Shown piece by piece: positions 1 to 64,000 of a stretch of DNA of 64,000 nt. The translations under genes and the position numbers were made by a program. How positions within the stretch are numbered: the first letter of the stretch is position 1; every line of letters begins with the position of its first letter. The notes under the pieces were generated by a model, which was not told the origin of the DNA, did no database searches, and saw only the letters and a program-made list of their open reading frames with translations. The DNA comes from Xylanimonas protaetiae. GTDB lineage: Bacteria; Actinomycetota; Actinomycetes; Actinomycetales; Cellulomonadaceae. The DNA lies in contig NZ_CP035493.1 in NCBI RefSeq assembly GCF_004135385.1, forward strand, positions 372,001-436,000, in the 5' to 3' direction.

Positions 1-1002
1 GCGAACGAAGACCTTCGTGCCGAGCAGTGTCGTCGTCGTCGAGTACACCGGGTGCCCCATCGGCGTCGTCACGCCGACACTGATGACGGCATCGTCGAAT
101 GCGACAGGCGACGCAAGCTGCATCGTGACCTCGACACCCTCGTCCGGGCCGAGTTCGGGCTCGCCACCGTGGCCGGAGTCCGCCCAGAGCGCGATCCCCT
201 CGAACCGCGCAGCAAGTTCCGGCCGGTCCTCGGCCTGCTCAGCCGCAAGGCGGGAGCGCTCTTCCTGACGCTCCTCCTCCCAGTCGGCCCGAAGCTTCTG
301 AAGCGCTGTCAGTGGCTCGTCGTCGGACACGATCCGGCCGTGGTCGAGGACGACAGCGCGGTCACAGAACTCGTTGACCTGGTCCAGACCGTGGGTCACG
401 AGCACAATCGTCCGGCCCTCGGCCTGGAACTGACGGATCCGCTCCAAGCACTTACGCTGAAACGGCTCGTCGCCGACGGCCAATACCTCGTCCACAAGCA
501 GGATGTCAGGGTCGACGTGAATGGCGACGGCGAATGCGAGCCGCACATACATGCCTGAAGAGTAGAACTTCACCTGGGTATCAATGAACTCCTCGATCCC
601 CGAGAAGTCGACGATCGCATCGAAGTACTTGTCGATCTCCTGGCGGCTGATACCTAGGATCGAGGCGTTGAGGTAGACGTTCTCTCGTCCGGTGAGGTCG
701 GGGTGGAACCCCGCGCCCAGCTCGAGGAGCGCCGCGAGCCGACCCCGGAGGCTGACCGAGCCTGTGTCGGGTTGAAGAATGCCGCCGATCATCTTCAGCA
801 GCGTCGACTTGCCCGAGCCATTGTGGCCGACGAGCCCGATCGTCGTACCAGCCTCGATAGTAAGCGACACGTCCTGCAGCGCCCAAAACTCCTCCTTGTG
901 GAGCTGAGAGCGCCCGAAGTTGACGATACGTTCCTTGAGCGACTTCTCCTTGCGAACCGTGAACTTCTTCGACAGGTCGGCGATCTCGATGACTGACGTC
1001 AC
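1..1002 (-). CDS. wzt: Polysaccharide ABC exporter ATP-binding protein (Wzt type), 3' end outside window
   Basis: This is the ATPase of an ABC-2 exporter that moves an undecaprenyl-linked glycan across the membrane. The GTG start at 1002 lies one base after the permease stop, so the two are co-translated. About 334 codons are visible and no stop is reached. The Walker A motif GHNGSGKST is near residue 60, a signature-like YSSGMYVRLAFA near 148, Walker B ILLVDE near 169 and the H-loop VTHG near 200. A charged E/R-rich linker (about residues 235-255) leads into a beta-rich C-terminal region. That layout matches Wzt proteins with a C-terminal glycan-binding domain, which recognise a chain-end modification. 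If so, chain length may be controlled by terminal modification rather than by Wzy/Wzz. The C-terminal domain is incomplete here, so its specificity cannot be judged. Confidence 0.9.
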   Translation of the reverse strand, partial: MTSVIEIADLSKKFTVRKEKSLKERIVNFGRSQLHKEEFWALQDVSLTIEAGTTIGLVGHNGSGKSTLLKMIGGILQPDTGSVSLRGRLAALLELGAGFHPDLTGRENVYLNASILGISRQEIDKYFDAIVDFSGIEEFIDTQVKFYSSGMYVRLAFAVAIHVDPDILLVDEVLAVGDEPFQRKCLERIRQFQAEGRTIVLVTHGLDQVNEFCDRAVVLDHGRIVSDDEPLTALQKLRADWEEERQEERSRLAAEQAEDRPELAARFEGIALWADSGHGGEPELGPDEGVEVTMQLASPVAFDDAVISVGVTTPMGHPVYSTTTTLLGTKVFVR

Positions 1003-1003
1003 G

Positions 1004-1945
1004 TCACAGCTCCTGGGCGAGGTTGGCCTGCAGGCGGGCGAAGATCCGCTGAGCGACCCACAGGAAGATGATTCCGACGACAGCGACGATGGTCAGCCGG
1101 AGACCAAGGTGCGACACCTGCGGCAGCGGGTTGTCTGGTGTGCCGTCCCCGGCAACCCAGAACGTCCTCTGGAAGCCGAGCACAGCGGTCGTCGCGGGGT
1201 TGGACAGATAGATGTTCATGAGCAGCCTCGCGACGGGCTCGGAGACCCAACCCTGCAACGAGCTCTGGACAAAGGTCCACGAGTACACGATGGGCGACGC
1301 CCAGAAGAAGATCATGATCGCGATCTCGACGAGGTACTGGACATCGCGGAGATAGACGTTCACCGCGGCCAGGATCAGACCGATAGCTGTTCCCCAGGCG
1401 AACAGCACAACGAGCGACAGAGGGAAGTAGATCCATCGAGCGCCCGTCGGGAACTCGCCGAAAAATGTCACGGCAGCGAAGAGCACAACGAGCTGGACTG
1501 CAAAGTTGAACGCCGCTGAACCGATCGCCGCGAGCGGGAACACTTCTCGCGGCATGTAGACCTTCTTGACCAGACCCGCGTTGTTGACGACCGACCCGGT
1601 CGCGGCGGAAACTGCCTCCGAGAAGAACCCCCATGCCGTGAGGCTCGAGTAGATGAAGACGGCGAAGCCCGGGAGTCCGCGAGCTTGACCGAGAAACTGG
1701 CCGAGCACCACGTAGTAGATGAGGAGCATCGCAAGCGGTCGCGCGAGGCTCCAGAGGAAGCCCAACGCCGAGTCCTTGTACCGCGCTTTGAGCTCTCGCC
1801 GAACGAGCAGGTCGAGGAGTTCCCTATGGGCGACGACGTCCTTGATCGATGCGATGGTCCCGCCGACGAAGCCCTTGCGCGGTCCGGCAGGACGCATCGG
1901 CTCCAGGGCAAGCGCAGCCGCGCGGTCCGGTACTTCGGTGGTCAT
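1004..1945 (-). CDS. wzm: Polysaccharide ABC exporter permease (Wzm type, ABC-2 family)
   Basis: This is a 313-residue integral membrane partner of the downstream ATPase. The ATG at 1945 was chosen because AAGGAG lies about 9 bases upstream; a longer frame starting at 1999 has no ribosome site. After a cytoplasmic N-terminus comes the amphipathic stretch LLVRRELKARYKDSALGFLW, typical of Wzm/TagG permeases. About six hydrophobic segments follow, including AMLLIYYVVLGQFLG and AIMIFFWASPIVYSWTF. The gene lies 69 bases after the GT2 stop in a minus-strand series: coiled-coil protein, GT2, wzm, wzt. The natural substrate is inferred to be the polymer built by this locus. A teichoic-acid-like substrate would look the same at this level. 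Confidence 0.9.
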   Translation of the reverse strand: MTTEVPDRAAALALEPMRPAGPRKGFVGGTIASIKDVVAHRELLDLLVRRELKARYKDSALGFLWSLARPLAMLLIYYVVLGQFLGQARGLPGFAVFIYSSLTAWGFFSEAVSAATGSVVNNAGLVKKVYMPREVFPLAAIGSAAFNFAVQLVVLFAAVTFFGEFPTGARWIYFPLSLVVLFAWGTAIGLILAAVNVYLRDVQYLVEIAIMIFFWASPIVYSWTFVQSSLQGWVSEPVARLLMNIYLSNPATTAVLGFQRTFWVAGDGTPDNPLPQVSHLGLRLTIVAVVGIIFLWVAQRIFARLQANLAQEL

Positions 1946-2014
1946 GGGTGACCGCTCCTTCTGAACTGATCTGGGGTGGGCGCGACCCCGGCGCAGCACT
2001 CTAGCGTGCAGCGG

Positions 2015-3592
2015 TCAGCCGGGAAGAATCCCTGGCATGTAGAGGTCAAGGCTTTGCGGGAGAGCCCAGCGGTCCGTCATGAAGTCGACCTCGTAGTCGA
2101 AGACCTCGACGACACGCGTCTGCGACTCAAAGTGGTACGCCGTCGCGTCGTGGACCCACACCGCGCTCAGCCCGAGCTGTCGGACCTTGAGGCTGAAGTC
2201 GACGTCGTTGAAGTTCGCCGGAAGTCGCTCCGTGAACCCTCCGACGGCTTGGTACGTCGCCCGGGTCAAGGCAAGGCACGCGCCCGTCACGGCACTGGTC
2301 TCACGACTCACCTTGAGCACAGCGTTGGGGCCCGGTTCGTCGCCCGGTGTGAACCGCAAGGGGTGGCAGAAGTACCGCGTCCACACTCCGAGCCCGGCGT
2401 GCTGGATGGTGCCATCCGCGTAGAGCAGCCTGGCACCGGTCACCCCAATACCCCGCTCCGACAGCGGCGCCACGAGCCGAGGGATCAGCCCGGGCTCGAG
2501 AAGCTCGACGTCGTCGTTCATCATGACGATCACCTCACCATGCGAGGCGACAAACCCGTCGTTGCACTTCTTGGAGTAGTTGAAGGGCTCCGTAAACTCG
2601 AGGAGCACCAGGCGGTCGCCCGCCACGCGCCGAAGCTCGTCGAGCACATCAGATGGCGTGGGCGTGTCATATACGACGACGATCTCGATGTTCTCATGGC
2701 CGCCGAACTCGACGAGCGATCGCACGGCTTCCACGACGAAGACCCGCTCGCTGCCCCAGACATACCCAGTTCCGCCTCGCGTCGGGATGATGATCGAGAC
2801 GAGCAGGTCCGCAGGAAGCGGGTCGTAGAGCACCTTGTAGCAGCTCGCCCAGTCGCCGTACTCGGCGTGGGCCGACACCCCGAGCCGCTGCAGGTGCTCA
2901 TCGACAGCCTTGCGACCGGCGACCCACGCGTACGGCTTCGCGTCGACGTCGCCGGCGGCCGAACCTGGCACCACCCGCCAGTGGTAGAGAACCTCGGGTA
3001 CATGGACGATCTCACGCGCCCGCTCTGTGACGCGCAGGGCGAGGTCGTGGTCTTGCGACCCCTCGAACCCGGGGCGGAACGCGCCGAGATCTCGCACAAG
3101 CGACGTCCGGAGCACCTGGAGGTGACCGGTGTACATCTGACCCCGAAGGAGGACAGGAGACCACTCGGGCTTGCGGAAGTGGTCGTAGTGCCGTCCGTCG
3201 GTGCCGATCTTGTCCTCGTCTGAGTACAGGTAGTCCGCTCGGGGGCGCTCGTGGATTGCGGCGCGCATCCGCTCTAGCGCCGTGGGTGCGAGCTGGTCGT
3301 CGTGGTCCACGAGCGCGATGAACTCCCCCCGCGCTCGAGCGACGGCGTCGTTCGACGCAGCCACGATGTGCCCGTTGGACTCGCGCTCGACCACGATGAT
3401 GCGCTCGTCGCGCGCAGCCGCAGCACGGAGAATCATGCGGACCTCGGGGTTCGTCGAGGCGTCGTCTACAGCAACAAGCTCCCAGTCCAGAAATGTCTGC
3501 GCCAGTACCGAATCGATCATCTCTGTCAACGCCTGGACGGGCGGGTCGAAGACAGGGGTGACAATCGAGAACAGCGGAGCCGTCCCTGTCAC
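2015..3592 (-). CDS. Dual-domain family 2 glycosyltransferase
   Basis: The protein has 525 residues and two GT-A fold segments. The first begins FSIVTPVFDPP at residue 8, has VDDAST near 42 and the acidic site LVDHDD near 95. The second begins LVSIIIPTRGG near residue 265 and has the acidic site MMNDDVEL near 360 plus DADXTIQHAG-type features (ADGTIQHAG) near 390. A late NFNDVDFSLKVRQLG motif is typical of GT2 enzymes that assemble rhamnan or O-antigen chains. Two catalytic-like domains could add two sugars or carry out alternating polymerisation. The ATG overlaps the stop of the upstream coiled-coil gene (TGATG type), so the two are translationally coupled. Donor and acceptor cannot be read from the sequence. 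No transmembrane segment is evident. Confidence 0.85.
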   Translation of the reverse strand: MTGTAPLFSIVTPVFDPPVQALTEMIDSVLAQTFLDWELVAVDDASTNPEVRMILRAAAARDERIIVVERESNGHIVAASNDAVARARGEFIALVDHDDQLAPTALERMRAAIHERPRADYLYSDEDKIGTDGRHYDHFRKPEWSPVLLRGQMYTGHLQVLRTSLVRDLGAFRPGFEGSQDHDLALRVTERAREIVHVPEVLYHWRVVPGSAAGDVDAKPYAWVAGRKAVDEHLQRLGVSAHAEYGDWASCYKVLYDPLPADLLVSIIIPTRGGTGYVWGSERVFVVEAVRSLVEFGGHENIEIVVVYDTPTPSDVLDELRRVAGDRLVLLEFTEPFNYSKKCNDGFVASHGEVIVMMNDDVELLEPGLIPRLVAPLSERGIGVTGARLLYADGTIQHAGLGVWTRYFCHPLRFTPGDEPGPNAVLKVSRETSAVTGACLALTRATYQAVGGFTERLPANFNDVDFSLKVRQLGLSAVWVHDATAYHFESQTRVVEVFDYEVDFMTDRWALPQSLDLYMPGILPG

Positions 3593-3981
3593 TTGGCGAG
3601 CCTCTTCACCAGGCGGACCGGGGAGGTGGCAAGGCGCCCAAGCTTCATCGAGCGGGAGGCGAGCAAGGAGGCGACCCGCCCTTCAAGGGAGGCGATCTCC
3701 GCACGCAGGACCGCCGTGTCTGCGCGCAGCGCATCCGACTGCCTGCGCAGTTCGTCGACCTCGCCACGCAAGCGGTCAGCCTCGGCCATGGCTCTCGTCT
3801 CGGACTCGGCCTTGACCTCTGCCTCGTACCGGGCGACGACGAGGTCTCTGCGCAACCGGCCGACGGTCGCCTCTAGGCCGATGACGTGGTCGCGAAACAC
3901 GAGCGCCTCCCGTGCTCCAAGACTGGCGATCTCGCGGTCCACTTGAGCTGTCCGCTCACCTTGTACGGGCCCAAACTCCAC
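3589..3981 (-). CDS. Small coiled-coil protein coupled to the GT2 gene
   Basis: This 130-residue protein has no recognised enzymatic domain. From about residue 25 to 110 it is an almost continuous charged heptad pattern (for example EADRLRGEVDELRRQSDALR), predicted to form a long coiled coil. The tail is basic and hydrophobic (SRSMKLGRLATSPVRLVKRLAK) and resembles the SRSWRLTxPLR boundary motif seen next to glycosyltransferase domains in large GT fusion proteins. It overlaps the start of the GT2 gene. The likely reading is a detached coiled-coil module that acts as a scaffold or molecular ruler for the glycosyltransferase, as coiled coils do in WbdD-type chain-length control. That function is inference. 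The start at 3981 has no strong ribosome site. Confidence 0.65.
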   Translation of the reverse strand: MEFGPVQGERTAQVDREIASLGAREALVFRDHVIGLEATVGRLRRDLVVARYEAEVKAESETRAMAEADRLRGEVDELRRQSDALRADTAVLRAEIASLEGRVASLLASRSMKLGRLATSPVRLVKRLAK

Positions 3982-4109
3982 GCAGCGAGACTACCTTGCG
4001 AGGCGCTTGGCCAGAGACACAGACGGCAGAACGAACACACGATGTGTCGTGCGCCCCACCTGAGGCAACCGACATACGCCGGTGCCTCCTCGCGTCGGCC
4101 GCGTGATCG

Positions 4110-4115
4110 TATGAT
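4110..4115 (+). promoter_or_regulatory. Putative -10 box TATGAT
   Basis: TATGAT lies 36 bases upstream of the small leader ORF at 4152, in the divergent gap between the coiled-coil gene and the DUF2142-like gene. No convincing -35 is visible, which is common for actinobacterial promoters. Confidence 0.4.
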
Positions 4116-4151
4116 GCGGACGTACGCGCCCCCTCCGTCTGGAGTCCCTGC

Positions 4152-4211
4152 ATGCCCGAGTCCATCGCTCTCGCCAACGCGGTCGCATACCCGCAGTACC
4201 AGCCCGCGTGA
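4152..4211 (+). CDS. 19-residue leader ORF coupled to the membrane protein gene
   Basis: ATG at 4152 opens a 19-codon frame (MPESIALANAVAYPQYQPA) ending in TGA at 4209-4211. GGAG lies about 7 bases upstream of the ATG, a better ribosome site than any at the following gene. The stop overlaps the GTG start of the large membrane protein in a GTGA arrangement, a classic layout for translational coupling. The peptide has no run of a single amino acid, so classical amino-acid attenuation is not indicated. It may simply deliver ribosomes to the GTG start. It is too short for conservation to be assessed by eye, and chance cannot be excluded. Confidence 0.4.
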   Translation: MPESIALANAVAYPQYQPA

Positions 4212-5818
4212 GGCGCTCAAAGACGGCTCCGGCGGGTTCGGCGGGCGCCACTCGACGGGCCGCATTGACAAGGCGGGCACACATGGGTTCGAAGCTCGGG
4301 CGTGGACGCGTCACGCGCGTCACGGCCGGGCTTGCCCTCATTGCCGCGGCGCTGCTAACCGTCGTCGCATGGTCGACATCGTCGCCTGTCGGGTCCTTCC
4401 CCGACGAGGACTTCCACCTGGCAAGCATCTGGTGCCCGTCGCTGACCGGCGAGGTCTGCAACGTCAACCATCCCACCACGGGCCGCACCGAGGTGGAGAT
4501 CCCGAAGAGGCTACGTCAGCCGTGGTTCTGCTATGGCGTGTCGACCGACGAGTCAGCCGCCTGCTCGTTCGACGTCGGCGATGGAACCGAATGGTGGGGC
4601 AGGGTCAACGACGGCGAGTACCTCGGCATCTACTACACCGTGCTTCACAACCTGGTCGGCCCGAACGTCTTCCGGTCGGTAGTCGCGATCCGACTTTTCA
4701 ACGGGACACTCGCTGTCCTGCTCATCGGAGCGATCGCCGCGCTGCTGCCGCAGGGCGGGCGGCGGTGGATGGCATTGTCAGTCCTACCCGTCTCCGTCCC
4801 TTTCGTCGTCTCGCTCATCAGCTCCGTCAACCCGTCAAGCTGGGCAGTGAGCGGCACGATTGCCGCGTGGTTCAGCCTCAACGGCGCGCTCCGAGCGCCG
4901 GAACGATGGCGACGCGTCGCCCTTGGGAGCCTCGGCATCGTTGGCGCGGCCATGGCGGCGGTAGCACGCGCAGATGCCGCGGCGTTCCTGGTGGTCATGC
5001 TGTGCGCCGTCGTTGCCCTCAACTTCTACCGATCACGGCGATGGGTGATTCCTGCGGTGTGTGCAGTCGCCGTCGTGATCCTCGCCGCGATCGGATTCCT
5101 CGGCGCCGCCAACTCAGGTTCCATACAATCCGGGTTCGGATCACACCCAATTGGATCCGGCGAAGTCGACCCCGCGACCGGGCTGCCGATGCCCCCGTAC
5201 AGCCGGCTGCTGTCAACGCTCTTCGCTCTTCCCGCGATACAGCTCGAGTTCTTCTCGCAACTCGCGCAGGGGGTCCAAGCACCATCGTTGGTGTACGTGT
5301 TCATGGTGGCCACCGCCGGGGGCGTCTTCTTCGCGGGCCTCCGCACAATGAACCTGCGCAAGGCCGTCGCGCTCAGCGGGACCATGCTGGTCTACGTGGC
5401 AATCCCCATCTACTTCCTCCAGCTCTCGTCCGGCTACCAGAGCCGCTACACCCTGCCGCTCGTCCCCGTCATTCTCGCCATTGCGGTCTCCCGCGCTGCC
5501 GACTCCGGATGGTCGATCCGACTGACGCGAACGCAGGCCGCCTCCGCCTACATCCTGATCGTGGTGGCCCACTCCGTTGCCCTGCACACATTCATCCGTC
5601 GGTACGTGACAGGCCTCGACGTGCTGCAGTTGAATCTCAACGCACAAGTCGAGTGGTGGCACGCCGGCCCGTCCCCGATGGCGACCTGGCTGGTCGGCTC
5701 GCTGGCGTTTGCCGCCCTCGGCTTCCCGCTTGTACACGGCAGCGGACGCCAGGCGCCGGGCGGGGACGTCGCTGGCGAGAAAGCCCTTCGTCTTCCCGCG
5801 ACGGAGTCGGTCAGGTAG
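4208..5818 (+). CDS. DUF2142-like polytopic membrane protein
   Basis: This 536-residue membrane protein has about 10-12 hydrophobic segments. A basic N-terminus precedes the first segment (VTAGLALIAAALLTVVAW), followed by a large extracytoplasmic loop that starts SFPDEDFHL. An acidic motif just after the first membrane span is the hallmark of GT-C fold enzymes and of DUF2142 proteins from polysaccharide clusters. The loop carries several cysteines (residues about 77-120), suggesting disulfides outside the membrane. The GTG at 4208 is favoured because it overlaps the stop of a small ribosome-site-bearing ORF; an ATG at 4283 is the alternative. It probably transfers a sugar from a polyprenyl-phosphate donor on the outer face or polymerises repeat units. 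No wzy is otherwise recognisable in the locus. The exact role is inference. Confidence 0.7.
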   Translation: MRRSKTAPAGSAGATRRAALTRRAHMGSKLGRGRVTRVTAGLALIAAALLTVVAWSTSSPVGSFPDEDFHLASIWCPSLTGEVCNVNHPTTGRTEVEIPKRLRQPWFCYGVSTDESAACSFDVGDGTEWWGRVNDGEYLGIYYTVLHNLVGPNVFRSVVAIRLFNGTLAVLLIGAIAALLPQGGRRWMALSVLPVSVPFVVSLISSVNPSSWAVSGTIAAWFSLNGALRAPERWRRVALGSLGIVGAAMAAVARADAAAFLVVMLCAVVALNFYRSRRWVIPAVCAVAVVILAAIGFLGAANSGSIQSGFGSHPIGSGEVDPATGLPMPPYSRLLSTLFALPAIQLEFFSQLAQGVQAPSLVYVFMVATAGGVFFAGLRTMNLRKAVALSGTMLVYVAIPIYFLQLSSGYQSRYTLPLVPVILAIAVSRAADSGWSIRLTRTQAASAYILIVVAHSVALHTFIRRYVTGLDVLQLNLNAQVEWWHAGPSPMATWLVGSLAFAALGFPLVHGSGRQAPGGDVAGEKALRLPATESVR

Positions 5819-5874
5819 GCCACCGCCCGGCAGGCGGGCACGACGCTTTCGACAGGTGGGCGGCGGACCTCAAG

Positions 5875-7175
5875 TCAGGCGCGCGATCCCTCGCCGAGCA
5901 CGATGCGGGGCGTCCCTGCCCAGAGGGCGCCGTCCGTGACACGACGCCCATCGACGAGAAGCCGCACGCCCGGGATGTCCGCGGGCGTCAGCGTTCGGTA
6001 ATCGGCGTGATCGGTCTGCACCACCGCAAGATGGGCCGGCTCACCCGTGTGGTAGACGTCGAAACCGAGCTTCAGCAGTTCCGCATCAGTGAAGAGCGGG
6101 TCGTGAACGAGCACTTGAGCGCCGCGCCTGCGCAGCGCGTCGGACGTCGCGAACACACCGGACAACGCAGTCTCTTTCACTCCGCTGCGGTACGCCGCGC
6201 CCAGCACGACGGCCCGAAGGCCGCTCAGGTCGCCGAGGATCTCCTCGGCGCGCGAGACCATGCGTTCTGGCATCTCCGCGTTGACCCGGCGAGCGTCGCG
6301 CACAATCGTCGCGTCAGGGTCCACTGACAGGTAGAGGCGCGGGTACACAGGAATACAGTGACCGCCGACTGCGATCCCGGGGCGGTGGATGTGGCTGTAG
6401 GGCTGTGAGTTGCAGGCCTCGATGACCGCGTACACATCGAGTCCCACCTTGTCGGCGAAGAGCGCGAACTGGTTCGCGAGGCCGATGTTGACGTCACGGA
6501 ACGTGGTCTCGGCGAGCTTCGCAAGCTCGGATGCTTCGGCTGAACCGAGATCCCAGACGCCGTTCGGTCGGGCCAGATCAGTACGTTCGTCGAAGTCGAG
6601 AACCGCCTCGTAGAATGCGCGCGCGCGCTGGGCGCCGACTGCGCTGAGTCCCCCGACGAGCTTCGGATACCTGCGGAGGTCGGCGAACACGCGACCGGTG
6701 AGGACCCGCTCGGGCGAGAAGACCAAGTGGAAGTCCTCCCCTTCCTTGAGGCCGGAGATCTCTTCGATCATCGGCATCCACCGGTGACGCGTGGTGCCAA
6801 CGGGCAAGGTTGTCTCGTAAGACACCAGTGTGCCCGGGGTCAGGTGCGCGGCGAGCGACTTCGTGGCCTCGTCCATCCACCCGAAGTCCGGCTGGGCTGT
6901 CTCCTCATCGACGAAGAGCGGTACGACGAGCACGACTGCGTCGGCGCCCGGTACGGCGTCACCGTAGTCGGTGGTGGCGCGAAGGCGGCCGGCAGGGACA
7001 AGCTCAGCGAGCTTCTCGGCCAGGTGTGCCTCCCCGGGAATGGCTCTCTTCCTGCGTTCACCGTCGCGACGGTCTCGTTATTCACATCGACACCGACAAC
7101 CTCATGGCCCTTGCTCGCGAACTGCGCGGCCAGCGGGAGTCCAATCTTGCCCAGAGCGATGACGGCAATGCGCAT
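5875..7175 (-). pseudogene. UDP-N-acetylhexosamine 6-dehydrogenase (WbpA/WecC-like), frameshifted
   Basis: The product would oxidise C6 of a UDP-HexNAc to the uronic acid using NAD. The N-terminus from ATG 7175 (GGAAGGA upstream) has the Rossmann motif ALGKIGLPLAAQFASKGH. The reading frame then breaks at the C4 run at 7032-7035. Adding one base restores an unbroken protein of about 433 residues, continuing EAHLAEKLAELVPAG and then VLVVPLFVDEETAQPDF. The C-terminal part keeps YETTLPVGTTR, the FSPERV motif, the ELAKLAETTFRDVNIGLANQ substrate region and the active-site cysteine in GIAVGGHCIPVYP. The gene is therefore intact except for a single-base deletion, which could be a homopolymer sequencing error or a real loss. 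As written, only a 352-residue fragment from 6933 is open. Confidence 0.8.
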
Positions 7176-7333
7176 CAAGGGGTCCTTCCGGAGAGGAGGC
7201 GGCAGGGGTCCGGCTTATTCGTCGGGACGGGCGCGTTCGTGGCTGCAAGACGTCGCCAACGGTCCACCAGCAGGATACGCGACAATCGGCGGCGGCTCGG
7301 GCGCACCCTTGGATGCGGCGAGCACGGACCGCG

Positions 7334-8308
7334 TCAACTCCGGACGACCCGCTCGAACGGCTCTCCGTCAGGTGTCGAAGGGCTGGCCTGAATATCAAGC
7401 TGGAGTCCGCTGAGGAGCATCTGTGTGCCGATCATGAGTGGTAGCGCGGCCAACATCACCGTCGCGGCCGTCGCCACGGATGAGCTCGCGACTTGGAAGC
7501 AGACCCAGATCGCGACGACCAGACCGAACCCGAAAAGCAGGAGGCCGAGTGCCAGTAGCAGGGCGATGGGAGAGAACGACCAGAGCACGTAGCGATACCA
7601 GATGCGACGCCAGAAGCCCTTCGTCAGAAGCGCCAGGAGTTCCGGCACAACTCGACTCAGGCGGATGCTTGACACCTCATCCCCGTAGACCGCCGGGATC
7701 GGCACATCGACAGCCGGGACTTGAAGGATGTTCAGGTGAACGAGCAGATCGTTCTCGAAACTGTACCGCGACGCCACACGGTCAAGGTCGAGGCGTCGAA
7801 GTACCTGCGTTCGGATCGCCGTGTAGCCGTTCTGCGGGTCGAACAGGTGCCAGTACCCGCTCGCGAGTTTCGTCATGAAGGAGAGAACGACATTCCCGAA
7901 TACCCGGTACCTCGGCATACCACGGAACGACTCGGGCGCGAAGAACCTGTTGGCCTTCGCGAAGCCGTATCCCTGGGTCGTCACCCTCTCGAGGAGCGAG
8001 GGGAGGTAGGCCGGGTCCATCTGAGCGTCACCCGCCATGATGACGTTGACGTCGGCCCCAAGATCCATCGCGTGGCGATGGCCCGTGATGATCGCTCCGC
8101 CGACGCCCTTGTTCACCTCGTGCCGGAGAAGCACGACGCGCGGGTCCGTCGAAGCGCGGACGACCTCGCTTGTGTTGTCGGGGCTGCAGTCGTCGACCAC
8201 GATGATGTGATCGACGAAGTCCGGCATTGTTTCGATGACCGTCGTGATCATCTTCGCCTCGTTGTATGCAGGCACGATCGCAGCGATGCGCGCTCCCTCA
8301 AAAACCAT
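7334..8308 (-). CDS. Membrane-anchored family 2 glycosyltransferase (polyprenol-phosphate type)
   Basis: This 324-residue enzyme is likely to move a sugar from a nucleotide donor to polyprenyl phosphate on the cytoplasmic face. The GT-A domain starts IAAIVPAYNEAKMI, with VVDDCSPDNT near residue 38 and the catalytic-metal site MAGDAQMDP near 90. HLFDPQNGYTAIR near 155 resembles the conserved region of DPM1/GtrB enzymes. Two transmembrane helices follow at about 240-265 (SPIALLLALGLLLFGFGLVVAIWV) and 272-295. Its start lies 10 bases inside the end of the gtrA gene, and GtrA proteins flip such lipid-linked sugars, so the two probably work together. The sugar is unknown. Confidence 0.88.
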   Translation of the reverse strand: MVFEGARIAAIVPAYNEAKMITTVIETMPDFVDHIIVVDDCSPDNTSEVVRASTDPRVVLLRHEVNKGVGGAIITGHRHAMDLGADVNVIMAGDAQMDPAYLPSLLERVTTQGYGFAKANRFFAPESFRGMPRYRVFGNVVLSFMTKLASGYWHLFDPQNGYTAIRTQVLRRLDLDRVASRYSFENDLLVHLNILQVPAVDVPIPAVYGDEVSSIRLSRVVPELLALLTKGFWRRIWYRYVLWSFSPIALLLALGLLLFGFGLVVAIWVCFQVASSSVATAATVMLAALPLMIGTQMLLSGLQLDIQASPSTPDGEPFERVVRS

Positions 8309-8723
8309 CAGACCCCCTCTGTCGAAGTCGCGTGCCGTCGGCCCCGTGGGCGTCGGCGGCGAACACCCACCAGCGGTACGCGAAGAAGTTCGAGACCGTC
8401 GTGACCATCGTCGCGACCACCTTGCCGATGCCCCAGCCTGCGGAGGTCTGGTCGATCAGCGCGACGACCGCGGCGGTGACGACGGTGTTGACCGCCACGA
8501 GGATCGTGTACCGCACCAGCGCGCGACCGTGCGGGGCTCGCGACGCAAACCCGATCCTGCGCTGCACCGAGTATGTGAAAGCAAAACTGAGCAGAAAAGC
8601 CACCGCGGCGGCAACGCCCGTCGGCCAGCCCAGGCCTTCACGAAGCAGCGCGAGAAAGCCGAAGTCGACGGCGAATGCGAGCCCCCCGGCGACGAGGTAC
8701 CGCGCGATGCTGACAGTCATCAT
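8298..8723 (-). CDS. GtrA family membrane protein
   Basis: This is a 141-residue GtrA-like protein with four transmembrane helices at about 7-30, 37-57, 70-95 and 100-122. The family is thought to translocate polyprenyl-phosphate-linked sugars. RYLVAGGLAFAVDFGFLALLR at the N-terminus and SFAFTYSVQRRIGF between helices 2 and 3 are typical family features. It overlaps the following GT2 gene by 11 bases, forming a two-gene lipid-sugar unit. The start may be ATG 8723 or ATG 8720. The 145 bases between this start and the insertion sequence contain no recognisable gene. Confidence 0.85.
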   Translation of the reverse strand: MMTVSIARYLVAGGLAFAVDFGFLALLREGLGWPTGVAAAVAFLLSFAFTYSVQRRIGFASRAPHGRALVRYTILVAVNTVVTAAVVALIDQTSAGWGIGKVVATMVTTVSNFFAYRWWVFAADAHGADGTRLRQRGSDGF

Positions 8724-8859
8724 GCGACACTCCAGATCGCTCGGCGCCCACGAACCGGTGTGTGACGCCTCCGAGCGTTCCAGTTCTGGAGGGCAAGATG
8801 TCGGTCGGGTTGCGCTCGCACGGGAGAAGGCTAGCGGGAGTCGGACCCGACCTCTGTCC

Positions 8860-8867
8860 CCCTAGCC
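8860..8867. repeat. Target-site duplication, left copy
   Basis: CCCTAGCC abuts the left inverted repeat of the insertion sequence. The same 8 bases abut the right inverted repeat at 10356-10363, as expected of a transposition-generated duplication. Its exactness suggests a recent event. Confidence 0.85.
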
Positions 8868-8886
8868 GCAATGCCGCGAAGTTAGG
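8868..8886. repeat. IS left terminal inverted repeat
   Basis: GCAATGCCGCGAAGTTAGG, identical over 19 bases to the reverse complement of 10337-10355. Confidence 0.92.
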
Positions 8887-8990
8887 GCTCTGACCTGGCT
8901 GTCAAGGGGTGTTGGTGCTGGTCATAGCAGCGAAGCTCCTGTAGTTGAGGGCTGTCCGCCAAGACATGCCTTCACCACAGGAGCTTTGCC

Positions 8991-10341
8991 GTGCCGCAGT
9001 CTGCCATCGATCGTGTCGCTCGCGCCTTCGCTCCGGGGCACCTGGGCGAGTTGAGCGCCCTGGTTCCCGTCGAGCTCGTCGATGAGGTGCTGGCCCGTCA
9101 CCGGGCGACCGAGCAGCGCGTACGGCTGCTGCCCTCACGGGTGGTCGTCTACCTGCTGGTCGCGGGTGCGTTGTTCGCGGGCCTGGGCTGGCAGCAGGTC
9201 TGGGACCGGCTGGTCGCCGGCCTCGGGCATGTCGATTCCTGTCCGTCGCGCACCGCGATCGCGCTCGCGCTGCGCCGGGTCGGGCCCGGCCCGTTGCGGT
9301 CGCTGTTCGAGGTCCTGGCCTGCCCGGCACCAGGCTCGACCCGGTGGCGGGGACTGCTGGTGTGCGCGCTGGACGGGACGGTCACCTCGGTGCCTGACAG
9401 CCCGGCCAACACCATCCGGTACGTCAAGCAGCGCGGCGGGCCCACCGGCGGCGGGTCCTACCCCGGGCTGCGGCTGGTCGCGCTCGTCGCGTGCGGGACC
9501 CGCACCCTGATCGATGCGACGTTCGGCCCGACCACGACCGGGGAGACGGTCTACGCGCAGGTCCTGACTCGCTCGCTGCATGCCGGGATGCTGCTGCTGG
9601 CCGACCGCGGCCTGAGCTCGGCGGCGCTGGTCGCCGCAGCCCACGCGAGGGGAGCCCACGTGCTGGTGCGAGCACGTACCGCCGCCGCCAACGGTCCCGC
9701 CCTGCCCGTCACCCGAGCGCTGGACGATGGTTCGTGGCTGTCGATGCTCGGCGCCACACGGGTGCGCGTCATCGACGCTCAGATCACCTCGGCCACGACG
9801 GCTGCGACCACGACCAGCCACTACCGCCTGGTCACCACGCTCCTGGACCCCCGCACCCACCCGGCCGACCAGCTCGCGGGCCTGTACCACCAACGCTGGC
9901 AGGTCGAGACCGCCTACCTCGAGCTGAAGTCGACCATCCTGGGCGGGCGGGTCCTGCGCGCCCGGACCCCCGACGGGATCGAGCAAGAGGTCTACGCCCT
10001 GCTCATCGCCTACCAGGCCCTACGCACCGCCATTGGCCGACGCGACCACCACCACCGCGATCCCGCCCGACCGCGCCAGCTTCACGATCGCGCTGAACGC
10101 CGCACGCGACCAGATCACCGCCAACCGGCACGCCGACGCCACCGATCCCCCGATCGAACTGCTCGGCGTGATCGGCGCCGCGGTCACCGCACGACCACTG
10201 CCAGCAACCCGCCCCCGCACGAACGCCCGCACCGTCAAACGAGCGATCTCCAAGTACAACGCCCGCGGCCCCAACATCGACCGCAAGACCTACAAGACCA
10301 CCCTGACCATCACGATCTTGACAAAACCGACGCCCACCTAA
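8991..10341 (+). pseudogene. IS4-family DDE transposase, frameshifted near the C-terminus
   Basis: The GTG at 8991 follows AGGAG by about 7 bases. The first frame encodes roughly 350 residues. It has the IS4 N-terminal domain (LSALVPVELVDEVLARH), the first catalytic aspartate in ALDGT, the second in LLADRGL, and the family signature Y-(2)-R-(3)-E-(6)-K in YHQRWQVETAYLELK. At 10032-10035 the frame shifts: the bases read ATTGG where ATGG would join YQALRTA to MADATTTTAIPPDRASF. The C-terminal 100 residues then continue in the other frame to the stop at 10339-10341. The catalytic core is complete but the tail is lost as written. No slippery A-run is present, so a programmed frameshift is unlikely. 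Confidence 0.85.
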
Positions 10342-10355
10342 CTTCGCGGCATTGC
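10337..10355. repeat. IS right terminal inverted repeat
   Basis: This is the complement of the left repeat, perfect over 19 bases. The transposase stop TAA (10339-10341) lies within it. Confidence 0.92.
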
Positions 10356-10363
10356 CCCTAGCC
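10356..10363. repeat. Target-site duplication, right copy
   Basis: CCCTAGCC immediately follows the right inverted repeat and matches 8860-8867. Confidence 0.85.
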
Positions 10364-10437
10364 GCCATCCGTCGCCTACCCCGCATGAAGACGCACGATC
10401 GGGGAGACACCTGACGCCATGAACGCGAGCCGGCACG

Positions 10438-12606
10438 TCACGAGCCGGCGGCACCGCGGGCGTAACCGGCGAGGGTCGCGGCCACAGAGTCCGAGACCAC
10501 GCCAGAACTGCCGAGCACGACGACATGTGCCGGCGCTAGGCGCTGCAGTTCCGCCGCAATGACCTCGGGAACGGCGCTGGTCGTCACCAGGAGCACCGGC
10601 CCGCCGCCGGCAGCCGCGGCCGGCGCCCCAGACAGACCGTCCGGGAAGTTCGTTCCCACGGCGACGTAGGCCACTGGCACACCTGGCGCGAAAGTCGCCG
10701 CCGAGATCGCCGCTGAAGTCGAGTACCGATCCGGTCCAGCAAGGCGAGTCACCCCACCGGAGGTCAGCCCATTCAACCGAGTAGCCACCGCGTCCGAAAC
10801 CACGCCCGCACTACCGAGCACCACGATCCGACCCGGACGCAGACGCCGCAGCTCTCCCTCGACAACGCTCGGAACCCCGTTGGTCTCGACCAACAACACC
10901 GGGCCCTTCCCGGCGGCCGCCGCAGAAGCACCCGACAGCGCATCGGGGAAGTCCGTTCCGACGGCGACGTAGGCCACTGGCACACCTGGCGCGAAAGTCG
11001 CCGCCGAGATCGCCGCTGAAGTCGAGTACCGATCCGGTCCAGCAAGGCGAGTCACCCCACCGGAGGTCAGCCCATTCAACCGAGTAGCCACCGCGTCCGA
11101 AACCACGCCCGCACTACCGAGCACCACGATCCGACCCGGACGCAGACGCCGCAGCTCTCCCTCGACAACGCTCGGAACCCCGTTGGTCTCGACCAACAAC
11201 ACCGGGCCCTTCCCGGCGGCCGCCGCAGAAGCACCCGACAGCGCATCGGGGAAGTCCGTTCCGACGGCGACGTAGGCCACTGGCACACCTGGCGCGAAAG
11301 TCGCCGCCGAGATCGCCGCTGAAGTCGAGTACCGATCCGGTCCAGCAAGACGGGTCACCCCGGCGAAGTAGGGGGCATAGAGGCCCGCGTACTGGGCAGC
11401 AGCTGCTCGGATGCCGGGCAGCACTGCGTAGCCCAGGTCACCAGGGCACTGTGTCTGGTGGGTGTCGCGGTGAGCGAACACCCGTGGCAGGACGACCTGC
11501 TGGCCCGCAACGAACCGGCCGCCCGCGGTCTGGCTGGCGGCAGTGAAGGTCGTCGACTCCGCTGGGTTGACGCCATACTGAGCGAGGCGGTACCCGATGA
11601 TCTTGGCAACACCGTCCTGCTGCGCGGCTGAGGGCGTCACGCCCGCCGCGGTGGTGTAGCTGCCGAGCATTGCGACACCGACGGTGCCCGTGTTGAACCC
11701 GCCCGTGTGCGCCCCGATGATCGGGGCGTCAACGCTGCCTGCGGCGCCCTCGTAGATGTTGCCCCATTTGTCGACGATGAAGTTGTAGCCGATGTCGCAC
11801 CAGCCGTTGGAGTTCTGGTGGTAGGCCTGATCGTTGCGGATAAGCTGCATCGCTTCCGCCACCGAGCTGTAGCTGTTCGCATTGTCGGTGTGATGGACCG
11901 CCGCGCCCTTCAGTGCGGACGCTGCGGGCCACGCGCAGGCGGGCGCAGCTCGCCACTCGCTGCGAGTGATGATGGTGGGACCAGCGGTGGTCCCAGCAGG
12001 AGCGACCACGCCAGCACTCGTCGCCGCAGGTGCGTCGACCTTGTCCGAGGACACCGTGGTGACCTGCACACCGGAGGGAACGGTGAGCGCGGCGTCGACC
12101 GTCGCGATCTCAAGCGCATCGGACTCCCCCACGTAGACCGGGCTCGACGAGACAGTCCTCGTCTCCCGGTCGGGTCCGTCTGTCTCCCTCTCTAGATGGG
12201 TCCATCCTCCCCAGGCGCCATCCGTGTCACGAACCCGCACCTGAAGATCTGGCATCGCGCTGTCGACGTCAGCGGGCCAGCTCACACCGACAGTCTGGAA
12301 GCCTTCGGCAACCTCCATCGGCGCCTCCGCGTTCGCGTCCACTGTCTCGACGTCCGCCGCTGTCGGGCCCGCCTCAGGCAGGACGGAGTCCGTGGCGCCC
12401 GCCTGGTCCGAGGTGCCCTGCACGCGATGCGGTGCCGCCGCCGCTGGCGCCGCGGTGATGACGGCTGACGCAGACATCGCGATCACGGCGGCACTGCCGA
12501 CTGCAAGCGCCCCTCGGGCCGCGGCACCCGGGGCCTTCACGGACAACCGTGATCCGCGACCCGCAGTGCTCGTCGTGCGACGGGCTGGCCCTAGCTCGTG
12601 TCTCAA
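10438..12606 (-). CDS. Secreted PGRP-type N-acetylmuramoyl-L-alanine amidase with three CWB2 modules
   Basis: This 722-residue wall enzyme probably cleaves the lactyl-peptide bond of peptidoglycan. It has a long Sec signal (hydrophobic ALAVGSAAVIAMSASAVITA, cleavage near AAA-APH about residue 59) and a beta-rich region at 80-190. The amidase domain at about 205-395 shows the zinc/catalytic residues in VHHTDN, GYNFIVDKWGNIYEG, AHTGGFN and AHRDTHQTQCPGD. Three cell-wall-binding repeat 2 modules follow (about 415-715), each starting VTRLAGPDRYSTSAA. Modules one and two are almost identical copies. The start is TTG at 12606, with GGAG 5 bases upstream. CWB2 triplets anchor proteins non-covalently to anionic wall polymers in Clostridium. 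The position inside a polymer locus suggests the ligand is made here; that link is inference. Confidence 0.9.
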   Translation of the reverse strand: MRHELGPARRTTSTAGRGSRLSVKAPGAAARGALAVGSAAVIAMSASAVITAAPAAAAPHRVQGTSDQAGATDSVLPEAGPTAADVETVDANAEAPMEVAEGFQTVGVSWPADVDSAMPDLQVRVRDTDGAWGGWTHLERETDGPDRETRTVSSSPVYVGESDALEIATVDAALTVPSGVQVTTVSSDKVDAPAATSAGVVAPAGTTAGPTIITRSEWRAAPACAWPAASALKGAAVHHTDNANSYSSVAEAMQLIRNDQAYHQNSNGWCDIGYNFIVDKWGNIYEGAAGSVDAPIIGAHTGGFNTGTVGVAMLGSYTTAAGVTPSAAQQDGVAKIIGYRLAQYGVNPAESTTFTAASQTAGGRFVAGQQVVLPRVFAHRDTHQTQCPGDLGYAVLPGIRAAAAQYAGLYAPYFAGVTRLAGPDRYSTSAAISAATFAPGVPVAYVAVGTDFPDALSGASAAAAGKGPVLLVETNGVPSVVEGELRRLRPGRIVVLGSAGVVSDAVATRLNGLTSGGVTRLAGPDRYSTSAAISAATFAPGVPVAYVAVGTDFPDALSGASAAAAGKGPVLLVETNGVPSVVEGELRRLRPGRIVVLGSAGVVSDAVATRLNGLTSGGVTRLAGPDRYSTSAAISAATFAPGVPVAYVAVGTNFPDGLSGAPAAAAGGGPVLLVTTSAVPEVIAAELQRLAPAHVVVLGSSGVVSDSVAATLAGYARGAAGS
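10658..11349. repeat. Tandem 303-bp duplication of a CWB2 module
   Basis: By eye, bases 10658-11046 are identical to 10961-11349, an offset of 303 bp (101 codons). The match ends at single differences at 10657/10960 and 11047/11350. The third module, nearer the stop, is related but clearly diverged. Perfect identity at synonymous sites indicates recent duplication or gene conversion. Confidence 0.92.
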
Positions 12607-12715
12607 CGTGGCTCCAAGTGGACGTGCTTCGCGCTGGCTGCAAGTGACGACGTGTGACGAACATAGCGAACCGAGGCGCGCCGGGGAACCGCGTCCGCAG
12701 CCAAAGCAGCACGGC

Positions 12716-12721
12716 TAGCAT
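12716..12721 (+). promoter_or_regulatory. Putative -10 box TAGCAT for the epimerase operon
   Basis: TAGCAT matches the TANNNT pattern and lies 8 bases before GTG 12730. That spacing is expected for a leaderless transcript. Confidence 0.45.
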
Positions 12722-12729
12722 CGGTGCCC

Positions 12730-13797
12730 GTGAAGATCCTCAGCGTCGTCGGTGCACGCCCGCAGTTCGTCAAGCTCGCACCGATCGCTCGTGCCGCCAC
12801 CGACGCAGGCGTAGACCACGTCATCGTCCACACCGGGCAGCACTACGACCCCATGTTGTCCGACGTCTTCTTTCGTGAGCTCGGCATCCCCGACCCGGAC
12901 GTGCACCTCGGTGTCGGCTCCGCGAGTCACGGCGTCCAGACTGGAGCCATCCTGGGCGCCCTCGACGGCGTGCTGGAGGAGCATCGGCCAGACTGGGTGC
13001 TCGCCTACGGCGACACGAACTCGACATTGGCTGCTGCGATCGCCGCGGTCAAGCTCCACTATCCCCTGGCGCATCTTGAGGCCGGGCTCCGCTCGTTCAA
13101 CCGGCGGATGCCAGAGGAACTCAACCGCGTGCTAACTGACCACGCTGCGGACCTGTGCCTGGCCCCGACAGAGGTCGGCATGAAGCACCTTGTGGACGAG
13201 GGCCTTGCCGATCACTCCATCCTCGTCGGCGACGTGATGACGGACGTGCTCCTCCAGGTCCGCGATGCCGTGGCCGACCGCGAAGTACCGCTGCTCGATG
13301 ACCTGGGCCTGGAACGCCAGGGCTTCTACATTGCCACCCTCCACAGGGCGGAGAACACGGACGACCCGGCGCGTCTGGACGCCGTCATCCAAGGCCTCAG
13401 CGAGCTCGACCACCCCGTCGTCCTCCTCGCACACCCGCGCGTCGTTGCGAAGGCGACGGAGCACGGCCTGACGCTCGAACGAGGCGCACTGCGCCTGCAC
13501 ACGCCACTCGGCTACCCGGACCTCGTGGCCGCCGTACTGGCCTCGGCCGGGGTTGTCACGGACTCGGGCGGCCTCCAGAAGGAGGCATTCCTCTTGCGGA
13601 CCCCCTGCACCACGATTCGACCCGAGACGGAGTGGGTGGAGACCGTCGCGCTGGGATGGAACGTCCTGGCCAACACGGCCGACGAGATCCGGGAAGCCGT
13701 GGCGCGTCCGATGCCCACGCCAACGTCGGAGCAGCCCTACGGTGACGGACACGCAGCGCGGCGTGTGGTCGAGGTACTGGCGGCGTCGCGCCGATGA
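12730..13797 (+). CDS. wbpI: Non-hydrolysing UDP-sugar 2-epimerase (WbpI/WecB family)
   Basis: The product inverts C2 of a UDP-GlcNAc-type sugar. MKILSVVGARPQFVKLAPI is the family N-terminus, which supports GTG 12730; a frame from GTG 12724 adds two residues. Conserved HTGQHYD near residue 36, YGDTNSTLA near 95, HLEAGLRSFNRRMPEE near 115, NRVLTDH and the C-terminal TDSGGLQKEA near 278 are all present. The SFNRRMPEE-NRVLTD pattern is closer to WbpI, which acts on UDP-GlcNAc(3NAc)A, than to enterobacterial WecB as I recall them. The presence of WbpB/E/D homologues in the locus supports that substrate. It is the first gene of an ATGA-overlapping operon with a GT4 and a flippase. Confidence 0.85.
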   Translation: MKILSVVGARPQFVKLAPIARAATDAGVDHVIVHTGQHYDPMLSDVFFRELGIPDPDVHLGVGSASHGVQTGAILGALDGVLEEHRPDWVLAYGDTNSTLAAAIAAVKLHYPLAHLEAGLRSFNRRMPEELNRVLTDHAADLCLAPTEVGMKHLVDEGLADHSILVGDVMTDVLLQVRDAVADREVPLLDDLGLERQGFYIATLHRAENTDDPARLDAVIQGLSELDHPVVLLAHPRVVAKATEHGLTLERGALRLHTPLGYPDLVAAVLASAGVVTDSGGLQKEAFLLRTPCTTIRPETEWVETVALGWNVLANTADEIREAVARPMPTPTSEQPYGDGHAARRVVEVLAASRR

Positions 13798-14891
13798 AAA
13801 TTCTCCTCGTCACACCATGGTTCCCGACGACCGTGGCGCCCGAGTCCGGACTCTTCGTGCTCCGGGACGCGCTGGCCCTGGCCATGGTCGCCGACGTGTC
13901 AGTGCTCCATCTCGACTGGAACAGTGACACGACCAGCCTTGCCGGGATCGATCCTGCGATCCGCGTGCAGCGGGTGCGGCTCGACCGGCGCGACCCACGC
14001 GCATATCTTCGGGCGCGAAAGCACGTCCGCGCGGCAGCGCGTCAGGCGGATGTCGTGCACACTCATGCCCTCACTGGACTCGTCCCGTTCCTCGTTGGGC
14101 GCCCTGCTCCGGCACGTTCGCCGTGGGTGCACACCGAGCACTGGTCCGGGCTGACCGCTTCGGAGACGCTCGGACGCGCGGAGCGCGTCATGAGACGGCT
14201 CCTCCTTCCCGTGTTGCGGCGTCCGGACGTCGTCGTGGTGGCCTGTCGTCGACTCGCCGAGCCGATCGGGGCGCTACGACGAGGACGTGTCGAAGTGGTG
14301 CCCTGCGTCGTGGACGACCCACCTCAGGTCCGAGAAGCAACGCGCGATCCGCACCTTCTGCGCCTCGTTGGTGTCGGAGGTCTGATCGACCGGAAGGGCC
14401 CGCTGACCGCACTCGCAACCGTCGCGGAGCTCCGCCGGCGCGGGATGCCCGCACAGTTGACGTGGGTTGGAACGGGGCCGCTCCGCGAAGCGGTGCTCGA
14501 TGCGGCGAAAGAGGCGGGGCTCGAGGAAGACGTGCATCTGGCCGGTGCGCTGCCTCCCGCAGAGGTCGCAGCCGAGCTCGACGCGGCCGACATGTTCATC
14601 CTCCCGACGAGCGGTGACAACTTCTGCGTCGTGGTCGCAGAGGCGCTGACGCACGGCCGTCCCGTGGTCAGCGGGGCGTCGACAGGAGCGGTCGACTACG
14701 CGGTCGCCGCGGTCAGCGAGTTCGTGGAGAGCAGGGACGCGTTCGCCTACGCCGACGCCGTGGTGTCGCTGAGGGAGCGAACAGCGCGGATGTCCGCAGC
14801 CGACATCGCGGGCACCGTCCGTGGTGCGTTCAGCTCCGAGGCGGTCGCTCATCGTCTCATGGCCGTGTATGGCCAGCTCGTGCACCCATGA
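13794..14891 (+). CDS. Family 4 glycosyltransferase
   Basis: This is a 365-residue GT-B enzyme. The N-terminal domain starts MKILLVTPWFPTTVAPESG, the usual GT4 opening. The C-terminal donor-binding domain has LVGVGGLIDRKGPLTALATV near residue 190, LTWVGTGPLREAV near 220, and the E-x7-E-like segment LPTSGDNFCVVVAEALTHGRPVVSG near 265-290. The ATG overlaps the epimerase stop by four bases and its own stop overlaps the flippase start, so the three genes are one translational unit. It probably adds a nucleotide-activated sugar, perhaps the diacetamido uronic acid, to the growing lipid-linked chain. The donor is not determined. Confidence 0.87.
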   Translation: MKILLVTPWFPTTVAPESGLFVLRDALALAMVADVSVLHLDWNSDTTSLAGIDPAIRVQRVRLDRRDPRAYLRARKHVRAAARQADVVHTHALTGLVPFLVGRPAPARSPWVHTEHWSGLTASETLGRAERVMRRLLLPVLRRPDVVVVACRRLAEPIGALRRGRVEVVPCVVDDPPQVREATRDPHLLRLVGVGGLIDRKGPLTALATVAELRRRGMPAQLTWVGTGPLREAVLDAAKEAGLEEDVHLAGALPPAEVAAELDAADMFILPTSGDNFCVVVAEALTHGRPVVSGASTGAVDYAVAAVSEFVESRDAFAYADAVVSLRERTARMSAADIAGTVRGAFSSEAVAHRLMAVYGQLVHP

Positions 14892-16360
14892 GCGAGAAGC
14901 GTCGCGACACGCGCACGGGTCGTCCGGGCAGGTTCGACCTCGCCCTGTCGACCGCCGGGACCATCGCGAGCGGCGTCGTCCGACTGCTCTACAACGTCCT
15001 GCTCGGTAATCTGCGTGGTGCGACGTTCCTCGGGAACGCGAGCAGCGCATTGTCCGTCGCGATGTTCGCGGCCATCGTCCAACCACAGGCCGTCGCTACA
15101 GCAGCAACCACTTTCGTGCCCAGGGCCGCAGGCGCATCGCCACGACACCAGGACTGCGACGCCGCACCCGCAGTTGCGTGGTATCTGGCGCGATACCTCG
15201 TGAGTGCCGCCGCACTCGTCGGGATCGGCGCGGGCGCGACCGCGTACTTCGTGCTGGCGACCGGGCCGACGGCGGCGGTCATGACCGCGCTGGTGACGAT
15301 CGGCTACTCCGCCTACATCTTTGCGCGCGCACTCCAGTTCGCGACCTTTCGTGCAGTTCGGGCGGCGCGCGCAGACCTCGTGGCCGGCGTCGTCGCCCTC
15401 GCCCTTCTCGTGGCATTCCTGACTCTTCACCTCGACTCCCTGATCCTGCTCCCGCTCGCCCTCGGCTACGGCGTAGCCGCGTCAAGCATCTGGCCGCGCC
15501 GCGACACCCGGATCTCCCCCGGGCTCAGGGCCGAGTTGCGCAGGTTCATCGCGATCGGGAGCATCGGCGCGCTCGCCACCGGCGGGTTCCTCCAGCTGTC
15601 GATGATCACGGCTCGAGTGATCGGTACGAGCGAGCAAGCGGGCCAGTACGCCGCAGCCCTCTCGCTCGCCACGCCGCTCTCGATGCTGTCCACGGCGATC
15701 AGCATGGTCGTGGTGCCCGCGATGGGCGCCGCCGTCGGCGGGTCCGACGACGCGCGCTTCAGGCATCTCGTTGACGAGGCGGTCCGAGGCGTCTCAGCCG
15801 TGTCGCTCGCAGGTTTCGGCCTCGTCGCCGGCCTCAGCTCCATCATCGTCCCGCTCCTGTACCGCGACGGGTTCGAAGACGCTGCTCCAGTCCTCGCGAT
15901 CCTTGCGGTCGCGATGCTCACCATGACCGCGACGATGCCTCTGATGAACGCCCTCATCGTCCGATCGCCACGGGGCGTCCGCACGACGACGGTGATCTCC
16001 GTCATCGCGACCGTGCTCGGGGTCGTCGTCTGGGCCGCGTTTGGGCCGCGCTACGGGATCACCGCGGTCGCCTTCGGCGTCCTCGCCGGCAACGTCACCG
16101 CGCTGGCCTCCATGGGCGTCCTCGTAGCCCGCGCCGAGCGGTTCGACTGGCGGGGTCTCGCGCTTCGCCACGGTGTCGTCCTGGTCGCAACAGCCGCACT
16201 GGCGATCCACGGGGCCGCCACGAATGAAGGCATCATCCTCACGCTCGGAATGACCCTCGCGGTCCTCGCACTCTGGTCGGTCCTCGTGGCGATGCCGGAT
16301 AGAGCGGCGATCCTTGGCCTCCTCGGGTTGCGGGCGCGCGGAAGCAGTCACGCCGCATAA
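14888..16360 (+). CDS. Wzx-like polysaccharide flippase (MOP superfamily)
   Basis: This 490-residue protein has about 12-14 transmembrane helices and a basic N-terminus (STAGTIASGVVRLLYNVLLG at about residues 18-37). It resembles oligosaccharide flippases of the MATE/MOP superfamily, which move undecaprenyl-linked repeat units outward. A typical central feature is GSIGALATGGFLQLSMI near residue 225 followed by TSEQAGQYAAALSLATPLSML. It closes the wbpI-GT4-wzx operon. With Wzm/Wzt at the left end of the window, two export routes exist in one locus, suggesting two polymers or an acquired second system. It converges on the next gene with only 6 bases between stops and no obvious terminator. Confidence 0.8.
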   Translation: MSEKRRDTRTGRPGRFDLALSTAGTIASGVVRLLYNVLLGNLRGATFLGNASSALSVAMFAAIVQPQAVATAATTFVPRAAGASPRHQDCDAAPAVAWYLARYLVSAAALVGIGAGATAYFVLATGPTAAVMTALVTIGYSAYIFARALQFATFRAVRAARADLVAGVVALALLVAFLTLHLDSLILLPLALGYGVAASSIWPRRDTRISPGLRAELRRFIAIGSIGALATGGFLQLSMITARVIGTSEQAGQYAAALSLATPLSMLSTAISMVVVPAMGAAVGGSDDARFRHLVDEAVRGVSAVSLAGFGLVAGLSSIIVPLLYRDGFEDAAPVLAILAVAMLTMTATMPLMNALIVRSPRGVRTTTVISVIATVLGVVVWAAFGPRYGITAVAFGVLAGNVTALASMGVLVARAERFDWRGLALRHGVVLVATAALAIHGAATNEGIILTLGMTLAVLALWSVLVAMPDRAAILGLLGLRARGSSHAA

Positions 16361-16366
16361 CCCTCT

Positions 16367-17530
16367 TCAGGTGCGCAGACGGCGTGACTCGAGCACCACC
16401 TGCGCCGCGCGGGCACCAGTTGCCTGGACTGAGGCGTTGGCCGCTGCCCATGCTGCGAGTTCGGCGCGGCGTTCCCGGGTGGGCGCGTCGGACAACGCCT
16501 CAATCATTGCGGCGGCCACGGCATTGTCGTCGTAATCCGTCGCCCAGCCGAGGTCGCCGTCCAGTACCGCCTCGTACCCTGGCCCGGGACCCGCAAAGAC
16601 TACTGGCGTCCCACACGCGACAGAGGCCAAGATCTTGGTCGGAAACGCGAAGTCGTAGCCAAGTCCGGGCCGCAGACTCACGAGCCCCGCTCTTGCCGAG
16701 CCGAGGATCTCGGCCGCATGCGCGGGAGGAACGGGCCCGCGGACTTCGATGGCGCCGTCCGGCAGACTAGCCGCTATCCGTCGGATCTCATCGAGTTCGC
16801 TCCCCTGCCCTATGAACACCAGTCGTGCACCCGGGACGGCCACGCGGACCTGGGCGAATGCACGCGCGAACACCGAAGCGCCCTGCCACTCCGAGGCCGT
16901 ACCGGCGTATACGGCGGTGGGTTGTGAGTCGACTACCTCGTCAAGCGGCCGGAAGACAGCAGTGTCGATGCCGTTGCGGATCACGGTGATGTTGCGGCCG
17001 CCCAGTGCCGCAACGCGTTCGGCCACGCCATCCGACACCGCGATGACTCGCTGCGCGCCTCGCATCGCGAACGATTCGAGTGTTCGCAGGACACGCACCA
17101 CCAGCCCCGACGCCCCCATCGATGCGCTTGCATCGGACCAGACGTCCGCTGCGTAGTAAACGTAGGGGGCTCGGCGCACGGCGCAGGCGAGCCTGACGAC
17201 GACGCCCGTCGTGGGCGGGGGCTCCGAGACGACGGCGTCGACGCGGGGCCCGAAGAGCAACCGGAAGAACAGCGGCAGGTCGAAGCTCATGTATTGGACG
17301 TAGCCGCGAATGTACCCGGCCTTGTCGCGCAGGGCGGGCCAGCGACGGATCATGACCCGTTCGTCGAATGGCACGGAGTCGTCGCCCGGGACCGTCGTGG
17401 TGATCACGCTGACCGCGGCCCCCTCGCCCGCCAGCGCCGACGCCAGCGCGGAGAGACGGAACGACGCAGCCGCGGCCTCTGGAAGGAAGATCCGAGTCGC
17501 GACGGCGACGCGCGGCCGTCCCTTGGTCAC
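16367..17530 (-). CDS. Family 4 glycosyltransferase (WbuB-like)
   Basis: The 387-residue GT-B enzyme starts at GTG 17530, overlapping the stop of the upstream oxidoreductase as GTGA. RPRVAVATRIFLPEAAAASFRL opens the acceptor domain. DAVVSEPPPTTGVVVRLAC and YYAADVWSDASASMGAS resemble WbuB/WcaI-type transferases of O-antigen loci. The donor domain has AVYAGTASEWQGASVFARAF near residue 210, LVFIGQGSELDEIRRI near 240, and IEVRGPVPPAHAAEILGSARAGLVSL with the late glycine-rich VACGTPVVFAGPGPGYEAV. It is the last gene of the wbpD-wbpE-wbpB-GT4 unit, a position expected for the enzyme that uses the sugar made by the other three. Confidence 0.87.
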   Translation of the reverse strand: MTKGRPRVAVATRIFLPEAAAASFRLSALASALAGEGAAVSVITTTVPGDDSVPFDERVMIRRWPALRDKAGYIRGYVQYMSFDLPLFFRLLFGPRVDAVVSEPPPTTGVVVRLACAVRRAPYVYYAADVWSDASASMGASGLVVRVLRTLESFAMRGAQRVIAVSDGVAERVAALGGRNITVIRNGIDTAVFRPLDEVVDSQPTAVYAGTASEWQGASVFARAFAQVRVAVPGARLVFIGQGSELDEIRRIAASLPDGAIEVRGPVPPAHAAEILGSARAGLVSLRPGLGYDFAFPTKILASVACGTPVVFAGPGPGYEAVLDGDLGWATDYDDNAVAAAMIEALSDAPTRERRAELAAWAAANASVQATGARAAQVVLESRRLRT

Positions 17531-18513
17531 AGGGAGACCGAGCTCCCGCTCGCAGCAGACGCGAGGGCCGCCTCGCAGACGAGCAACGTCATGACGCCCT
17601 GCTCCATGGTGACAATGTCATTCTGGACGCCCAAGACCGCGTCCCGGAGTGCTTCGTGCTCGGCCCTCAGAGGTTCCCGCTTAGCAAACGCGAACCGCGT
17701 GATGTCGCCCTCAGAGACGCCGCGGAACGCAGTGACGGCCTCCCACTCGGTCTGAATGAGACCGTTGGCGAAGAAGGTCAGGTCACCGGTCGACGTGTCC
17801 GCCACAAAGGCGCCTCGTTCGCCGGTCACGACACAGAGGCGCTCCTTCATCGGGGAGAGCCAGTTGATGGTGTGGTTGACCATCACGCCGTTCTTGAGAC
17901 GACCCGTCGCGACGACCATATCCTCGTGCTGGCGCCCCGAACGGTGCGTCGTCTGCGCCGACAGCGATGCGTACTCGCTCTGGGCCACCCACGCCGTGAG
18001 GTCGAAGTCGTGCGCACCAAGGTCCTTGATCACTCCGACATCGGCAATGCGGGCCGGGAACGGGCCCTGCCGACGCGTGGCGATCTGGTAGACCTCGCCG
18101 AGCTCGCCCGCCTCGATCCGTCGACGCATCTCCTGAAGGGCGGGGTTGTACCTCTCGACGTGACCCACCGCACCGACCAGGCCCGCCCGCGCAAAGGCCG
18201 CCGCCATGCGCTCGCCCGCGCCTGACGTGTCGGCGATGGGCTTCTCCACCATCGTGTGCACGCCAGCAGCGGCCAGCTTGAGCGCTGCGTCCTCGTGAAA
18301 CGCCGTAGGGACGGCCACCACCGCCAGGTCGAGCCCGACGGCGATCAGGCTCTCGACATCGGGCAGCACCTCGACACCGTGCGCGACGCCGAACCTGTCA
18401 CCGCCCGGGTCAGCAATCGCGACCAGGTCGACCCCGTCCACCTCGCGCAGAACACGAGCATGGTGGCGACCCATCGATCCGATGCCCAGCAAGCCCGCAC
18501 GCAGGTTTCCCAT
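17527..18513 (-). CDS. wbpB: Gfo/Idh/MocA oxidoreductase, WbpB-like UDP-GlcNAcA 3-dehydrogenase
   Basis: The 328-residue enzyme has an N-terminal NAD domain, AGLLGIGSMGRHHARVLREV, near residue 4. The family motif VEKPIAD sits near residue 97, VGHVERYNPA near 120 and the substrate-side IKDLGAHDFDLTAW near 165. WbpB/WlbA enzymes oxidise C3 of UDP-GlcNAcA to a 3-keto sugar for the adjacent aminotransferase. The ATG at 18513 overlaps the aminotransferase stop by one base (TGATG), and its stop overlaps the GT4 start. Substrate assignment rests on the neighbouring WbpE- and WbpD-like genes, because Gfo/Idh/MocA enzymes are diverse. Confidence 0.85.
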   Translation of the reverse strand: MGNLRAGLLGIGSMGRHHARVLREVDGVDLVAIADPGGDRFGVAHGVEVLPDVESLIAVGLDLAVVAVPTAFHEDAALKLAAAGVHTMVEKPIADTSGAGERMAAAFARAGLVGAVGHVERYNPALQEMRRRIEAGELGEVYQIATRRQGPFPARIADVGVIKDLGAHDFDLTAWVAQSEYASLSAQTTHRSGRQHEDMVVATGRLKNGVMVNHTINWLSPMKERLCVVTGERGAFVADTSTGDLTFFANGLIQTEWEAVTAFRGVSEGDITRFAFAKREPLRAEHEALRDAVLGVQNDIVTMEQGVMTLLVCEAALASAASGSSVSL

Positions 18514-19538
18514 CAGGCGCCCGCCTTCGCGGTGGCGTTGACGCCAGCGACGATCCGCTCGAGGTCGTCCTGCGTGAGCGACGGGTGAACCGGCAACGAG
18601 AGCACGGATCTCGCCGCGACCTCTGTGTTCGGTAGGTCGAGACCCGGCGCGTAGGGCGCGAGCGAGGCAAGACGGTGGTTCGGGATGGGGTAATACGCGC
18701 CCGAACCGACGTTGTACTCCTCGCGCAGGGCCCGCTGAAAGCCATCGCGGTCGTCGTCGACAAGGATCGTGTACTGGTGGTAGACGTGCGTCGCGCTCGG
18801 GTCGACGTACGGCGTGACGACCCCGTGGAGGTTGGCGTCAAGAATCGCCGCGTTTTCCTGGCGAGTCTTCGTCCACGCCTCCAGCTTGGTGAGCTGGACC
18901 CGTCCGATGGCAGCGTGGATGTCCGTCATGCGTGCGTTGAAGCCAACGACCTCGTTGGCGTACTGCTTCTCCATGCCCTGGTTGCGCAACAGACGGACGC
19001 CGTGTGCGATCTCGTCGACACACGAGACCATGCCCCCCTCGCCCGACGTCATGTTCTTGGTCGGGTACAGGGAGAACACACCGAAACTGCCGAAGGTGCC
19101 GACCGGCTGGCCCATCCACGTCGAACCATGCGCCTGGGCTGCGTCCTCAAAGACGGCAATGCCGAACTCCTCAGCGAGCGAGGTGAACGCCGACATGTTG
19201 GCTGCCTGGCCGTACAGGTGGACGGGCATGACCGCCTTCGTGCGCGGCGTGATCGCGGCGCGAACCGATGCGGGATCGAGATTGAAGGTGCGCGGGTCGA
19301 TGTCCGCGAACACTGGTGACGCACCCGCCAGGGCGACCGAGTTGCCCGTCGCGGCGAACGTGAACGAGGGCACGATGACCTCGTCCCCCGGACCGATGCC
19401 TGCGGCGAGGAGGCCAAGGTGGAGGCCCGAGGTGCCGGAGTTGACGGCGACCGACGTACGGCCGGCGACCATCTTCTCGGCAAACTCCTTCTCGAAGGCC
19501 GCAACCTCGGGACCCTGCGCGATCATGCCGGATCGCAT
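18513..19538 (-). CDS. wbpE: DegT/DnrJ/EryC1-family PLP aminotransferase, WbpE-like; N-terminus broken
   Basis: WbpE transfers an amino group to C3 of the 3-keto uronic acid. The open frame from ATG 19538 encodes 341 residues: MRSGMIAQGPEVAAFEKEFA, the PLP-phosphate loop VNSGTSGLHLGLLAAGIGPG, EDAAQAHGS, and the Schiff-base lysine in SLYPTKNMTSGEGGM. Family members normally have about 22 more residues (FxPxAKPVIGDEE...). These are encoded just upstream but in another frame, from GTG 19606, which overlaps the wbpD stop. The break coincides with a G6 run at 19587-19592, and a seventh base would restore the full protein. No in-frame start exists between 19606 and 19538. The real gene is probably 18513-19606 with either a sequencing error or a true deletion. 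Confidence 0.85.
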   Translation of the reverse strand: MRSGMIAQGPEVAAFEKEFAEKMVAGRTSVAVNSGTSGLHLGLLAAGIGPGDEVIVPSFTFAATGNSVALAGASPVFADIDPRTFNLDPASVRAAITPRTKAVMPVHLYGQAANMSAFTSLAEEFGIAVFEDAAQAHGSTWMGQPVGTFGSFGVFSLYPTKNMTSGEGGMVSCVDEIAHGVRLLRNQGMEKQYANEVVGFNARMTDIHAAIGRVQLTKLEAWTKTRQENAAILDANLHGVVTPYVDPSATHVYHQYTILVDDDRDGFQRALREEYNVGSGAYYPIPNHRLASLAPYAPGLDLPNTEVAARSVLSLPVHPSLTQDDLERIVAGVNATAKAGA

Positions 19539-19602
19539 GACGCGATCGACCGCCGCGCGCTCCTCGTCACCGATGACTGGCTTGGCGGGGGGATGAACGT
19601 GC

Positions 19603-20199
19603 TCACTTGCTGGCCACCTCTCGGATGCTTCCGTCGAACTCCTCGTAGACCGTACCGGTCTGCGGGCACCTCCAGACGTCTCTGTCCTTCACGAGTGGCG
19701 CGCCGGCGTGCCCGACCCAGCCGACCTGCCGAGCCGGCACGCCCATGACGATCGCGTGTGTAGGGACGTCGCGCGTGACGACGGCTCCTGCCGCGACCGT
19801 GGCCCACGCCCCGATCGTCACCGGCGCGACGCACACCGCGCGCGCTCCGATCGATGCTCCGTCGCCGATCGTCACGCCGACGGCGTGCCAGTCGTCTGCA
19901 CTCTTCAGTGACCCATCGGGGTTGACCGCACGCGGGTACTGGTCGTTCGTCAGCACGACTGCCGGACCGATGAACACACCGTTGCCGAGTATCGCCGGCT
20001 CGTAGACGAGGGCATAGTTCTGAACCTTGCAGTGATCTCCCAGGTGCACACCGGTTCCGAGGTACGCACCTCGCCCGACGATGCACCCCCTGCCGATCGT
20101 CACCCGCTCGCGGACCTGCGCCAGGTGCCAGATCGACGATCCGTCGCCAACGACGGCGTCGTCGGACACATCCGCACTCGGCGCGACTCGCACTGCCAT
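19603..20199 (-). CDS. wbpD: Left-handed beta-helix N-acetyltransferase, WbpD-like
   Basis: This 198-residue hexapeptide-repeat enzyme is expected to acetylate the 3-amino group of UDP-GlcNAc3NA with acetyl-CoA. ATG 20199 has GGAGGAG upstream; a longer frame to 20262 has none. The chain is almost entirely I/V-G-x-x hexapeptide turns (VVGDGSSIWHLAQVRERVTIG, VTIGDGASIGARAVCVAP). It ends with the GVPARQVGWVGHAG motif that resembles the WbpD/WlbB C-terminal signature. A short extension with WRCPQTGTVYEE follows. It is the first gene of the overlapping wbpD-wbpE-wbpB-GT4 operon, and the 121-base divergent gap to the GT2 gene at 20321 must hold its promoter. Confidence 0.88.
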   Translation of the reverse strand: MAVRVAPSADVSDDAVVGDGSSIWHLAQVRERVTIGRGCIVGRGAYLGTGVHLGDHCKVQNYALVYEPAILGNGVFIGPAVVLTNDQYPRAVNPDGSLKSADDWHAVGVTIGDGASIGARAVCVAPVTIGAWATVAAGAVVTRDVPTHAIVMGVPARQVGWVGHAGAPLVKDRDVWRCPQTGTVYEEFDGSIREVASK

Positions 20200-20320
20200 G
20201 GGACTCCTCCGTGGAGAGACAACGTGACGGCGAAGGTGGTCATACCTCCGATCCGACGGCAAACACTATCCGAACACCCGTGCCCATCCGGGAGCCATCG
20301 AACCTGGGAGAATGGCGATC

Positions 20321-21013
20321 ATGTCCACCACCGCACGCCCCGACGAGGCTCGCGCCGACACATGGTTCGTCGTACCCACCTTCAACGAGGCCCAGGTCAT
20401 CGGCGACGTCGTCGGCGAGATCTGCGGCCAGGGGTTCTCTGTCGTCGTCGTCGACGACTGCTCGAGCGACGACTCAGGTGCGATAGCACGCGCCGCTGGC
20501 GCCGTGGTCGCGCGCCACGCGACGAACCTCGGTCAGGGAGCGGCGCTCCAGACTGGGATCGAGTTCGCGCTCCGGCGAGGAGCTTCCTACATCGTGACCT
20601 ACGACTCCGACGGACAGCACCGCCTCGTCGACGCCGTTGCCATGCTTGATCTCGCCGTCGAGGACGGGCTCGGTTTCGTGTTCGGCTCACGCTTTCTCGA
20701 CAACCGCACCCAGACTGGCCGCATCAAGAAGATGGTGCTTCGGTTCGCGGCCTGGTTCACGCGTCAGTCGACCGGCATGAAACTCACGGATGCCCACAAC
20801 GGGCTACGGGTGATCCGCGCCGACGTCGCCCGAGCGATAGACCTCCGCCAGAATCGCATGGCTCACGCCAGCGAAATCGTCACGCAACTGGGTCGCTCCA
20901 AGCAACCCTGGGCGGAGTACCCGGTCCACGTGCTCTACACCGACTACTCGCGCAGCAAGGGTCAGAGCCTCTGGAACTCCGTCAACATCCTTGTCGACCT
21001 CCTCATCCGATAG
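20321..21013 (+). CDS. Family 2 glycosyltransferase (polyprenyl-phosphate mannose/glucose type)
   Basis: The soluble GT-A enzyme has about 230 residues. FVVPTFNEAQVIGDV opens the domain, VVDDCSSDDSG sits near residue 42 and the DxD-like site YDSDGQH near 85. GSRFLDNR and LTDAHNGLRVIR match the DPM1-like subgroup. ATG 20321 is favoured because GGGAG lies about 10 bases upstream; ATG 20312 is too close to that site. It is followed 7 bases later by a DUF2304 membrane protein, a pairing common in actinobacterial and archaeal sugar loci, where the small protein anchors or assists the transferase. The donor is unknown. Confidence 0.85.
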   Translation: MSTTARPDEARADTWFVVPTFNEAQVIGDVVGEICGQGFSVVVVDDCSSDDSGAIARAAGAVVARHATNLGQGAALQTGIEFALRRGASYIVTYDSDGQHRLVDAVAMLDLAVEDGLGFVFGSRFLDNRTQTGRIKKMVLRFAAWFTRQSTGMKLTDAHNGLRVIRADVARAIDLRQNRMAHASEIVTQLGRSKQPWAEYPVHVLYTDYSRSKGQSLWNSVNILVDLLIR

Positions 21014-21020
21014 GTCTTTG

Positions 21021-21368
21021 ATGCTCATCCAGTTCTTCCTCGCCGCCGCGATCGTGGCGGTCGTCGTCCTTCTCGGGCGCACCACACGCAACGTCAGACA
21101 CCTGGCGATGCGCCGACTCTTCCTTCTCGCGTTCGCGGTGGCGTCCGTACTCGCAATCGCCTTCCCTGAGGCGCTGTCGCGGATTGCCCAGGCAGTCGGA
21201 GTCGGACGCGGCGCGGATCTCCTCCTCTATTGCCTGGTCATCGCGTTCATCGGGACGCTCGCGATGCATGCGCGGCGCTCGAACGAACTTGGACGAATGA
21301 TCACACTGACCACCCGGCGCCTTGCGATCCTCGAGGCCGAGGACGAGCTGCGCCGAGCCGCACCGTGA
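21021..21368 (+). CDS. DUF2304-like small membrane protein
   Basis: This 115-residue protein has three hydrophobic helices: IQFFLAAAIVAVVVLLG, LFLLAFAVASVLAIAF and LLLYCLVIAFIGTLAM. A charged C-terminal tail ends LAILEAEDELRRAAP. The arrangement and the ELGRMITLTTRRLAILE segment match DUF2304 proteins, which accompany GT2 enzymes. The ATG at 21021 was chosen because it precedes the first helix directly; an upstream frame from 20991 would overlap the GT2. It probably recruits the GT2 to the membrane. Its stop is 16 bases from the convergent CWB2 gene. Confidence 0.75.
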   Translation: MLIQFFLAAAIVAVVVLLGRTTRNVRHLAMRRLFLLAFAVASVLAIAFPEALSRIAQAVGVGRGADLLLYCLVIAFIGTLAMHARRSNELGRMITLTTRRLAILEAEDELRRAAP

Positions 21369-21384
21369 CACTGGCCACTTTCAC

Positions 21385-24300
21385 TCAGCCTGCGCATCGC
21401 TGGCCTCGGAGCACGGCGTCCGAGAGGACCGGCTCACTTCCCAGCACGACTCGAGTGTTGATGCTGAGCGCCGCGAGCACGTCCGAGCCGGAGGCCGGGA
21501 TGCATTGCTGCACCGAGGTCAGCACAGGTGACCGGAGTCGGCCGGCGAGCGCTGCGGCGGCCAGGGCGTCTGGATAATCAGCGCCTGTCGCGAAGAACGC
21601 CGTCGAGGTGCCCTGAGGGAAGAGTGTCGCGATCGCTGCGGCCGTCGCGTACCGGTCGGCCCCGCCGTAGCGGTGAACCGTCATCCCCTGGGACCGCAGA
21701 CTGTCCTCGACGCCACGGGACACGACCGCGGGTGAGCCCGCGAGCCTCACTGTCGTGACGCCCAGCTCCCGCAGCCGCGAGACGAGAGCGCCCGGCGCCA
21801 CCTGCGCGGAGCTTTCGACCAGGAACACTGGCGCGTCCGCAGCGCCAGCGGCGGCGCTGGCGGCGAGCGCGTCCGGGAAGTCTTCACCAGTCGCGACGAA
21901 CGCTTCGGAAGCCCGGGTGAAGGCCGCAGACACGGCGAGTGCGGTCGCATACCGATCTGCCCCCGACACCCGAATGGTCGGCGCGATCATGCCGAGTGCG
22001 GCCGCCACGTCGTCACTCAACACGCTAGGTCCGCCAACGACCACGATCTGCTTCGGGGCCAGGCGCTCGATCTCCGCACGGACCGCACCCGGCAACGATG
22101 TCGGCATCGAAAGCAGGAGCGGACCGCCTCGAACTGCCGCCGCCGCCGCCGCCGCGAGCCCGTCAGGGAAGTCCGCCCCGGTCGCGACGTACACCACTGG
22201 CACACCGGGGGAGAACCGCTGGGAGACCTCGATGGCGGTCTCGTAACGCGTCGGTCCCGCCAGACGGGTGCTCTGACCAGGGGTGAAGCCCTTCAAACTC
22301 CCTGGCGGCGGAGTTGCCGATGCCGGGACGACCGTCGTCGTCGCTGCGGAGACCTGGGAGACCGTCGCGTACCCAGCCTGGGTTCCAGTCACCCTCACTG
22401 ACAGGGCCTTGCCGACGTCGGCTGCGACCGGGCTGTACGAGGCACCCGTCGCACCAGCGATCGGGACGCCGGCGCTCAGCCACTGATACGTCAGTGCCGT
22501 ACCCACGGTCCAAGTCCCGGGTGTGGCCAGCTGCACCAGGCCAACCATCGCCGGGCCTGACGTGACCGGCAGCGGCGCCGTCAGCACACCCTGCGCCACG
22601 GCAGGGGTCGGCGCCGACACACGCTGCACCGACGTATATCCGGCAAGGGTGCCCGACACGGCGAAAGTGATCGTCTTGCCCAGGTCTGCGGCCGTCGGCG
22701 TGTAGGTAGTCGCCGTCGCCCCAGGGATGGGCGTGGATCCGGCGCTCCACTGGTACGAGAGCTGCGCCCCGGTGGTCCACGATCCCGTCGTCACCGACAG
22801 CGATGACCCAACCCGCGCCGTCCCGCCGATGGTCGGCGTTGGCGCCGACAGCACGCCAGGCGCCACCGCGCCTGTCGCGTCCGACGTGACGAGGAAAGGC
22901 TGCCCGCCCGGCGGGGTCATTGTCACCTCAACCGTCAGGGCCTTCCCCACAACCGTCGGAGCGACCACGTACGTCGGCGATGTTGCGCCGCTGATCGCCG
23001 CGCCGCCTGCCAACCATTGGTAGCCGACAGTGGTTCCGGCCGGCACAGCGCCAGGTGTCACAGTGACCGAGGCGCCAACCTGCGCCGCGCCCGTGATCTG
23101 GGGCTTCGTCGCCACCTGAACCTGGACTGCCTCGACGGTCAGCCCCGGTGCGCCTGCTGTCGCACCGTTAGCGGCCCATCCGGTCCAGCCCCGACCAGTG
23201 ACGTAGGCGCGATAGACGACTGACTTGGTCGACGCGTCCGGGCCGGCGAGGCGAAGCTGCACGGCCTCAAGGTGCTGGATGGTCGTCGTCCCACAGGTCG
23301 CACTCTGCTTGACGGCGCCTGCCCACCCCGACCCAGACACCGCCGCGGTGCACGTGAGAGAAGACCCCGGTGAACCGACATAGTTGACCGAGATCGCCTG
23401 GAGAGGCTTCGACTGGCCAGTCGTCCCGATGGTCTCGCCGGGCAACGCCCACGAACCCCATCCCCCGTCGACACGACCGACAGACACGACGCCCGACGTA
23501 ACGCTGGGGATGCCGGGACCGCGCGGGAACCGCGCGAGAACCGCCGGGTCGACATCGATCCACGTCGCCGATGTGCCCGCCCACGCGTACACGACCGGCA
23601 TAGAACCGAACCAGTTGAGCCGTCCCTGCGACAGCCAGAGGAGCTCGTCCGTGGCAGGGTTGTGCACGAGCCTCTGAACCGCTGGCAGCGTTGCATAGCC
23701 TCCCAGCACCGAGTCCGGCACCTCCGTGACATTCCCGAGAGCCGTTGTCAGTTCCTCGAGCATCCCGACGTCTGGGACGTACCGCTTGCCTGTACCGTCG
23801 ATGAGGTAGACGGGCGCTGTCCCAGCGGCCCTGACCAGCGCTCCCGTCACCAAGCCACGTGGGTCGCCGAACCAGGCCCCATACGTCATGAAGAAGTTCC
23901 GGTTCCCGTACGACGAGCACGAGTCGCCGGTGCCCGGATAGGCGGCGAGAGCCGCCGCATTCGGGACGTACGGGGTGTAGATGTAGAGTCCCGCAGTCGC
24001 CTGGTTCTCGATAAACACTGACGCGGTGCCGCACGCCGTGTTCGGGTTGTACTGGACCTGGTTGACACGCCCCGCCTGATAGGCATAGCGCGTCGCGTTC
24101 GCCCGGTAGACCTTGTACTGGCGCGCAGCCAGCCGGAGTTGGTTGAAGAACCCGTAGTAGTTGGTGTTGCAGTTCGCCGTGCCGCCCGGACCTGTGTCGG
24201 GACACCCATAGCCGGTGGCCCGGTCATAGTTCCCGGTTGTCGGAGCGGACTTCGTGACGAGCGACGTCTCCTTTTGGAGCAGGACGAGCAGCACCTTCTG

Positions 24301-24672
24301 GCTTACGCCGCAAGCCTGACCGACCTTGGCGACGATGCTGGCGGCACTCTCGTTCGTGGCACCGGCGTAGGCTTTGCAGTAGGAGTCGGCGGCCATGGAA
24401 GGCGTCGTCACCACATAGTTCTTGAGGCAGGGCGCATTCCCGGCCACACAGCCGGAACCCTTCTCGTTCAGGAAGCTCTGCACCTGCGCTGCCGTCATCG
24501 CCGCCCCGTCGTAGAACAAGGCGTCAGAGATGATGTTGCCAGGCGTGAACTGCGTGGCAGTGACAGCGGCCGGGACAGTGGCCGCCTCGACCGCGCTCAG
24601 GGGGAGGAGGACCGCGACGAGAGCGCCCGTCACCGCGGTCGAGACCGCGGCGAGCCGCCGCCGCGCGGTCAA
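21385..24672 (-). CDS. Large secreted CWB2 protein with lysozyme-like N-domain and three Ig-like repeats
   Basis: The 1,095-residue exported protein has a signal peptide ending near AVEA (residue 30). Residues about 40-265 form a cysteine-rich domain with FTPGNIISDALFYDG and LLVLLQKETSLVT, where the glutamate resembles the catalytic Glu of transglycosylase/lysozyme folds, plus YYGFFNQLRLAARQYKVYR. A region at 270-525 contains Trp-Gly repeats (GGWGSWALPGE, GRGWTGWAANGA). Three Ig-like repeats of about 90 residues follow, each with YQWLxxGxxIxGATxxxYxPxxxDxGK, at about 527-810. The C-terminus has three CWB2 modules, starting RLAGPTRYETA, RVSGADRYATA and RYGGADRYATA. The start is TTG 24672, overlapping the lipoprotein stop. 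It probably acts on, or attaches to, the cell wall; catalysis is inference. Confidence 0.85.
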   Translation of the reverse strand: MTARRRLAAVSTAVTGALVAVLLPLSAVEAATVPAAVTATQFTPGNIISDALFYDGAAMTAAQVQSFLNEKGSGCVAGNAPCLKNYVVTTPSMAADSYCKAYAGATNESAASIVAKVGQACGVSQKVLLVLLQKETSLVTKSAPTTGNYDRATGYGCPDTGPGGTANCNTNYYGFFNQLRLAARQYKVYRANATRYAYQAGRVNQVQYNPNTACGTASVFIENQATAGLYIYTPYVPNAAALAAYPGTGDSCSSYGNRNFFMTYGAWFGDPRGLVTGALVRAAGTAPVYLIDGTGKRYVPDVGMLEELTTALGNVTEVPDSVLGGYATLPAVQRLVHNPATDELLWLSQGRLNWFGSMPVVYAWAGTSATWIDVDPAVLARFPRGPGIPSVTSGVVSVGRVDGGWGSWALPGETIGTTGQSKPLQAISVNYVGSPGSSLTCTAAVSGSGWAGAVKQSATCGTTTIQHLEAVQLRLAGPDASTKSVVYRAYVTGRGWTGWAANGATAGAPGLTVEAVQVQVATKPQITGAAQVGASVTVTPGAVPAGTTVGYQWLAGGAAISGATSPTYVVAPTVVGKALTVEVTMTPPGGQPFLVTSDATGAVAPGVLSAPTPTIGGTARVGSSLSVTTGSWTTGAQLSYQWSAGSTPIPGATATTYTPTAADLGKTITFAVSGTLAGYTSVQRVSAPTPAVAQGVLTAPLPVTSGPAMVGLVQLATPGTWTVGTALTYQWLSAGVPIAGATGASYSPVAADVGKALSVRVTGTQAGYATVSQVSAATTTVVPASATPPPGSLKGFTPGQSTRLAGPTRYETAIEVSQRFSPGVPVVYVATGADFPDGLAAAAAAAVRGGPLLLSMPTSLPGAVRAEIERLAPKQIVVVGGPSVLSDDVAAALGMIAPTIRVSGADRYATALAVSAAFTRASEAFVATGEDFPDALAASAAAGAADAPVFLVESSAQVAPGALVSRLRELGVTTVRLAGSPAVVSRGVEDSLRSQGMTVHRYGGADRYATAAAIATLFPQGTSTAFFATGADYPDALAAAALAGRLRSPVLTSVQQCIPASGSDVLAALSINTRVVLGSEPVLSDAVLRGQRCAG

Positions 24673-25253
24673 TGCTGCGTCCCGTCAGACGTGACGCTCC
24701 CGGCGCCCACCGACATCGGCGACTCGTAGCTGAGCTCAAGGGTCCACGCCTTCCCTGGCTCCGGGAGCGCGAGGTCCACGTTGGCGCACCAGGTGACCGT
24801 TGCATCGGCCTCTGCCTCGGACGCGCCCGTGACGGTCCTGTCGTCCTGGCTGAGCGTGAAGGTGCACGTACCCCCCGCCTCGATGGCGTCCTGTACGAAC
24901 CCACCTGCCGAGACAACGTCCTCGGACGCCAAGGTGCCGATGGCGATCGCGGTAACTGGCTTGCGACTCTCTGTTGTCTCTGGCGCCGTCGGGCCGGACG
25001 ACGCCACGATCGACTGCGCCGGCGCGGGCTCGAGCGACGCCGGAGCCGACGTTGCCGGCTCAGGCGACGCCGGATCCGACGGGACGGACGACGCCCACTC
25101 GTCGGGCTGCGCCGCGGGCTCAGACGAGGCGGGCGCCGACTCGGTCGGTGCGCCGGCACCGCCTGCCAGGAGGCCGGCGCATGCGCTCAAGGGAGCCGCT
25201 GCGACAAGCAGCGAACCGCTAACGATGATGGAACGGGTCAGTTGCCTGCGCAT
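24669..25253 (-). CDS. Putative lipoprotein with Ser/Ala/Pro-rich linker
   Basis: This 194-residue protein has a lipobox LSAC at residues 22-25 after the hydrophobic IIVSGSLLVAAAP, so it is probably lipid-anchored outside the membrane. Residues about 35-95 are a low-complexity linker rich in S, P, E and A. The C-terminal 95 residues form a compact domain with two cysteines (TCTFTLSQDD and VTWCANVDLAL), probably disulfide-bonded and beta-rich, with no family I recognise. Its stop overlaps the TTG start of the CWB2 protein, so the two are co-expressed and may act together at the surface. Confidence 0.7.
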   Translation of the reverse strand: MRRQLTRSIIVSGSLLVAAAPLSACAGLLAGGAGAPTESAPASSEPAAQPDEWASSVPSDPASPEPATSAPASLEPAPAQSIVASSGPTAPETTESRKPVTAIAIGTLASEDVVSAGGFVQDAIEAGGTCTFTLSQDDRTVTGASEAEADATVTWCANVDLALPEPGKAWTLELSYESPMSVGAGSVTSDGTQH

Positions 25254-25413
25254 CGCAGACCTCCTTGGACGACCTGGACTAGCCGAGGGGAAGGCTCGCC
25301 CAGGCTAAGCCGGAGCGGTGTCCTCTGCCGGGAGGCTGGCGCCCGGCGCGGCTCAGGGCCCGGGTGCCCTCTCTGCGGGACGCCTTCAGGATCGACGTCA
25401 CCACCCGAGCCGG

Positions 25414-26448
<1,035 letters not shown>

Positions 26449-26463
26449 CCCGCGCCTGACCGA

Positions 26464-26505
26464 CGTCGACGGGCTCGACCGCCTCCGCGGTCGGGCCCGT
26501 CGACG
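26464..26505 (+). terminator. Hairpin terminator after rmlB
   Basis: A 19-bp stem (26464-26482 with 26487-26505, one G-T wobble) and a CTCC loop start 15 bases after the rmlB stop. There is no U-tract, as is usual in high-GC actinobacteria. Confidence 0.75.
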
Positions 26506-26590
26506 CGTCCAGCTCCGTAAGCGCGCCGCGCTTCACAAACCCTGCACCTGTTGCGCTCGTCGGGGCCGGAAGCCCCCGACACCTGCCACG

Positions 26591-26596
26591 TATGCT
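26591..26596 (+). promoter_or_regulatory. Putative -10 box TATGCT for the LCP operon
   Basis: TATGCT lies 8 bases before GTG 26605, and there is no ribosome site between them. This suggests a leaderless mRNA and supports that start over the longer frame from 26551. Confidence 0.5.
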
Positions 26597-26604
26597 CAGT
26601 CCCC

Positions 26605-28044
26605 GTGACCAGCCCTGACTTCCGCGCCGCGACGCCCCGTCACGCGCGCACTGGAGCACGCGCCGCCGCGGCGCCCGCCTTGCCCGGCACGGCGCCCGTG
26701 GACACGCCCGGCAGCGACCGCCACCCCTCGCACGCCCGCTCGATGCGCACCCACAAGGTCGCGCGCGGCATCGCGATGGGCCTGACGGGAGTGCTCGCGT
26801 TCGGTCTGGCCGGCGGCACCGCCGTCGCCCTCAAGGTCACGGGCAACATCGCGACCGTCGACGCCGACAAGGCGCTGGCCCAGGTCGATCGCCCCGAGGT
26901 CGTGGTCCCGGACGACCCGAACGCGGGCGCCCCGCTGAACATCGTCCTCATGGGCTCTGACGACCGCTCCGGCGAGAACGCCGAGCTGGGCGGCAAGGCC
27001 GAGGGCCAGCGGTCCGACACGACGATGGTCATGCACATCTCGGCGGACCGATCTCGCGTCGAGGTCGTGTCCATCCCGCGCGACTCGATCGTGGACATCC
27101 CGAAGTGCCCCACGTCGACGCCGGGCAAGTTCTCCGCCGCGTGGGGCAACACGCGGTTCAACGCCGCGTTCGCGCAGGGCGTCACCAAGGGTCATGACGT
27201 CCAGTCCGGCGCCCTGTGCACGATGACGACGATCGAGCAGCTCACCGACGTGCGCATGGACGGCTTCATCGTCGTCGACTTCGCCGGCTTCCTGAACATG
27301 ATCAACGCCCTCGGCGGCGTGACGATGTGCATCCCCAACGACATCTACTCGGCCAAGGCCAACCACCTGCGTCTGTCCGCCGGAAACCAGACGCTCGACG
27401 GCGCCACGGCCCTCCAGTACGCCCGTGCCCGCACCGGCGAGGGCCTCGGCAACGGGTCCGACACCGACCGCATCGGCCGCCAGCAGGAGATGATGGCGGC
27501 GATCGCCCGCGAGGTGCTGTCGGCGAACCTGCTCACCGACTCCCCGAAGCTCGTGTCGTTCCTCAACGCGGTGACGAGCTCGCTGACGATGTCGAGCAAC
27601 TTCGCCTCGCTGACCGGACTCCCCGGGCTCGCCTACAGCCTGCGCAACGTCCGGCCTGACACGATCAGCTTCATGACGGTCCCGTGGAAGTCGAACCCGG
27701 CAGACCCCAACACCGTGGTGTGGACGAAGGACGCCGACACCATCTGGGCGAACATGAAGAACGACGTCCCGCTGACGACGCCCGCGGGCGGCCCGACGGC
27801 CGCCGCGACACCGCCCGCCACGGCGGGCGCGACCGGCGGCGCCGACGCGGCTGGCACCGACGCAGGCAGCACGGACACCGGCAGCGCCACCGCAGCGCCA
27901 CCGGCGTCGGCCGACACCGCGACCGCACCCCCCGCCGGCCAGTCGGCCGCTCCCACCCCCACTGCGGCGCCGGAGCCCAAGCAGGCCGGCAAGGAGGCGT
28001 TCACGGGCGCCGACACCACGTCCGTCTGCGGGCCGACCTCATGA
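26605..28044 (+). CDS. LytR-CpsA-Psr (LCP) family glycopolymer-peptidoglycan ligase
   Basis: The 479-residue type II membrane protein has a short cytoplasmic tail, one helix (AMGLTGVLAFGLAGGTAVAL at about 59-78) and an external LCP domain at about 110-330. Motifs include IVLMGSDDRSG, RSDTTMVMHISADR, VSIPRDSIVDIP, KFSAAWGNTRFNAAFAQG, FINMINALGG-like FLNMINALGGVTMCIP, and the pyrophosphate-binding arginines in ALQYARAR and DTDRIGRQQEMM. The last 90 residues are a flexible T/A/P-rich tail ending EAFTGADTTSVCGPTS. LCP enzymes transfer undecaprenyl-PP-linked polymers to peptidoglycan, so this is a plausible attachment step for the polymer made upstream. It is coupled to a second LCP gene by an ATGA overlap. 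Confidence 0.9.
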   Translation: MTSPDFRAATPRHARTGARAAAAPALPGTAPVDTPGSDRHPSHARSMRTHKVARGIAMGLTGVLAFGLAGGTAVALKVTGNIATVDADKALAQVDRPEVVVPDDPNAGAPLNIVLMGSDDRSGENAELGGKAEGQRSDTTMVMHISADRSRVEVVSIPRDSIVDIPKCPTSTPGKFSAAWGNTRFNAAFAQGVTKGHDVQSGALCTMTTIEQLTDVRMDGFIVVDFAGFLNMINALGGVTMCIPNDIYSAKANHLRLSAGNQTLDGATALQYARARTGEGLGNGSDTDRIGRQQEMMAAIAREVLSANLLTDSPKLVSFLNAVTSSLTMSSNFASLTGLPGLAYSLRNVRPDTISFMTVPWKSNPADPNTVVWTKDADTIWANMKNDVPLTTPAGGPTAAATPPATAGATGGADAAGTDAGSTDTGSATAAPPASADTATAPPAGQSAAPTPTAAPEPKQAGKEAFTGADTTSVCGPTS

Positions 28045-29558
28045 GCGACCGGCAGATCCCTCCGTCGTTCATCCCGTCGGGCAGCGGCAGCCGGCGCCCG
28101 CCGGCCTCCGACGACGCCGTGACCGTGGGGCCGCGCGGGCAGCACCCACCGCACCCCGAGCGCCGCATCCAGCGCCCCGACGAGCGGCCCGACGACGCCG
28201 TCCCCGCAAGCAGCGAGCCGCGCGTGCGCCGGCAGTCGTCCCGCGAGATCCCCGTGACCCCGGCACCCCGCCGCTCGGCGGCGCGCCCCGCGTCCGTCCA
28301 GCCCGGCTCCGCGCCCCGTGGTGCGGCTCCCCGCGGCGCCGCACCGCGCGTCGTCGGCGGGGGCACCCGCGGTGCCGAGGCGCGGGCCGCCACGCCGCGG
28401 GCGATCCCACCCCGTCCCGACGCGCTCGGGGCCGCCGGCTCGCGCGCCCTCCCGGCCGAACAGAGCGCCCGCCGTGCCGGCTCGTCCGGCGCACCGGCGG
28501 CGCACGCCGCGGCGACACGCCCGGCCACCCGGCCGCAGACCCGCCCCGGCGTGGACCCCAGCCGCGCCCCGCGCCCCGACGCGTCCGGCCCCCCGCGCAC
28601 CCCGCCGCGCCTGCGCATCCGCAAGCGGCGCGTCGTCGCCCTCGTGTCGGTGCTCGTGCTCCTGCTCGTCCTCGCCTGGCCGGTCGGCCTGCTGATCTGG
28701 GCCAACGGCAAGATCGTGCACACCGAGGCACTCTCGGGCGCCGGCAACACGCCTGGCACCACCTACCTGCTCGCCGGCTCCGACGAGCGCGGCAGCGGCG
28801 GCATCGAGGACGAGACCACGGGCTCGCGCACCGACACGATCATGCTGCTGCACAAGCCCTCCTCGGGGCCCGCCGCCCTGATCAGCCTGCCCCGGGACTC
28901 GTTCGTCGAGATCCCCGGGCACGGGTCCAACAAGCTCAACGCCGCGTTCTCGTGGGGCGGCGCCCCGCTCCTGGTCCAGACCGTCGAGCACCTCACCGGG
29001 CTCACGGTCGACCACTACGTCGAGGTCGGGTTCGGCGGCATCGCCGATGTCGTCGACGCGGTCGGCGGCGTGAACCTGTGCCTCGACCTCGACGTCAACG
29101 ACGCGAACAGCGGCCTGGTCTGGACGTCCGGCTGCCACGACGTCGACGGGACGACGGCGATCGCGTTCTCGCGCATGCGCTACTCGGACCCGAAGGGCGA
29201 CATCGGGCGCACCGAGCGGCAGCGGCAGCTCATCGCGGCCGTGTCGTCGAAGATCGCCGACCCCGGCCTCCTTGTCCGGCCGGGCAAGCAGGTGTCCCTC
29301 GCGGACGCCGGCATCGGGTCGCTGACGGTCAGCGAGGGCACCAACATCCTCGACTTCGCGAGCCTCGCGCTCGCGTTCCGCGCCGCCAACGGCCCGGGCG
29401 GCATCACGGGCACGCCGTGGATCCGCAGCCTCGACTTCCGTCCCGGGCACAACGTCGGCTCGACCGTCCAGCTCGACGCCGACCGCAACGCCGCCCTGTG
29501 GACGGGGCTGCGCGACGGCACGCTGGAGCCCGGCGTCGTCGGCGGCGTGCCGCAGTAG
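28041..29558 (+). CDS. Second LCP family ligase with long disordered cytoplasmic N-terminus
   Basis: The 505-residue LCP protein starts at ATG 28041, overlapping the stop of the first LCP gene (ATGA). The first 190 residues are rich in Arg, Pro and Ala without hydrophobic segments and are probably disordered cytoplasm. One helix follows (VALVSVLVLLLVLAWPVGLLIW at about 198-220). The LCP domain has LLAGSDERGSGG, SRTDTIMLLHKPS, ISLPRDSFVEIPG, KLNAAFSWGGAPLL, VDAVGGVNLCLD and the arginine set in IAFSRMRYSDPKGDIGRTERQRQL. Tandem LCP genes are common in actinobacteria that attach more than one polymer. The basic N-terminal tail is unusual for the family and could be a regulatory or phosphorylated segment. 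Confidence 0.9.
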   Translation: MSDRQIPPSFIPSGSGSRRPPASDDAVTVGPRGQHPPHPERRIQRPDERPDDAVPASSEPRVRRQSSREIPVTPAPRRSAARPASVQPGSAPRGAAPRGAAPRVVGGGTRGAEARAATPRAIPPRPDALGAAGSRALPAEQSARRAGSSGAPAAHAAATRPATRPQTRPGVDPSRAPRPDASGPPRTPPRLRIRKRRVVALVSVLVLLLVLAWPVGLLIWANGKIVHTEALSGAGNTPGTTYLLAGSDERGSGGIEDETTGSRTDTIMLLHKPSSGPAALISLPRDSFVEIPGHGSNKLNAAFSWGGAPLLVQTVEHLTGLTVDHYVEVGFGGIADVVDAVGGVNLCLDLDVNDANSGLVWTSGCHDVDGTTAIAFSRMRYSDPKGDIGRTERQRQLIAAVSSKIADPGLLVRPGKQVSLADAGIGSLTVSEGTNILDFASLALAFRAANGPGGITGTPWIRSLDFRPGHNVGSTVQLDADRNAALWTGLRDGTLEPGVVGGVPQ

Positions 29559-29580
29559 ACGCGCGAACGCAGACAGAAGA

Positions 29581-29616
29581 AAGGCCTGGGGAGCGCCGTG
29601 GCGCTCCCCAGGCCTT
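29581..29616. terminator. Bidirectional terminator between LCP and purE
   Basis: A perfect 16-bp stem (29581-29596 with 29601-29616) and loop CGTG lie between the convergent LCP and purE stops. The minus-strand side is followed by a pyrimidine tract reading TTTCTTCTGTCT, so it also serves purE. Confidence 0.88.
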
Positions 29617-29628
29617 CTTGCTGAGCAG

Positions 29629-30162
29629 TCAGGCGGAGAACCCCGCCGGGCCGGCGGACCGGCGGGCCCGGAGCGCCGCGCCCTTGGCGTGCGCGACCTC
29701 GCCCAGCTCGGCCTGGAAGGCCTCCATGCGGGCGCGCAGCGCGAGCGACTCCTCGTCGGCCGCGGCGCCGAGGATGCGGGCGGCGAGCAGGCCCGCGTTG
29801 CGGGCCCCGCCGATCGAGACCGTCGCCACGGGCACGCCCGCCGGCATCTGGACGATCGACAGCAGCGAGTCCATCCCGTCGAGGTAGCGCAGCGGCACGG
29901 GCACGCCGATGACCGGCAGGGGGGTCACGGCGGCGAGCATGCCCGGCAGGTGCGCGGCGCCGCCAGCGCCCGCGATGATCACGCGCAGGCCGCGCGACGA
30001 CGCCGAACGGCCGTACTCGATCATCTCGACGGGCATGCGGTGCGCGGAGACGACGTCGGCCTCGTACGCGACGCCGAGCTCGTCCAGCGCGGTGGCGGCC
30101 GCCTCCATGGTGGGCCAGTCGGAGTCAGAGCCCATGACGATGCCGACGACGGGGGTGGTCAT
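29629..30162 (-). CDS. purE: N5-carboxyaminoimidazole ribonucleotide mutase
   Basis: The 177-residue class I PurE converts N5-CAIR to CAIR in purine synthesis. ATG 30162 follows AAGGAG by about 9 bases. [15 protein letters not shown] opens the protein, the catalytic region VVSAHRMP is near residue 40, and the [26 protein letters not shown] loop spans about 68-93. [33 protein letters not shown] is the usual C-terminal half. It lies 29 bases downstream of purK in the same operon. A long antisense-like extension of the frame beyond 30162 is not coding. Confidence 0.95.
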
Positions 30163-30191
30163 CTGTGCTGCTCCTTGGGGTGGTGGGGTGG

Positions 30192-31382
30192 TCAGAGCGA
30201 CTCGCCGCGGAGGAGGGCTGCCGCCTCCACGGCGCGGGCGCGGACCGTGGCGAGGTCGGAGCCGCTCACGTTGACGTGGCCGAGCTTGCGCCCGGCCCTG
30301 ATGCCCTTGCCGTACAGGTTCACCTTGGCCTCGGGGAAGCGCTCCATGAGGGCGGGCAGGGCGTCGGTCAGCTCGGTGAGCGACGAGCCCAGCACGTTGG
30401 CCATGACGGTCCAGGGGGCGACGGCGTCCGTCGCCCCGAGGGGCAGGTCGAGGACCGCGCGCAGGTGCTGCTCGAACTGGGAGGTGACGGCGCCGTCGAT
30501 GGTCCAGTGGCCGCTGTTGTGCGGGCGCATGGCGAGCTCGTTGACGAGCACCCGCGGCCCGCCGTCCGGCCCCGGCGCCTCGAACAGCTCGACGGCGAGG
30601 ACGCCCGTGACGCCCAGCCCGTCGACGACGCGGGCGGCCAGGTCGCGGACCTGGGCCTCGAGCGCGGACGAGAGGCCCGGCGCGGGGGCGATGACCTCGG
30701 AGCAGACGCCGTCGCGCTGGATCGACTCGACCACGGGCCAGGTGCGCACCTCGCCGGACGGCCGGCGGGCCACCAGGGCGGCGAGCTCGCGCGTGAAGGG
30801 CACCTTCTCCTCGACGAGGAGCTGCGGGGCGCCGGCGGCGGCGGCCTGGATCCAGTCGGTGACGTCGTCGGGGGACGCGATGACGCGCACGCCCTTGCCG
30901 TCGTAGCCGCCGCGGGACGTCTTGGCGACGGCCTCGCCGCCCGGCTCGGCGGCCAGGAACGCGGCGATCACCGACCGCGCCTCGGCGGGGTCCAGCGGGA
31001 CGGGCGCCCAGCGCGGGCACGGCAGGCCGAGCTCCGTGAGGCGGGTGCGCATGACGATCTTGTCCTGCGCGTGCACGAGGGCGTCGGGCCCGGGGTGCAC
31101 GGGCGTGCCGTGCTCGAGCAGGTCCTGGAGCAGGGCGTTGGGCACGTGCTCGTGCTCGAAGGTCAGGACGGCTGCTGCGTCGTCGTCCGCAGGGGCGATC
31201 AACGCTCGGATCGCGGCCTCGTCGGACGCGGCGCCCACCTGCGTGTCGGTCAGCACCTGCGCCGCGGAGCCGTCGGGCTCCTCGACCAGGGCGCGCAGCC
31301 GGACGCCGAGCTCCCCGGCGGCCGGGGCCATCATGCGGGCGAGCTGTCCTCCGCCGACCACGGCGATCACGGGTGCTGTCAC
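30192..31382 (-). CDS. purK: N5-carboxyaminoimidazole ribonucleotide synthase
   Basis: PurK makes N5-CAIR from AIR, bicarbonate and ATP. The 396-residue ATP-grasp protein begins [33 protein letters not shown] near residue 75, the [18 protein letters not shown]-grasp loop near 150, [19 protein letters not shown] near 185, and [19 protein letters not shown] near 262 are diagnostic. GTG 31382 is the probable start; TTG 31391 would add three residues. It is followed by purE. A central insert of about 10 residues around SSALEAQ is ordinary for actinobacterial PurK. Confidence 0.94.
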
Positions 31383-31432
31383 GGTGTGCAAGGTTACCGG
31401 CCGCAGCTGCCCCGCCCGCCGGCGTGTCCGCG

Positions 31433-32770
31433 TCAGTCGTCGACGCGGCGTCTCCCCCGCCGCCCCCGGGACGAGATCGTGGTCCCCGGCGGGAGCACGA
31501 CGCCCGGGTCGAGCGTCTTGGGGACGCCTGCCAGGAACAGCGCGAACACGGCCGGGCGGCGCTGGGCGAGCTCGAGCCGGCCGCCGTCGGCCGCGGCGAG
31601 GTCGCGGGCCAGGGCGAGGCCCAGGCCCGTCCCCGCGCCCGACGTCATGCCGCGCTCGAAGACCTTGCCCGCGATGTCGTCGGGCACGCCCGGGCCCTCG
31701 TCGGCCACCTCGACGCGCACGGCACCCGTGGTGCCGGACGGGCGCGAGCGCACCGTCGTCGTGCCGCCGCCGTGCCGCAGCGAGTTCTCCAGGAGGGTGG
31801 CGAGCACCTGCGCGAGCGCGCCCGGGGTGGCGAGGACGCGCTGGTCGCGCTGGACCTCGACCGCCAGGCGGCGCCCCTCGCGCTCGAACGTCGGGCCCCA
31901 CTCCTCGGCCTGCTGCACGACGACGTCGAGCAGCCGCACGGGCTCCGTCGTGCCGCCCTGCGAGCGGCGCGACGCCGCGAGCAGGTCGTCGACGACGGTG
32001 ACCAGCCGCTCCACCTGCTCGAGCGAGATGCGGGCCTCCTCCTGCACGTCCGGCTCCGAGGACGCCGCCTGGATCTCTTCCAGGCGCATGGTCAGGGCCG
32101 TGAGCGGGGTACGCAGCTGGTGGGAGGCGTCGGACGTGAACTGCCGCTCGGCGGCCAGGCGCGCGGCAAGGCGGTCGGACGTGCGGGCCACCTCGGCCGC
32201 GACGAGGTCGATCTCCTCGACGCCGCTGGGCTCCATGCGCGGGCGCACCTGTCCGCCCGCGAGCTGCTCGGCGGACGCCGCGAGGTACACGAGCGGCGCG
32301 GACAGGCGGTTGGCCTGCCACACGCCGATGGCGACGCCCGCACCGATCGCGACGACGCCCGCGGCGCACACGAGCACGACCACCTGGGCGGCCTTGATCC
32401 ACGCGGCCCAGCTCGAGATCGTCAGCGTGACGCTCGCCAGCGCCTCCGTCGAGTCGGCCTGCTCCATGACGGGGCCCTCGACGCGGTCCCCCGCCTCGAC
32501 GAGGCTGCCGTCGGGCAGCAGCACCGTGACGTGGGCGGGGATGTCCCCCTCCCGGCCCGAGACGGCGCGCTGCATGGCGCCGTCGGAGATGTCGCGGCCG
32601 GCCTCCTGCGCGAGCTGCACGCTCGAGACCAGGCGGTCGAGCCGGTCCGAGAGCCGCTGCTGCTCGCTCGCGATGACGTAGCGGGCACCGAAGATCCCGA
32701 GCGGTACACCGAGCAGGAGGACGGCGGCCGCGACCGCCGCGATCGACGCGAGCAGGACCCGCCGGCGCAC
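31433..32770 (-). CDS. Sensor histidine kinase (HisKA type)
   Basis: The 445-residue sensor has two transmembrane helices, at about 8-32 and 127-152. They bracket an extracytoplasmic region of about 90 residues with no recognised fold. A HAMP-like linker follows, then the H-box [17 protein letters not shown] with the phospho-accepting His near residue 217. The HATPase domain has the N-box [10 protein letters not shown], the G1 box VADEGPGVP and the G2 segment [13 protein letters not shown]. The GTG start is 3 bases after the response-regulator stop, so the pair forms one operon. The basic tail RGRRGRRRV is unusual but short. The signal sensed is unknown. Confidence 0.9.
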
Positions 32771-32773
32771 CGG

Positions 32774-33457
32774 TTACGCCGTTCCGGCCTCGAACCGGAA
32801 CCCGAGCCCGCGGACCGTGGACACGTAGCGCGGCGCGTTCGCGTCGTCGCCGAGCTTGCGACGCAGCCACGACACGTGCATGTCGAGGGTCTTGGTGGAG
32901 CCGACCGGGTCCGAGCCCCACACGTCGCGCATGAGGGTGTCGCGCACGACGACGGAGCCCGCGTTCGCGACCAGCACCTTGAGGAGGTCGAACTCCTTGG
33001 TGGTCAGGTGCAGCTCGCGGTCGCCCTGGAACGCGCGGTGCGCGGAGACGTCCACGCGCACGTCCTGGGCGCGCAGCTCCTCCTCCTCGGCCGTCTCGCC
33101 GTGCGTGCGGCGCAGCAGCGCGCGGACGCGGGCGAGGAGCTCGGCCAGGCGGAAGGGCTTGGTGACGTAGTCGTCCGCGCCGGCGTCGAGGCCGACGACG
33201 AGGTCGACCTCGTCGGCGCGGGCGGTCAGCACGAGGATCGGGACACCGAGGCCGCTGCCGCGCAGCTCGCGCGCGACGTCGAGGCCGTCCATGTCCGGCA
33301 GGCCCAGGTCGAGAACGACGACGTCGGCGGATCCCGCGTTGTCGATGGCCCCTTGACCAGTTCCTTGCACGATCACGTCGTAACCCTCACGCGTGAGGGC
33401 CCGGGCCAAGGGCTCGGCAATCGCCGGGTCGTCCTCGGCTAGCAACACGTGGGTCAT
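32774..33457 (-). CDS. OmpR-family response regulator
   Basis: This is a 227-residue two-domain regulator. The receiver has acidic AEDDPAI, the phosphorylated Asp in VVLDLGLPDMDG near residue 51, the T/S position in LVLTARADEVD and the Lys in DYVTKPF near 102. The C-terminal winged helix carries LTTKEFDLLKVLVAN and SKTLDMHVSWLRRKLGDD, which contact DNA. ATG 33457 gives the normal N-terminus MTHVLLAEDDP; the longer frame to 33511 does not. It is co-transcribed with the kinase downstream. The target genes are not evident. Confidence 0.93.
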   Translation of the reverse strand: MTHVLLAEDDPAIAEPLARALTREGYDVIVQGTGQGAIDNAGSADVVVLDLGLPDMDGLDVARELRGSGLGVPILVLTARADEVDLVVGLDAGADDYVTKPFRLAELLARVRALLRRTHGETAEEEELRAQDVRVDVSAHRAFQGDRELHLTTKEFDLLKVLVANAGSVVVRDTLMRDVWGSDPVGSTKTLDMHVSWLRRKLGDDANAPRYVSTVRGLGFRFEAGTA

Positions 33458-33619
33458 TCCGGCATGGTAGCGCCATCTCGGCAGGTGGCGGCTCCCGCAC
33501 GGGCCCGGCACGCCGTGGTCCTGGCGCGTGACGTTCCTGACTCCGCGTCAGACCGTGGTCTGACGTCCCGCGCGCGGCGAGGCGACCCCAGGCGGACGCC
33601 GCGGCGCCGTCGGGCACCC

Positions 33620-33625
33620 TAGCCT
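33620..33625 (+). promoter_or_regulatory. Putative -10 box TAGCCT
   Basis: TAGCCT lies exactly 6 bases before ATG 33632 with no ribosome site between, the geometry of a leaderless promoter. Confidence 0.5.
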
Positions 33626-33631
33626 CGGGGC

Positions 33632-34987
33632 ATGGGCTGGTACGAGCGCGCCTCGACGTGGGCGGAGGACCATCGCTTCGGCATCGACGCGATGTGGACG
33701 GCGGTGCTCGGGCTGCCCACGGTCCTGCTCACGACGGCGGTCCGCGGCCTCGGCCTGTCGTGGGAGGCCCGCGGGGGCACGGCCACCATGCTCTGGGCGG
33801 TGCTGCTCGTCGCTCCCCTGGCCTGGCGGCGCGTGCGACCCGTCGAGTCGACCGCCGTCGTCGCGCTCGCCGCCGCCGGGCACGTCGTCGTCGGCCGCAG
33901 CCCGCTGCTGCTGCCCGCGGACATCGCCATCCTCGTGGCGCTGTGGTCCGTGACCGTGTACGGGCCGGCGTGGGCGCACCGCACGGCGATGGCGGCCGCG
34001 CTCGGCGGGGCGGGGCTCCTCGGCCTGGCGGTCGCGGTGATCGGCGGGAGCGCGTCCGACGTCGCCACGGCGACCGCGCTCGCCACGATGTCGGCCGTGC
34101 TCGCCCTCGCCGTGTGGGCGCTCGCGCTCGTGCGCCGCTCGCGCCGCGAGATGGTGGACGCGCTGCGCGACCGCGCCGCCCGCCTCGAGATCGAGCGCGA
34201 CCAGCAGGCCACCATCGCCACGGCCGCCGAGCGCGCGCGCATCGCGCGCGAGATGCACGACATCGTGGCCCACTCGCTCTCCGTCGTCGTCGCGCAGGCC
34301 GACGGCGGCCGCTACGCCGCCGCCGCCGACCCCGCCGCGGCCGAGCGCGCGCTCGAGGTCATCGCGGAGACCGGCCGCGCCGCGCTCGCCGACATGCGCC
34401 GCCTGCTCGGCGTCCTGCGGTCCGACGACGGCGGTGCGCGCGACGGCGGCGCGCGCGGCACCCGTGCGCGTGGCGACGTCGTCGTCGGCGACGCCGGGAC
34501 CACGCGGGCGCCGCGGGCACCGCAGCCGGGGATGTCGCCGACGACGCACGCGGTCGCCCCGCTGGTCTCGGACCCGGACGACGCCGACCTGGGCTCCCTG
34601 CTCGACCAGGCGCGCGGGGCGGGCATGACCGTGTCGTTCGTGCGCGTGGGCGAGCCGCGGCGCCTGCCGCCCGGCGCGGGGCTCACGCTGCACCGCATCT
34701 GCCAGGAGGCGCTCACCAACGTGCGCAAGCACGGCGGACCGAGCGTGAAGGTCACGGTCGTGGTGCGCTGGGGCACGACGTCGGTGGAGCTCGAGGTGGC
34801 CGACGACGGACGCGGCGCAGCCGCGGCCGAAGGCCCGGCGGGCGAGGCCGCCGCGGGCTACGGTCTGCTGGGCATGCGGGAGCGGGCCGCGATGTTCGGC
34901 GGCCAGGTGACGGCCGGGCCACGGCCCGGTGGCGGCTGGCGGGTGCGGTTCACGATGCCGCTGCCTGCCGGGACGAGAGAGGTCTGA
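33632..34987 (+). CDS. NarL-type sensor histidine kinase (HisKA_3)
   Basis: The 451-residue membrane sensor has about four to five helices in the first 165 residues and no sizeable external domain. The dimerisation and phosphorylation motif is AERARIAREMHDIVAHSLSVVV, with His near residue 209. A low-complexity D/G/R segment at about 270-300 separates it from the HATPase domain: HRICQEALTNVRKHGG near 353, LEVADDGRG near 390 and YGLLGMRERAAMFGG near 410. Kinases of this type often sense membrane stress through their helices. It is followed by a LuxR-type regulator and an ABC exporter, so it probably controls that exporter, as in LiaS- or DesK-like systems. This link is inference. Confidence 0.9.
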   Translation: MGWYERASTWAEDHRFGIDAMWTAVLGLPTVLLTTAVRGLGLSWEARGGTATMLWAVLLVAPLAWRRVRPVESTAVVALAAAGHVVVGRSPLLLPADIAILVALWSVTVYGPAWAHRTAMAAALGGAGLLGLAVAVIGGSASDVATATALATMSAVLALAVWALALVRRSRREMVDALRDRAARLEIERDQQATIATAAERARIAREMHDIVAHSLSVVVAQADGGRYAAAADPAAAERALEVIAETGRAALADMRRLLGVLRSDDGGARDGGARGTRARGDVVVGDAGTTRAPRAPQPGMSPTTHAVAPLVSDPDDADLGSLLDQARGAGMTVSFVRVGEPRRLPPGAGLTLHRICQEALTNVRKHGGPSVKVTVVVRWGTTSVELEVADDGRGAAAAEGPAGEAAAGYGLLGMRERAAMFGGQVTAGPRPGGGWRVRFTMPLPAGTREV

Positions 34988-35085
34988 TGCGGAGCGCAGC
35001 GGAGGTGAGGGCCGAGGAACGAGGCACTCGCCGCAGCGGAGCGCAGCATCAGGCCGACCAGACAAGCACGGAGGTCTGATGCGGA
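34981..35085. repeat. 93-base segment bounded by a 13-bp direct repeat, with imperfect inverted repeats
   Basis: GGTCTGATGCGGA occurs at 34981-34993, spanning the kinase stop, and again at 35073-35085, just before the response-regulator ribosome site. Between them lie GGAGCGCAGC-rich repeats and a CTGATGC...GCATCAG inverted pair. The segment looks like a small inserted repeat that separated two genes that once abutted. Confidence 0.55.
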
Positions 35086-35101
35086 CGATCAAGGAGCTGG
35101 C

Positions 35102-35779
35102 GTGAGCGACGCGATCCGGGTGGTGCTGGTGGACGACCAGCAGATGGTGCGGGCGGGGTTCCGGATGGTGATCGACTCGCAGCCGGACATGACGGTGGTC
35201 GCCGAGGCGGGCGACGGCGTCGAGGCGCTGCGCGTGCTGGGCCGCGAGCGCGCCGACGTCGTGCTCATGGACGTGCGGATGCCGCGCATGGACGGGCTGA
35301 CGGCCACGGCCGCGCTGACGTCGGAGGCGGACGCGCCGCGCGTCGTCGTGCTGACGACGTTCGACATCGACGAGTACGTGCTGGAGGCGATCCGGGCCGG
35401 GGCGTCGGGCTTCATGCTCAAGGACGCGCCGCCCGAGGAGATGCTCGCCGCGATCCGCACGGTGCACGCGGGCGACGCGGTGATCGCGCCGTCGTCGACC
35501 CGGCGCCTGCTGGAGCACCTGGTCACGGCGCTGCCGACGCCGGACGCGCCGCCGTCGGCCGCGCACCGGGCCCTGGCGACCCTGACGGACCGCGAGCGCG
35601 AGGTGCTCGGGCTCATGGCCCGCGGCCGGTCCAACACGGAGATCGCGGCGGACCTCTACGTGGCCGAGGCGACCGTCAAGACGCACGTGGGCCGCATCCT
35701 GGCCAAGCTCGACGCGCGCGACCGCGTGCAGGCCGTGGTGCTGGCCTACGAGACGGGCGTGGTGCGACCCGGCGCGTGA
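35102..35779 (+). CDS. NarL/LuxR-family response regulator
   Basis: This 225-residue regulator is the partner of the upstream kinase. It starts at GTG 35102 with AAGGAG 6 bases before. The receiver has VLVDDQQMV, the phosphorylated Asp in VLMDVRMPRMDG near residue 56, VVLTTFDIDEYVLEAI near 82 and LKDAPPEEML near 105. The C-terminal LuxR helix-turn-helix is LTDREREVLGLMARGRSNTEIA followed by VKTHVGRILAKL. A 115-base spacer holding a repeat separates it from the kinase, although such pairs usually overlap. The next genes encode an ABC exporter, its likely target. Confidence 0.93.
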   Translation: MSDAIRVVLVDDQQMVRAGFRMVIDSQPDMTVVAEAGDGVEALRVLGRERADVVLMDVRMPRMDGLTATAALTSEADAPRVVVLTTFDIDEYVLEAIRAGASGFMLKDAPPEEMLAAIRTVHAGDAVIAPSSTRRLLEHLVTALPTPDAPPSAAHRALATLTDREREVLGLMARGRSNTEIAADLYVAEATVKTHVGRILAKLDARDRVQAVVLAYETGVVRPGA

Positions 35780-35908
35780 GCGCGTACGACCTGGGTATGA
35801 CGTCCGGGCCGCCAGGACCAGCCTGCGGGGCGACGCGTCCCGGACCTGCGGCTTCGTAGCGTGGGGACCGTTCCAGAACGACTCCCGCCCACCGAACCGG
35901 AGATATCC

Positions 35909-36718
35909 GTGGACACCACTGTGTTCGTCCCGATCGACGCGACCGCCACGACCGCCGGCGTGGCCGCCGTCCGCGCCCGCTCGCTCGCCAAGACCTACGG
36001 CAAGGGCGCCGCGCAGGTGCGCGCGCTCGACGCCGTCGACGTCGACTTCGAGGCCGGCAGGTTCACCGCGATCATGGGCCCCTCGGGCTCGGGCAAGTCC
36101 ACCCTCATGCACCTGCTCGCCGGGCTGGACAGCGCGACGTCCGGCCAGGCGTTCATCGGCACGACCGAGCTGACCGGGCTCGGCGACAAGGAGCTCACGC
36201 TGCTGCGGCGCGACCGCGTCGGGTTCGTGTTCCAGCAGTTCAACCTGCTGCCGATGTTCACCGCCGAGCAGAACATCACCCTGCCGGTGGAGCTCGCGGG
36301 CGGCACCGTGGACCGCGCGTGGTTCGGCACGCTCGCCCGCACGCTCGGCATCGAGGACCGCCTCACGCACCGCCCGTCGGAGATGTCCGGCGGGCAGCAG
36401 CAGCGCGTCGCGATCGCCCGGGCGCTCATCGCCAAGCCTGACGTCGTGTTCGCCGACGAGCCCACCGGCAACCTCGACTCGCGCGCCGGCGCGCAGGTGC
36501 TGTCGTTCCTGCGCCGGTCCGTGCGCGAGCTCGGCCGCACGATCATCATGGTCACCCACGACCCCGCGGCGGCCGCGTACGCCGACCGCGTCGTGCTGCT
36601 CGCCGACGGCCGCATCGCGGGCGAGATCACCGACCCGACGCCCGAGGCCGTGCTCGCAGGCCTCGACGCGCTGCGCTCGCTCGACGACACGATCGACGGG
36701 CCCGAGGTGAACGGCTGA
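35909..36718 (+). CDS. ABC exporter ATP-binding protein (MacB/LolD type)
   Basis: The 269-residue ATPase has Walker A GPSGSGKSTLMHLLAGLD near residue 57, the Q-loop FVFQQFNLLP near 100, signature SGGQQQRVAIARAL near 160, Walker B VVFADEPTGNLDS near 181 and the H-loop MVTHDP near 214. GTG 35909 is preceded by GGAGA at the right distance; an alternative at 35861 lies in the likely promoter, where TAGCGT at 35858-35863 could be the -10. The stop overlaps the permease ATG by one base. The pair is of the kind used for antimicrobial-peptide or lipid export rather than nutrient uptake. Confidence 0.92.
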   Translation: MDTTVFVPIDATATTAGVAAVRARSLAKTYGKGAAQVRALDAVDVDFEAGRFTAIMGPSGSGKSTLMHLLAGLDSATSGQAFIGTTELTGLGDKELTLLRRDRVGFVFQQFNLLPMFTAEQNITLPVELAGGTVDRAWFGTLARTLGIEDRLTHRPSEMSGGQQQRVAIARALIAKPDVVFADEPTGNLDSRAGAQVLSFLRRSVRELGRTIIMVTHDPAAAAYADRVVLLADGRIAGEITDPTPEAVLAGLDALRSLDDTIDGPEVNG

Positions 36719-39378
36719 TGCTGCGCCTCACCCTCGCCCAGATGCGTCGCTCGGCCGGGCGGCTCGCCGCCGCGGGCTTCGCGATCGTCATCGGCACGGC
36801 CTTCGTGGCGCTCACGCTGCTCGCCGCCACGGCCGTGCGGCAGACCAGCACCGCCACGCTCGCCGCGCAGTACGCGCAGTCCGACCTCGTCGTCGCGAGC
36901 TCCGACGCCCCGCTCACCCCCGCGGCACTCGACGCCGTCCGGGCTGTGCCCGGTGTCGCCGCCGCGGACGGCCAGGCCACCTCGTGGCAGCAGTTCACGC
37001 ACGGCAGCCGCACGGTCATGACGCCCGTCCTGCCCGCGACCGACGATCCCGCGCTCCTCCCGCTCGCCGTCGAGGACGGCGAGCTGCCGACGTCGGACCA
37101 CGAGGTGGCGCTGCCGGTCGACGTCGCGGACCGGCTCGGCGTCACGGTCGGCGACACCGTGGACCTGGTCCGCACCGTCGTGCTCACGGACGCAGCCGAC
37201 GACGAGACGCAGTTCGCGCTCGACACGCCCTACACGGTGACGGGTACGACGACGGACCCGCACGGTGCGTTCCGGTCGTCCAACGGCGCCGGTGTCCTCA
37301 GCCTCCCGGGCTTCCGGTCCACCGCGGCCGACGCCAACGAGGTCGCCGGCGTGTCGGCGGCGCAGTGGAGGGCGATGAGCGCTGCCGAGCAGCGCGCGCA
37401 GGTCGCCGCGGGCGCACCCGTCGACCTCACGTTCGAGGCACTGCTCCTGAGCACCGACGGGCCGGTGGACGACACGCTGCGCGCCGCCGTCCTCGACGCC
37501 GTCCGGGCCGGCGACACGACAGCCGCCGCCGACGTGGTCACGCCGCAGGAGTACGCGACATCCATCACGAGCGCCATCACCGGCGGCGAGGACATGGTCT
37601 TCACGGTGTTCGGCCTCGTCTTCGCCGCCATCGCGCTGCTCGTCGCGGGCCTCGTGATCGCGAACACCTTCCAGGTGCTCGTCGCCCAGCGCACCCGCAC
37701 CCTCGCCCTGCTGCGCTGCGTGGGTGCCGACAAGCGGACGCTGCGCGGCTCGGTGCTCCTCGAAGGGCTGCTGCTCGGGCTGATCGCCTCGACCGCCGGC
37801 GTGGCTCTGGGCGCGCTGCTGGCGCAGGTGGCGCTCGTCGGCGGCGACGCGCTCGACCTGGGCGTGCCGTTGCCCTCGACCATCTCGGTCACGGCGCCGG
37901 TCGTGCTGCTCCCCCTGGCCGTCGGCACCGTCGTGACCGTCCTGGCGGCTCTGGCCCCGGCACGCGCCGCCACGCGCGTCGCACCGCTCGAGGCGCTGCG
38001 CCCGTCCGACGCGCCGACCGTCGCGGACCCGGCAGGCCGCGCGCGGCTCGTCGTCTCGCTGCTGTTCGTCGTCGGCGGGCTCGCGCTGCTCGGCGTCGGC
38101 GTCTTCGGTTCCGGGCAGATGAGCTCGCTCGACGTCGGCGTGCTGATCGCCGTCGCAGGCGGAGCGCTGAGCTTCGTCGGCGTGGTGGTGGGCGCCGTGT
38201 TCTGGCTGCCCAAGGTCGTCGCGCTGGCGGGCCGCCTGGTCGGCCTGTCCGGCCCGACGGCCCGGCTGGCTGCTGCGAACACGCTGCGCAACCCGCGCCG
38301 CACCGCGGCGACGTCGACGGCGCTCGTCATCGGCGTCACCCTCGTGGCGACGATGTCGACGGGGGCCGCCTCGGCCCGGGCGACGCTCAACGCCGAGCTC
38401 GACGACCGGTACTTCGCCGACGCCATCCTGTCGACCGACAGCTGGACCGACCCGGCCTCCGCCGAGGCCGTCCCCGCCGAGGCGATCGACGCGGTGCGAC
38501 GCGTCGACGGTGTCTCGACCCTCGTCGCGGTCCCGGCGACGACCGTCGCGGTGGACGACGGCCGCACGATGACGGTGCGCGGCATCACCCGGTCGGACGC
38601 CCTCGCCGTCGGCCGGACGGACGCCCTCGCCGACGGGCTCGAACCCGGCACGCTCGCCCTGTCCGCGGCGTGGTGGAGCGAGTCCTACACGGACGGCCAG
38701 CAGGTGACGCTCACCGGTCCCACCGGCGAGCAGACGCTGACGGTCCGCCTCACCGCCCTGCGTGGCTCCCGGGCCAGCGAGGCCCTCGTCGTGCCCGAGA
38801 CCCTCGCGGGCCTCGATGCGCACGCGGAGGCCACCCAGGTGTGGGCCCGCCTCGACGAGGGCGCCGACGCCGCCAGCGTCGCCCCGCGCATCGAGGACGC
38901 CCTGGCCGACACCGGGGGCACGGTCAGCCTCGACGGCGCCGCCGTGGAGCGGGCGCAGTTCGAGCGGGTCATCGACACGATGCTCGCCGTCGTCGTCGGA
39001 CTCCTCGCGGCCGCCGTGATCATCGCCCTCATCGGTGTCGCGAACACCCTCTCGCTCAGCGTCATCGAGCGGCGGAAGGAGTCGGCGACACTCAGGGCCA
39101 TCGGCCTCTCACGGGGCCGCCTGCGCGGGATGCTCGCCATCGAGGGTGTGCTCATCGCCTTGGTCGGCGCCGTGTGCGGGGTGGTGCTCGGCCTGCTGTA
39201 CGGCTGGGCCGGCGCGGAGGCGATCCTCGGGCAGATGGCCCACGCCGTCCTCACCGTCCCCTGGCGTGACGTCACGCTCGCGCTGGCGATCGCGCTCGTC
39301 GCGGGGCTGGTCGCGTCGGTCGTCCCGGGCCGCACCGCGGCCCGCACCTCTCCGGTGGCGGCGCTCGCCACCGAGTAG
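36718..39378 (+). CDS. FtsX-like ABC permease with two FtsX domains
   Basis: The 886-residue permease has an N-terminal helix (AAAGFAIVIGTAFVALTLLAATAV at about 16-40), an extracytoplasmic domain, and a first FtsX block of three helices (FTVFGLVFAAIALLVAGLVIANTF at about 295-320 and onward). A middle pair of helices follows, then NTLRNPRRTAATSTALVIGVTLVAT, a second external domain, and a final FtsX block with VIIALIGVANTLSLSVIERRKE and LRAIGLSRGRLRGMLAIEG near 800. This ten-helix layout is typical of large actinobacterial FtsX/MacB permeases acting with a single ATPase. The substrate is unknown. Antibiotic or peptide resistance is the usual guess, given the two-component system just upstream. 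Confidence 0.9.
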   Translation: MLRLTLAQMRRSAGRLAAAGFAIVIGTAFVALTLLAATAVRQTSTATLAAQYAQSDLVVASSDAPLTPAALDAVRAVPGVAAADGQATSWQQFTHGSRTVMTPVLPATDDPALLPLAVEDGELPTSDHEVALPVDVADRLGVTVGDTVDLVRTVVLTDAADDETQFALDTPYTVTGTTTDPHGAFRSSNGAGVLSLPGFRSTAADANEVAGVSAAQWRAMSAAEQRAQVAAGAPVDLTFEALLLSTDGPVDDTLRAAVLDAVRAGDTTAAADVVTPQEYATSITSAITGGEDMVFTVFGLVFAAIALLVAGLVIANTFQVLVAQRTRTLALLRCVGADKRTLRGSVLLEGLLLGLIASTAGVALGALLAQVALVGGDALDLGVPLPSTISVTAPVVLLPLAVGTVVTVLAALAPARAATRVAPLEALRPSDAPTVADPAGRARLVVSLLFVVGGLALLGVGVFGSGQMSSLDVGVLIAVAGGALSFVGVVVGAVFWLPKVVALAGRLVGLSGPTARLAAANTLRNPRRTAATSTALVIGVTLVATMSTGAASARATLNAELDDRYFADAILSTDSWTDPASAEAVPAEAIDAVRRVDGVSTLVAVPATTVAVDDGRTMTVRGITRSDALAVGRTDALADGLEPGTLALSAAWWSESYTDGQQVTLTGPTGEQTLTVRLTALRGSRASEALVVPETLAGLDAHAEATQVWARLDEGADAASVAPRIEDALADTGGTVSLDGAAVERAQFERVIDTMLAVVVGLLAAAVIIALIGVANTLSLSVIERRKESATLRAIGLSRGRLRGMLAIEGVLIALVGAVCGVVLGLLYGWAGAEAILGQMAHAVLTVPWRDVTLALAIALVAGLVASVVPGRTAARTSPVAALATE

Positions 39379-39400
39379 CGGCGGGACCGCGTCGCGGGAC

Positions 39401-39436
39401 GAGGCCTCCGGCTCGGGGATCTGGGCCGGGGGCCTC
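39401..39436 (+). terminator. Putative hairpin terminator after the FtsX permease
   Basis: The 12-bp arms GAGGCCTCCGGC (39401-39412) and GCCGGGGGCCTC (39425-39436) pair with one wobble, 23 bases after the permease stop. Confidence 0.5.
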
Positions 39437-39450
39437 GCGCCTGCGCGGGG

Positions 39451-39459
39451 TTGTCCACA
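39451..39459 (+). promoter_or_regulatory. Single DnaA-box-like sequence TTGTCCACA
   Basis: TTGTCCACA equals the high-GC actinobacterial DnaA box as I know it. It lies 42 bases before the FtsK-like start. Only one copy is seen, so this is not an origin; it may be chance or a local regulatory site. Confidence 0.35.
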
Positions 39460-39501
39460 GGCGGTCCGCCGACGGCCGCTCCCGCGGGCATCCTGGGCGC
39501 C

Positions 39502-42500
39502 ATGCCCGCCACGGTCCGCCTCACGATGCACCCCGGCGAGGACGTGCTGCTGCCCGCCGGCGTCCCGCTCGCCGCGCTGCGGGAGCCGCTCGCCGACCTG
39601 CTGCGGCGCCCCGAGCTGCGGCACACCCGCCTGCGGGCCGACGGCGTGGAGGTCGCATCGGGGAGCGTCGTCGGCGAGCGGCCGCTGCTGCCGGGCGCGG
39701 TGCTGCGGGCCGACGCCGGCCCGCACGCAACGGACCCCCGTTTCGATGTAGTACCTCGTTGCGTTCCGGAGCCCAGAACGCAACGAGGTACTACATCGAA
39801 ACGGGGCGGCTGGCCCATGTGGTCCGACGACGCGGCCCTGCGGGCGCCCTGGCTCGTCGCGCGGGAGACGGGCGCCGACGCCGGGGAGCTGGCCGGCCTG
39901 TGGCCCGGGACGCTGCTCGCGCTGTCGGGCGGAGTGGTGGTGCGGATGACGCGAGGCGGGCGGCTGCGGGTCCGCACGGCGGTGGTGCGGGGCGACGGGT
40001 CGCGCGGCGGTCGCGGTCGCGCAGTCCTGCGGCGGCCCGGTGGGGCGCGGCGCCGCGTCGGGCTGCTCGGCCGGCGGTGGCGGCCTGGCGAGGTGCTCGA
40101 CGTGGGTTCCCGGTACGCGCTGCACGCGTCGGGAGACGCCGTCACGCTGCTCGAGGGCCTCGCCCCCACCGCCGGGCCGGCCGCGTCATCCGCCGGCGGG
40201 CCGAGCCTCGCGAGCACGTTCGCTACGGTCCTGCTGCCGGGGGCGGGATCGATCGTGCTCGCGGTCGCGCTCCGGCAGCCGGGCTATGCCCTGTTCGCCC
40301 TCGTGGGCCTGCTCGCGGCGATCCCTCAACTGGCGGGGATGGCGCGACGCCGGACAAGCGCGGCGGCGCGGCTACACCGCGCGGGCCCGTCCGGGGACGG
40401 CCCGGCGGCGGGGTCACCCGGTCCCAGCCGAACGACGCCGGGCGACCTGCGGCCCGACCGTCTGACCCGCGCCGCGCTTGCGGCGTGGCACGCGCCCGGC
40501 GTCGCCTGGCGGGACGCGCTCCGGGCGCGCGCGTCCTCGTCGGGAGCGCGGGCCGCGGCGGCGCCGCCGCTCCTGGCCGACGGCGCGGTCGCCGTCCGCG
40601 GGCCCGGGCCGGAGGTCGCCGCGGCGGCCCGTGCCGTGGTCGCGGGAATCGCTGCTCGCGGTGCCGCCGTGCGGGTGACGGGTGCCGCGCGCGACGAGTG
40701 GTCCTGGTGCCGCTGGTTCGACGGTGCGGCGACCGTGCTCGTCGTGGACTCTCCCTCCCCCACTGACCTCGACGCCGCCCATGCCGCTCACCGGGCCGGC
40801 ATCGCGGTGGTGCTCTGCCTGCCTGGCGGTGCGCCGCTCCCGCCGTGGTGCCGCGCGGTGCTCGACGTCGAGACGACGCCGGGGCGCCCCGCACGCGTGC
40901 GCCGCACGGCGCCGGGCGGCGGGTCGTCGGTCGATCCGCTCGTCGGCATCAGCGCCGCGTGGGCGGAGCGGTTCGCGCGCCGGGTCGCGGGAGCCCGCGG
41001 GCTCGGCCACGACGTCGGGGCGCTGTGGGTGGACGCGGCCCCGGAGACCCTGGGAGGCGGCAGCCTGCCACCGGGGGCCGACCCGGCCGATCCGCGGTTG
41101 CCTACCGTCGTCCCGTTGACGGGGCTCGTGGACGGGCCTCCCGCTGTGCAGGCGAGTACCGCTGTGCAGGCGGAGATCGCTGTGCAGGCGGAGATCGCCA
41201 TGTGGGCGGGGACCGCCGAACCTCCGGGAACGCCTGAGGCGACGGGACGGCCCGGTCCCTCGCGTCCCTCGCTGGGGGCCGATGCCCCGTGGGCCGTGCC
41301 CCTGGGCGTCGACGCCGAGGGCCGCACGGTCTGGTTCGACCTCGTCGCGGACGGCCCGCACCTGCTCGTCGCGGGCACCACGGGGTCCGGGAAGTCCGAG
41401 CTCCTGCAAGCCCTCGTGCTCGCGCTCGCGCTGCGGCGCACGCCCGTCGAGCTCGCCCTCGCCCTCGTGGACTTCAAGGGCGGCGCGTCGTTCGGCGCGT
41501 GCGCGGGACTGCCGCACGTCGTCGGGCAGGTGACCGACCTCGACGCGGGGCTCGCCGCGCGGGCGCTCGACGGGCTGCGCGCCGAGCTGCGACGCCGCAA
41601 GGAGGTGCTTGCCGCGCATGGCGTCGCCGACGTCGCCGCCCTGCCGCGGGGCACGCTCCCCCGGCTCGTGGTCGTGGTGGACGAGTTCCGCGCCCTCGCC
41701 GACGACCTGCCCGACCTCCTGCCGGGACTGCTCCGCGTCGCCGCCCAGGGGCGGTCGCTGGGCCTGCACCTCGTGCTCGCGACCCAGCGCCCGGCAGGTG
41801 CCGTCTCGGCCGACGTGCGCGCCAACGTCTCGGCGCGCCTCGCGCTGCGCGTGGTCGACGCGGCCGACTCGCACGACGTGATCGACTCCCCCGCGGCGGC
41901 GCACGTGCCGTCGGGCGTGCCGGGCCGGGCCGTCCTGCGGGTCGACGCGGCGCCCCCGGTCGCGCTCCAGTGCGCGTACGCGGGCGCCCTCCCCGACGGC
42001 GCGGGCGCGACCGTCCGTCGGGCGCCGACGTGGGCGGACCTCGCCTCTGCCCGGCCGCCCGGCGCCGCTGTGGCCGGGGCGGGCATGCGGCCCGCGTCGC
42101 CCGTGCACGTCCCGGCCGGTCACCACCCAGTCGGCGGTGACTCCGCCGACCCCGGCCCCGTCCGCCCCGTCCCCGCCGACCCCGGTCCCGCCGACCCCGG
42201 TCCCGCCGACCCGGTCGCGGCGCTGGTGGCCCGGGTCCGGGCGGCCGCGAGCGTCGCCGCGTCGCCGCGGTGGCCAGCCCCCTGGCTGCCGCCCCTGCCT
42301 ACAGCCGTCGCACGCGCCGACGTCGGCGCGGTCCCTCCGGGCGCGCTCCCGCTCGCGCTCGGCGACGCGCCCGCCGCACAGGCACGCGTCCCCGTCGCCT
42401 GGGACCCCGCCGCCGGACACCTCGCGATCCTCGGCAGGGCTCGGTCGGGTCGCAGCACCGCGCTGCGCTCGCTCGCCCACGGGGCGCTGGCCGCGGGCTG

Positions 42501-43926
42501 GCACGTGCACGCCCTCGTCCCGGCGGCGGCCGCCGCCGCGCTCGAGCCGCTCGCCGCGCACCCGGGCTTCGGCACGCTCGCTGGGCCGGACGATCCCCGC
42601 CGGGCCGCCCGCCTGCTGCGCCTGCTCGGGCGCCGGGCACCGGGCGGGCCGCGCGTGCTCGTCTTCGTCGACAGGATCGAGGAGCTGCGCGCCGCGGTCG
42701 CGTCGCCCACCGACGACCCGCTCGCGACCGCCCTCGCCTCACGCGGCGCCACGTTCGCCGTGTCGGCCGAGTCGGCCGGGCTCGCGGGCCTGGCCGCGCG
42801 GTTCGGGCCACGCCTCGTGCTCCTGTCCGCCGACACCACCGCCGACTCGATGCTCGGCGCCCCGACGCCGTTCGCGGGCCGGGGCCGCACGCCGGGCCGT
42901 GGCGTGTGGCTCGGCGGCGGCGACCCGCTCGAGTGCCAGGTCGTCCTCCCCGGTCCGACGCTTGCGACAGGTGCGCCGCCCGCCGCCGGTCCGACGCCTG
43001 CACCAGCTCCCACGCCCGCCCACCTCGCCGAGCTCGCCCAACAACCCGAGCCCGTCCGACAACTCGAGCCCGTCCAACAACTCGAGCCCGTCCAAGTCCT
43101 CGAGCCCGTCCGTGTCCGGGAGATCCCGCGCGCGGTCGACCCGGCAGACCTGGCAACCGCGACCCTGGCGGCCGTCGGCCTGGGCGGCGACGACGCCGGC
43201 CCCGTGCACCTCGACCTCGCGCGCGGCGCGCTCGTCGCCGGTCCCCGCGGCGGCGGTCGCACGTCGGCCCTGCGCGTCCTCCTCGGAACCCTGCGGAACC
43301 CCGCCGACGCGCTCGTCGTCGCCCGGGACAGGGCGCTCGTCGCCGACGCCACGCACCGCGGTGCCCGCGTCGTCGCCCCGACGGCGTCGGCGCTGCGTGC
43401 CCTGCTGGACGACCTCGCCCACGGCACGGGAGGGCGCCCGCGGACGCTTCTGGTCGACGACGCCGACGCCCTCGCCCAGGTCGCGCCCCTGGAGACGGAC
43501 CGCCTCGCCGACCTCGCGTCCGACGGGCTCGTCGCCGTCGTCGCCTCCTCGACGACCCTCGCGGCCTGCATCGCGCACCGCGGCCTGCTCGCCCACCTGC
43601 GGGCCGGGCGCGCGGGCGTCGTGCTCTCCCCGGCCGACCGTGGCGCGGACGAGGTGTTCGGCACCGCGCTCGACGACGCCGCAGAGCCCGGCGTGCGATG
43701 GCCAGGTCGCGGGGCGCTCGTGGTCGACGGCGTGGTCAGGGCGGTCCAGCTCGCGGCCCCGCCACCACTCCCCGCGCACGCCGCACCAGGCACCATCCCC
43801 GAGACCCGCGACGCCGCCCCAGGGGCCGTCGGCGCGACCCCCGAGGCCAGGCGCGCCGCTCCAAAGGTCAGCGTCGCCGCCCCCGACCTCAGCGGCGCGT
43901 CGTCGCGTCGACCACGCGCGGCATGA
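39502..43926 (+). CDS. EssC/FtsK-SpoIIIE-like multi-ATPase membrane protein
   Basis: The 1,474-residue protein has a small N-terminal domain (residues 1-75, ubiquitin- or FHA-like) and a second beta-rich domain at 105-215. A helix pair at about 235-280 (STFATVLLPGAGSIVLAVAL, ALFALVGLLAAIPQLAGMA) is followed by three tandem ATPase-like domains. The first has a complete Walker A GTTGSGKSE near 625, Walker B LVVVVDEFRALADDLPD near 725 and ATQRPAGAVSADVRAN. The second (ILGRARSGRST) and third (VAGPRGGGRTS) have altered P-loops and are probably structural or regulatory, as in EssC/EccC of type VII secretion. No WXG100 or other secretion gene is in the window. A perfect palindrome (codons 79-102) and several repeat-rich linkers interrupt the protein without breaking the frame. 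It overlaps the next gene tail-to-tail. Confidence 0.87.
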   Translation: MPATVRLTMHPGEDVLLPAGVPLAALREPLADLLRRPELRHTRLRADGVEVASGSVVGERPLLPGAVLRADAGPHATDPRFDVVPRCVPEPRTQRGTTSKRGGWPMWSDDAALRAPWLVARETGADAGELAGLWPGTLLALSGGVVVRMTRGGRLRVRTAVVRGDGSRGGRGRAVLRRPGGARRRVGLLGRRWRPGEVLDVGSRYALHASGDAVTLLEGLAPTAGPAASSAGGPSLASTFATVLLPGAGSIVLAVALRQPGYALFALVGLLAAIPQLAGMARRRTSAAARLHRAGPSGDGPAAGSPGPSRTTPGDLRPDRLTRAALAAWHAPGVAWRDALRARASSSGARAAAAPPLLADGAVAVRGPGPEVAAAARAVVAGIAARGAAVRVTGAARDEWSWCRWFDGAATVLVVDSPSPTDLDAAHAAHRAGIAVVLCLPGGAPLPPWCRAVLDVETTPGRPARVRRTAPGGGSSVDPLVGISAAWAERFARRVAGARGLGHDVGALWVDAAPETLGGGSLPPGADPADPRLPTVVPLTGLVDGPPAVQASTAVQAEIAVQAEIAMWAGTAEPPGTPEATGRPGPSRPSLGADAPWAVPLGVDAEGRTVWFDLVADGPHLLVAGTTGSGKSELLQALVLALALRRTPVELALALVDFKGGASFGACAGLPHVVGQVTDLDAGLAARALDGLRAELRRRKEVLAAHGVADVAALPRGTLPRLVVVVDEFRALADDLPDLLPGLLRVAAQGRSLGLHLVLATQRPAGAVSADVRANVSARLALRVVDAADSHDVIDSPAAAHVPSGVPGRAVLRVDAAPPVALQCAYAGALPDGAGATVRRAPTWADLASARPPGAAVAGAGMRPASPVHVPAGHHPVGGDSADPGPVRPVPADPGPADPGPADPVAALVARVRAAASVAASPRWPAPWLPPLPTAVARADVGAVPPGALPLALGDAPAAQARVPVAWDPAAGHLAILGRARSGRSTALRSLAHGALAAGWHVHALVPAAAAAALEPLAAHPGFGTLAGPDDPRRAARLLRLLGRRAPGGPRVLVFVDRIEELRAAVASPTDDPLATALASRGATFAVSAESAGLAGLAARFGPRLVLLSADTTADSMLGAPTPFAGRGRTPGRGVWLGGGDPLECQVVLPGPTLATGAPPAAGPTPAPAPTPAHLAELAQQPEPVRQLEPVQQLEPVQVLEPVRVREIPRAVDPADLATATLAAVGLGGDDAGPVHLDLARGALVAGPRGGGRTSALRVLLGTLRNPADALVVARDRALVADATHRGARVVAPTASALRALLDDLAHGTGGRPRTLLVDDADALAQVAPLETDRLADLASDGLVAVVASSTTLAACIAHRGLLAHLRAGRAGVVLSPADRGADEVFGTALDDAAEPGVRWPGRGALVVDGVVRAVQLAAPPPLPAHAAPGTIPETRDAAPGAVGATPEARRAAPKVSVAAPDLSGASSRRPRAA
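39736..39806. repeat. Perfect palindromic element (31-bp arms, 9-base loop) in frame inside the FtsK-like gene
   Basis: Bases 39736-39766 are exactly complementary to 39776-39806, with loop CGGAGCCCA. The arm reads CCCCGTTTCGATGTAGTACC and continues to GCGTTC. Its base composition (TTTCGATGTAGTA) is far lower in GC than the surrounding gene. The element lies between two N-terminal domains and adds about 24 in-frame codons (from DPRFDVV to TSKRGG). This resembles a mobile palindromic repeat rather than native coding sequence. Confidence 0.93.
41143..41214. repeat. 18-bp tandem repeat, four copies, in the FtsK-like gene
   Basis: Four 18-bp units at 41143, 41161, 41179 and 41197 (GCTGTGCAGGCGGAGATC type) encode AVQAST, AVQAEI, AVQAEI and AMWAGT. 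Copies two and three are identical. They sit in the linker just before the first ATPase domain. Confidence 0.85.
43036..43110. repeat. Short degenerate tandem repeats encoding EPVxxLEPV
   Basis: Repeated CAACTCGAGCCCGTCC units of about 18 bp encode QPEPVRQLEPVQQLEPVQ and onward, in the linker between the second and third ATPase-like domains. Another GCCGACCCCGGTCCC repeat at 42175-42210 encodes ADPGPADPGPADP in the linker before the second. Confidence 0.75.
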
Positions 43927-44341
43927 GCAGCCCTGCGGCCACGCCGACCGCGAGCGCCAGCAGCACGACGCCGATCGCCACGGACCACGCGGACCCTGTG
44001 GCCAGGGCCGTCACGCCGACGATCCCCTGGAACAGCTGCCAGGTCATGGCCAGCGCGCGCCCGGAGCGCCGTCCCTCCAGCAGCCGTCGCCCCGCCGCCA
44101 CCAGCGCCCACGCGAACCCGAGCGCGCACGCCACGAGGAACACCGCCATGCCGATCTCGCGCCCCGCGAAGTCGCGGCGGGCCAGGAGGTCCACGAGGAC
44201 GCCGACGGCCGCGGCGGCGAGGATCACGGCCTCGACGAGGAGCGCGCCGCGGAGGGCTCGCACGGCGCGCGCTGGCGCGAGATGATCGATGTCTGCGCCG
44301 GACTGATCGGGACCTGGCGCTGGCTGGGGACGCTTCGGCAT
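43889..44341 (-). CDS. Small four-helix membrane protein
   Basis: This 150-residue protein has no recognised family. A short Pro-rich N-terminus is followed by four predicted helices: ALLVEAVILAAAAVGVLVDLL, IGMAVFLVACALGFAWALVAA, LAMTWQLFQGIVGVTALATG and VAIGVVLLALAVGVAAGLLMP. The end is basic (RVVDATTRR). It is convergent with, and overlaps by 38 bases, the end of the FtsK-like gene, so the two are not co-transcribed. Start ATG 44341 is adjacent to the whiB1 promoter region, from which it diverges. Similar small proteins are common near whiB1 in Micrococcales as I recall, but the function is unknown. Confidence 0.75.
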   Translation of the reverse strand: MPKRPQPAPGPDQSGADIDHLAPARAVRALRGALLVEAVILAAAAVGVLVDLLARRDFAGREIGMAVFLVACALGFAWALVAAGRRLLEGRRSGRALAMTWQLFQGIVGVTALATGSAWSVAIGVVLLALAVGVAAGLLMPRVVDATTRR

Positions 44342-44573
44342 GACCGAAAAGCGTACCCGTGACCTGCGACTTCACGACAGTGTGAGCAAAACCTCACGGT
44401 TTACGCGCCAGAAACCTTCCTGTCACCTCTTGTGCACGGCTTCACGAGGTGTGAATCTTGAATCAGTTCCCACCCGTCCCATCGCACCGGCTCACCTGCG
44501 CCTTCGTCCGGCTTCTGTCGGCCCGCGGAGAGCTGCGGTACCGGAAACCCCCTCGACTCCAAAGGAGAACGAC

Positions 44574-44822
44574 ATGGACTGGCGCCACAAGGCTGCCTGC
44601 CTCGACGAGGACCCCGAGCTCTTCTTCCCCATCGGCAACACCGGCCCTGCCCTCCTCCAGATCGAGGAGGCCAAGCAGGTCTGCCGTCGCTGCGAGGTCA
44701 TCGACACGTGCCTGAAGTGGGCGATCGAGTCGGGCCAGGACGCCGGCGTCTGGGGCGGCATGTCCGAGGACGAGCGCCGCGCGCTCAAGCGCCGCACGGC
44801 CCGCGCCCGCCGCGCCGGCTGA
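44574..44822 (+). CDS. whiB1: WhiB-family iron-sulfur regulator (WhiB1 type)
   Basis: The 82-residue Wbl protein binds a 4Fe-4S cluster through four cysteines: KAACLDEDPELFF (Cys 9), then VCRRC and DTCLKW (about Cys 37, 40 and 46). The invariant turn GVWGGMSEDERR follows, with a basic DNA-contact tail RALKRRTARARRAG. MDWRHKA is the WhiB1 N-terminus. AAAGGAGAACGAC before ATG 44574 is a strong ribosome site. WhiB1 works with the primary sigma factor and responds to nitric oxide in mycobacteria. The 232-base upstream gap carries several TCAC/GTGA inverted repeats (for example TTCACGAGGTGTGAA near 44442) that could be regulator sites. pdtaS follows convergently, as whiB1 and pdtaS do in Mycobacterium. 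Confidence 0.93.
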   Translation: MDWRHKAACLDEDPELFFPIGNTGPALLQIEEAKQVCRRCEVIDTCLKWAIESGQDAGVWGGMSEDERRALKRRTARARRAG

Positions 44823-44891
44823 CGCCCCGCACCAGCTGACGCCCCGCCGCACCGGTTGACCGCGCACCGGCTGAAACCGCACAGACCACGC

Positions 44892-44930
44892 CGTGGCCCG
44901 GCGCCTCCGAGCGAGGTGCCGGGCCACGGT
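44892..44930 (+). terminator. Hairpin terminator after whiB1
   Basis: CCGTGGCCCGGC (44892-44903) pairs perfectly with GCCGGGCCACGG (44919-44930), with a further GCCTC/GAGGT inner stem. The remaining bases to 45021 are short repeats of the GACGAGCA/GACAAGCA and GCAGCGCAGCGC type. Confidence 0.75.
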
Positions 44931-45021
44931 GCTGTCCAGCCAGGTCACAGACGAGCAGACGAGCAGACAAGCAGACAAACGCTGCGACGCAGCGCAGCGC
45001 GACGCACCGCAGCGGACGGGC

Positions 45022-46509
45022 TCAGCCCCGGCTGCCGTCGCGCAGGTTGGCCTCGATGATCACCTCGGTGCCGCCCCCCTCGCGCTCGCGCCAGTCGATC
45101 GACCCGCCGAGCTCGTTGGCCACGAGCGTCCGCACGATCTGGTTGCCGAGCCCGGAGCTCGACGCGCGCCCCGCCTCGGAGATCTCCTGCCCGAGGCCCA
45201 CGCCGTCGTCGGCGACGCGCACGGTGAGCCGGGACCCGCTGCGCTGGACGTCGATCTGCACGGTGCCGGTCTCGCGCTCGTCGGGGAAGCCGTGCTCGAC
45301 CGCGTTGGTGACCAGCTCGGTAAGCACGAGCGCGAGCGGCGTCGCGTCCTCGGCCGGGACCAGCCCGAACGACCCGTTCTGGACGGTGCGCACGGAGGTG
45401 CGCGTCGACGCGACCTCGGCCGTCATGCGCAGCGCGCGCTGGAGCATGCCGTCGAGCTCCACGTGCTCGTCGAGCGTCTGCGACAGGAACTCGTGCACGA
45501 GCGAGATGGTCGCGACGCGCCGCGTGGCCTCGTCGAGCGCCTCGCGGGCCTCGGGGATCTGCACGCGGCGCGACTGGAGGCGCAGCAGCGCGGCCACGGT
45601 CGCGAGGTTGTTCTTCACGCGGTGGTGGATCTCGCGGATCGTGGCGTCCTTGGACATGAGCTCGCGCTCGCGGCGCCGCAGCTCGGAGACGTCGCGGCAC
45701 AGCAGGACGGCGCCGATGCGGTGCCCGTGGTCGGTCAGCGGCAGCGCGCGCAGCGACAGGGCGACGCCGCGCGTCTCGATGTCGGTGCGCCACGGCGCGC
45801 GCCCCATGACCACGAGCGGGAGCGCCTCGTCGACGGTCGACTTGTACTCGATGATCCCGCTCGTCACCTCGACGAGCGACTGCCCGACGAGGGGCCCGAT
45901 GATCCCGAGCCGGTGGAAGCACGAGAGCGCGTTCGGGGAGGCGTAGAGCACCTCGCCCTCGGAGTTGAGGCGGATGAGGCCGTCCCCGACGCGCGGCGCG
46001 CCGCGCCGCGGTCCGGTGGCCGAGTTGGCCGCGGGGTACTCACCGCGGGCGATCATCGCCATGAGGTCGTCGGCGGCCTCGACGTAGTTGAGCTCGAGCC
46101 GCGAGGGCGTCCGACCGGACCCGAGGTTGGTCTGGCGCGCGACGACGGCGACGGCGCGCCCGGCGTTGACGACGGGCACGGCCTCCTCCCGCACGGCGTA
46201 CGCGCCGAACCAGCGAGGCTCGCGCGGCCGCTGCGAGCGCACCTCGCGCAGGGCCGCCTCGAGCTGCGGCCGCTGCCCCTCGGAGGCGATCGAGCCCACG
46301 ACGTCGTCGTAGTGCACGGTGGCACCTGTCGAGGGCCGGCACTGCGCGACGGCGACGAACCCGCCGTCGCGCGAGGGCAGCCACAGGACGAGGTCGGCGA
46401 AGGCGAGGTCGGAGACGACCTGCCAGTCGCCGACGAGCAGGTGCAGCCACTCGACGTCGCCCGCGGGGAGGTCGGCGTGCTGGGCGATGAGGTCACTCAT
46501 GGCGGACAC
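45022..46509 (-). CDS. pdtaS: PdtaS-like soluble sensor histidine kinase (GAF-PAS-HisKA_2)
   Basis: The 495-residue cytosolic kinase resembles mycobacterial PdtaS. It has an N-terminal GAF domain (about 10-150; LIAQHADLPAGDVEWLHLLVGDWQ), a PAS domain (about 175-285; DGLIRLNSEGEVLYASPNAL) and a HisKA_2 dimerisation helix with IREIHHRVKNNLATVAALLRLQ near residue 290. The ATPase domain has LVLTELVTNAVEHGF near 405 and VADDGVG. PdtaS normally phosphorylates PdtaR, an ANTAR RNA-binding antiterminator not present in this window. The start is GTG 46509 or ATG 46500. Convergence with whiB1 matches the Mycobacterium tuberculosis gene order. Confidence 0.9.
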   Translation of the reverse strand: MSAMSDLIAQHADLPAGDVEWLHLLVGDWQVVSDLAFADLVLWLPSRDGGFVAVAQCRPSTGATVHYDDVVGSIASEGQRPQLEAALREVRSQRPREPRWFGAYAVREEAVPVVNAGRAVAVVARQTNLGSGRTPSRLELNYVEAADDLMAMIARGEYPAANSATGPRRGAPRVGDGLIRLNSEGEVLYASPNALSCFHRLGIIGPLVGQSLVEVTSGIIEYKSTVDEALPLVVMGRAPWRTDIETRGVALSLRALPLTDHGHRIGAVLLCRDVSELRRRERELMSKDATIREIHHRVKNNLATVAALLRLQSRRVQIPEAREALDEATRRVATISLVHEFLSQTLDEHVELDGMLQRALRMTAEVASTRTSVRTVQNGSFGLVPAEDATPLALVLTELVTNAVEHGFPDERETGTVQIDVQRSGSRLTVRVADDGVGLGQEISEAGRASSSGLGNQIVRTLVANELGGSIDWREREGGGTEVIIEANLRDGSRG

Positions 46510-46597
46510 GGGGCAAGCCTACGGTTCGGTGCCGCGCCGAGGCTCCGGCGGCGCCGCTCCGTACGCCGTGCCCGGCGCTGCGAGGCCGCGCCCCCGG

Positions 46598-46603
46598 TAG
46601 GCT
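46598..46603 (+). promoter_or_regulatory. Putative -10 box TAGGCT
   Basis: TAGGCT fits TANNNT and lies 54 bases before the GTG start of the DUF2505 gene, in the divergent gap with pdtaS. Confidence 0.35.
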
Positions 46604-46657
46604 GCCTCCGTCCGCAGCACCCGACGGCCGTCGGTGCGTCCTGGCCAGGAGGCCCCC

Positions 46658-47170
46658 GTGCGTCTCACCGTTGAGCTGACCTATCCCGCGAGCGTCGACG
46701 TCGTGGCGGCCATGCTCGCCGACGCGGAGTTCGTCCGTTGGCGCGCCCGGCGGAGCACGGGCACGGGCACGGTCGAGCAGGCGGACCTCTCGGGCACGGT
46801 CGCGGACGGCTTCACCGTCGTCGTGCGCCGCACGTTGCCGACGGACCTCATCCCGCCCCAGGTGCGCCCGTTCGTCGGCGACCGCCTCGAGGTGCGCCAG
46901 GCGGAGGTCTGGGAGGCGCCCCAGGGCGACCACGTGGTGGGCACGGTGGCGCTGGAGATCGCGGGCGCGCCCGTGCGCGTGACGGGCACGGTGCGCCTCG
47001 AGCCGCTGCCCGACGGCGGCACCCGCCAGGTGTACGACGGCGAGGTGCGGGCGTCGGTGCCCCTCTTCGGCGCGGTGGTCGAGGAGGCCGCAGCACGGTC
47101 GGTGCGCTCGACGCTGCTCGCGGAGGGCGAGGCGGGCGTCCAGTGGCTGGGACGCGCCAGCGACGCATAA
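46658..47170 (+). CDS. DUF2505 family protein
   Basis: The 170-residue protein is of the DUF2505 type, which has a START/polyketide-cyclase-like lipid-binding fold. It opens VRLTVELTYPASVDVVAAMLADAEFVRWRAR and has alternating beta strands through VVGTVALEIAGAPVRVTGTVRLEPL. The C-terminal helix (FGAVVEEAAARSVRSTLLAEGEAG) is the hydrophobic lid typical of this fold. GTG 46658 is preceded by CAGGAGG. No signal or membrane segment is present, so it is probably cytosolic. The biochemical role is unknown. Confidence 0.8.
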   Translation: MRLTVELTYPASVDVVAAMLADAEFVRWRARRSTGTGTVEQADLSGTVADGFTVVVRRTLPTDLIPPQVRPFVGDRLEVRQAEVWEAPQGDHVVGTVALEIAGAPVRVTGTVRLEPLPDGGTRQVYDGEVRASVPLFGAVVEEAAARSVRSTLLAEGEAGVQWLGRASDA

Positions 47171-47226
47171 CGCTTTGATCACGGACTGAGACGGCCGAAA
47201 CGCTCCGACCTGCGACGATGCCGGTG

Positions 47227-47240
47227 TGGGAGCGTTCTCA
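47227..47240. promoter_or_regulatory. CebR-like operator TGGGAGCGTTCTCA
   Basis: This 14-bp LacI-type near-palindrome is related to the CebR box TGGGAGCGCTCCCA of Streptomyces. It lies 163 bases before cebE, the farthest of three operators. Confidence 0.75.
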
Positions 47241-47294
47241 CCCTGCCGGCCGTTTGACATCGGCAGTCGGGACGCGCCAGAGTCCCTCCCGTTG

Positions 47295-47308
47295 TGGAAG
47301 CGCTACCA
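47295..47308. promoter_or_regulatory. CebR-like operator TGGAAGCGCTACCA
   Basis: The second operator, upstream of cebE, has the central AGCGCT core and one asymmetric position. Confidence 0.85.
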
Positions 47309-47317
47309 CTCTGCGGG

Positions 47318-47331
47318 TGGGAGCGCTACCA
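47318..47331. promoter_or_regulatory. CebR-like operator TGGGAGCGCTACCA
   Basis: The third operator, 59 bases before the cebE start, differs from the CebR consensus at one base. Its centre is 23 bases from that of the previous site, so the sites are about two helical turns apart and could bind two dimers cooperatively. Confidence 0.87.
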
Positions 47332-47389
47332 AGAACTGTCAGCACCGTCGCACCGACATGTTCGGACAAGACAAGACAAGGGAGTCACA

Positions 47390-48736
47390 GTGGGTAGCAT
47401 CCGCACGCGCCGCGGCCTGGCCGCCACCGCGGGTATCGCCGCCATCGCCCTCACCCTCACCGCCTGCGGTGGGAGCGGCGACAACGCCGCCGACGGCGGC
47501 AACGGCTCGGACGACCAGGTCGTCATCAAGGTCAGCACGTTCAACAACTTCGGCTTCGGCGCCCCCACGGCCCAGAAGCCGGGTGCGGACCTCTGGAAGA
47601 AGTACGAGGCGCTCCACCCGAACGTCAAGATCGAGGAGACCGTCGCGGCCAAGTCCGACGACGCGCGCGCCGCGTTCAACACGGCCATCGCGACCGGCTC
47701 GGGCGCCTTCGACATCCAGGCCGTCGACGTCGACTGGATGCCGTCGATCATGGCCCAGCCCGACAAGTTCGTGGACCTGACGGACTACGTCAAGGACAAC
47801 GACTGGCTGGACTGGAAGACCCAGGGCGCCACCACCGACGACGGCAAGCTCGTCGGCGCCGGCACCGACATCGGCCCGGAGGGCATCTGCTTCCGCAGCG
47901 ACCTGCTCGCGGCCGCCGGCCTGCCGTCCGACCGTGACGCCCTCAAGGAGGCGCTCGGCGGCGCGGACGCCACGTGGGACAAGTACTTCGAGCTCGGCGC
48001 GCAGTACGTCCAGAAGTCGGGCGGCAAGGCGTGGTTCGACTCGTCGGCCGCCGTCTTCCAGGGCATGGTCAACCAGATCGAGGAGTCGCACGTCTCCAAG
48101 GACGGCGAGATCATCGCCGGCACCGACGCCAAGGGCGCCCAGCAGGTCAAGGCCGACTTCGACCAGCTGACCGCGGCCGCCCTCGCCGGCCAGTCCGCCG
48201 GCCTGGCGCAGTGGAGCGACGACTTCAACGCCGCGTTCAACACCGACAAGTTCGCCACCACGCTGTGCCCCGCGTGGTTCATCAACAACATCAAGGGCAA
48301 CGCGGGCGAGGACTTCAAGGGCTGGGACATCGCCGACGTCTTCCCCGGCGGCGGGGGCAACTGGGGCGGCTCGTACCTCGTCGTGCCGGAGCAGTCGAAG
48401 GTCAAGGAGGAGGCCGCCAAGCTCGCCGCGTGGCTGAGCGCCCCCGAGCAGCAGGTCGCCGTCTTCTCGGCCGCCTCGAACTACCCGTCGTCGCCGACCG
48501 CCCAGGCCGACCCGGCCGTGGCCGGCAAGGTCGACGCGTTCCTGAACGACGCCCCGGTGGGTGAGATCTTCAAGAACCGTGCCGCGGCCGTGACGGTCAC
48601 CCCGTTCAAGGGCGCCCAGTACTTCGACATCCAGACGAAGCTGGCCGACGCGCTCAACCGCGTCGACGTCACCAAGACGCAGACCCCTGCGCAGTCGTGG
48701 GACCAGTGGCTGCAGGACGTCGCCGGCCTCCAGTGA
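47390..48736 (+). CDS. cebE: Cellobiose-type ABC transporter solute-binding lipoprotein
   Basis: The 448-residue binding protein has a basic N-terminus, hydrophobic ATAGIAAIALTLT, lipobox LTAC near residue 24 and a short G/D/N-rich linker. The mature part has the family-1 solute-binding fold: STFNNFGFG, YEALHPNVKIEETVA, AFDIQAVDVDWMPSIM, and the C-terminal GGSYLVVPEQSKVKEEAAKLAAWLSAPEQQ. GTG 47390 with AGGGAG upstream is the start; the longer frame runs through the operators and cannot be coding. It is first in an operon with two permeases, a beta-glucosidase and a LacI regulator, which points to cellobiose or cello-oligosaccharide uptake. No ATPase is in the operon, so a shared MsiK-type ATPase is expected elsewhere. 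Confidence 0.88.
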   Translation: MGSIRTRRGLAATAGIAAIALTLTACGGSGDNAADGGNGSDDQVVIKVSTFNNFGFGAPTAQKPGADLWKKYEALHPNVKIEETVAAKSDDARAAFNTAIATGSGAFDIQAVDVDWMPSIMAQPDKFVDLTDYVKDNDWLDWKTQGATTDDGKLVGAGTDIGPEGICFRSDLLAAAGLPSDRDALKEALGGADATWDKYFELGAQYVQKSGGKAWFDSSAAVFQGMVNQIEESHVSKDGEIIAGTDAKGAQQVKADFDQLTAAALAGQSAGLAQWSDDFNAAFNTDKFATTLCPAWFINNIKGNAGEDFKGWDIADVFPGGGGNWGGSYLVVPEQSKVKEEAAKLAAWLSAPEQQVAVFSAASNYPSSPTAQADPAVAGKVDAFLNDAPVGEIFKNRAAAVTVTPFKGAQYFDIQTKLADALNRVDVTKTQTPAQSWDQWLQDVAGLQ

Positions 48737-48772
48737 GCCCTGCCGGTCGGGCCTGAGGGTCTGACCGACCAC

Positions 48773-48816
48773 GGTCCGGGGGTGCCCCGCCCGCCCCAGG
48801 CGGGTACCCCCGGACC
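48773..48816 (+). terminator. Intercistronic hairpin between cebE and cebF
   Basis: An outer 11-bp stem (48773-48783 with 48806-48816) encloses an inner CCCGCC/GGCGGG stem. Such hairpins after a binding-protein gene usually stabilise its mRNA or partly terminate, so that it is made in excess of the permeases. Confidence 0.7.
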
Positions 48817-48876
48817 TTCCCGTTCCGCCCACCCGCCGGCCGCCACACGGGCAAGCCGCCTCCACAAGGAAGTGCC

Positions 48877-49959
48877 GTGACCGCCTCACCTGTCGCCCCC
48901 GACAAGACCACGCAGAGCCCGCCACCACCGCGCGACGAGGCCTACGAGCGCAAGCTCCTGTCCCGAGGCCGCCGCGGCCGCTTCGACGTCAAGGTCTCGC
49001 CGTACCTGTACATCTCGCCGTTCTTCCTGCTTTTCCTGGTCACGGGCCTGTTCCCGCTGATCTACACGGCGTGGATCGCGACGCGGCAGTGGAACACGAG
49101 CACGGGCGACGCGGGCTGGGCCATCTGCGGCAAGCTGTGCGACTCGACGGACCCGTCGTGGCTCGGCAACTTCCAGTGGGTGCTCCACCAGCCGGACTTC
49201 TGGCTCGCGCTGCGCAACTCGTTCTCGATCTTCCTGCTGTCGACGATCCCGCAGATCATCTGCGCGCTGATCCTCGCGGCGATCCTCGACGCCAACCTCA
49301 AGGCCAAGACCTTCTGGCGCATGGGCGTCCTGCTGCCGTACGTGATCGCCCCGTCGGCCGCCGGCATCATCTTCTCGCAGGTCTTCTCGGACAACTTCGG
49401 CGTGATCAACACGATCCTCGACGGGATCGGGCTGGAACCGGTCCAGTGGCACGCCAGCCAGCTGGCGAGCCACGTCGCCATCGCGACGATCGTCAACTTC
49501 CGCTGGACGGGCTACAACACGCTGATCCTGCTGGCGGCGATGCAGGCCATCCCGCGCGACGTGTTCGAGGCCGCCGTCGTCGACGGCGCCGGCCGCGTGC
49601 GGCAGTTCCTCTCGGTGACGATCCCGATGCTGCGCCCGACGCTGATCTTCGTGATCATCACGTCGACCATCGGCGGCCTGCAGATCTTCGACGAGCCGCA
49701 GATGTTCGGCAACACCGGCACGCCCGGCGGGCCCGACAAGCACTACCTCACCGTGTCGCTGTACCTGTGGGACCTCGGCTTCAACCGCACCACGATCGGC
49801 CAGCCCAACCTCGGCCGCGCGGCCGCCGTCGCGTGGCTGCTGTTCATCATCGTCGTCGTCATCGCGATCCTGAACTTCCTGATCACGCGGCGGATCGCGT
49901 CGACGTCCGGGGCTCCCACGAAGAAGAAGAAGTCCGCGAAGAAGGAGCTGGCCCGATGA
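48877..49959 (+). CDS. cebF: Sugar ABC transporter permease (CebF type)
   Basis: The 360-residue inner permease has six helices, beginning SPFFLLFLVTGLFPLIYTAWIA near 48. External loop residues include two cysteines (WAICGKLCDST). The EAA loop for ATPase docking is ARDVFEAAVVDGAGRVRQFLSVTIPML-like (IPRDVFEAAVVDGAGRVRQF) near residue 227. The C-terminus is strongly basic (TKKKKSAKKELAR). The GTG start has AAGGAAGT upstream. The stop overlaps the next permease by four bases. The family is the malF/ugpA class of carbohydrate permeases, and the substrate is inferred from the operon. Confidence 0.9.
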   Translation: MTASPVAPDKTTQSPPPPRDEAYERKLLSRGRRGRFDVKVSPYLYISPFFLLFLVTGLFPLIYTAWIATRQWNTSTGDAGWAICGKLCDSTDPSWLGNFQWVLHQPDFWLALRNSFSIFLLSTIPQIICALILAAILDANLKAKTFWRMGVLLPYVIAPSAAGIIFSQVFSDNFGVINTILDGIGLEPVQWHASQLASHVAIATIVNFRWTGYNTLILLAAMQAIPRDVFEAAVVDGAGRVRQFLSVTIPMLRPTLIFVIITSTIGGLQIFDEPQMFGNTGTPGGPDKHYLTVSLYLWDLGFNRTTIGQPNLGRAAAVAWLLFIIVVVIAILNFLITRRIASTSGAPTKKKKSAKKELAR

Positions 49960-50876
49960 GCAGCAACCAGGTCTCGGTCGCCGCCCTGCGCCAGTACGGC
50001 GGCAACGGCGTCGCGAACGCCGCCGCCCGCCGGCGCAAGCTCGGCGTCACCTCCGAGGGCCGCCGCCCCGGCTGGGTCTCGTACGCCATCCTCACGGTCG
50101 TCATCCTGGTCTCGGTCTTCCCGTTGTACTACGCGGTGTCGATCGCCTCGCAGGCCGACACTTCGACGCAGTACGGCGTCGAGGCGCTCAGGCTCGGCCC
50201 GGCGCTCTTCCGCAACCTCGGCGCGGCGTTCGACGAGCTCGACTTCTGGCACGCGCTCGGCGGCACGGTCCTGGTGTCGACGCTCTGCGCGGTCTCGACC
50301 GTGCTGTTCTCGACGCTCGCGGGCTACTCGTTCGCGAAGCTGCAGTTCCGCGGCCGCGGCCCGCTGCTGTTCTTCGTCATCGCCACCATGGCCATCCCGA
50401 CACAGCTCGCCGTCGTCCCGCTGTGGCTCATGATGTCGAAGATCCACCTGTTCGGGTCGCTCTGGGCCGTCATCATCCCCGCGCTCGTCACGGCGTTCGG
50501 CGTGTTCTGGATGACGCAGTACCTCGAGGGCGCGCTCCCCTACGAGCTCATCGAGGCCGCCCGCGTGGACGGCGCGTCGATGATCCGCACGTTCTGGAAC
50601 ATCGCCGTGCCGGCCGCGCGCCCCGCCGCCGCGATGCTGTTCCTGTTCACGTTCGTGGCGCAGTGGACCAACTACTACTGGCCCATGCTGATCCTCGGCT
50701 CGAACCAGAAGGCCGTGCTCACGACCGCCGCCGCGGCCCTGCGCGCCTCACGGTTCACCGACTACACCCTCATCATGTCGGGTGTCGTCCTGACGGCCTT
50801 CCCGCTGGTCCTGCTGTTCTTCTTCATGGGCCGGCAGCTGGTCTCCGGCATCATGGCCGGTGCCGTCAAGGGCTGA
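49956..50876 (+). CDS. cebG: Sugar ABC transporter permease (CebG type)
   Basis: This 306-residue permease has six helices; the first (ILTVVILVSVFPLYYAVSIASQA) lies near residue 45. VLFSTLAGYSFAKLQFRGRG precedes helix 3, and the EAA loop LPYELIEAARVDGASMIRTFWNIAVPAARPA lies near residue 190. It belongs to the malG/ugpE class. ATG 49956 overlaps the cebF stop. A 14-bp hairpin follows the gene, before the beta-glucosidase. Confidence 0.9.
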   Translation: MSSNQVSVAALRQYGGNGVANAAARRRKLGVTSEGRRPGWVSYAILTVVILVSVFPLYYAVSIASQADTSTQYGVEALRLGPALFRNLGAAFDELDFWHALGGTVLVSTLCAVSTVLFSTLAGYSFAKLQFRGRGPLLFFVIATMAIPTQLAVVPLWLMMSKIHLFGSLWAVIIPALVTAFGVFWMTQYLEGALPYELIEAARVDGASMIRTFWNIAVPAARPAAAMLFLFTFVAQWTNYYWPMLILGSNQKAVLTTAAAALRASRFTDYTLIMSGVVLTAFPLVLLFFFMGRQLVSGIMAGAVKG

Positions 50877-50895
50877 GCCCGGCACACCATCCACC

Positions 50896-50939
50896 GACGA
50901 GAACGGCCGCCGGCGTCCGCGCCGTCGGCCGTTCTCGTC
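50896..50939 (+). terminator. Hairpin between cebG and the beta-glucosidase
   Basis: Bases 50896-50909 pair exactly with 50926-50939, and CGGCG/CGCCG forms an inner stem. It could attenuate read-through from the transport genes into the glucosidase and regulator genes. Confidence 0.7.
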
Positions 50940-50996
50940 CCCGGCCTGTGAAGATGGGCCAGACGCCTTTGCGCCGCACCTGATGGAGGAGCATCA

Positions 50997-52553
50997 ATGA
51001 CGATCGTCGTGCCGGGCACCGGAGCCCGACGCCCCGCCCCGGGCACCACCGTCCCGTTCACGCCGTCGGCCCCCCTGGGCACGACGCCGAACGCGACCGG
51101 GCAGGTCGCCTTCCCCGAGGGCTTCCTGTGGGGCGCCGCCACCGCGGCCTTCCAGATCGAGGGCGCCACGTGGACCGACGGCCGGACGGACTCGATCTGG
51201 GACGCGTTCGCCCGCGTGCCGGGCGCCGTCGCCGGCGGCGACGACGGGTCGGTCGCCTGCGACCACTACCACCGCTACCGCGACGACGTCGCCCTGATGA
51301 GGTCCCTCCACCTGGGCGCGTACCGCTTCTCGACGTCGTGGGCCCGCGTGCGGCCCGACGGCGGTGCGCCCAACCCCACGGGCCTCGCGTTCTACGACCG
51401 CCTCGTCGACGAGCTGCTCGCCGCCGAGATCCTCCCCTGGGTCACGCTGTACCACTGGGACCTGCCGCAGGCCCTGGAGGACAAGGGCGGCTGGCCGAAC
51501 CGCGACACGGCGTACCTGTTCGCGGACTACGCGATGACGGTCCACGAGGCGCTGTCCGACCGCGTGCGCGTGTGGACCACGCTCAACGAACCCTGGTGCT
51601 CGTCGTTCCTCAGCTACACGGGCGGCGAGCACGCCCCCGGACGCATGTCGCGCACCGACGGCGTCGCCGCCGCCCACCACCTGCTGCTCGCGCACGGCCT
51701 GGCCGCCGCGGCCATCCACGAGGTCGACCCCGAGGCGGTCGTCGGCCTCACCGTGAACCTCACGGTGCCCGACCCGGCAGACCCGGACGACCCGGCCGAC
51801 GTCGCCGCCGCCGCCAAGCACGACGGCATGTTCAACCGCACCTTCATCGACCCGGTGCTGCGCGGCGCCTACCCGGCGGACGTGCGCGAGTGGCTCGCCC
51901 CGTACGGGCTCGACGACGTCGTCAAGGACGGCGACCTGGAGATCATCTCCACGCCGATCGACGCGCTCGGCGTCAACTACTACAACGGCTCCTGCCTCGC
52001 GGGCACGCCCGAGCCCGTGGCCGACGAGACGCTCACCGTCCAGGCCGGCGGCGTGCGCGACGACGAGGACGCGCACGCGCGCACGACGCTCCCGCCCACC
52101 CCGGCGCCCGAGGGCATCTGGTGGCGCTCGCGCGGCCTGCCGCGCACCGCGATGGGCTGGGAGGTACAGCCGGAGGGCCTGACCCGCCTGCTCACGCGCC
52201 TCCACCGCGACTACACGGGCCCGCGCGGCGTCGCGCTGTACGTCACCGAGAACGGCGCGGCGTTCGACGACGTCGCCGACGAGTCCGGCTTCGTGGACGA
52301 CACGTCGGACCGGCTGGCCTACTTCGACGCCCACCTGCGCGCCGTCAAGGACGCCATCGACGCGGGCGCCGACGTGCGCGGGTACTTCGCCTGGTCGCTG
52401 CTCGACAACTTCGAGTGGGCGCACGGGTACTCGAAGAGGTTCGGCATCGTCCGTACCGACTACGCGACGCAGGAGCGTACGGTGAAGGCCTCGGGCCGCT
52501 GGTACGGCGACGTGGCTCGCACGAACGTCGTCCCGGACCAGGAGCCGTCGTGA
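50997..52553 (+). CDS. GH1 beta-glucosidase
   Basis: The 518-residue family 1 glycoside hydrolase hydrolyses cellobiose and short cello-oligosaccharides to glucose. It has no signal peptide and so acts in the cytoplasm on imported sugar. FPEGFLWGAATAAFQIEGA near residue 40 is the family N-terminal signature. The acid/base Glu lies in WTTLNEPW near 198 and the nucleophile Glu in YVTENGAAF near 418. FAWSLLDNFEWAHGYSKRFG near 462 completes the aglycone site. ATG 50997 has ATGGAGGAGCATCA upstream. The first 38 residues are a Pro/Thr-rich extension. Its stop overlaps the regulator start, so enzyme and regulator are made together. Confidence 0.93.
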   Translation: MTIVVPGTGARRPAPGTTVPFTPSAPLGTTPNATGQVAFPEGFLWGAATAAFQIEGATWTDGRTDSIWDAFARVPGAVAGGDDGSVACDHYHRYRDDVALMRSLHLGAYRFSTSWARVRPDGGAPNPTGLAFYDRLVDELLAAEILPWVTLYHWDLPQALEDKGGWPNRDTAYLFADYAMTVHEALSDRVRVWTTLNEPWCSSFLSYTGGEHAPGRMSRTDGVAAAHHLLLAHGLAAAAIHEVDPEAVVGLTVNLTVPDPADPDDPADVAAAAKHDGMFNRTFIDPVLRGAYPADVREWLAPYGLDDVVKDGDLEIISTPIDALGVNYYNGSCLAGTPEPVADETLTVQAGGVRDDEDAHARTTLPPTPAPEGIWWRSRGLPRTAMGWEVQPEGLTRLLTRLHRDYTGPRGVALYVTENGAAFDDVADESGFVDDTSDRLAYFDAHLRAVKDAIDAGADVRGYFAWSLLDNFEWAHGYSKRFGIVRTDYATQERTVKASGRWYGDVARTNVVPDQEPS

Positions 52554-53560
52554 CCCTCGGAAGCGCCCCCACCCTCGACGACGTCGCCCGGGAGGCGAAC
52601 GTCTCCCGCTCGACGGCGTCGCGCGCCATCAACGGCGGGGACCGCGTCTCGCCCGAGGCGCAGGCGGCCGTCGACGCCGCCGTCGCCCGGCTCGGCTACA
52701 CGCCCAACCGCGCGGCCCGCTCGCTGGTGACCCGGCGCACCGACTCGATCGCCCTCGTGGTGCCCGAGCCCGACACGATGATGCTCACGGACCCGTTCCT
52801 CACGGGCGTGCTGCGGGGCGTCACCGACGGCATCGCGGGCACGGACCTCCAGCTCGTGCTGCTGCTCAACCGCGTGGACGAGGCTCCCGGCCGCATCGCC
52901 CGCTACCTCGGGTCGGGGCACGTGGACGGGGCGATCATCGCCTCGGCGCACGAGCGCCACCAGCTCGAGGCGGCGCTGACGAGGTCGCACCTCCCGGCGG
53001 TGTTCGTGGGCCGCCCGTTCGGCGAGATGTCGCACCACTTCGTCGACGTCGACAACGTCGAGGGGTCGCGCCTGGCGACGCAGCGGCTCGTCGAGCGCGG
53101 CTGCCGCCGCATCGGCACCGTCACGGGCCCGCAGGACATGTCCGCCGGCATCGACCGGCTCCACGGCTTCCGCGAGACGCTCGCGGCGGCCGGGCTGCCG
53201 TCCGAGGCCGTCGCGCACGGCGACTTCACCGCCGTCGGCGGCGGGGAGGCCGCCGCCCGGCTGCTCGACGAGCACCCGGACCTCGACGGCATCTTCGCGG
53301 CGTCCGACCTCATGGCCGAGGGCGTGCTGCGCACGCTGCACTCGCGCGGCAAGCGCGTGCCCGACGACGTCGCCGTGGTCGGCTTCGACGACCTCGGCGT
53401 CGCGCAGCACACCACCCCGCGCCTGACCACCGTGCACAACCCCGTGGTGGCCACGACGATGGCGGCCACGGCGACCCTCCTGGGCCTCCTGGCGGGAGCC
53501 CCGGTGCCCGCCGCCCCACAGATCTTCACCCCATACCTGGTGGAGGGCGAGAGCGCCTGA
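52550..53560 (+). CDS. cebR: LacI-family regulator of the cellobiose operon (CebR type)
   Basis: The 336-residue repressor starts at GTG 52550, overlapping the glucosidase stop as GTGA. The helix-turn-helix is TLDDVAREANVSRSTASRAINGG at about 8-30, with the hinge helix NRAARSLVTRRTDSIALVVPE. The periplasmic-binding-like effector domain has DGAIIASAHERHQ, DVDNVEGSRLATQRLVERGCRRIG and the C-terminal VAVVGFDDLGVAQHTTPRLTTV. Autogenous control is expected because it lies in the operon downstream of three operators. By analogy with Streptomyces CebR, cellobiose or cellotriose would be the inducer; this is inference. Confidence 0.92.
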   Translation: MTLGSAPTLDDVAREANVSRSTASRAINGGDRVSPEAQAAVDAAVARLGYTPNRAARSLVTRRTDSIALVVPEPDTMMLTDPFLTGVLRGVTDGIAGTDLQLVLLLNRVDEAPGRIARYLGSGHVDGAIIASAHERHQLEAALTRSHLPAVFVGRPFGEMSHHFVDVDNVEGSRLATQRLVERGCRRIGTVTGPQDMSAGIDRLHGFRETLAAAGLPSEAVAHGDFTAVGGGEAAARLLDEHPDLDGIFAASDLMAEGVLRTLHSRGKRVPDDVAVVGFDDLGVAQHTTPRLTTVHNPVVATTMAATATLLGLLAGAPVPAAPQIFTPYLVEGESA

Positions 53561-53574
53561 CGCCTCGCACGGCG

Positions 53575-53622
53575 GACGCACGAAGGCTCCGGGACCGCGC
53601 GGTCCCGGAGCCTTCGTGCGTC
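53575..53622. terminator. Perfect 24-bp palindromic bidirectional terminator
   Basis: Bases 53575-53598 are exactly complementary to 53599-53622 with no loop spacer. The palindrome lies between the convergent cebR and cellobiose phosphorylase genes and ends 9 bases before the latter's stop. Confidence 0.88.
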
Positions 53623-53631
53623 CCGGAGGCG

Positions 53632-56115
53632 TCAGAGGACGGCCGCCACGCGGACCGTCGTGCCCGCCGGGGCGTACGGGACCGTGCGGCCCTCGATCGG
53701 GGCGCCGTCGACCGTGAGCGATGCTCGCCTGCCTGGGGTGCCGCTGTTCGTGACCGTGATCTCGTAGGTCGCGCCGCGGGCCACGCGCGTGACCGTGAAC
53801 TCCGGCAGGTCGGGGCCGAGCTGCGGGTCGACGACGAGGCCGTCGAAGTCGGGGCGCACCCCGAGCAGGTACTGCGACACCGTGACGAAGTTCCAGGCGG
53901 CCGTGCCGGTCAGCCACGAGTTCTTCGCCTCGCCGTGACGCACGGCCTCCTTGCCCGCGATCATCTGGGCGTACACGTACGGCTCCAGCTTGTGGACGTC
54001 GGAGATGTCCTCGCGGTAGGCGGGCGTGATGCGCTTGTAGTGGTCGAACGCGCTCGCACCGGCGCCGGCCACCGTCTCGGCGATGATGACCCACGGGTTG
54101 TTGTGGCAGAAGATGCCGCCGTTCTCCTTGTAGCCCGGCGGGTACGTGGAGACCTCGCCCATGTGCACCTGGTAGGTGGTGTACGCGGGGTACTGGAGCA
54201 CCATGCCGTGGTCCGTGCCGAGCATCTCCTCGACCGCCGTGAGCGCCTTGCCCGCGGGCGAGGCGGCCCACTGCGGCGACGTCGGGTCCGTGGACTCGAC
54301 ACCCACGCCGGCCATGATCGCGAAGCCCTGCGGCTCGATCCAGATCTTGCCCTCGTCGTGGGCGTCGGTGCCGATCGGGTTGCCGTAGTAGTCGTAGGCG
54401 CGCAGGAACCAGCGGCCGTCCCAGCCGTCGGTGAGCAGGGCCTGCGTCATGGCCTCGACGGCGTCGGCGGCCCGCGTGGCCTGCGCCTCGTCGCCGCGGT
54501 GCCGCGCGAGCGCGACGAACTCCTTGCCGTAGAGCACGAACTGCGCGGCGATGAAGGTCGACTCCGCGACGCCGCCCGTCTTGTTGCCGGTGGTCTGGAA
54601 CGACTCGCCCGGCGTCGTCGAGAAGCAGTTGAGGTTGAGGCAGTCGTTCCAGTCGGCACGCCCGATGAGCGGCAGCCCGTGCGGTCCCAGGTGCGTCAGC
54701 ACGTGGTCGACCGACTTCACCAGGTGCTCGAACAGCGGCACCTCGGAGCCCTCGGCGTTGTCGAACGGCACGGGCTCGTCGAGGATGCCCCAGTCGCCGG
54801 TCTCCTTGATGTACGCGGCCACACCGCCCACGAGCCACATCGGGTCGTCGTTGAAGCCCGAGCCCAGGTTGTGGTTCCCGCGCTTCGTCAGCGGCTGGTA
54901 CTGGTGGTACGCCGAGCCGTCCGGGAACTGCGTCGACGCGATGTCGACGATGCGCTCGCGCGCCCGCTCCGGGACCAGGTGCACGAAGCCGAGCAGGTCC
55001 TGCGACGAGTCGCGGAAGCCCATGCCGCGGCCCATGCCCGTCTCGAAGAACGACGCCGAGCGGGACATGTTGAACGTGACCATGCACTGGTACTGGTTCC
55101 AGATGTTGACCATCCGGTCGAGCTTCTCGTCCGACGACCGCACCGAGTACGACGAGAGCAGGTTGGTCCAGTGCTCCTTCAGCGCGGTCACGGCGGCGTC
55201 CACGGACGCGCCCGTGGCGAACCGCTCGAGCAGCGCGTGCGCACGCTGCTTGTCGACGACCTGGTGGGCGTCGTCGGCCCACTTCTCCTCGTCCGGGTTC
55301 TCGACGTAGCCCAGGACGATGACGACGTCCTTGCTCTCGCCCGGGGCGAGCTCGACGTCGACCTGGAACGAGCCGACCGGGTACCAGCCCGACGCGACCG
55401 AGTTCGCGGCCTTGCCCGCGCGCGGCACCGCGGCCTCGCCCAGGTAGTTGTAGGCGCCCACGAACGTGTCGCGGTCCGTGTCGAAGCCGGCGGCCGGCAC
55501 GTTCACGCCGAAGACGGCGTAGTGGTCGCGGCGCTCGCGGTACTCGGTGCGGTGGTAGATCGCGGAGCCGCCCGACGGCGTCGTCTCCTCGACCTCGACC
55601 TCGCCGATCGACAGGTTGCGCTGGTAGTTGGTCTGGTCGTCCTCGGCGTTCCAGAGGCAGAACTCGACGTAGGGGAACGCCTGGAAGGACTTCGGGGCGT
55701 CCGAGGTGTTGGTGAACGTGACCTTCTGGAGCTCGGCGGTCTCGCCCAGCGGTACCAGGAACGTGGACTCGACGCGCAGGCCGCCGCGCTCGCCCGTGAT
55801 GGTCGAGTAGCCCAGGCCGTGGCGGGCCTCGAAGTGGTCGAGGTCGGCCTTGACGGGCAGCCAGGACGGCGTCCAGACGTCCCCGCCGTCGTTGACGAAC
55901 AGGTAGCGGCCGCCGACGTCGGTGGGGATGTTGTTGTAGCGGTAGCGCGTGAGGCGGCGCAGCTTCGCGTCGCGGTAGAACGAGTACCCGCCGGCCTGGT
56001 GGCTCAGGAGCGAGAAGAACTGCTCCGACCCGAGGTAGTTGATCCACGGGTACGGCGTGTGGGGCGTCGTGATGACGTACTCACGCGCCGAGTCGTCGAA
56101 GTGGCCGTAACGCAT
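53632..56115 (-). CDS. cbp: GH94 cellobiose phosphorylase
   Basis: The 827-residue enzyme splits cellobiose with phosphate to glucose-1-phosphate and glucose, saving one ATP compared with hydrolysis. MRYGHFDDSAREYVITTPHTPYPWINYLG is the characteristic N-terminus; WTPSWLPVK lies near 82 and the GMGFRDSSQDLLG active-site loop near 365. The catalytic aspartate is in IGRADWNDCLNLNCFS near 490, and GKIWIEPQGFAIMAG and KENGGIFCHNNPWV follow. Length and motifs match Cellulomonas cellobiose phosphorylases (about 822 residues). ATG 56115 follows GGAGGCGCAACG. Two CebR-like operators lie 41 and 75 bases upstream, so it shares regulation with the uptake operon. No signal peptide is present, so it is cytosolic. 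Confidence 0.94.
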   Translation of the reverse strand: MRYGHFDDSAREYVITTPHTPYPWINYLGSEQFFSLLSHQAGGYSFYRDAKLRRLTRYRYNNIPTDVGGRYLFVNDGGDVWTPSWLPVKADLDHFEARHGLGYSTITGERGGLRVESTFLVPLGETAELQKVTFTNTSDAPKSFQAFPYVEFCLWNAEDDQTNYQRNLSIGEVEVEETTPSGGSAIYHRTEYRERRDHYAVFGVNVPAAGFDTDRDTFVGAYNYLGEAAVPRAGKAANSVASGWYPVGSFQVDVELAPGESKDVVIVLGYVENPDEEKWADDAHQVVDKQRAHALLERFATGASVDAAVTALKEHWTNLLSSYSVRSSDEKLDRMVNIWNQYQCMVTFNMSRSASFFETGMGRGMGFRDSSQDLLGFVHLVPERARERIVDIASTQFPDGSAYHQYQPLTKRGNHNLGSGFNDDPMWLVGGVAAYIKETGDWGILDEPVPFDNAEGSEVPLFEHLVKSVDHVLTHLGPHGLPLIGRADWNDCLNLNCFSTTPGESFQTTGNKTGGVAESTFIAAQFVLYGKEFVALARHRGDEAQATRAADAVEAMTQALLTDGWDGRWFLRAYDYYGNPIGTDAHDEGKIWIEPQGFAIMAGVGVESTDPTSPQWAASPAGKALTAVEEMLGTDHGMVLQYPAYTTYQVHMGEVSTYPPGYKENGGIFCHNNPWVIIAETVAGAGASAFDHYKRITPAYREDISDVHKLEPYVYAQMIAGKEAVRHGEAKNSWLTGTAAWNFVTVSQYLLGVRPDFDGLVVDPQLGPDLPEFTVTRVARGATYEITVTNSGTPGRRASLTVDGAPIEGRTVPYAPAGTTVRVAAVL

Positions 56116-56155
56116 CGTTGCGCCTCCAGGGCGTCGTAAGCGAGAAGAAGGGGTG

Positions 56156-56169
56156 TGGGAGCGTTCCCA
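56156..56169. promoter_or_regulatory. CebR-like operator TGGGAGCGTTCCCA
   Basis: This LacI-type operator lies 41 bases before the cellobiose phosphorylase start and has one asymmetric base at the centre. Confidence 0.87.
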
Positions 56170-56189
56170 CGATCGCGCCGATCATAGCG

Positions 56190-56203
56190 TGGAAGCGATT
56201 CCA
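56190..56203. promoter_or_regulatory. CebR-like operator TGGAAGCGATTCCA
   Basis: This is the second operator before the phosphorylase, with its centre 34 bases from that of the first. Both flanks match the TGG(A/G)A...TCCCA pattern of the cebE operators. Confidence 0.83.
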
Positions 56204-56242
56204 GCCAACCACGCCGTCGTGATCGGGGCCAGGGAAGACGAA

Positions 56243-56275
56243 CGCGGGGTGGCCGCCCAAGGCGACCACCCCGCG
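56243..56275 (-). terminator. Hairpin terminator after the APC permease
   Basis: CGCGGGGTGG (56243-56252) pairs with CCACCCCGCG (56266-56275), with an inner CGCC/GGCG stem, 10 bases beyond the permease stop. Confidence 0.75.
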
Positions 56276-56285
56276 AACGCTGAGG

Positions 56286-57902
56286 TCAGGGGCGCGGCTC
56301 GGCGCCGAGGCTCCCCTGACGCGCCTCGCGGTAGTCCGCCGCGATGTCCTGCGGGTGCTTGTGCAGCTGCGAGCTGCGGTAGCCGTACGCGAAGTAGATG
56401 ACGAACCCGACGGCGAGCCAGACCACGAACCGCACCCAGGTCTCGACGTCGAGCTGGAGCATGAGCCAGATGCACGCGACGCCGGAGATGATCGGCAGCG
56501 CGGGCGACCACGGCACGCGGAAGTGGTCCGTCTCCTCCTTGCCCTCGATCGCGAGGGCCTTCTTCCGGCGCGCCCGCAGGATCGGGACGCCGAAGCTCAC
56601 GAGCACGAACGCGGAGAGCGTGCCGATGTTGACCATGTTGCCCAGCACGTCGACCTTCGTGAAGGCCGTGACGAGGGCGATGAGGACCGCGCCGCCGACC
56701 TGGAGGCGCACCGGGGTGCCGAAGCGCTCGGAGGTCTTCGAGAGGCTGCGCGGCAGCAGGCCGTCGCGCGACATCGCGAACACGACGCGCGTGAGGCCGA
56801 GCATGAGCACCATGACCACGGTGGTCAGGCCCACGAGGATGCCGACGGCGATGACCTTGGTGGCCCACTCGGGCGCGTTCGGCTGGAGCTGGAACGCCGT
56901 GATGATCGTGGCGGACGCGCCGCCGTCGGGCGTCGCGTCGCGCAGCTGCTGCGGCGTCGCCATCCCGGACAGCGCGAGCGAGACCAGGATGTACAGCACC
57001 GTGGTGATGGCGAGGCCGCCGAGGATGCCGCGGGGCACGTTGCGGCGCGGGTCCCGCGTCTCCTCCGCGGCGGTGGCGACGACGTCGAAGCCGATGAACG
57101 CGAAGAACACCGTGCCGGCGCCCGCGAGGATGCCGAACACGCCGCCGACCGACAGCTCGGCGCCGGAGAAGAACGAGAACAGCGTCTGCGTCCACACGGT
57201 GCCGTGCGTCGCGGACTCGCCGAAGGACTCGGTCGACGGGATGAACGGGCTCAGCCGCGACGCGGAGAAGTAGGAGAAGCCGACGACGATGATCAGCAGC
57301 ACGATGCCGACCTTGATCGCGGTGAGCACGCCCGTGAACCGCGTCGAGAGCTTGGTGCCGATCGTGAGCATCGCTGCGAGGACGGCGATGAGCACCACGG
57401 TGCCCCAGTCGAACGTGATGCCGCCGGGCAGCTGGACGGTGTTGTGGATCCCCGAGGCGACGCCGTGCTCGTCGACGCCACCCAGCCCGAACAGGTTGAG
57501 CACGTTGTCGAGGTACAGGCCCCACGCCTTGGCGACGACGCCCGAGGCGAAGAACATCTCGAGGATGAGGTCCCAGCCGATGATCCAGGCGACGAGCTCG
57601 CCCATCGACGCGTAGGAGAACGTGTACGCCGAGCCCGCGACCGGCATGTGCGACGCGAACTCGGCGTAGCACAGGGCCGCCAGGGCGCACACGACGCCCG
57701 CGATGACGAAGGACAGCACGACGGCGGGGCCCGTCTGGGTGGCCGAGACCATCGCGGCCTTCGAGAAGATGCCCGCGCCGATGACCACGGAGATCCCGAG
57801 GACCACGAGGTCCCAGGCGCCGAGGGTGCGGCGGAGGTGGCGTTCCGGCTCGTCGGATGCGGCGATCGTGGCTTCGATCGACCGCCGGCGCATGAGCTGC
57901 AT
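56286..57902 (-). CDS. APC-superfamily cationic/neutral amino acid permease
   Basis: The 538-residue transporter has 12 or more helices. LGAWDLVVLGISVVIGAGIFSKA near residue 28 is the APC substrate-binding TM1 motif (GxGIF). SGVVCALAALCYAEFASHMPVAGSAYTFSYASMGE-like (CYAEFASHMPVAGSAYTFSY) follows, FFAFIGFDVVATAAEE near 265 is TM6, and FAMSRDGLLPRSL near 395 is a conserved cytoplasmic loop. This pattern is typical of the cationic amino acid transporter (CAT) branch, such as YfnA. ATG 57902 is preceded by AGGAGAGG; the frame extends upstream to 58034 without a ribosome site. A hairpin terminator follows. The substrate is not determined. Confidence 0.88.
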   Translation of the reverse strand: MQLMRRRSIEATIAASDEPERHLRRTLGAWDLVVLGISVVIGAGIFSKAAMVSATQTGPAVVLSFVIAGVVCALAALCYAEFASHMPVAGSAYTFSYASMGELVAWIIGWDLILEMFFASGVVAKAWGLYLDNVLNLFGLGGVDEHGVASGIHNTVQLPGGITFDWGTVVLIAVLAAMLTIGTKLSTRFTGVLTAIKVGIVLLIIVVGFSYFSASRLSPFIPSTESFGESATHGTVWTQTLFSFFSGAELSVGGVFGILAGAGTVFFAFIGFDVVATAAEETRDPRRNVPRGILGGLAITTVLYILVSLALSGMATPQQLRDATPDGGASATIITAFQLQPNAPEWATKVIAVGILVGLTTVVMVLMLGLTRVVFAMSRDGLLPRSLSKTSERFGTPVRLQVGGAVLIALVTAFTKVDVLGNMVNIGTLSAFVLVSFGVPILRARRKKALAIEGKEETDHFRVPWSPALPIISGVACIWLMLQLDVETWVRFVVWLAVGFVIYFAYGYRSSQLHKHPQDIAADYREARQGSLGAEPRP

Positions 57903-58058
57903 GCGGGTACCTCTCCTGCTCGTTCGCATCGTGCGCAGCGCGTCGAGACGTCGGCGGTGCGCAGAGCGCCGGGGTTGCGGGCGCCGCAAGACCCTACCGT
58001 AGTGATCTCGAATCGTGAACGGGGCGTTCAGCATGTGAGTAGGGAACCCCCGTCGCCG

Positions 58059-59621
58059 TCACACCAGGACGGCGGCCTTCGCGTCGGCGCCCTCGGCGGG
58101 CCACAGCTCGTCGTACGGCCGGCCCGTGAGCTGCTCGGCGACCGCGCGAGCCTCGGGCGCGGCATCGGCCTTGGCGCCGCCGGCCTCGAGCCGGTCGATC
58201 TCGGCGCGGAGCACGGCGTGCGACGCGGCGTCGAGGCGGAAGAGCCGCGAGACGACGAACGCGACCAGGATGAGGACGGCGGGAGCGAGCACGGTGACCA
58301 GCACGACGGTGTGCAGCGCGCCCGCCGTCTGCGCGACCGGCTCGCCGTCGGACCCGGGCGAGACGAACCCGCCGAGCTCGAGCAGCCAGCCCACCAGCAG
58401 CGTGGCGAGCGCGCCCGTCGACTTGCGGCCGAAGGTCATGACGGCCGCGTAGATGCCCGCCCGGTCCTTGCCCGTCATGACGCGGTCGACGTCGGGGATG
58501 AACGGGAACACGTTCCAGGGCGTGAACTCGAGCAGCGCGCGGCCCGCCTGGTAGACGACGTTGACCACGACGAGCAGCACGACGACGGCGCCCGGCCGCA
58601 GCAGGTAGATCGCGCCCGTGGCCACGAGGGACAGCAGGATCAGCGAGTACGACGTCGCCCACAGGAAGCGCGGGCCCTTCCGCACCATGAGGAAGCCCGC
58701 GACGACCGTGACGGGCAGGCCGACGATCGACAGGGTCTGCAGGATGAAGCCCATCTGCTCGCCGTCGGGGATCGTCACCGCGTAGACCGTGAAGAACGTC
58801 AGCGCCGAGGCGTACACGTCCTTGCCGGTGAAGGAGAACAGGTAGATCGTCAGGTGCTTGCGGAAGCTCGCGTTGCGGAACGTCGAGCCGAAGTCGCGCA
58901 GGGTGGTGGCGACGGCCTCGCGCGCGGTCAGCCGCGGGCGGGCATCGAGCTCGGCGACGAGCTCGGGCGTCAGCTCGCGCTCCCACGTCGTCAGGTAGGT
59001 GGTGAGCACGGCCGCGCCGAACAGGACGGCGAAGATCGTGCCGGTGATGGTGAACGCGTGCGGGTTGCCCGTCTCCTTGACCATCGCGGGCACGAAGAAG
59101 ACGACGAACGTGCCGGTCGCCGAGAGGAACATGCGCGTCGAGCTGAGCTTGGTGCGCTGGGTGTAGTCGTCGGTCATCTCGGTGGGCAGCGTCTCCCACG
59201 GGATGAGGATGAACGCCATGACGATCTCGACGGCCAGGTAGACCACGAGGTAGTACCAGAAGCCCCCGCCCGAGACCCACAGCAGCGGGAAGACGACCAG
59301 CAGCGCGGGCACCCCCACCAGCAGGAAGAAGTGCCGGCGGCCGAACCGGCGTCCGAGCCGGGTGCGGTAGAAGTTGTCGGTCGCCGGGCCGATGAGCAGC
59401 GACGCGACGGCGTCCACGATGCGGGCGACGAACAGGATGGTCGCGCTCTCGCCGACGCTGACGCCGCCGTACGTCGTGAAGAAGTACAGCATCAGGCCGC
59501 CGACGATGGTGTTCCAGCCGCCGCCCATGAAGTCCAGCACGCCGAAGCCGAGGCTCCGGGCCAGGGTGATGGGCCGCGCGGTGTACACCCGCGCCGTCGT
59601 CAGGTCCTTCGTCGTGCTCAC
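58059..59621 (-). CDS. GPH-type MFS sugar:cation symporter
   Basis: This 520-residue transporter has 12 helices of the glycoside-pentoside-hexuronide family. LGFGVLDFMGGGWNTIVGG near residue 22, IVDAVASLLIGPATDNF near 75 and RRFGRRHFFLLVGVPALL near 95 correspond to the GPH helix 2-3 loop. IPWETLPTEMTDDYTQRTKLSS near 150 is a family hallmark. The C-terminus carries a charged tail with EIDRLEAGGAKADAAPEARA. GTG 59621 is the likely start. The gene sits between putA and the APC permease on the same strand, with a possible LacI-like site upstream, so carbohydrate uptake is more likely than proline uptake. The sugar is unknown. Confidence 0.83.
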   Translation of the reverse strand: MSTTKDLTTARVYTARPITLARSLGFGVLDFMGGGWNTIVGGLMLYFFTTYGGVSVGESATILFVARIVDAVASLLIGPATDNFYRTRLGRRFGRRHFFLLVGVPALLVVFPLLWVSGGGFWYYLVVYLAVEIVMAFILIPWETLPTEMTDDYTQRTKLSSTRMFLSATGTFVVFFVPAMVKETGNPHAFTITGTIFAVLFGAAVLTTYLTTWERELTPELVAELDARPRLTAREAVATTLRDFGSTFRNASFRKHLTIYLFSFTGKDVYASALTFFTVYAVTIPDGEQMGFILQTLSIVGLPVTVVAGFLMVRKGPRFLWATSYSLILLSLVATGAIYLLRPGAVVVLLVVVNVVYQAGRALLEFTPWNVFPFIPDVDRVMTGKDRAGIYAAVMTFGRKSTGALATLLVGWLLELGGFVSPGSDGEPVAQTAGALHTVVLVTVLAPAVLILVAFVVSRLFRLDAASHAVLRAEIDRLEAGGAKADAAPEARAVAEQLTGRPYDELWPAEGADAKAAVLV

Positions 59622-59710
59622 GTCTGCCTCGCCTCGTCGCTCGGGTCGTGCGTCCGGGCCCCCTCGGCCGGACGTCCCGCGTGACTCTCGCCACGCGGCG
59701 AGTGACCGTA

Positions 59711-59732
59711 GCAAACATTCCTGCAAACGTTC
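59711..59732. promoter_or_regulatory. Direct repeat GCAAAC(A/G)TTC upstream of the symporter
   Basis: GCAAACATTC (59711-59720) and GCAAACGTTC (59723-59732) are 12 bases apart, one helical turn. The second half contains AACGTT, the core of many LacI-family operators. It lies about 90 bases before the symporter start, in an otherwise GC-rich gap, and may be the site of a regulator encoded elsewhere. Confidence 0.45.
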
Positions 59733-59739
59733 TCATCCG

Positions 59740-62700
59740 TCAGCGGCGCACGTGGCCGTAGCGGTGCCGCGTGCGGCTGACGGCCTGCTCGCGCAGGAAC
59801 GCGAGCAGCTCACGCTCGCCCGACGCGACGACGGGAGCGTCGAGCACGGTCGTCGTGCCCGGGTGGGCGGCGGCCGCCGCGCGCAGCCCGGGCGCAGCCC
59901 CGACCACCCGGATCCGGCCTCCGACCTGCCCGGACGCGACCGCGGCGGCGAAGTCCGCGTCGCTCGCCGGAGCCTCGTGCGGCACGCCCCAGCCGTGGTC
60001 CGCGGCGGGCACGACGACGGCGGGCACCCCGGCGCGGCGCGCGGCCGCGAGCACCCGGCTGACCTCCACGGGCAGCGCCCCGTCCCCCACCCGGACGGTC
60101 ACCCGGTCGACGGGGCGCATCCGGAACGTGTTCTCCTCGGCGCGCAGGCCCGACGGGTCGTGCCCGGCGGCGAGGTGGGCCCAGGCGCGCTCGTCGTCGG
60201 CCTCGGCCCAGGCGAGCCAGGCGGCCGGGTCGGCGGTGCGCGAGGGGACGTCCGCGGCGTCGGACCACGCGCCGAGCTGGGCGACGTAGTGCGGGCCGCC
60301 CGCCTTGGCGCCGGGGCCGACGCTGGAGGCCTTCCACCCGCCGAACGGCTGGCGGCGGACGACGGCGCCCGTGATGTGGCGGTTGACGTAGAGGTTGCCC
60401 GCCTCGACGCGGTCGCACCACGTGGCGACCTCGTCGTCGTCGAGCGAGTGCAGGCCCGCGGTGAGGCCGAACGCGACGCCGTTCTGCAGGGCGATCGCGG
60501 CGTCGAGGTCGTCGGCCGTCATGAGGCCGAGCACGGGGCCGAAGACCTCGGTGAGGTGGAAGAACGAGCCGGGCGCGACGCCCTCGCGCAGGCCGGGCGT
60601 CCACAGGCGCTGCGGGTCGAGGCCCGCCGCGGCGGCCTCGGCGTCGAGGCGGCGGGGGCGCACCAGCCAGGTCTCGCCGTCCTCGAGCGTCGTGAGCGCG
60701 CGCTCCAGCTTGCCCGCGGCGGGCTCGGTGAGCGGGCCCATCACCGTGGCCAGGTCGGTGGCCGGGCCGACGCGCAGCGAGCGCACGGCGTCGACGAGCT
60801 GGCGGCGGAACCGCTCGCCGGTCGGCGTGGACGGGTCGCCGACCGGGCCGACGAGGATCGCGAGCGAGGCCGCGGAGCACTTCTGCCCGGCGTGGCCGAA
60901 GGCGCTGCGCACCAGGTCGGCTACCGCGAGGTCGAGGTCGGCCGACGGCGTGACGACGATCGCGTTCTTGCCGCTGGTCTCGGCCAGCACGGGGCGCTCG
61001 GGCTTCCAGCCGGCGAACAGCTCGGCCGTCTCGATCGACCCGGTGAGGATGACGCGGGCGACGTCGTCGTGCGTGACGAGGTGGCGGGCGACGCCGCGGT
61101 CGTGCACGCGCAGGAACTGGACGAGGTGCCGGGACTGCCCGGGCGTCAGGCCCGTGGCGGCGGCGGCGTCGAGCAGGCCCGCGTGGATCGCCTCGATCGC
61201 GAGCTCGAAGCAGCGCGGGGTGGGCGAGGCGGGCTTGGCGAGCACCACGGACCCGGCCGCGAGCGCCGCGAGCACGCCGCCGGCGGGGATGGCGACGGGG
61301 AAGTTCCACGGCGGAGTCACCAGGGTGACGCCGTCGGGGGTGAACCGGGCGCCGGGGACGTCGTCGAGCGCGCGGGCCGAGCGGGAGTAGTAGTGCGCGA
61401 AGTCGACGGCCTCGCTGACCTCGGGGTCGGCCTCGGCGACGGTCTTGCCCGCCTCGTGGACCATGGCGGCGACGAGGTCGGCGCGGCGCTCCTCGAGACG
61501 GGCTCCGACGGCGTCCAGCCCGGCCGCGCGGGCGGCGGGCGGCACGGCGGCCCACGCGCGCTGGACCTCGACGGCGCGGGCCACGGCGTCGTCGACGGCG
61601 GCGGTGGTGCCGAGCGGTGCGGCCTTGACGGGAACGAACCCGCTGGCCGCCCGGTCGAGGATGCGCCGGGCGAACGCCCGGTTCACGGCAAGGGCGGGAT
61701 CAATGTCAACGGCGTTGGAAAACCCGCGGAACCCCCCGTCGAGCGACCCTGAATGTCCGGAGTTCGGGGGCGTATCGCGGACATCCAGGGTCGCTCGACC
61801 GTGGTTGGCCGGGGTGGGTGGGGGCTGGGGGTGGGGGTGGCGGCGGGGGGCGACGTCGGCGGGCGTGTACGGGACGGCCGCCGCGACCGACGCGCGGAAG
61901 GCCGTCTCCTGGGCGGCCATCGCTCCGGCGCCGAGGGCCGTCACCGCGTGGAGGAAGTTCTGCGGGGCGGCGTTCTCCTCGAGCCGCCGCACCAGGTAGC
62001 TGATGGCGACGTCGAAGTCCTGCGGGCGGACCACGGGTGTGTAGAGCACCACCCGGCCACCGTGCGGGGTGACCTCGTCGCGCACCGCATGGGCCTCGGC
62101 GGGGGCCATGCCCTGCAGCATCTCCAGGTCGAGCGCCTCCATGACGTCGCGTCCGCGGGCGACGAGCACGGCGAGGGCCAGGTCGAACAGGTTGTGGGAC
62201 GCGACGCCGAGGCGCACCGCGCGGGTGCGCCCGGGCGTGAGCGCGGCGTCGAGGATGCGCAGGTAGTTGGCGTCGACGGCGGGCTTCGTGTCGTACGGGG
62301 CCGGGGCCCAGCCGTGCAGCTCGGCCTCCACGTGCTCCATCGCCAGGTTGGCGCCCTTGACGAGGCGCACCTTGACGCGGGCGCCGCCGCGCGCGACCCG
62401 CTCGGCGGCGAACGCGGTGAGCTCGTCGAGCGCGCCCAGGGCGTCGGGCAGGTAGGCCTGGAGCACGATGCCCGCCTCGAGCCCGCGGAGCTCGTCGCGG
62501 CCCAGGACGTCCTGGAACACCGCGGTGGTCAGCGCGAGGTCGCGGTACTCCTCCATGTCGAGGTTGAGGAACACGCCGTGCTCCTGCGCCGCGCGGTAGA
62601 GCGGCAGCAGCCGCGCGACGACGCGCTCGCGCGAGCCCTCCAGGTCCCAGGTGACGAGCTGCGCGGCGACCGAGGAGACCTTGACCGACACGTAGTCGAC

Positions 62701-63252
62701 GTCGGGCCGCTCGACGAGCGCGACGGTCCGCGCGAGCCGGGCGCGGGCCTCCTCCTCGCCGAGCACGGCCTCGCCGAGCAGGTTGACGTTGAGCGCGAAG
62801 CCCTGGGCGCGGGTGCGGGCCAGATGCCTGCCCAGGCCGGGGCCGGCGTCGGCGACGAGGTGCCCGACGAGCTGTCGCAGCCGGGCGCGCGCGGCCGGCA
62901 CGACGACCTGGGGCAGCCTCGGCGCGAGGCGCGCCCCCGCGCGCAGCAGGAGCCGGTCGCCGCGGCCGAGGAACGAGGCGGCGCCGGCCCTCGTACCGAG
63001 CGCGTCGCCGGCGCTCGCGCCGAGCGCGGCGAGCGCCTTCGCGGCCACGCGGACGTCCTGCGGCCGGGCGACGTCGTCGACGAACCGCACCGCGAGCTCG
63101 AGCCCGGCCGGGTCGGCGACGAGCCGGCCGAGGCGGGCGGCGTCGCGCGCCGCACGGCGGTCGGCGCCCGACGCCGCGGCCCAGCGGCCGGCCAGCGCGA
63201 CGGCGTCGTCGACGAGATGGGCGAGCTCGACGTCCTGCTTCGTGACTGCCAT
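59740..63252 (-). CDS. putA: Bifunctional proline dehydrogenase / P5C dehydrogenase
   Basis: The 1,170-residue enzyme oxidises proline to glutamate in two steps. The PRODH barrel (about 100-450) has FALNVNLLGEAVLGEEEA, VDYVSVKVSSV, FLNLDMEEYRDL, VKVRLVKGANLAMEHVEAE and RLGVASHNLFDLA. The ALDH domain (about 540-1000) has PPWNFPVAIPAGGVLAAL, the ETSGKNAIVV glutamate and the catalytic Cys in GHAGQKCSAASLA near 790, with NLYVNRHITGAVVRRQPFGGW late. A C-terminal extension of about 170 residues follows. ATG 63252 is used, although its GGGAGG site is very close. The linker at about residues 470-520 carries an in-frame palindrome and a Pro/His-rich tract. There is no N-terminal DNA-binding domain, so it is not a self-regulating PutA. 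Confidence 0.93.
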   Translation of the reverse strand: MAVTKQDVELAHLVDDAVALAGRWAAASGADRRAARDAARLGRLVADPAGLELAVRFVDDVARPQDVRVAAKALAALGASAGDALGTRAGAASFLGRGDRLLLRAGARLAPRLPQVVVPAARARLRQLVGHLVADAGPGLGRHLARTRAQGFALNVNLLGEAVLGEEEARARLARTVALVERPDVDYVSVKVSSVAAQLVTWDLEGSRERVVARLLPLYRAAQEHGVFLNLDMEEYRDLALTTAVFQDVLGRDELRGLEAGIVLQAYLPDALGALDELTAFAAERVARGGARVKVRLVKGANLAMEHVEAELHGWAPAPYDTKPAVDANYLRILDAALTPGRTRAVRLGVASHNLFDLALAVLVARGRDVMEALDLEMLQGMAPAEAHAVRDEVTPHGGRVVLYTPVVRPQDFDVAISYLVRRLEENAAPQNFLHAVTALGAGAMAAQETAFRASVAAAVPYTPADVAPRRHPHPQPPPTPANHGRATLDVRDTPPNSGHSGSLDGGFRGFSNAVDIDPALAVNRAFARRILDRAASGFVPVKAAPLGTTAAVDDAVARAVEVQRAWAAVPPAARAAGLDAVGARLEERRADLVAAMVHEAGKTVAEADPEVSEAVDFAHYYSRSARALDDVPGARFTPDGVTLVTPPWNFPVAIPAGGVLAALAAGSVVLAKPASPTPRCFELAIEAIHAGLLDAAAATGLTPGQSRHLVQFLRVHDRGVARHLVTHDDVARVILTGSIETAELFAGWKPERPVLAETSGKNAIVVTPSADLDLAVADLVRSAFGHAGQKCSAASLAILVGPVGDPSTPTGERFRRQLVDAVRSLRVGPATDLATVMGPLTEPAAGKLERALTTLEDGETWLVRPRRLDAEAAAAGLDPQRLWTPGLREGVAPGSFFHLTEVFGPVLGLMTADDLDAAIALQNGVAFGLTAGLHSLDDDEVATWCDRVEAGNLYVNRHITGAVVRRQPFGGWKASSVGPGAKAGGPHYVAQLGAWSDAADVPSRTADPAAWLAWAEADDERAWAHLAAGHDPSGLRAEENTFRMRPVDRVTVRVGDGALPVEVSRVLAAARRAGVPAVVVPAADHGWGVPHEAPASDADFAAAVASGQVGGRIRVVGAAPGLRAAAAAHPGTTTVLDAPVVASGERELLAFLREQAVSRTRHRYGHVRR
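61738..61799. repeat. Palindromic element (22-bp arms, 18-base loop) in frame inside putA
   Basis: GTCGAGCGACCCTGAATGTC plus CG (61738-61759) is complementary to 61778-61799 except for one position. The flanks extend the symmetry imperfectly (AACCCCCC on the left, GTGGTT on the right). It lies between the PRODH and ALDH domains and codes on the gene strand for GRATLDVRDTPPNSGHSGSL. The sequence differs from the palindrome in the FtsK-like gene, but size, placement and in-frame behaviour are alike. Confidence 0.88.
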
Positions 63253-63293
63253 GCCTCCCACTGTGGCGCAGACCGCGGCCCCCTGGCCTGCCC

Positions 63294-63299
63294 TAGGTT
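63294..63299 (+). promoter_or_regulatory. Putative -10 box TAGGTT
   Basis: TAGGTT lies exactly 6 bases before ATG 63306 with no ribosome site, as in leaderless actinobacterial promoters. Confidence 0.5.
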
Positions 63300-63305
63300 G
63301 TGACC

Positions 63306-64000
63306 ATGACCGTTCCCACCATCACGCTCCCGCACGGCGCCGCGCTCCCCGCTCTCGGGCTCGGCACCTGGCCCATGGACGACGCCGAGGCCGCCGTCGG
63401 CGTCCGCACCGCCCTCGAGGCCGGCTACCGCCTCGTCGACACCGCCGAGAACTACGGCAACGAGACCGGCGTCGGGCAGGGCCTGCGGGACTCCGGCGTC
63501 GCGCGCGAGGACGTGTTCGTCACCACCAAGCTCAACCGGGCGTGGCACACGGACGTGCGCGGGGCGTGGGAGAACAGCGTGCGGCGCCTCGGCGTCGAGT
63601 ACCTCGACCTGTTCCTCATCCACTGGCCCAACCCCGACCACGACCAGTACGTCACCGCGTGGGAGGGCCTCGTCGCGCTGCTCGAGCAGGGCAAGGTCCG
63701 CGCCATCGGCATGTCGAACTTCAAGCCCGCGCACCTGGACCGCGTCGTCGCCGCGACGGGCGTCGCGCCGGACGTCAACCAGATCAACCTCAACCCGTAC
63801 GCGCAGCGGGCCGCATCCGTGGCCGCCAACGCCGCGCTCGGCACCGTCACCGAGGCCTGGAGCCCGATCAAGCCCGCCTCGATGCTGGCCGAGCCCGCGA
63901 TCGTGCGCGCCGCCGAGGCGCACGGCGTCACCCCCGCGCAGGTCGCCCTGCGCTGGAGCACGCAGCACGGCTACGTTCCCATCCCCAAGTCGGCCGACCC
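63306..64000 (+). CDS. Aldo/keto reductase, 3' end outside window
   Basis: The first 231 residues of an NADPH-dependent AKR are visible. ITLPHGAALPALGLGTWPM is the usual N-terminus. The catalytic tetrad is complete: Asp and Tyr in RLVDTAENYGNE near 46-52, Lys in VTTKLNRAW near 78, and His in LFLIHWPNP near 111. The cofactor-binding end begins with VPIPKSAD at the window edge. The pattern (LVDTAENYGNE) fits the AKR5-like 2,5-diketo-gluconate reductase group of small actinobacterial reductases. The gene diverges from putA, with 53 bases between the starts. The physiological substrate is unknown. Confidence 0.9.
   Translation, partial: MTVPTITLPHGAALPALGLGTWPMDDAEAAVGVRTALEAGYRLVDTAENYGNETGVGQGLRDSGVAREDVFVTTKLNRAWHTDVRGAWENSVRRLGVEYLDLFLIHWPNPDHDQYVTAWEGLVALLEQGKVRAIGMSNFKPAHLDRVVAATGVAPDVNQINLNPYAQRAASVAANAALGTVTEAWSPIKPASMLAEPAIVRAAEAHGVTPAQVALRWSTQHGYVPIPKSAD

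Follow-up and report, generated by a model that had tools for sequence, protein, structure and literature searches.

A five-gene diamino-sugar locus of Xylanimonas protaetiae with a 3-dehydrogenase outside the WbpB subfamily and CWB2-bearing wall hydrolases nearby

The window, a 64,000-nucleotide stretch of the X. protaetiae genome, raises the question of whether five genes near its start encode a route to UDP-ManNAc3NAcA, and whether that route is the Pseudomonas one. ManNAc3NAcA is a wall sugar of a kind already known, since it was found by NMR in a wall polymer of Streptomyces griseus, and Streptomyces polymers containing it are receptors for interbacterial toxins (PMC13274773). The authors of that study derived the pathway from structure modelling, described it as Pseudomonas-like and stated that it was not validated. 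The S. griseus polymer, which is teichuronic-acid-like, is a nearer precedent than the Geobacillus polymers named in the sequence-only reading of this DNA. What is new in the present locus is a second step of non-WbpB type, a probable change in the order of steps, and clustering with CWB2-bearing wall hydrolases.

Gene content and occurrence of the locus

The five-gene diamino-sugar locus is real, subject to two corrections: the WbpA-type gene is split, and the oxidoreductase is not of the WbpB/WlbA type (Table 1). Five Wbp-type genes had been placed within 15 kb; four of them proved to be open, at the proposed positions or close to them, but 5875-7175 is not a single frame. Opposed transcription directions were borne out, and Pfam matches confirmed the two GT4 enzymes, the Wzm/Wzt pair and the two LCP proteins nearby. 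The supposed Wzx, by comparison, matched only MurJ (PF03023) in Pfam, at 21 bits, under the 27.4-bit cut-off. An IS4-type element lies upstream of gtrA-GT2-wbpA.

Table 1. Features of the locus, with positions in the window
Feature	Position	Strand	Basis
Wzt-like ATPase (1-1002), Wzm-like permease (1004-1999)	1..1999	-	Pfam
Two-domain GT2	2015..3592	-	Pfam
WbpA-type nucleotide-sugar 6-dehydrogenase, split by frame change	5875..7175	-	TIGR03026 on both pieces
GT2 glycosyltransferase	7334..8308	-	PF00535
GtrA-like membrane protein	8298..8723	-	PF04138
IS4-type insertion sequence, transposase frame shifted	8862..10361	+	PF13006/PF01609, terminal repeats, copies compared
Amidase_2 protein, three C-terminal CWB2 repeats	10438..12606	-	Pfam; PVLL motif x3
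WbpI-type UDP-2,3-diacetamido-glucuronate 2-epimerase	12724/12730..13797	+	PDB matches, specificity residues
GT4 glycosyltransferase	13794..14891	+	Pfam
Possible Wzx/MurJ-like flippase	14888..16360	+	PF03023, below cut-off
GT4 glycosyltransferase adjoining B-E-D trio	16367..17530	-	Pfam
Gfo/Idh/MocA 3-dehydrogenase, resembling archaeal/GnnA type	17527..18513	-	NF040723, PDB 7bvj, DLxxHDxD
DegT-family 3-aminotransferase (WbpE role)	18513..19538, or ~19607 from upstream start; start codon uncertain	-	PF01041
Hexapeptide N-acetyltransferase (WbpD/WlbB role)	19603..20199	-	best PDB 3mqg
GT2 glycosyltransferase, divergent from B-E-D trio	20312..21013	+	Pfam
Probably secreted protein: lysozyme-superfamily-like N-terminal domain, ChW repeats, three CWB2 repeats	21385..24672	-
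Two LCP (LytR-CpsA-Psr) proteins (26551-28044, 27684-29558)	26551..29558	+	PF03816 in each

The gene set is beyond chance, because the family matches are strong and the genes occur in a nested manner across genomes. Among 248 genomes sampled from the order, WbpI was found in 64, WbpA in 80, the homologue of the window's oxidoreductase (B-like) in 87 and WbpD in 100. All 64 genomes with WbpI also held WbpA, B-like and WbpD, and B-like was present in all 80 genomes with WbpA; WbpD occurred without B-like in 14. In the fetched stretches of 80 named loci, B-like was found in all 80 by construction, since it had served as the query, E in 78, D in 74, A in 42 and I in 35. Best-hit homologues of the GT4 adjoining the B-E-D trio and of the divergent GT2 were present in 44 and 33 of these loci, respectively. 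B-like proteins are 58-62% identical in five genomes of 7-9 Mb. The group with these large genomes (f31/g103) is presumably Streptomyces. Ribosomal L27 lies beside WbpD in one of the five, as it does at the S. griseus utr locus (PMC13274773).

Enzymes, predicted sugar and proposed order of steps

The oxidoreductase (17527-18513) is, by its sequence, not a WbpB, to which it is related at the superfamily level only; it resembles the archaeal/GnnA-type UDP-GlcNAc 3-dehydrogenases and groups with them. Its best NCBIfam match was NF040723 (194.5 bits, below the curated cut-off of 450) and its best PDB match was 7bvj, which we take to be GnnA. Entries 3oa2 and 3o9z were absent among the 22 PDB matches at 1e-10 and among the 60 of 91 profile matches listed at 1e-5. 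BLASTP gave no match at E 1e-3 to three true or WbpB-like proteins, the true references being those that match PDB WbpB entries; the streptomycete orthologues scored 38-44 bits with two of the three. The motif DLxxHDxD stands in place of the NIGxHFxD of WbpB/WlbA. The earlier designation as a WbpB homologue has to be corrected, the protein lying outside that subfamily.

The acetyltransferase matched PDB entry 3mqg best (118 bits; next entry 76). This entry is presumably WlbB, in agreement with the WbpD-type assignment made earlier. The aminotransferase matched 7b0d at 274 bits and, because perosamine synthase, WbpE (3nyu) and QdtB scored 241, 235 and 214 bits, leaves the product unfixed when taken alone. 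The epimerase was closest to a proven UDP-GlcNAc3NAcA 2-epimerase, that of Thermus (8sxv, 369 bits), followed among distinct PDB entries by 4neq, labelled UDP-GlcNAc 2-epimerase (256 bits); the E. coli WecB type scored 125. It carries two of three specificity residues, which upholds the WbpI-type assignment: in 60 rows of at least 54% identity, window sequence included, Trp occupies its site in 59 of the 59 rows that show a letter there and Tyr in 57 of 58, and the third site (Ala18 in Thermus) was Leu in 58 of 58. In PMC10622841, the Trp and Tyr are tied to a bulkier substrate and Leu at the Ala18 site is linked to UDP-GlcNAc epimerases.

We consider it likely that the locus makes UDP-ManNAc3NAcA and assembles an anionic, teichuronic-acid-like wall polymer, the C3 steps preceding C6 oxidation. 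UDP-GlcNAc would be oxidised at C3 by the archaeal/GnnA-type dehydrogenase, and the product would be aminated and then N-acetylated to UDP-GlcNAc3NAc, which the WbpA-type enzyme would oxidise at C6 before a final C2 epimerisation to UDP-ManNAc3NAcA. The GT4 and GT2 enzymes may build the chain, the flippase and/or Wzm/Wzt may export it, the LCP proteins would attach it to the wall, and it may serve as the docking site of the two wall hydrolases that bear triple CWB2 repeats. This order probably differs from that of Pseudomonas. A step order for Methanococcus was reportedly put forward by Namboori and Graham.

The argument for the order draws mainly on one genome, G261, and on family resemblance, because some TIGR03026 gene is still present in six of the seven genomes that have B-like but no close WbpA. 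G261 keeps B-like, E and D, and no TIGR03026 dehydrogenase was found in it at E 1e-20. The same product could also arise in the Pseudomonas order, with C6 oxidised first and a 3-dehydrogenase of another subfamily acting on UDP-GlcNAcA. We regard this as possible, at rather worse than even chances: it is the characterised order according to PMC10622841 and accords with the TIGR03026 genes of those six genomes, but not with G261, and the named families closest to the window enzyme are UDP-GlcNAc 3-dehydrogenases, the function given for GnnA in PMC5644692. That the genes serve two sugars, a WbpI/WbpA-like pair making UDP-ManNAcA in the manner of WecB/WecC and the B-E-D trio independently making UDP-GlcNAc3NAc, seems improbable. 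As for the WbpA homologue of the sequence-only reading, the dehydrogenase family stood, but its frame is broken. Two sugars are favoured by its higher scores with the WecC (145 bits) and archaeal UDP-ManNAc dehydrogenase (205) models than with that for TviB (74), and also by the Leu of the epimerase and its 256-bit match to 4neq. Moreover, the 20 kb fetched for each of three loci (G261, G097 and G204) contain the trio but no WbpA-type gene, and G002, of the same genus, has WbpI and WbpA with no B-like or D in the 39 kb fetched. Against this stand the Trp and Tyr residues, the 369-bit best match, and the presence of B-like in every WbpA and every WbpI genome of the sample. UDP-ManNAc3NAcA, the sugar originally predicted, is supported by the epimerase and acetyltransferase matches and by the fact that no WbpI genome among the 248 lacked A, B-like or D.

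The broken 6-dehydrogenase frame and the CWB2 hydrolases

TIGR03026 matches both parts of the WbpA-type gene, an N-terminal piece of 40 aa (7056-7175) and a stop-to-stop frame of 400 aa (5875-7077). From the end of the former to residue 13 of the latter there are 14 nt in the window; the equivalent gap is 15 nt in four relatives (L013, L015, L018 and L019) and 6 nt in two (L017 and L021), where the match begins three residues earlier, and the gene is in frame in all six. The single other TIGR03026 match in the genome at E 1e-20 (C1:679230-680360) is ~26% identical to the WbpA-type protein over 309 residues. This break in the sequence could leave the strain without a working pathway. We find it conceivable, if somewhat under an even chance, that the strain is losing the locus or has switched it off, perhaps because a polymer that acts as a receptor is selected against; utr mutants resist an umbrella toxin (PMC13274773), and an IS element precedes the operon with the broken frame. 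However, the remaining four pathway genes are open, and an assembly error is possible because near-identical IS copies in the genome also differ by single-base indels, two of the four copies being frameshifted.

PF04122 (CWB2) matched three stretches in each of two window proteins. Among the matches listed, 9 of 17 genomes (5 of the 12 genera holding both) had CWB2 no more than 10 kb from wbp genes, where uniform placement, which disregards the clustering of wall genes, predicts ~0.6; gene numbers are approximate, being matches divided by about three. These genomes comprise the 16 of the 248 with CWB2 and B-like plus G002, which was added after CWB2 genes had been seen nearby (8 of 16 without it). 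No CWB2 within 10 kb was among the matches listed for G193, G249, G086, G214, G253, G262, G048 and G032, and a CWB2 HMM found none in the fetched stretches of G193, G249, G086, G214 and G262, which cover part of the 10-kb zones. An obligate partnership of CWB2 with the sugar could be rejected, as CWB2 and WbpI occurred together in 9 genomes versus 10.6 expected (p=0.70; 248 genomes).

The chances are close to balanced that the CWB2 proteins are neighbours only through wall-gene clustering and do not bind the polymer. The missing genome-level association speaks for this, WbpI being absent from 32 of the 41 CWB2 genomes, as does the detection of CWB2 in only 7 of the 80 named loci with an HMM built from the window's six repeats; the proximity in 9 of 17 genomes speaks against it. 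The joint proposal, that Actinobacteria use an archaeal-type ManNAc3NAcA route (C3 amination and acetylation before C6 oxidation, with a non-WbpB 3-dehydrogenase) and that the polymer is the ligand of CWB2 hydrolases, is offered as a tentative and doubtful one. Should an archaeal-type UDP-GlcNAc 3-dehydrogenase carry out the second step in Actinobacteria, other substrates and another step order are to be expected. The clustering would also provide a concrete candidate ligand for actinobacterial CWB2 repeats, for which no report was found in the literature searched.

Comparison with known systems

The S. griseus utr locus (PMC13274773) resembles the window in having a 6-dehydrogenase, an aminotransferase/oxidase pair, an acetyltransferase and a 2-epimerase assigned to UDP-ManNAc3NAcA. 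Its polymer was seen by NMR, whereas that of the window is predicted from gene content; the two loci also seem to differ in glycosyltransferases and export genes, and the CWB2 hydrolases belong to the window locus. In Clostridioides difficile, according to PMC4973711, triple-CWB2 proteins likewise have their genes next to the locus of an anionic wall polymer; the polymer there, PSII, is a hexaglycosyl phosphate whose binding by CWB2 was demonstrated, while in the window such binding is a prediction. The Pseudomonas Wbp pathway (WbpA, B, E, D and I) has its five reaction types in common with the window. Identity to a P. frederiksbergensis set is 36-46% for the aminotransferase, acetyltransferase and epimerase and 31% for the 6-dehydrogenase, but the 3-dehydrogenase subfamily differs, as probably does the step order. 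Haloferax mediterranei pHME505 (L133) carries all five gene types contiguously in one compact archaeal cluster, and its 3-dehydrogenase is 31% identical to that of the window (98.6 bits), DLxxHDxD being common to both.

Gene content and state of the locus

In the window, positions 372001-436000 of a 3.86 Mb genome in one contig (C1), the five gene types proposed for UDP-ManNAc3NAcA synthesis are accompanied by two GT4s, GT2s, Wzm/Wzt, GtrA, two LCP proteins and a sub-threshold MurJ match, and two proteins with triple CWB2 (wall-binding repeats) also flank them.

Genes of the proposed pathway in the window, with proteins assigned by NCBIfam, Pfam and PDB searches
Product	Position	Remark
Nucleotide-sugar 6-dehydrogenase (WbpA type)	5875-7175	two frames
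Non-hydrolysing 2-epimerase (WbpI type)	12724-13797	
Gfo/Idh/MocA oxidoreductase (WbpB-like)	17527-18513	
DegT aminotransferase (WbpE type)	18513-19607	start uncertain
Hexapeptide acyltransferase (WbpD type)	19603-20199	

Residues about 41-280 of the 21385-24672 protein form a conserved, cysteine-rich domain with no Pfam match at 1e-3, for which modelling suggests a lysozyme-superfamily-like structure. It recurs near wbp loci of several Microbacteriaceae, and CWB2 was often not seen in the fetched stretches of those loci. As read from the sequence, a large gene at 53632-56181 resembles a GH94-type phosphorylase.

The WbpA-type gene is broken: 14 nt separate the end of its N-terminal piece (7056) from residue 13 of the C-terminal piece (7041). 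In all six relatives compared the gene is in frame, and the equivalent gap is 15 nt in four (L013, L015, L018 and L019) and 6 nt in two (L017 and L021), where the match begins three residues earlier. An IS4-type element (8862-10361; 25-nt terminal repeats, 92% complementary) lies upstream of gtrA-GT2-wbpA. Of its four near-identical copies in the genome, two keep the 463-aa transposase frame open, and the other two, the window's among them, are frameshifted by single-base indels. Decay or assembly error could explain the breaks in both genes.

Among the ORFs picked by a GC-frame script (window 1-64000), third-position GC was 0.76-0.83 up to 25.3 kb and 0.88-0.98 from rmlB (25417-26448) onward, except for 0.76 at 44307-44822. 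Because of this rise at about 25 kb, the wall-polymer locus (1-25300) may be an acquired island. The titles of two contigs with an actinobacterial-type wbp locus (L095 and L062) read Vibrio cholerae 35D and Sporosarcina beigongshangi, and may be mislabelled.

The 3-dehydrogenase and the 2-epimerase

Judged by sequence comparison, the second-step enzyme, which the sequence-only reading had taken for a WbpB homologue, is not WbpB. It was compared with oxidoreductases encoded in named plasmid loci. Two of these, from Pseudomonas frederiksbergensis and Deinococcus radiophilus, matched PDB WbpB entries with 574 and 426 bits, and share NIGxHFxD with the Sulfitobacter protein; against all three, BLASTP at E 1e-3 gave no hit for the window enzyme. 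It did match its Haloferax mediterranei counterpart (31% identity, 98.6 bits) and was 61-62% identical to two proteins from a group of five 7-9 Mb genomes, which we take to be Streptomyces; these two scored only 38-44 bits against the WbpB type. The window, large-genome and Haloferax enzymes share DLxxHDxD. The top NCBIfam model was the archaeal UDP-GlcNAc 3-dehydrogenase, with a score under the cut-off, and the top PDB match was 7bvj. GnnA is described as oxidising the 3-OH of UDP-GlcNAc (PMC5644692).

The epimerase matched Thermus UDP-GlcNAc3NAcA 2-epimerase entries best (369 bits), followed by 4neq, labelled UDP-GlcNAc 2-epimerase (256 bits), and CapG (171 bits), with Bacillus/E. coli-type entries at about 103-130 bits. 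Three substitutions fitting a bulkier substrate are named in PMC10622841. Sixty aligned epimerases of at least 54% identity, the window's among them, were read at these sites; where a letter is present, it is Trp in 59/59, Tyr in 57/58 and, at the third site, Leu rather than Ala in 58/58. Three less similar homologues, also from these loci, show Gln or His in place of Tyr; the Trp position holds Arg and Ser in the two that have a letter there.

Co-occurrence and order of steps

In 248 sampled genomes of the order (completeness at least 95%), counts at set thresholds were 64 for WbpI, 80 for WbpA, 87 for WbpB-like and 100 for WbpD. All 64 WbpI genomes had WbpA, WbpB-like and WbpD, and all 80 WbpA genomes had WbpB-like; WbpD occurred without WbpB-like in 14 genomes and the reverse in one. 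Sixteen genomes with WbpA, WbpB-like and WbpD but without WbpI are consistent with gluco-configured polymers, of which that of S. antibioticus is an example (PMC13274773). One genome (G002) is a possible exception to this linkage, with WbpI and WbpA present but neither WbpB-like nor WbpD in the fetched 39 kb.

WbpB-like occurs without a close WbpA in seven genomes. Six of these carry at least one gene of the 6-dehydrogenase family TIGR03026, and the seventh, G261, had no match to this model at E 1e-20. In G261, G097 and G204 (loci L134, L135 and L136), the trio of 3-dehydrogenase, aminotransferase and acyltransferase adjoins Wzm/Wzt and a gene that reads as UDP-galactopyranose mutase-like, with no WbpA-type gene within the fetched 20 kb; these loci perhaps direct a neutral 2,3-diacetamido sugar polymer. 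These observations favour, short of proof, action of the trio on UDP-GlcNAc with C6 oxidised afterwards.

Precedent in Streptomyces

A GalNAc/ManNAc3NAcA teichuronic-acid-like polymer of the S. griseus wall is reported from NMR in PMC13274773, which assigns the roles of its utr genes by structure modelling, calls the pathway not experimentally validated and places utr near ribosomal L27. The 20 kb fetched from each of the five large genomes hold all but one of the five gene types, and L27 adjoins wbp-type genes in one of them. ManNAc3NAcA in actinobacterial walls is already known, and what the present analysis adds is the enzyme variant.
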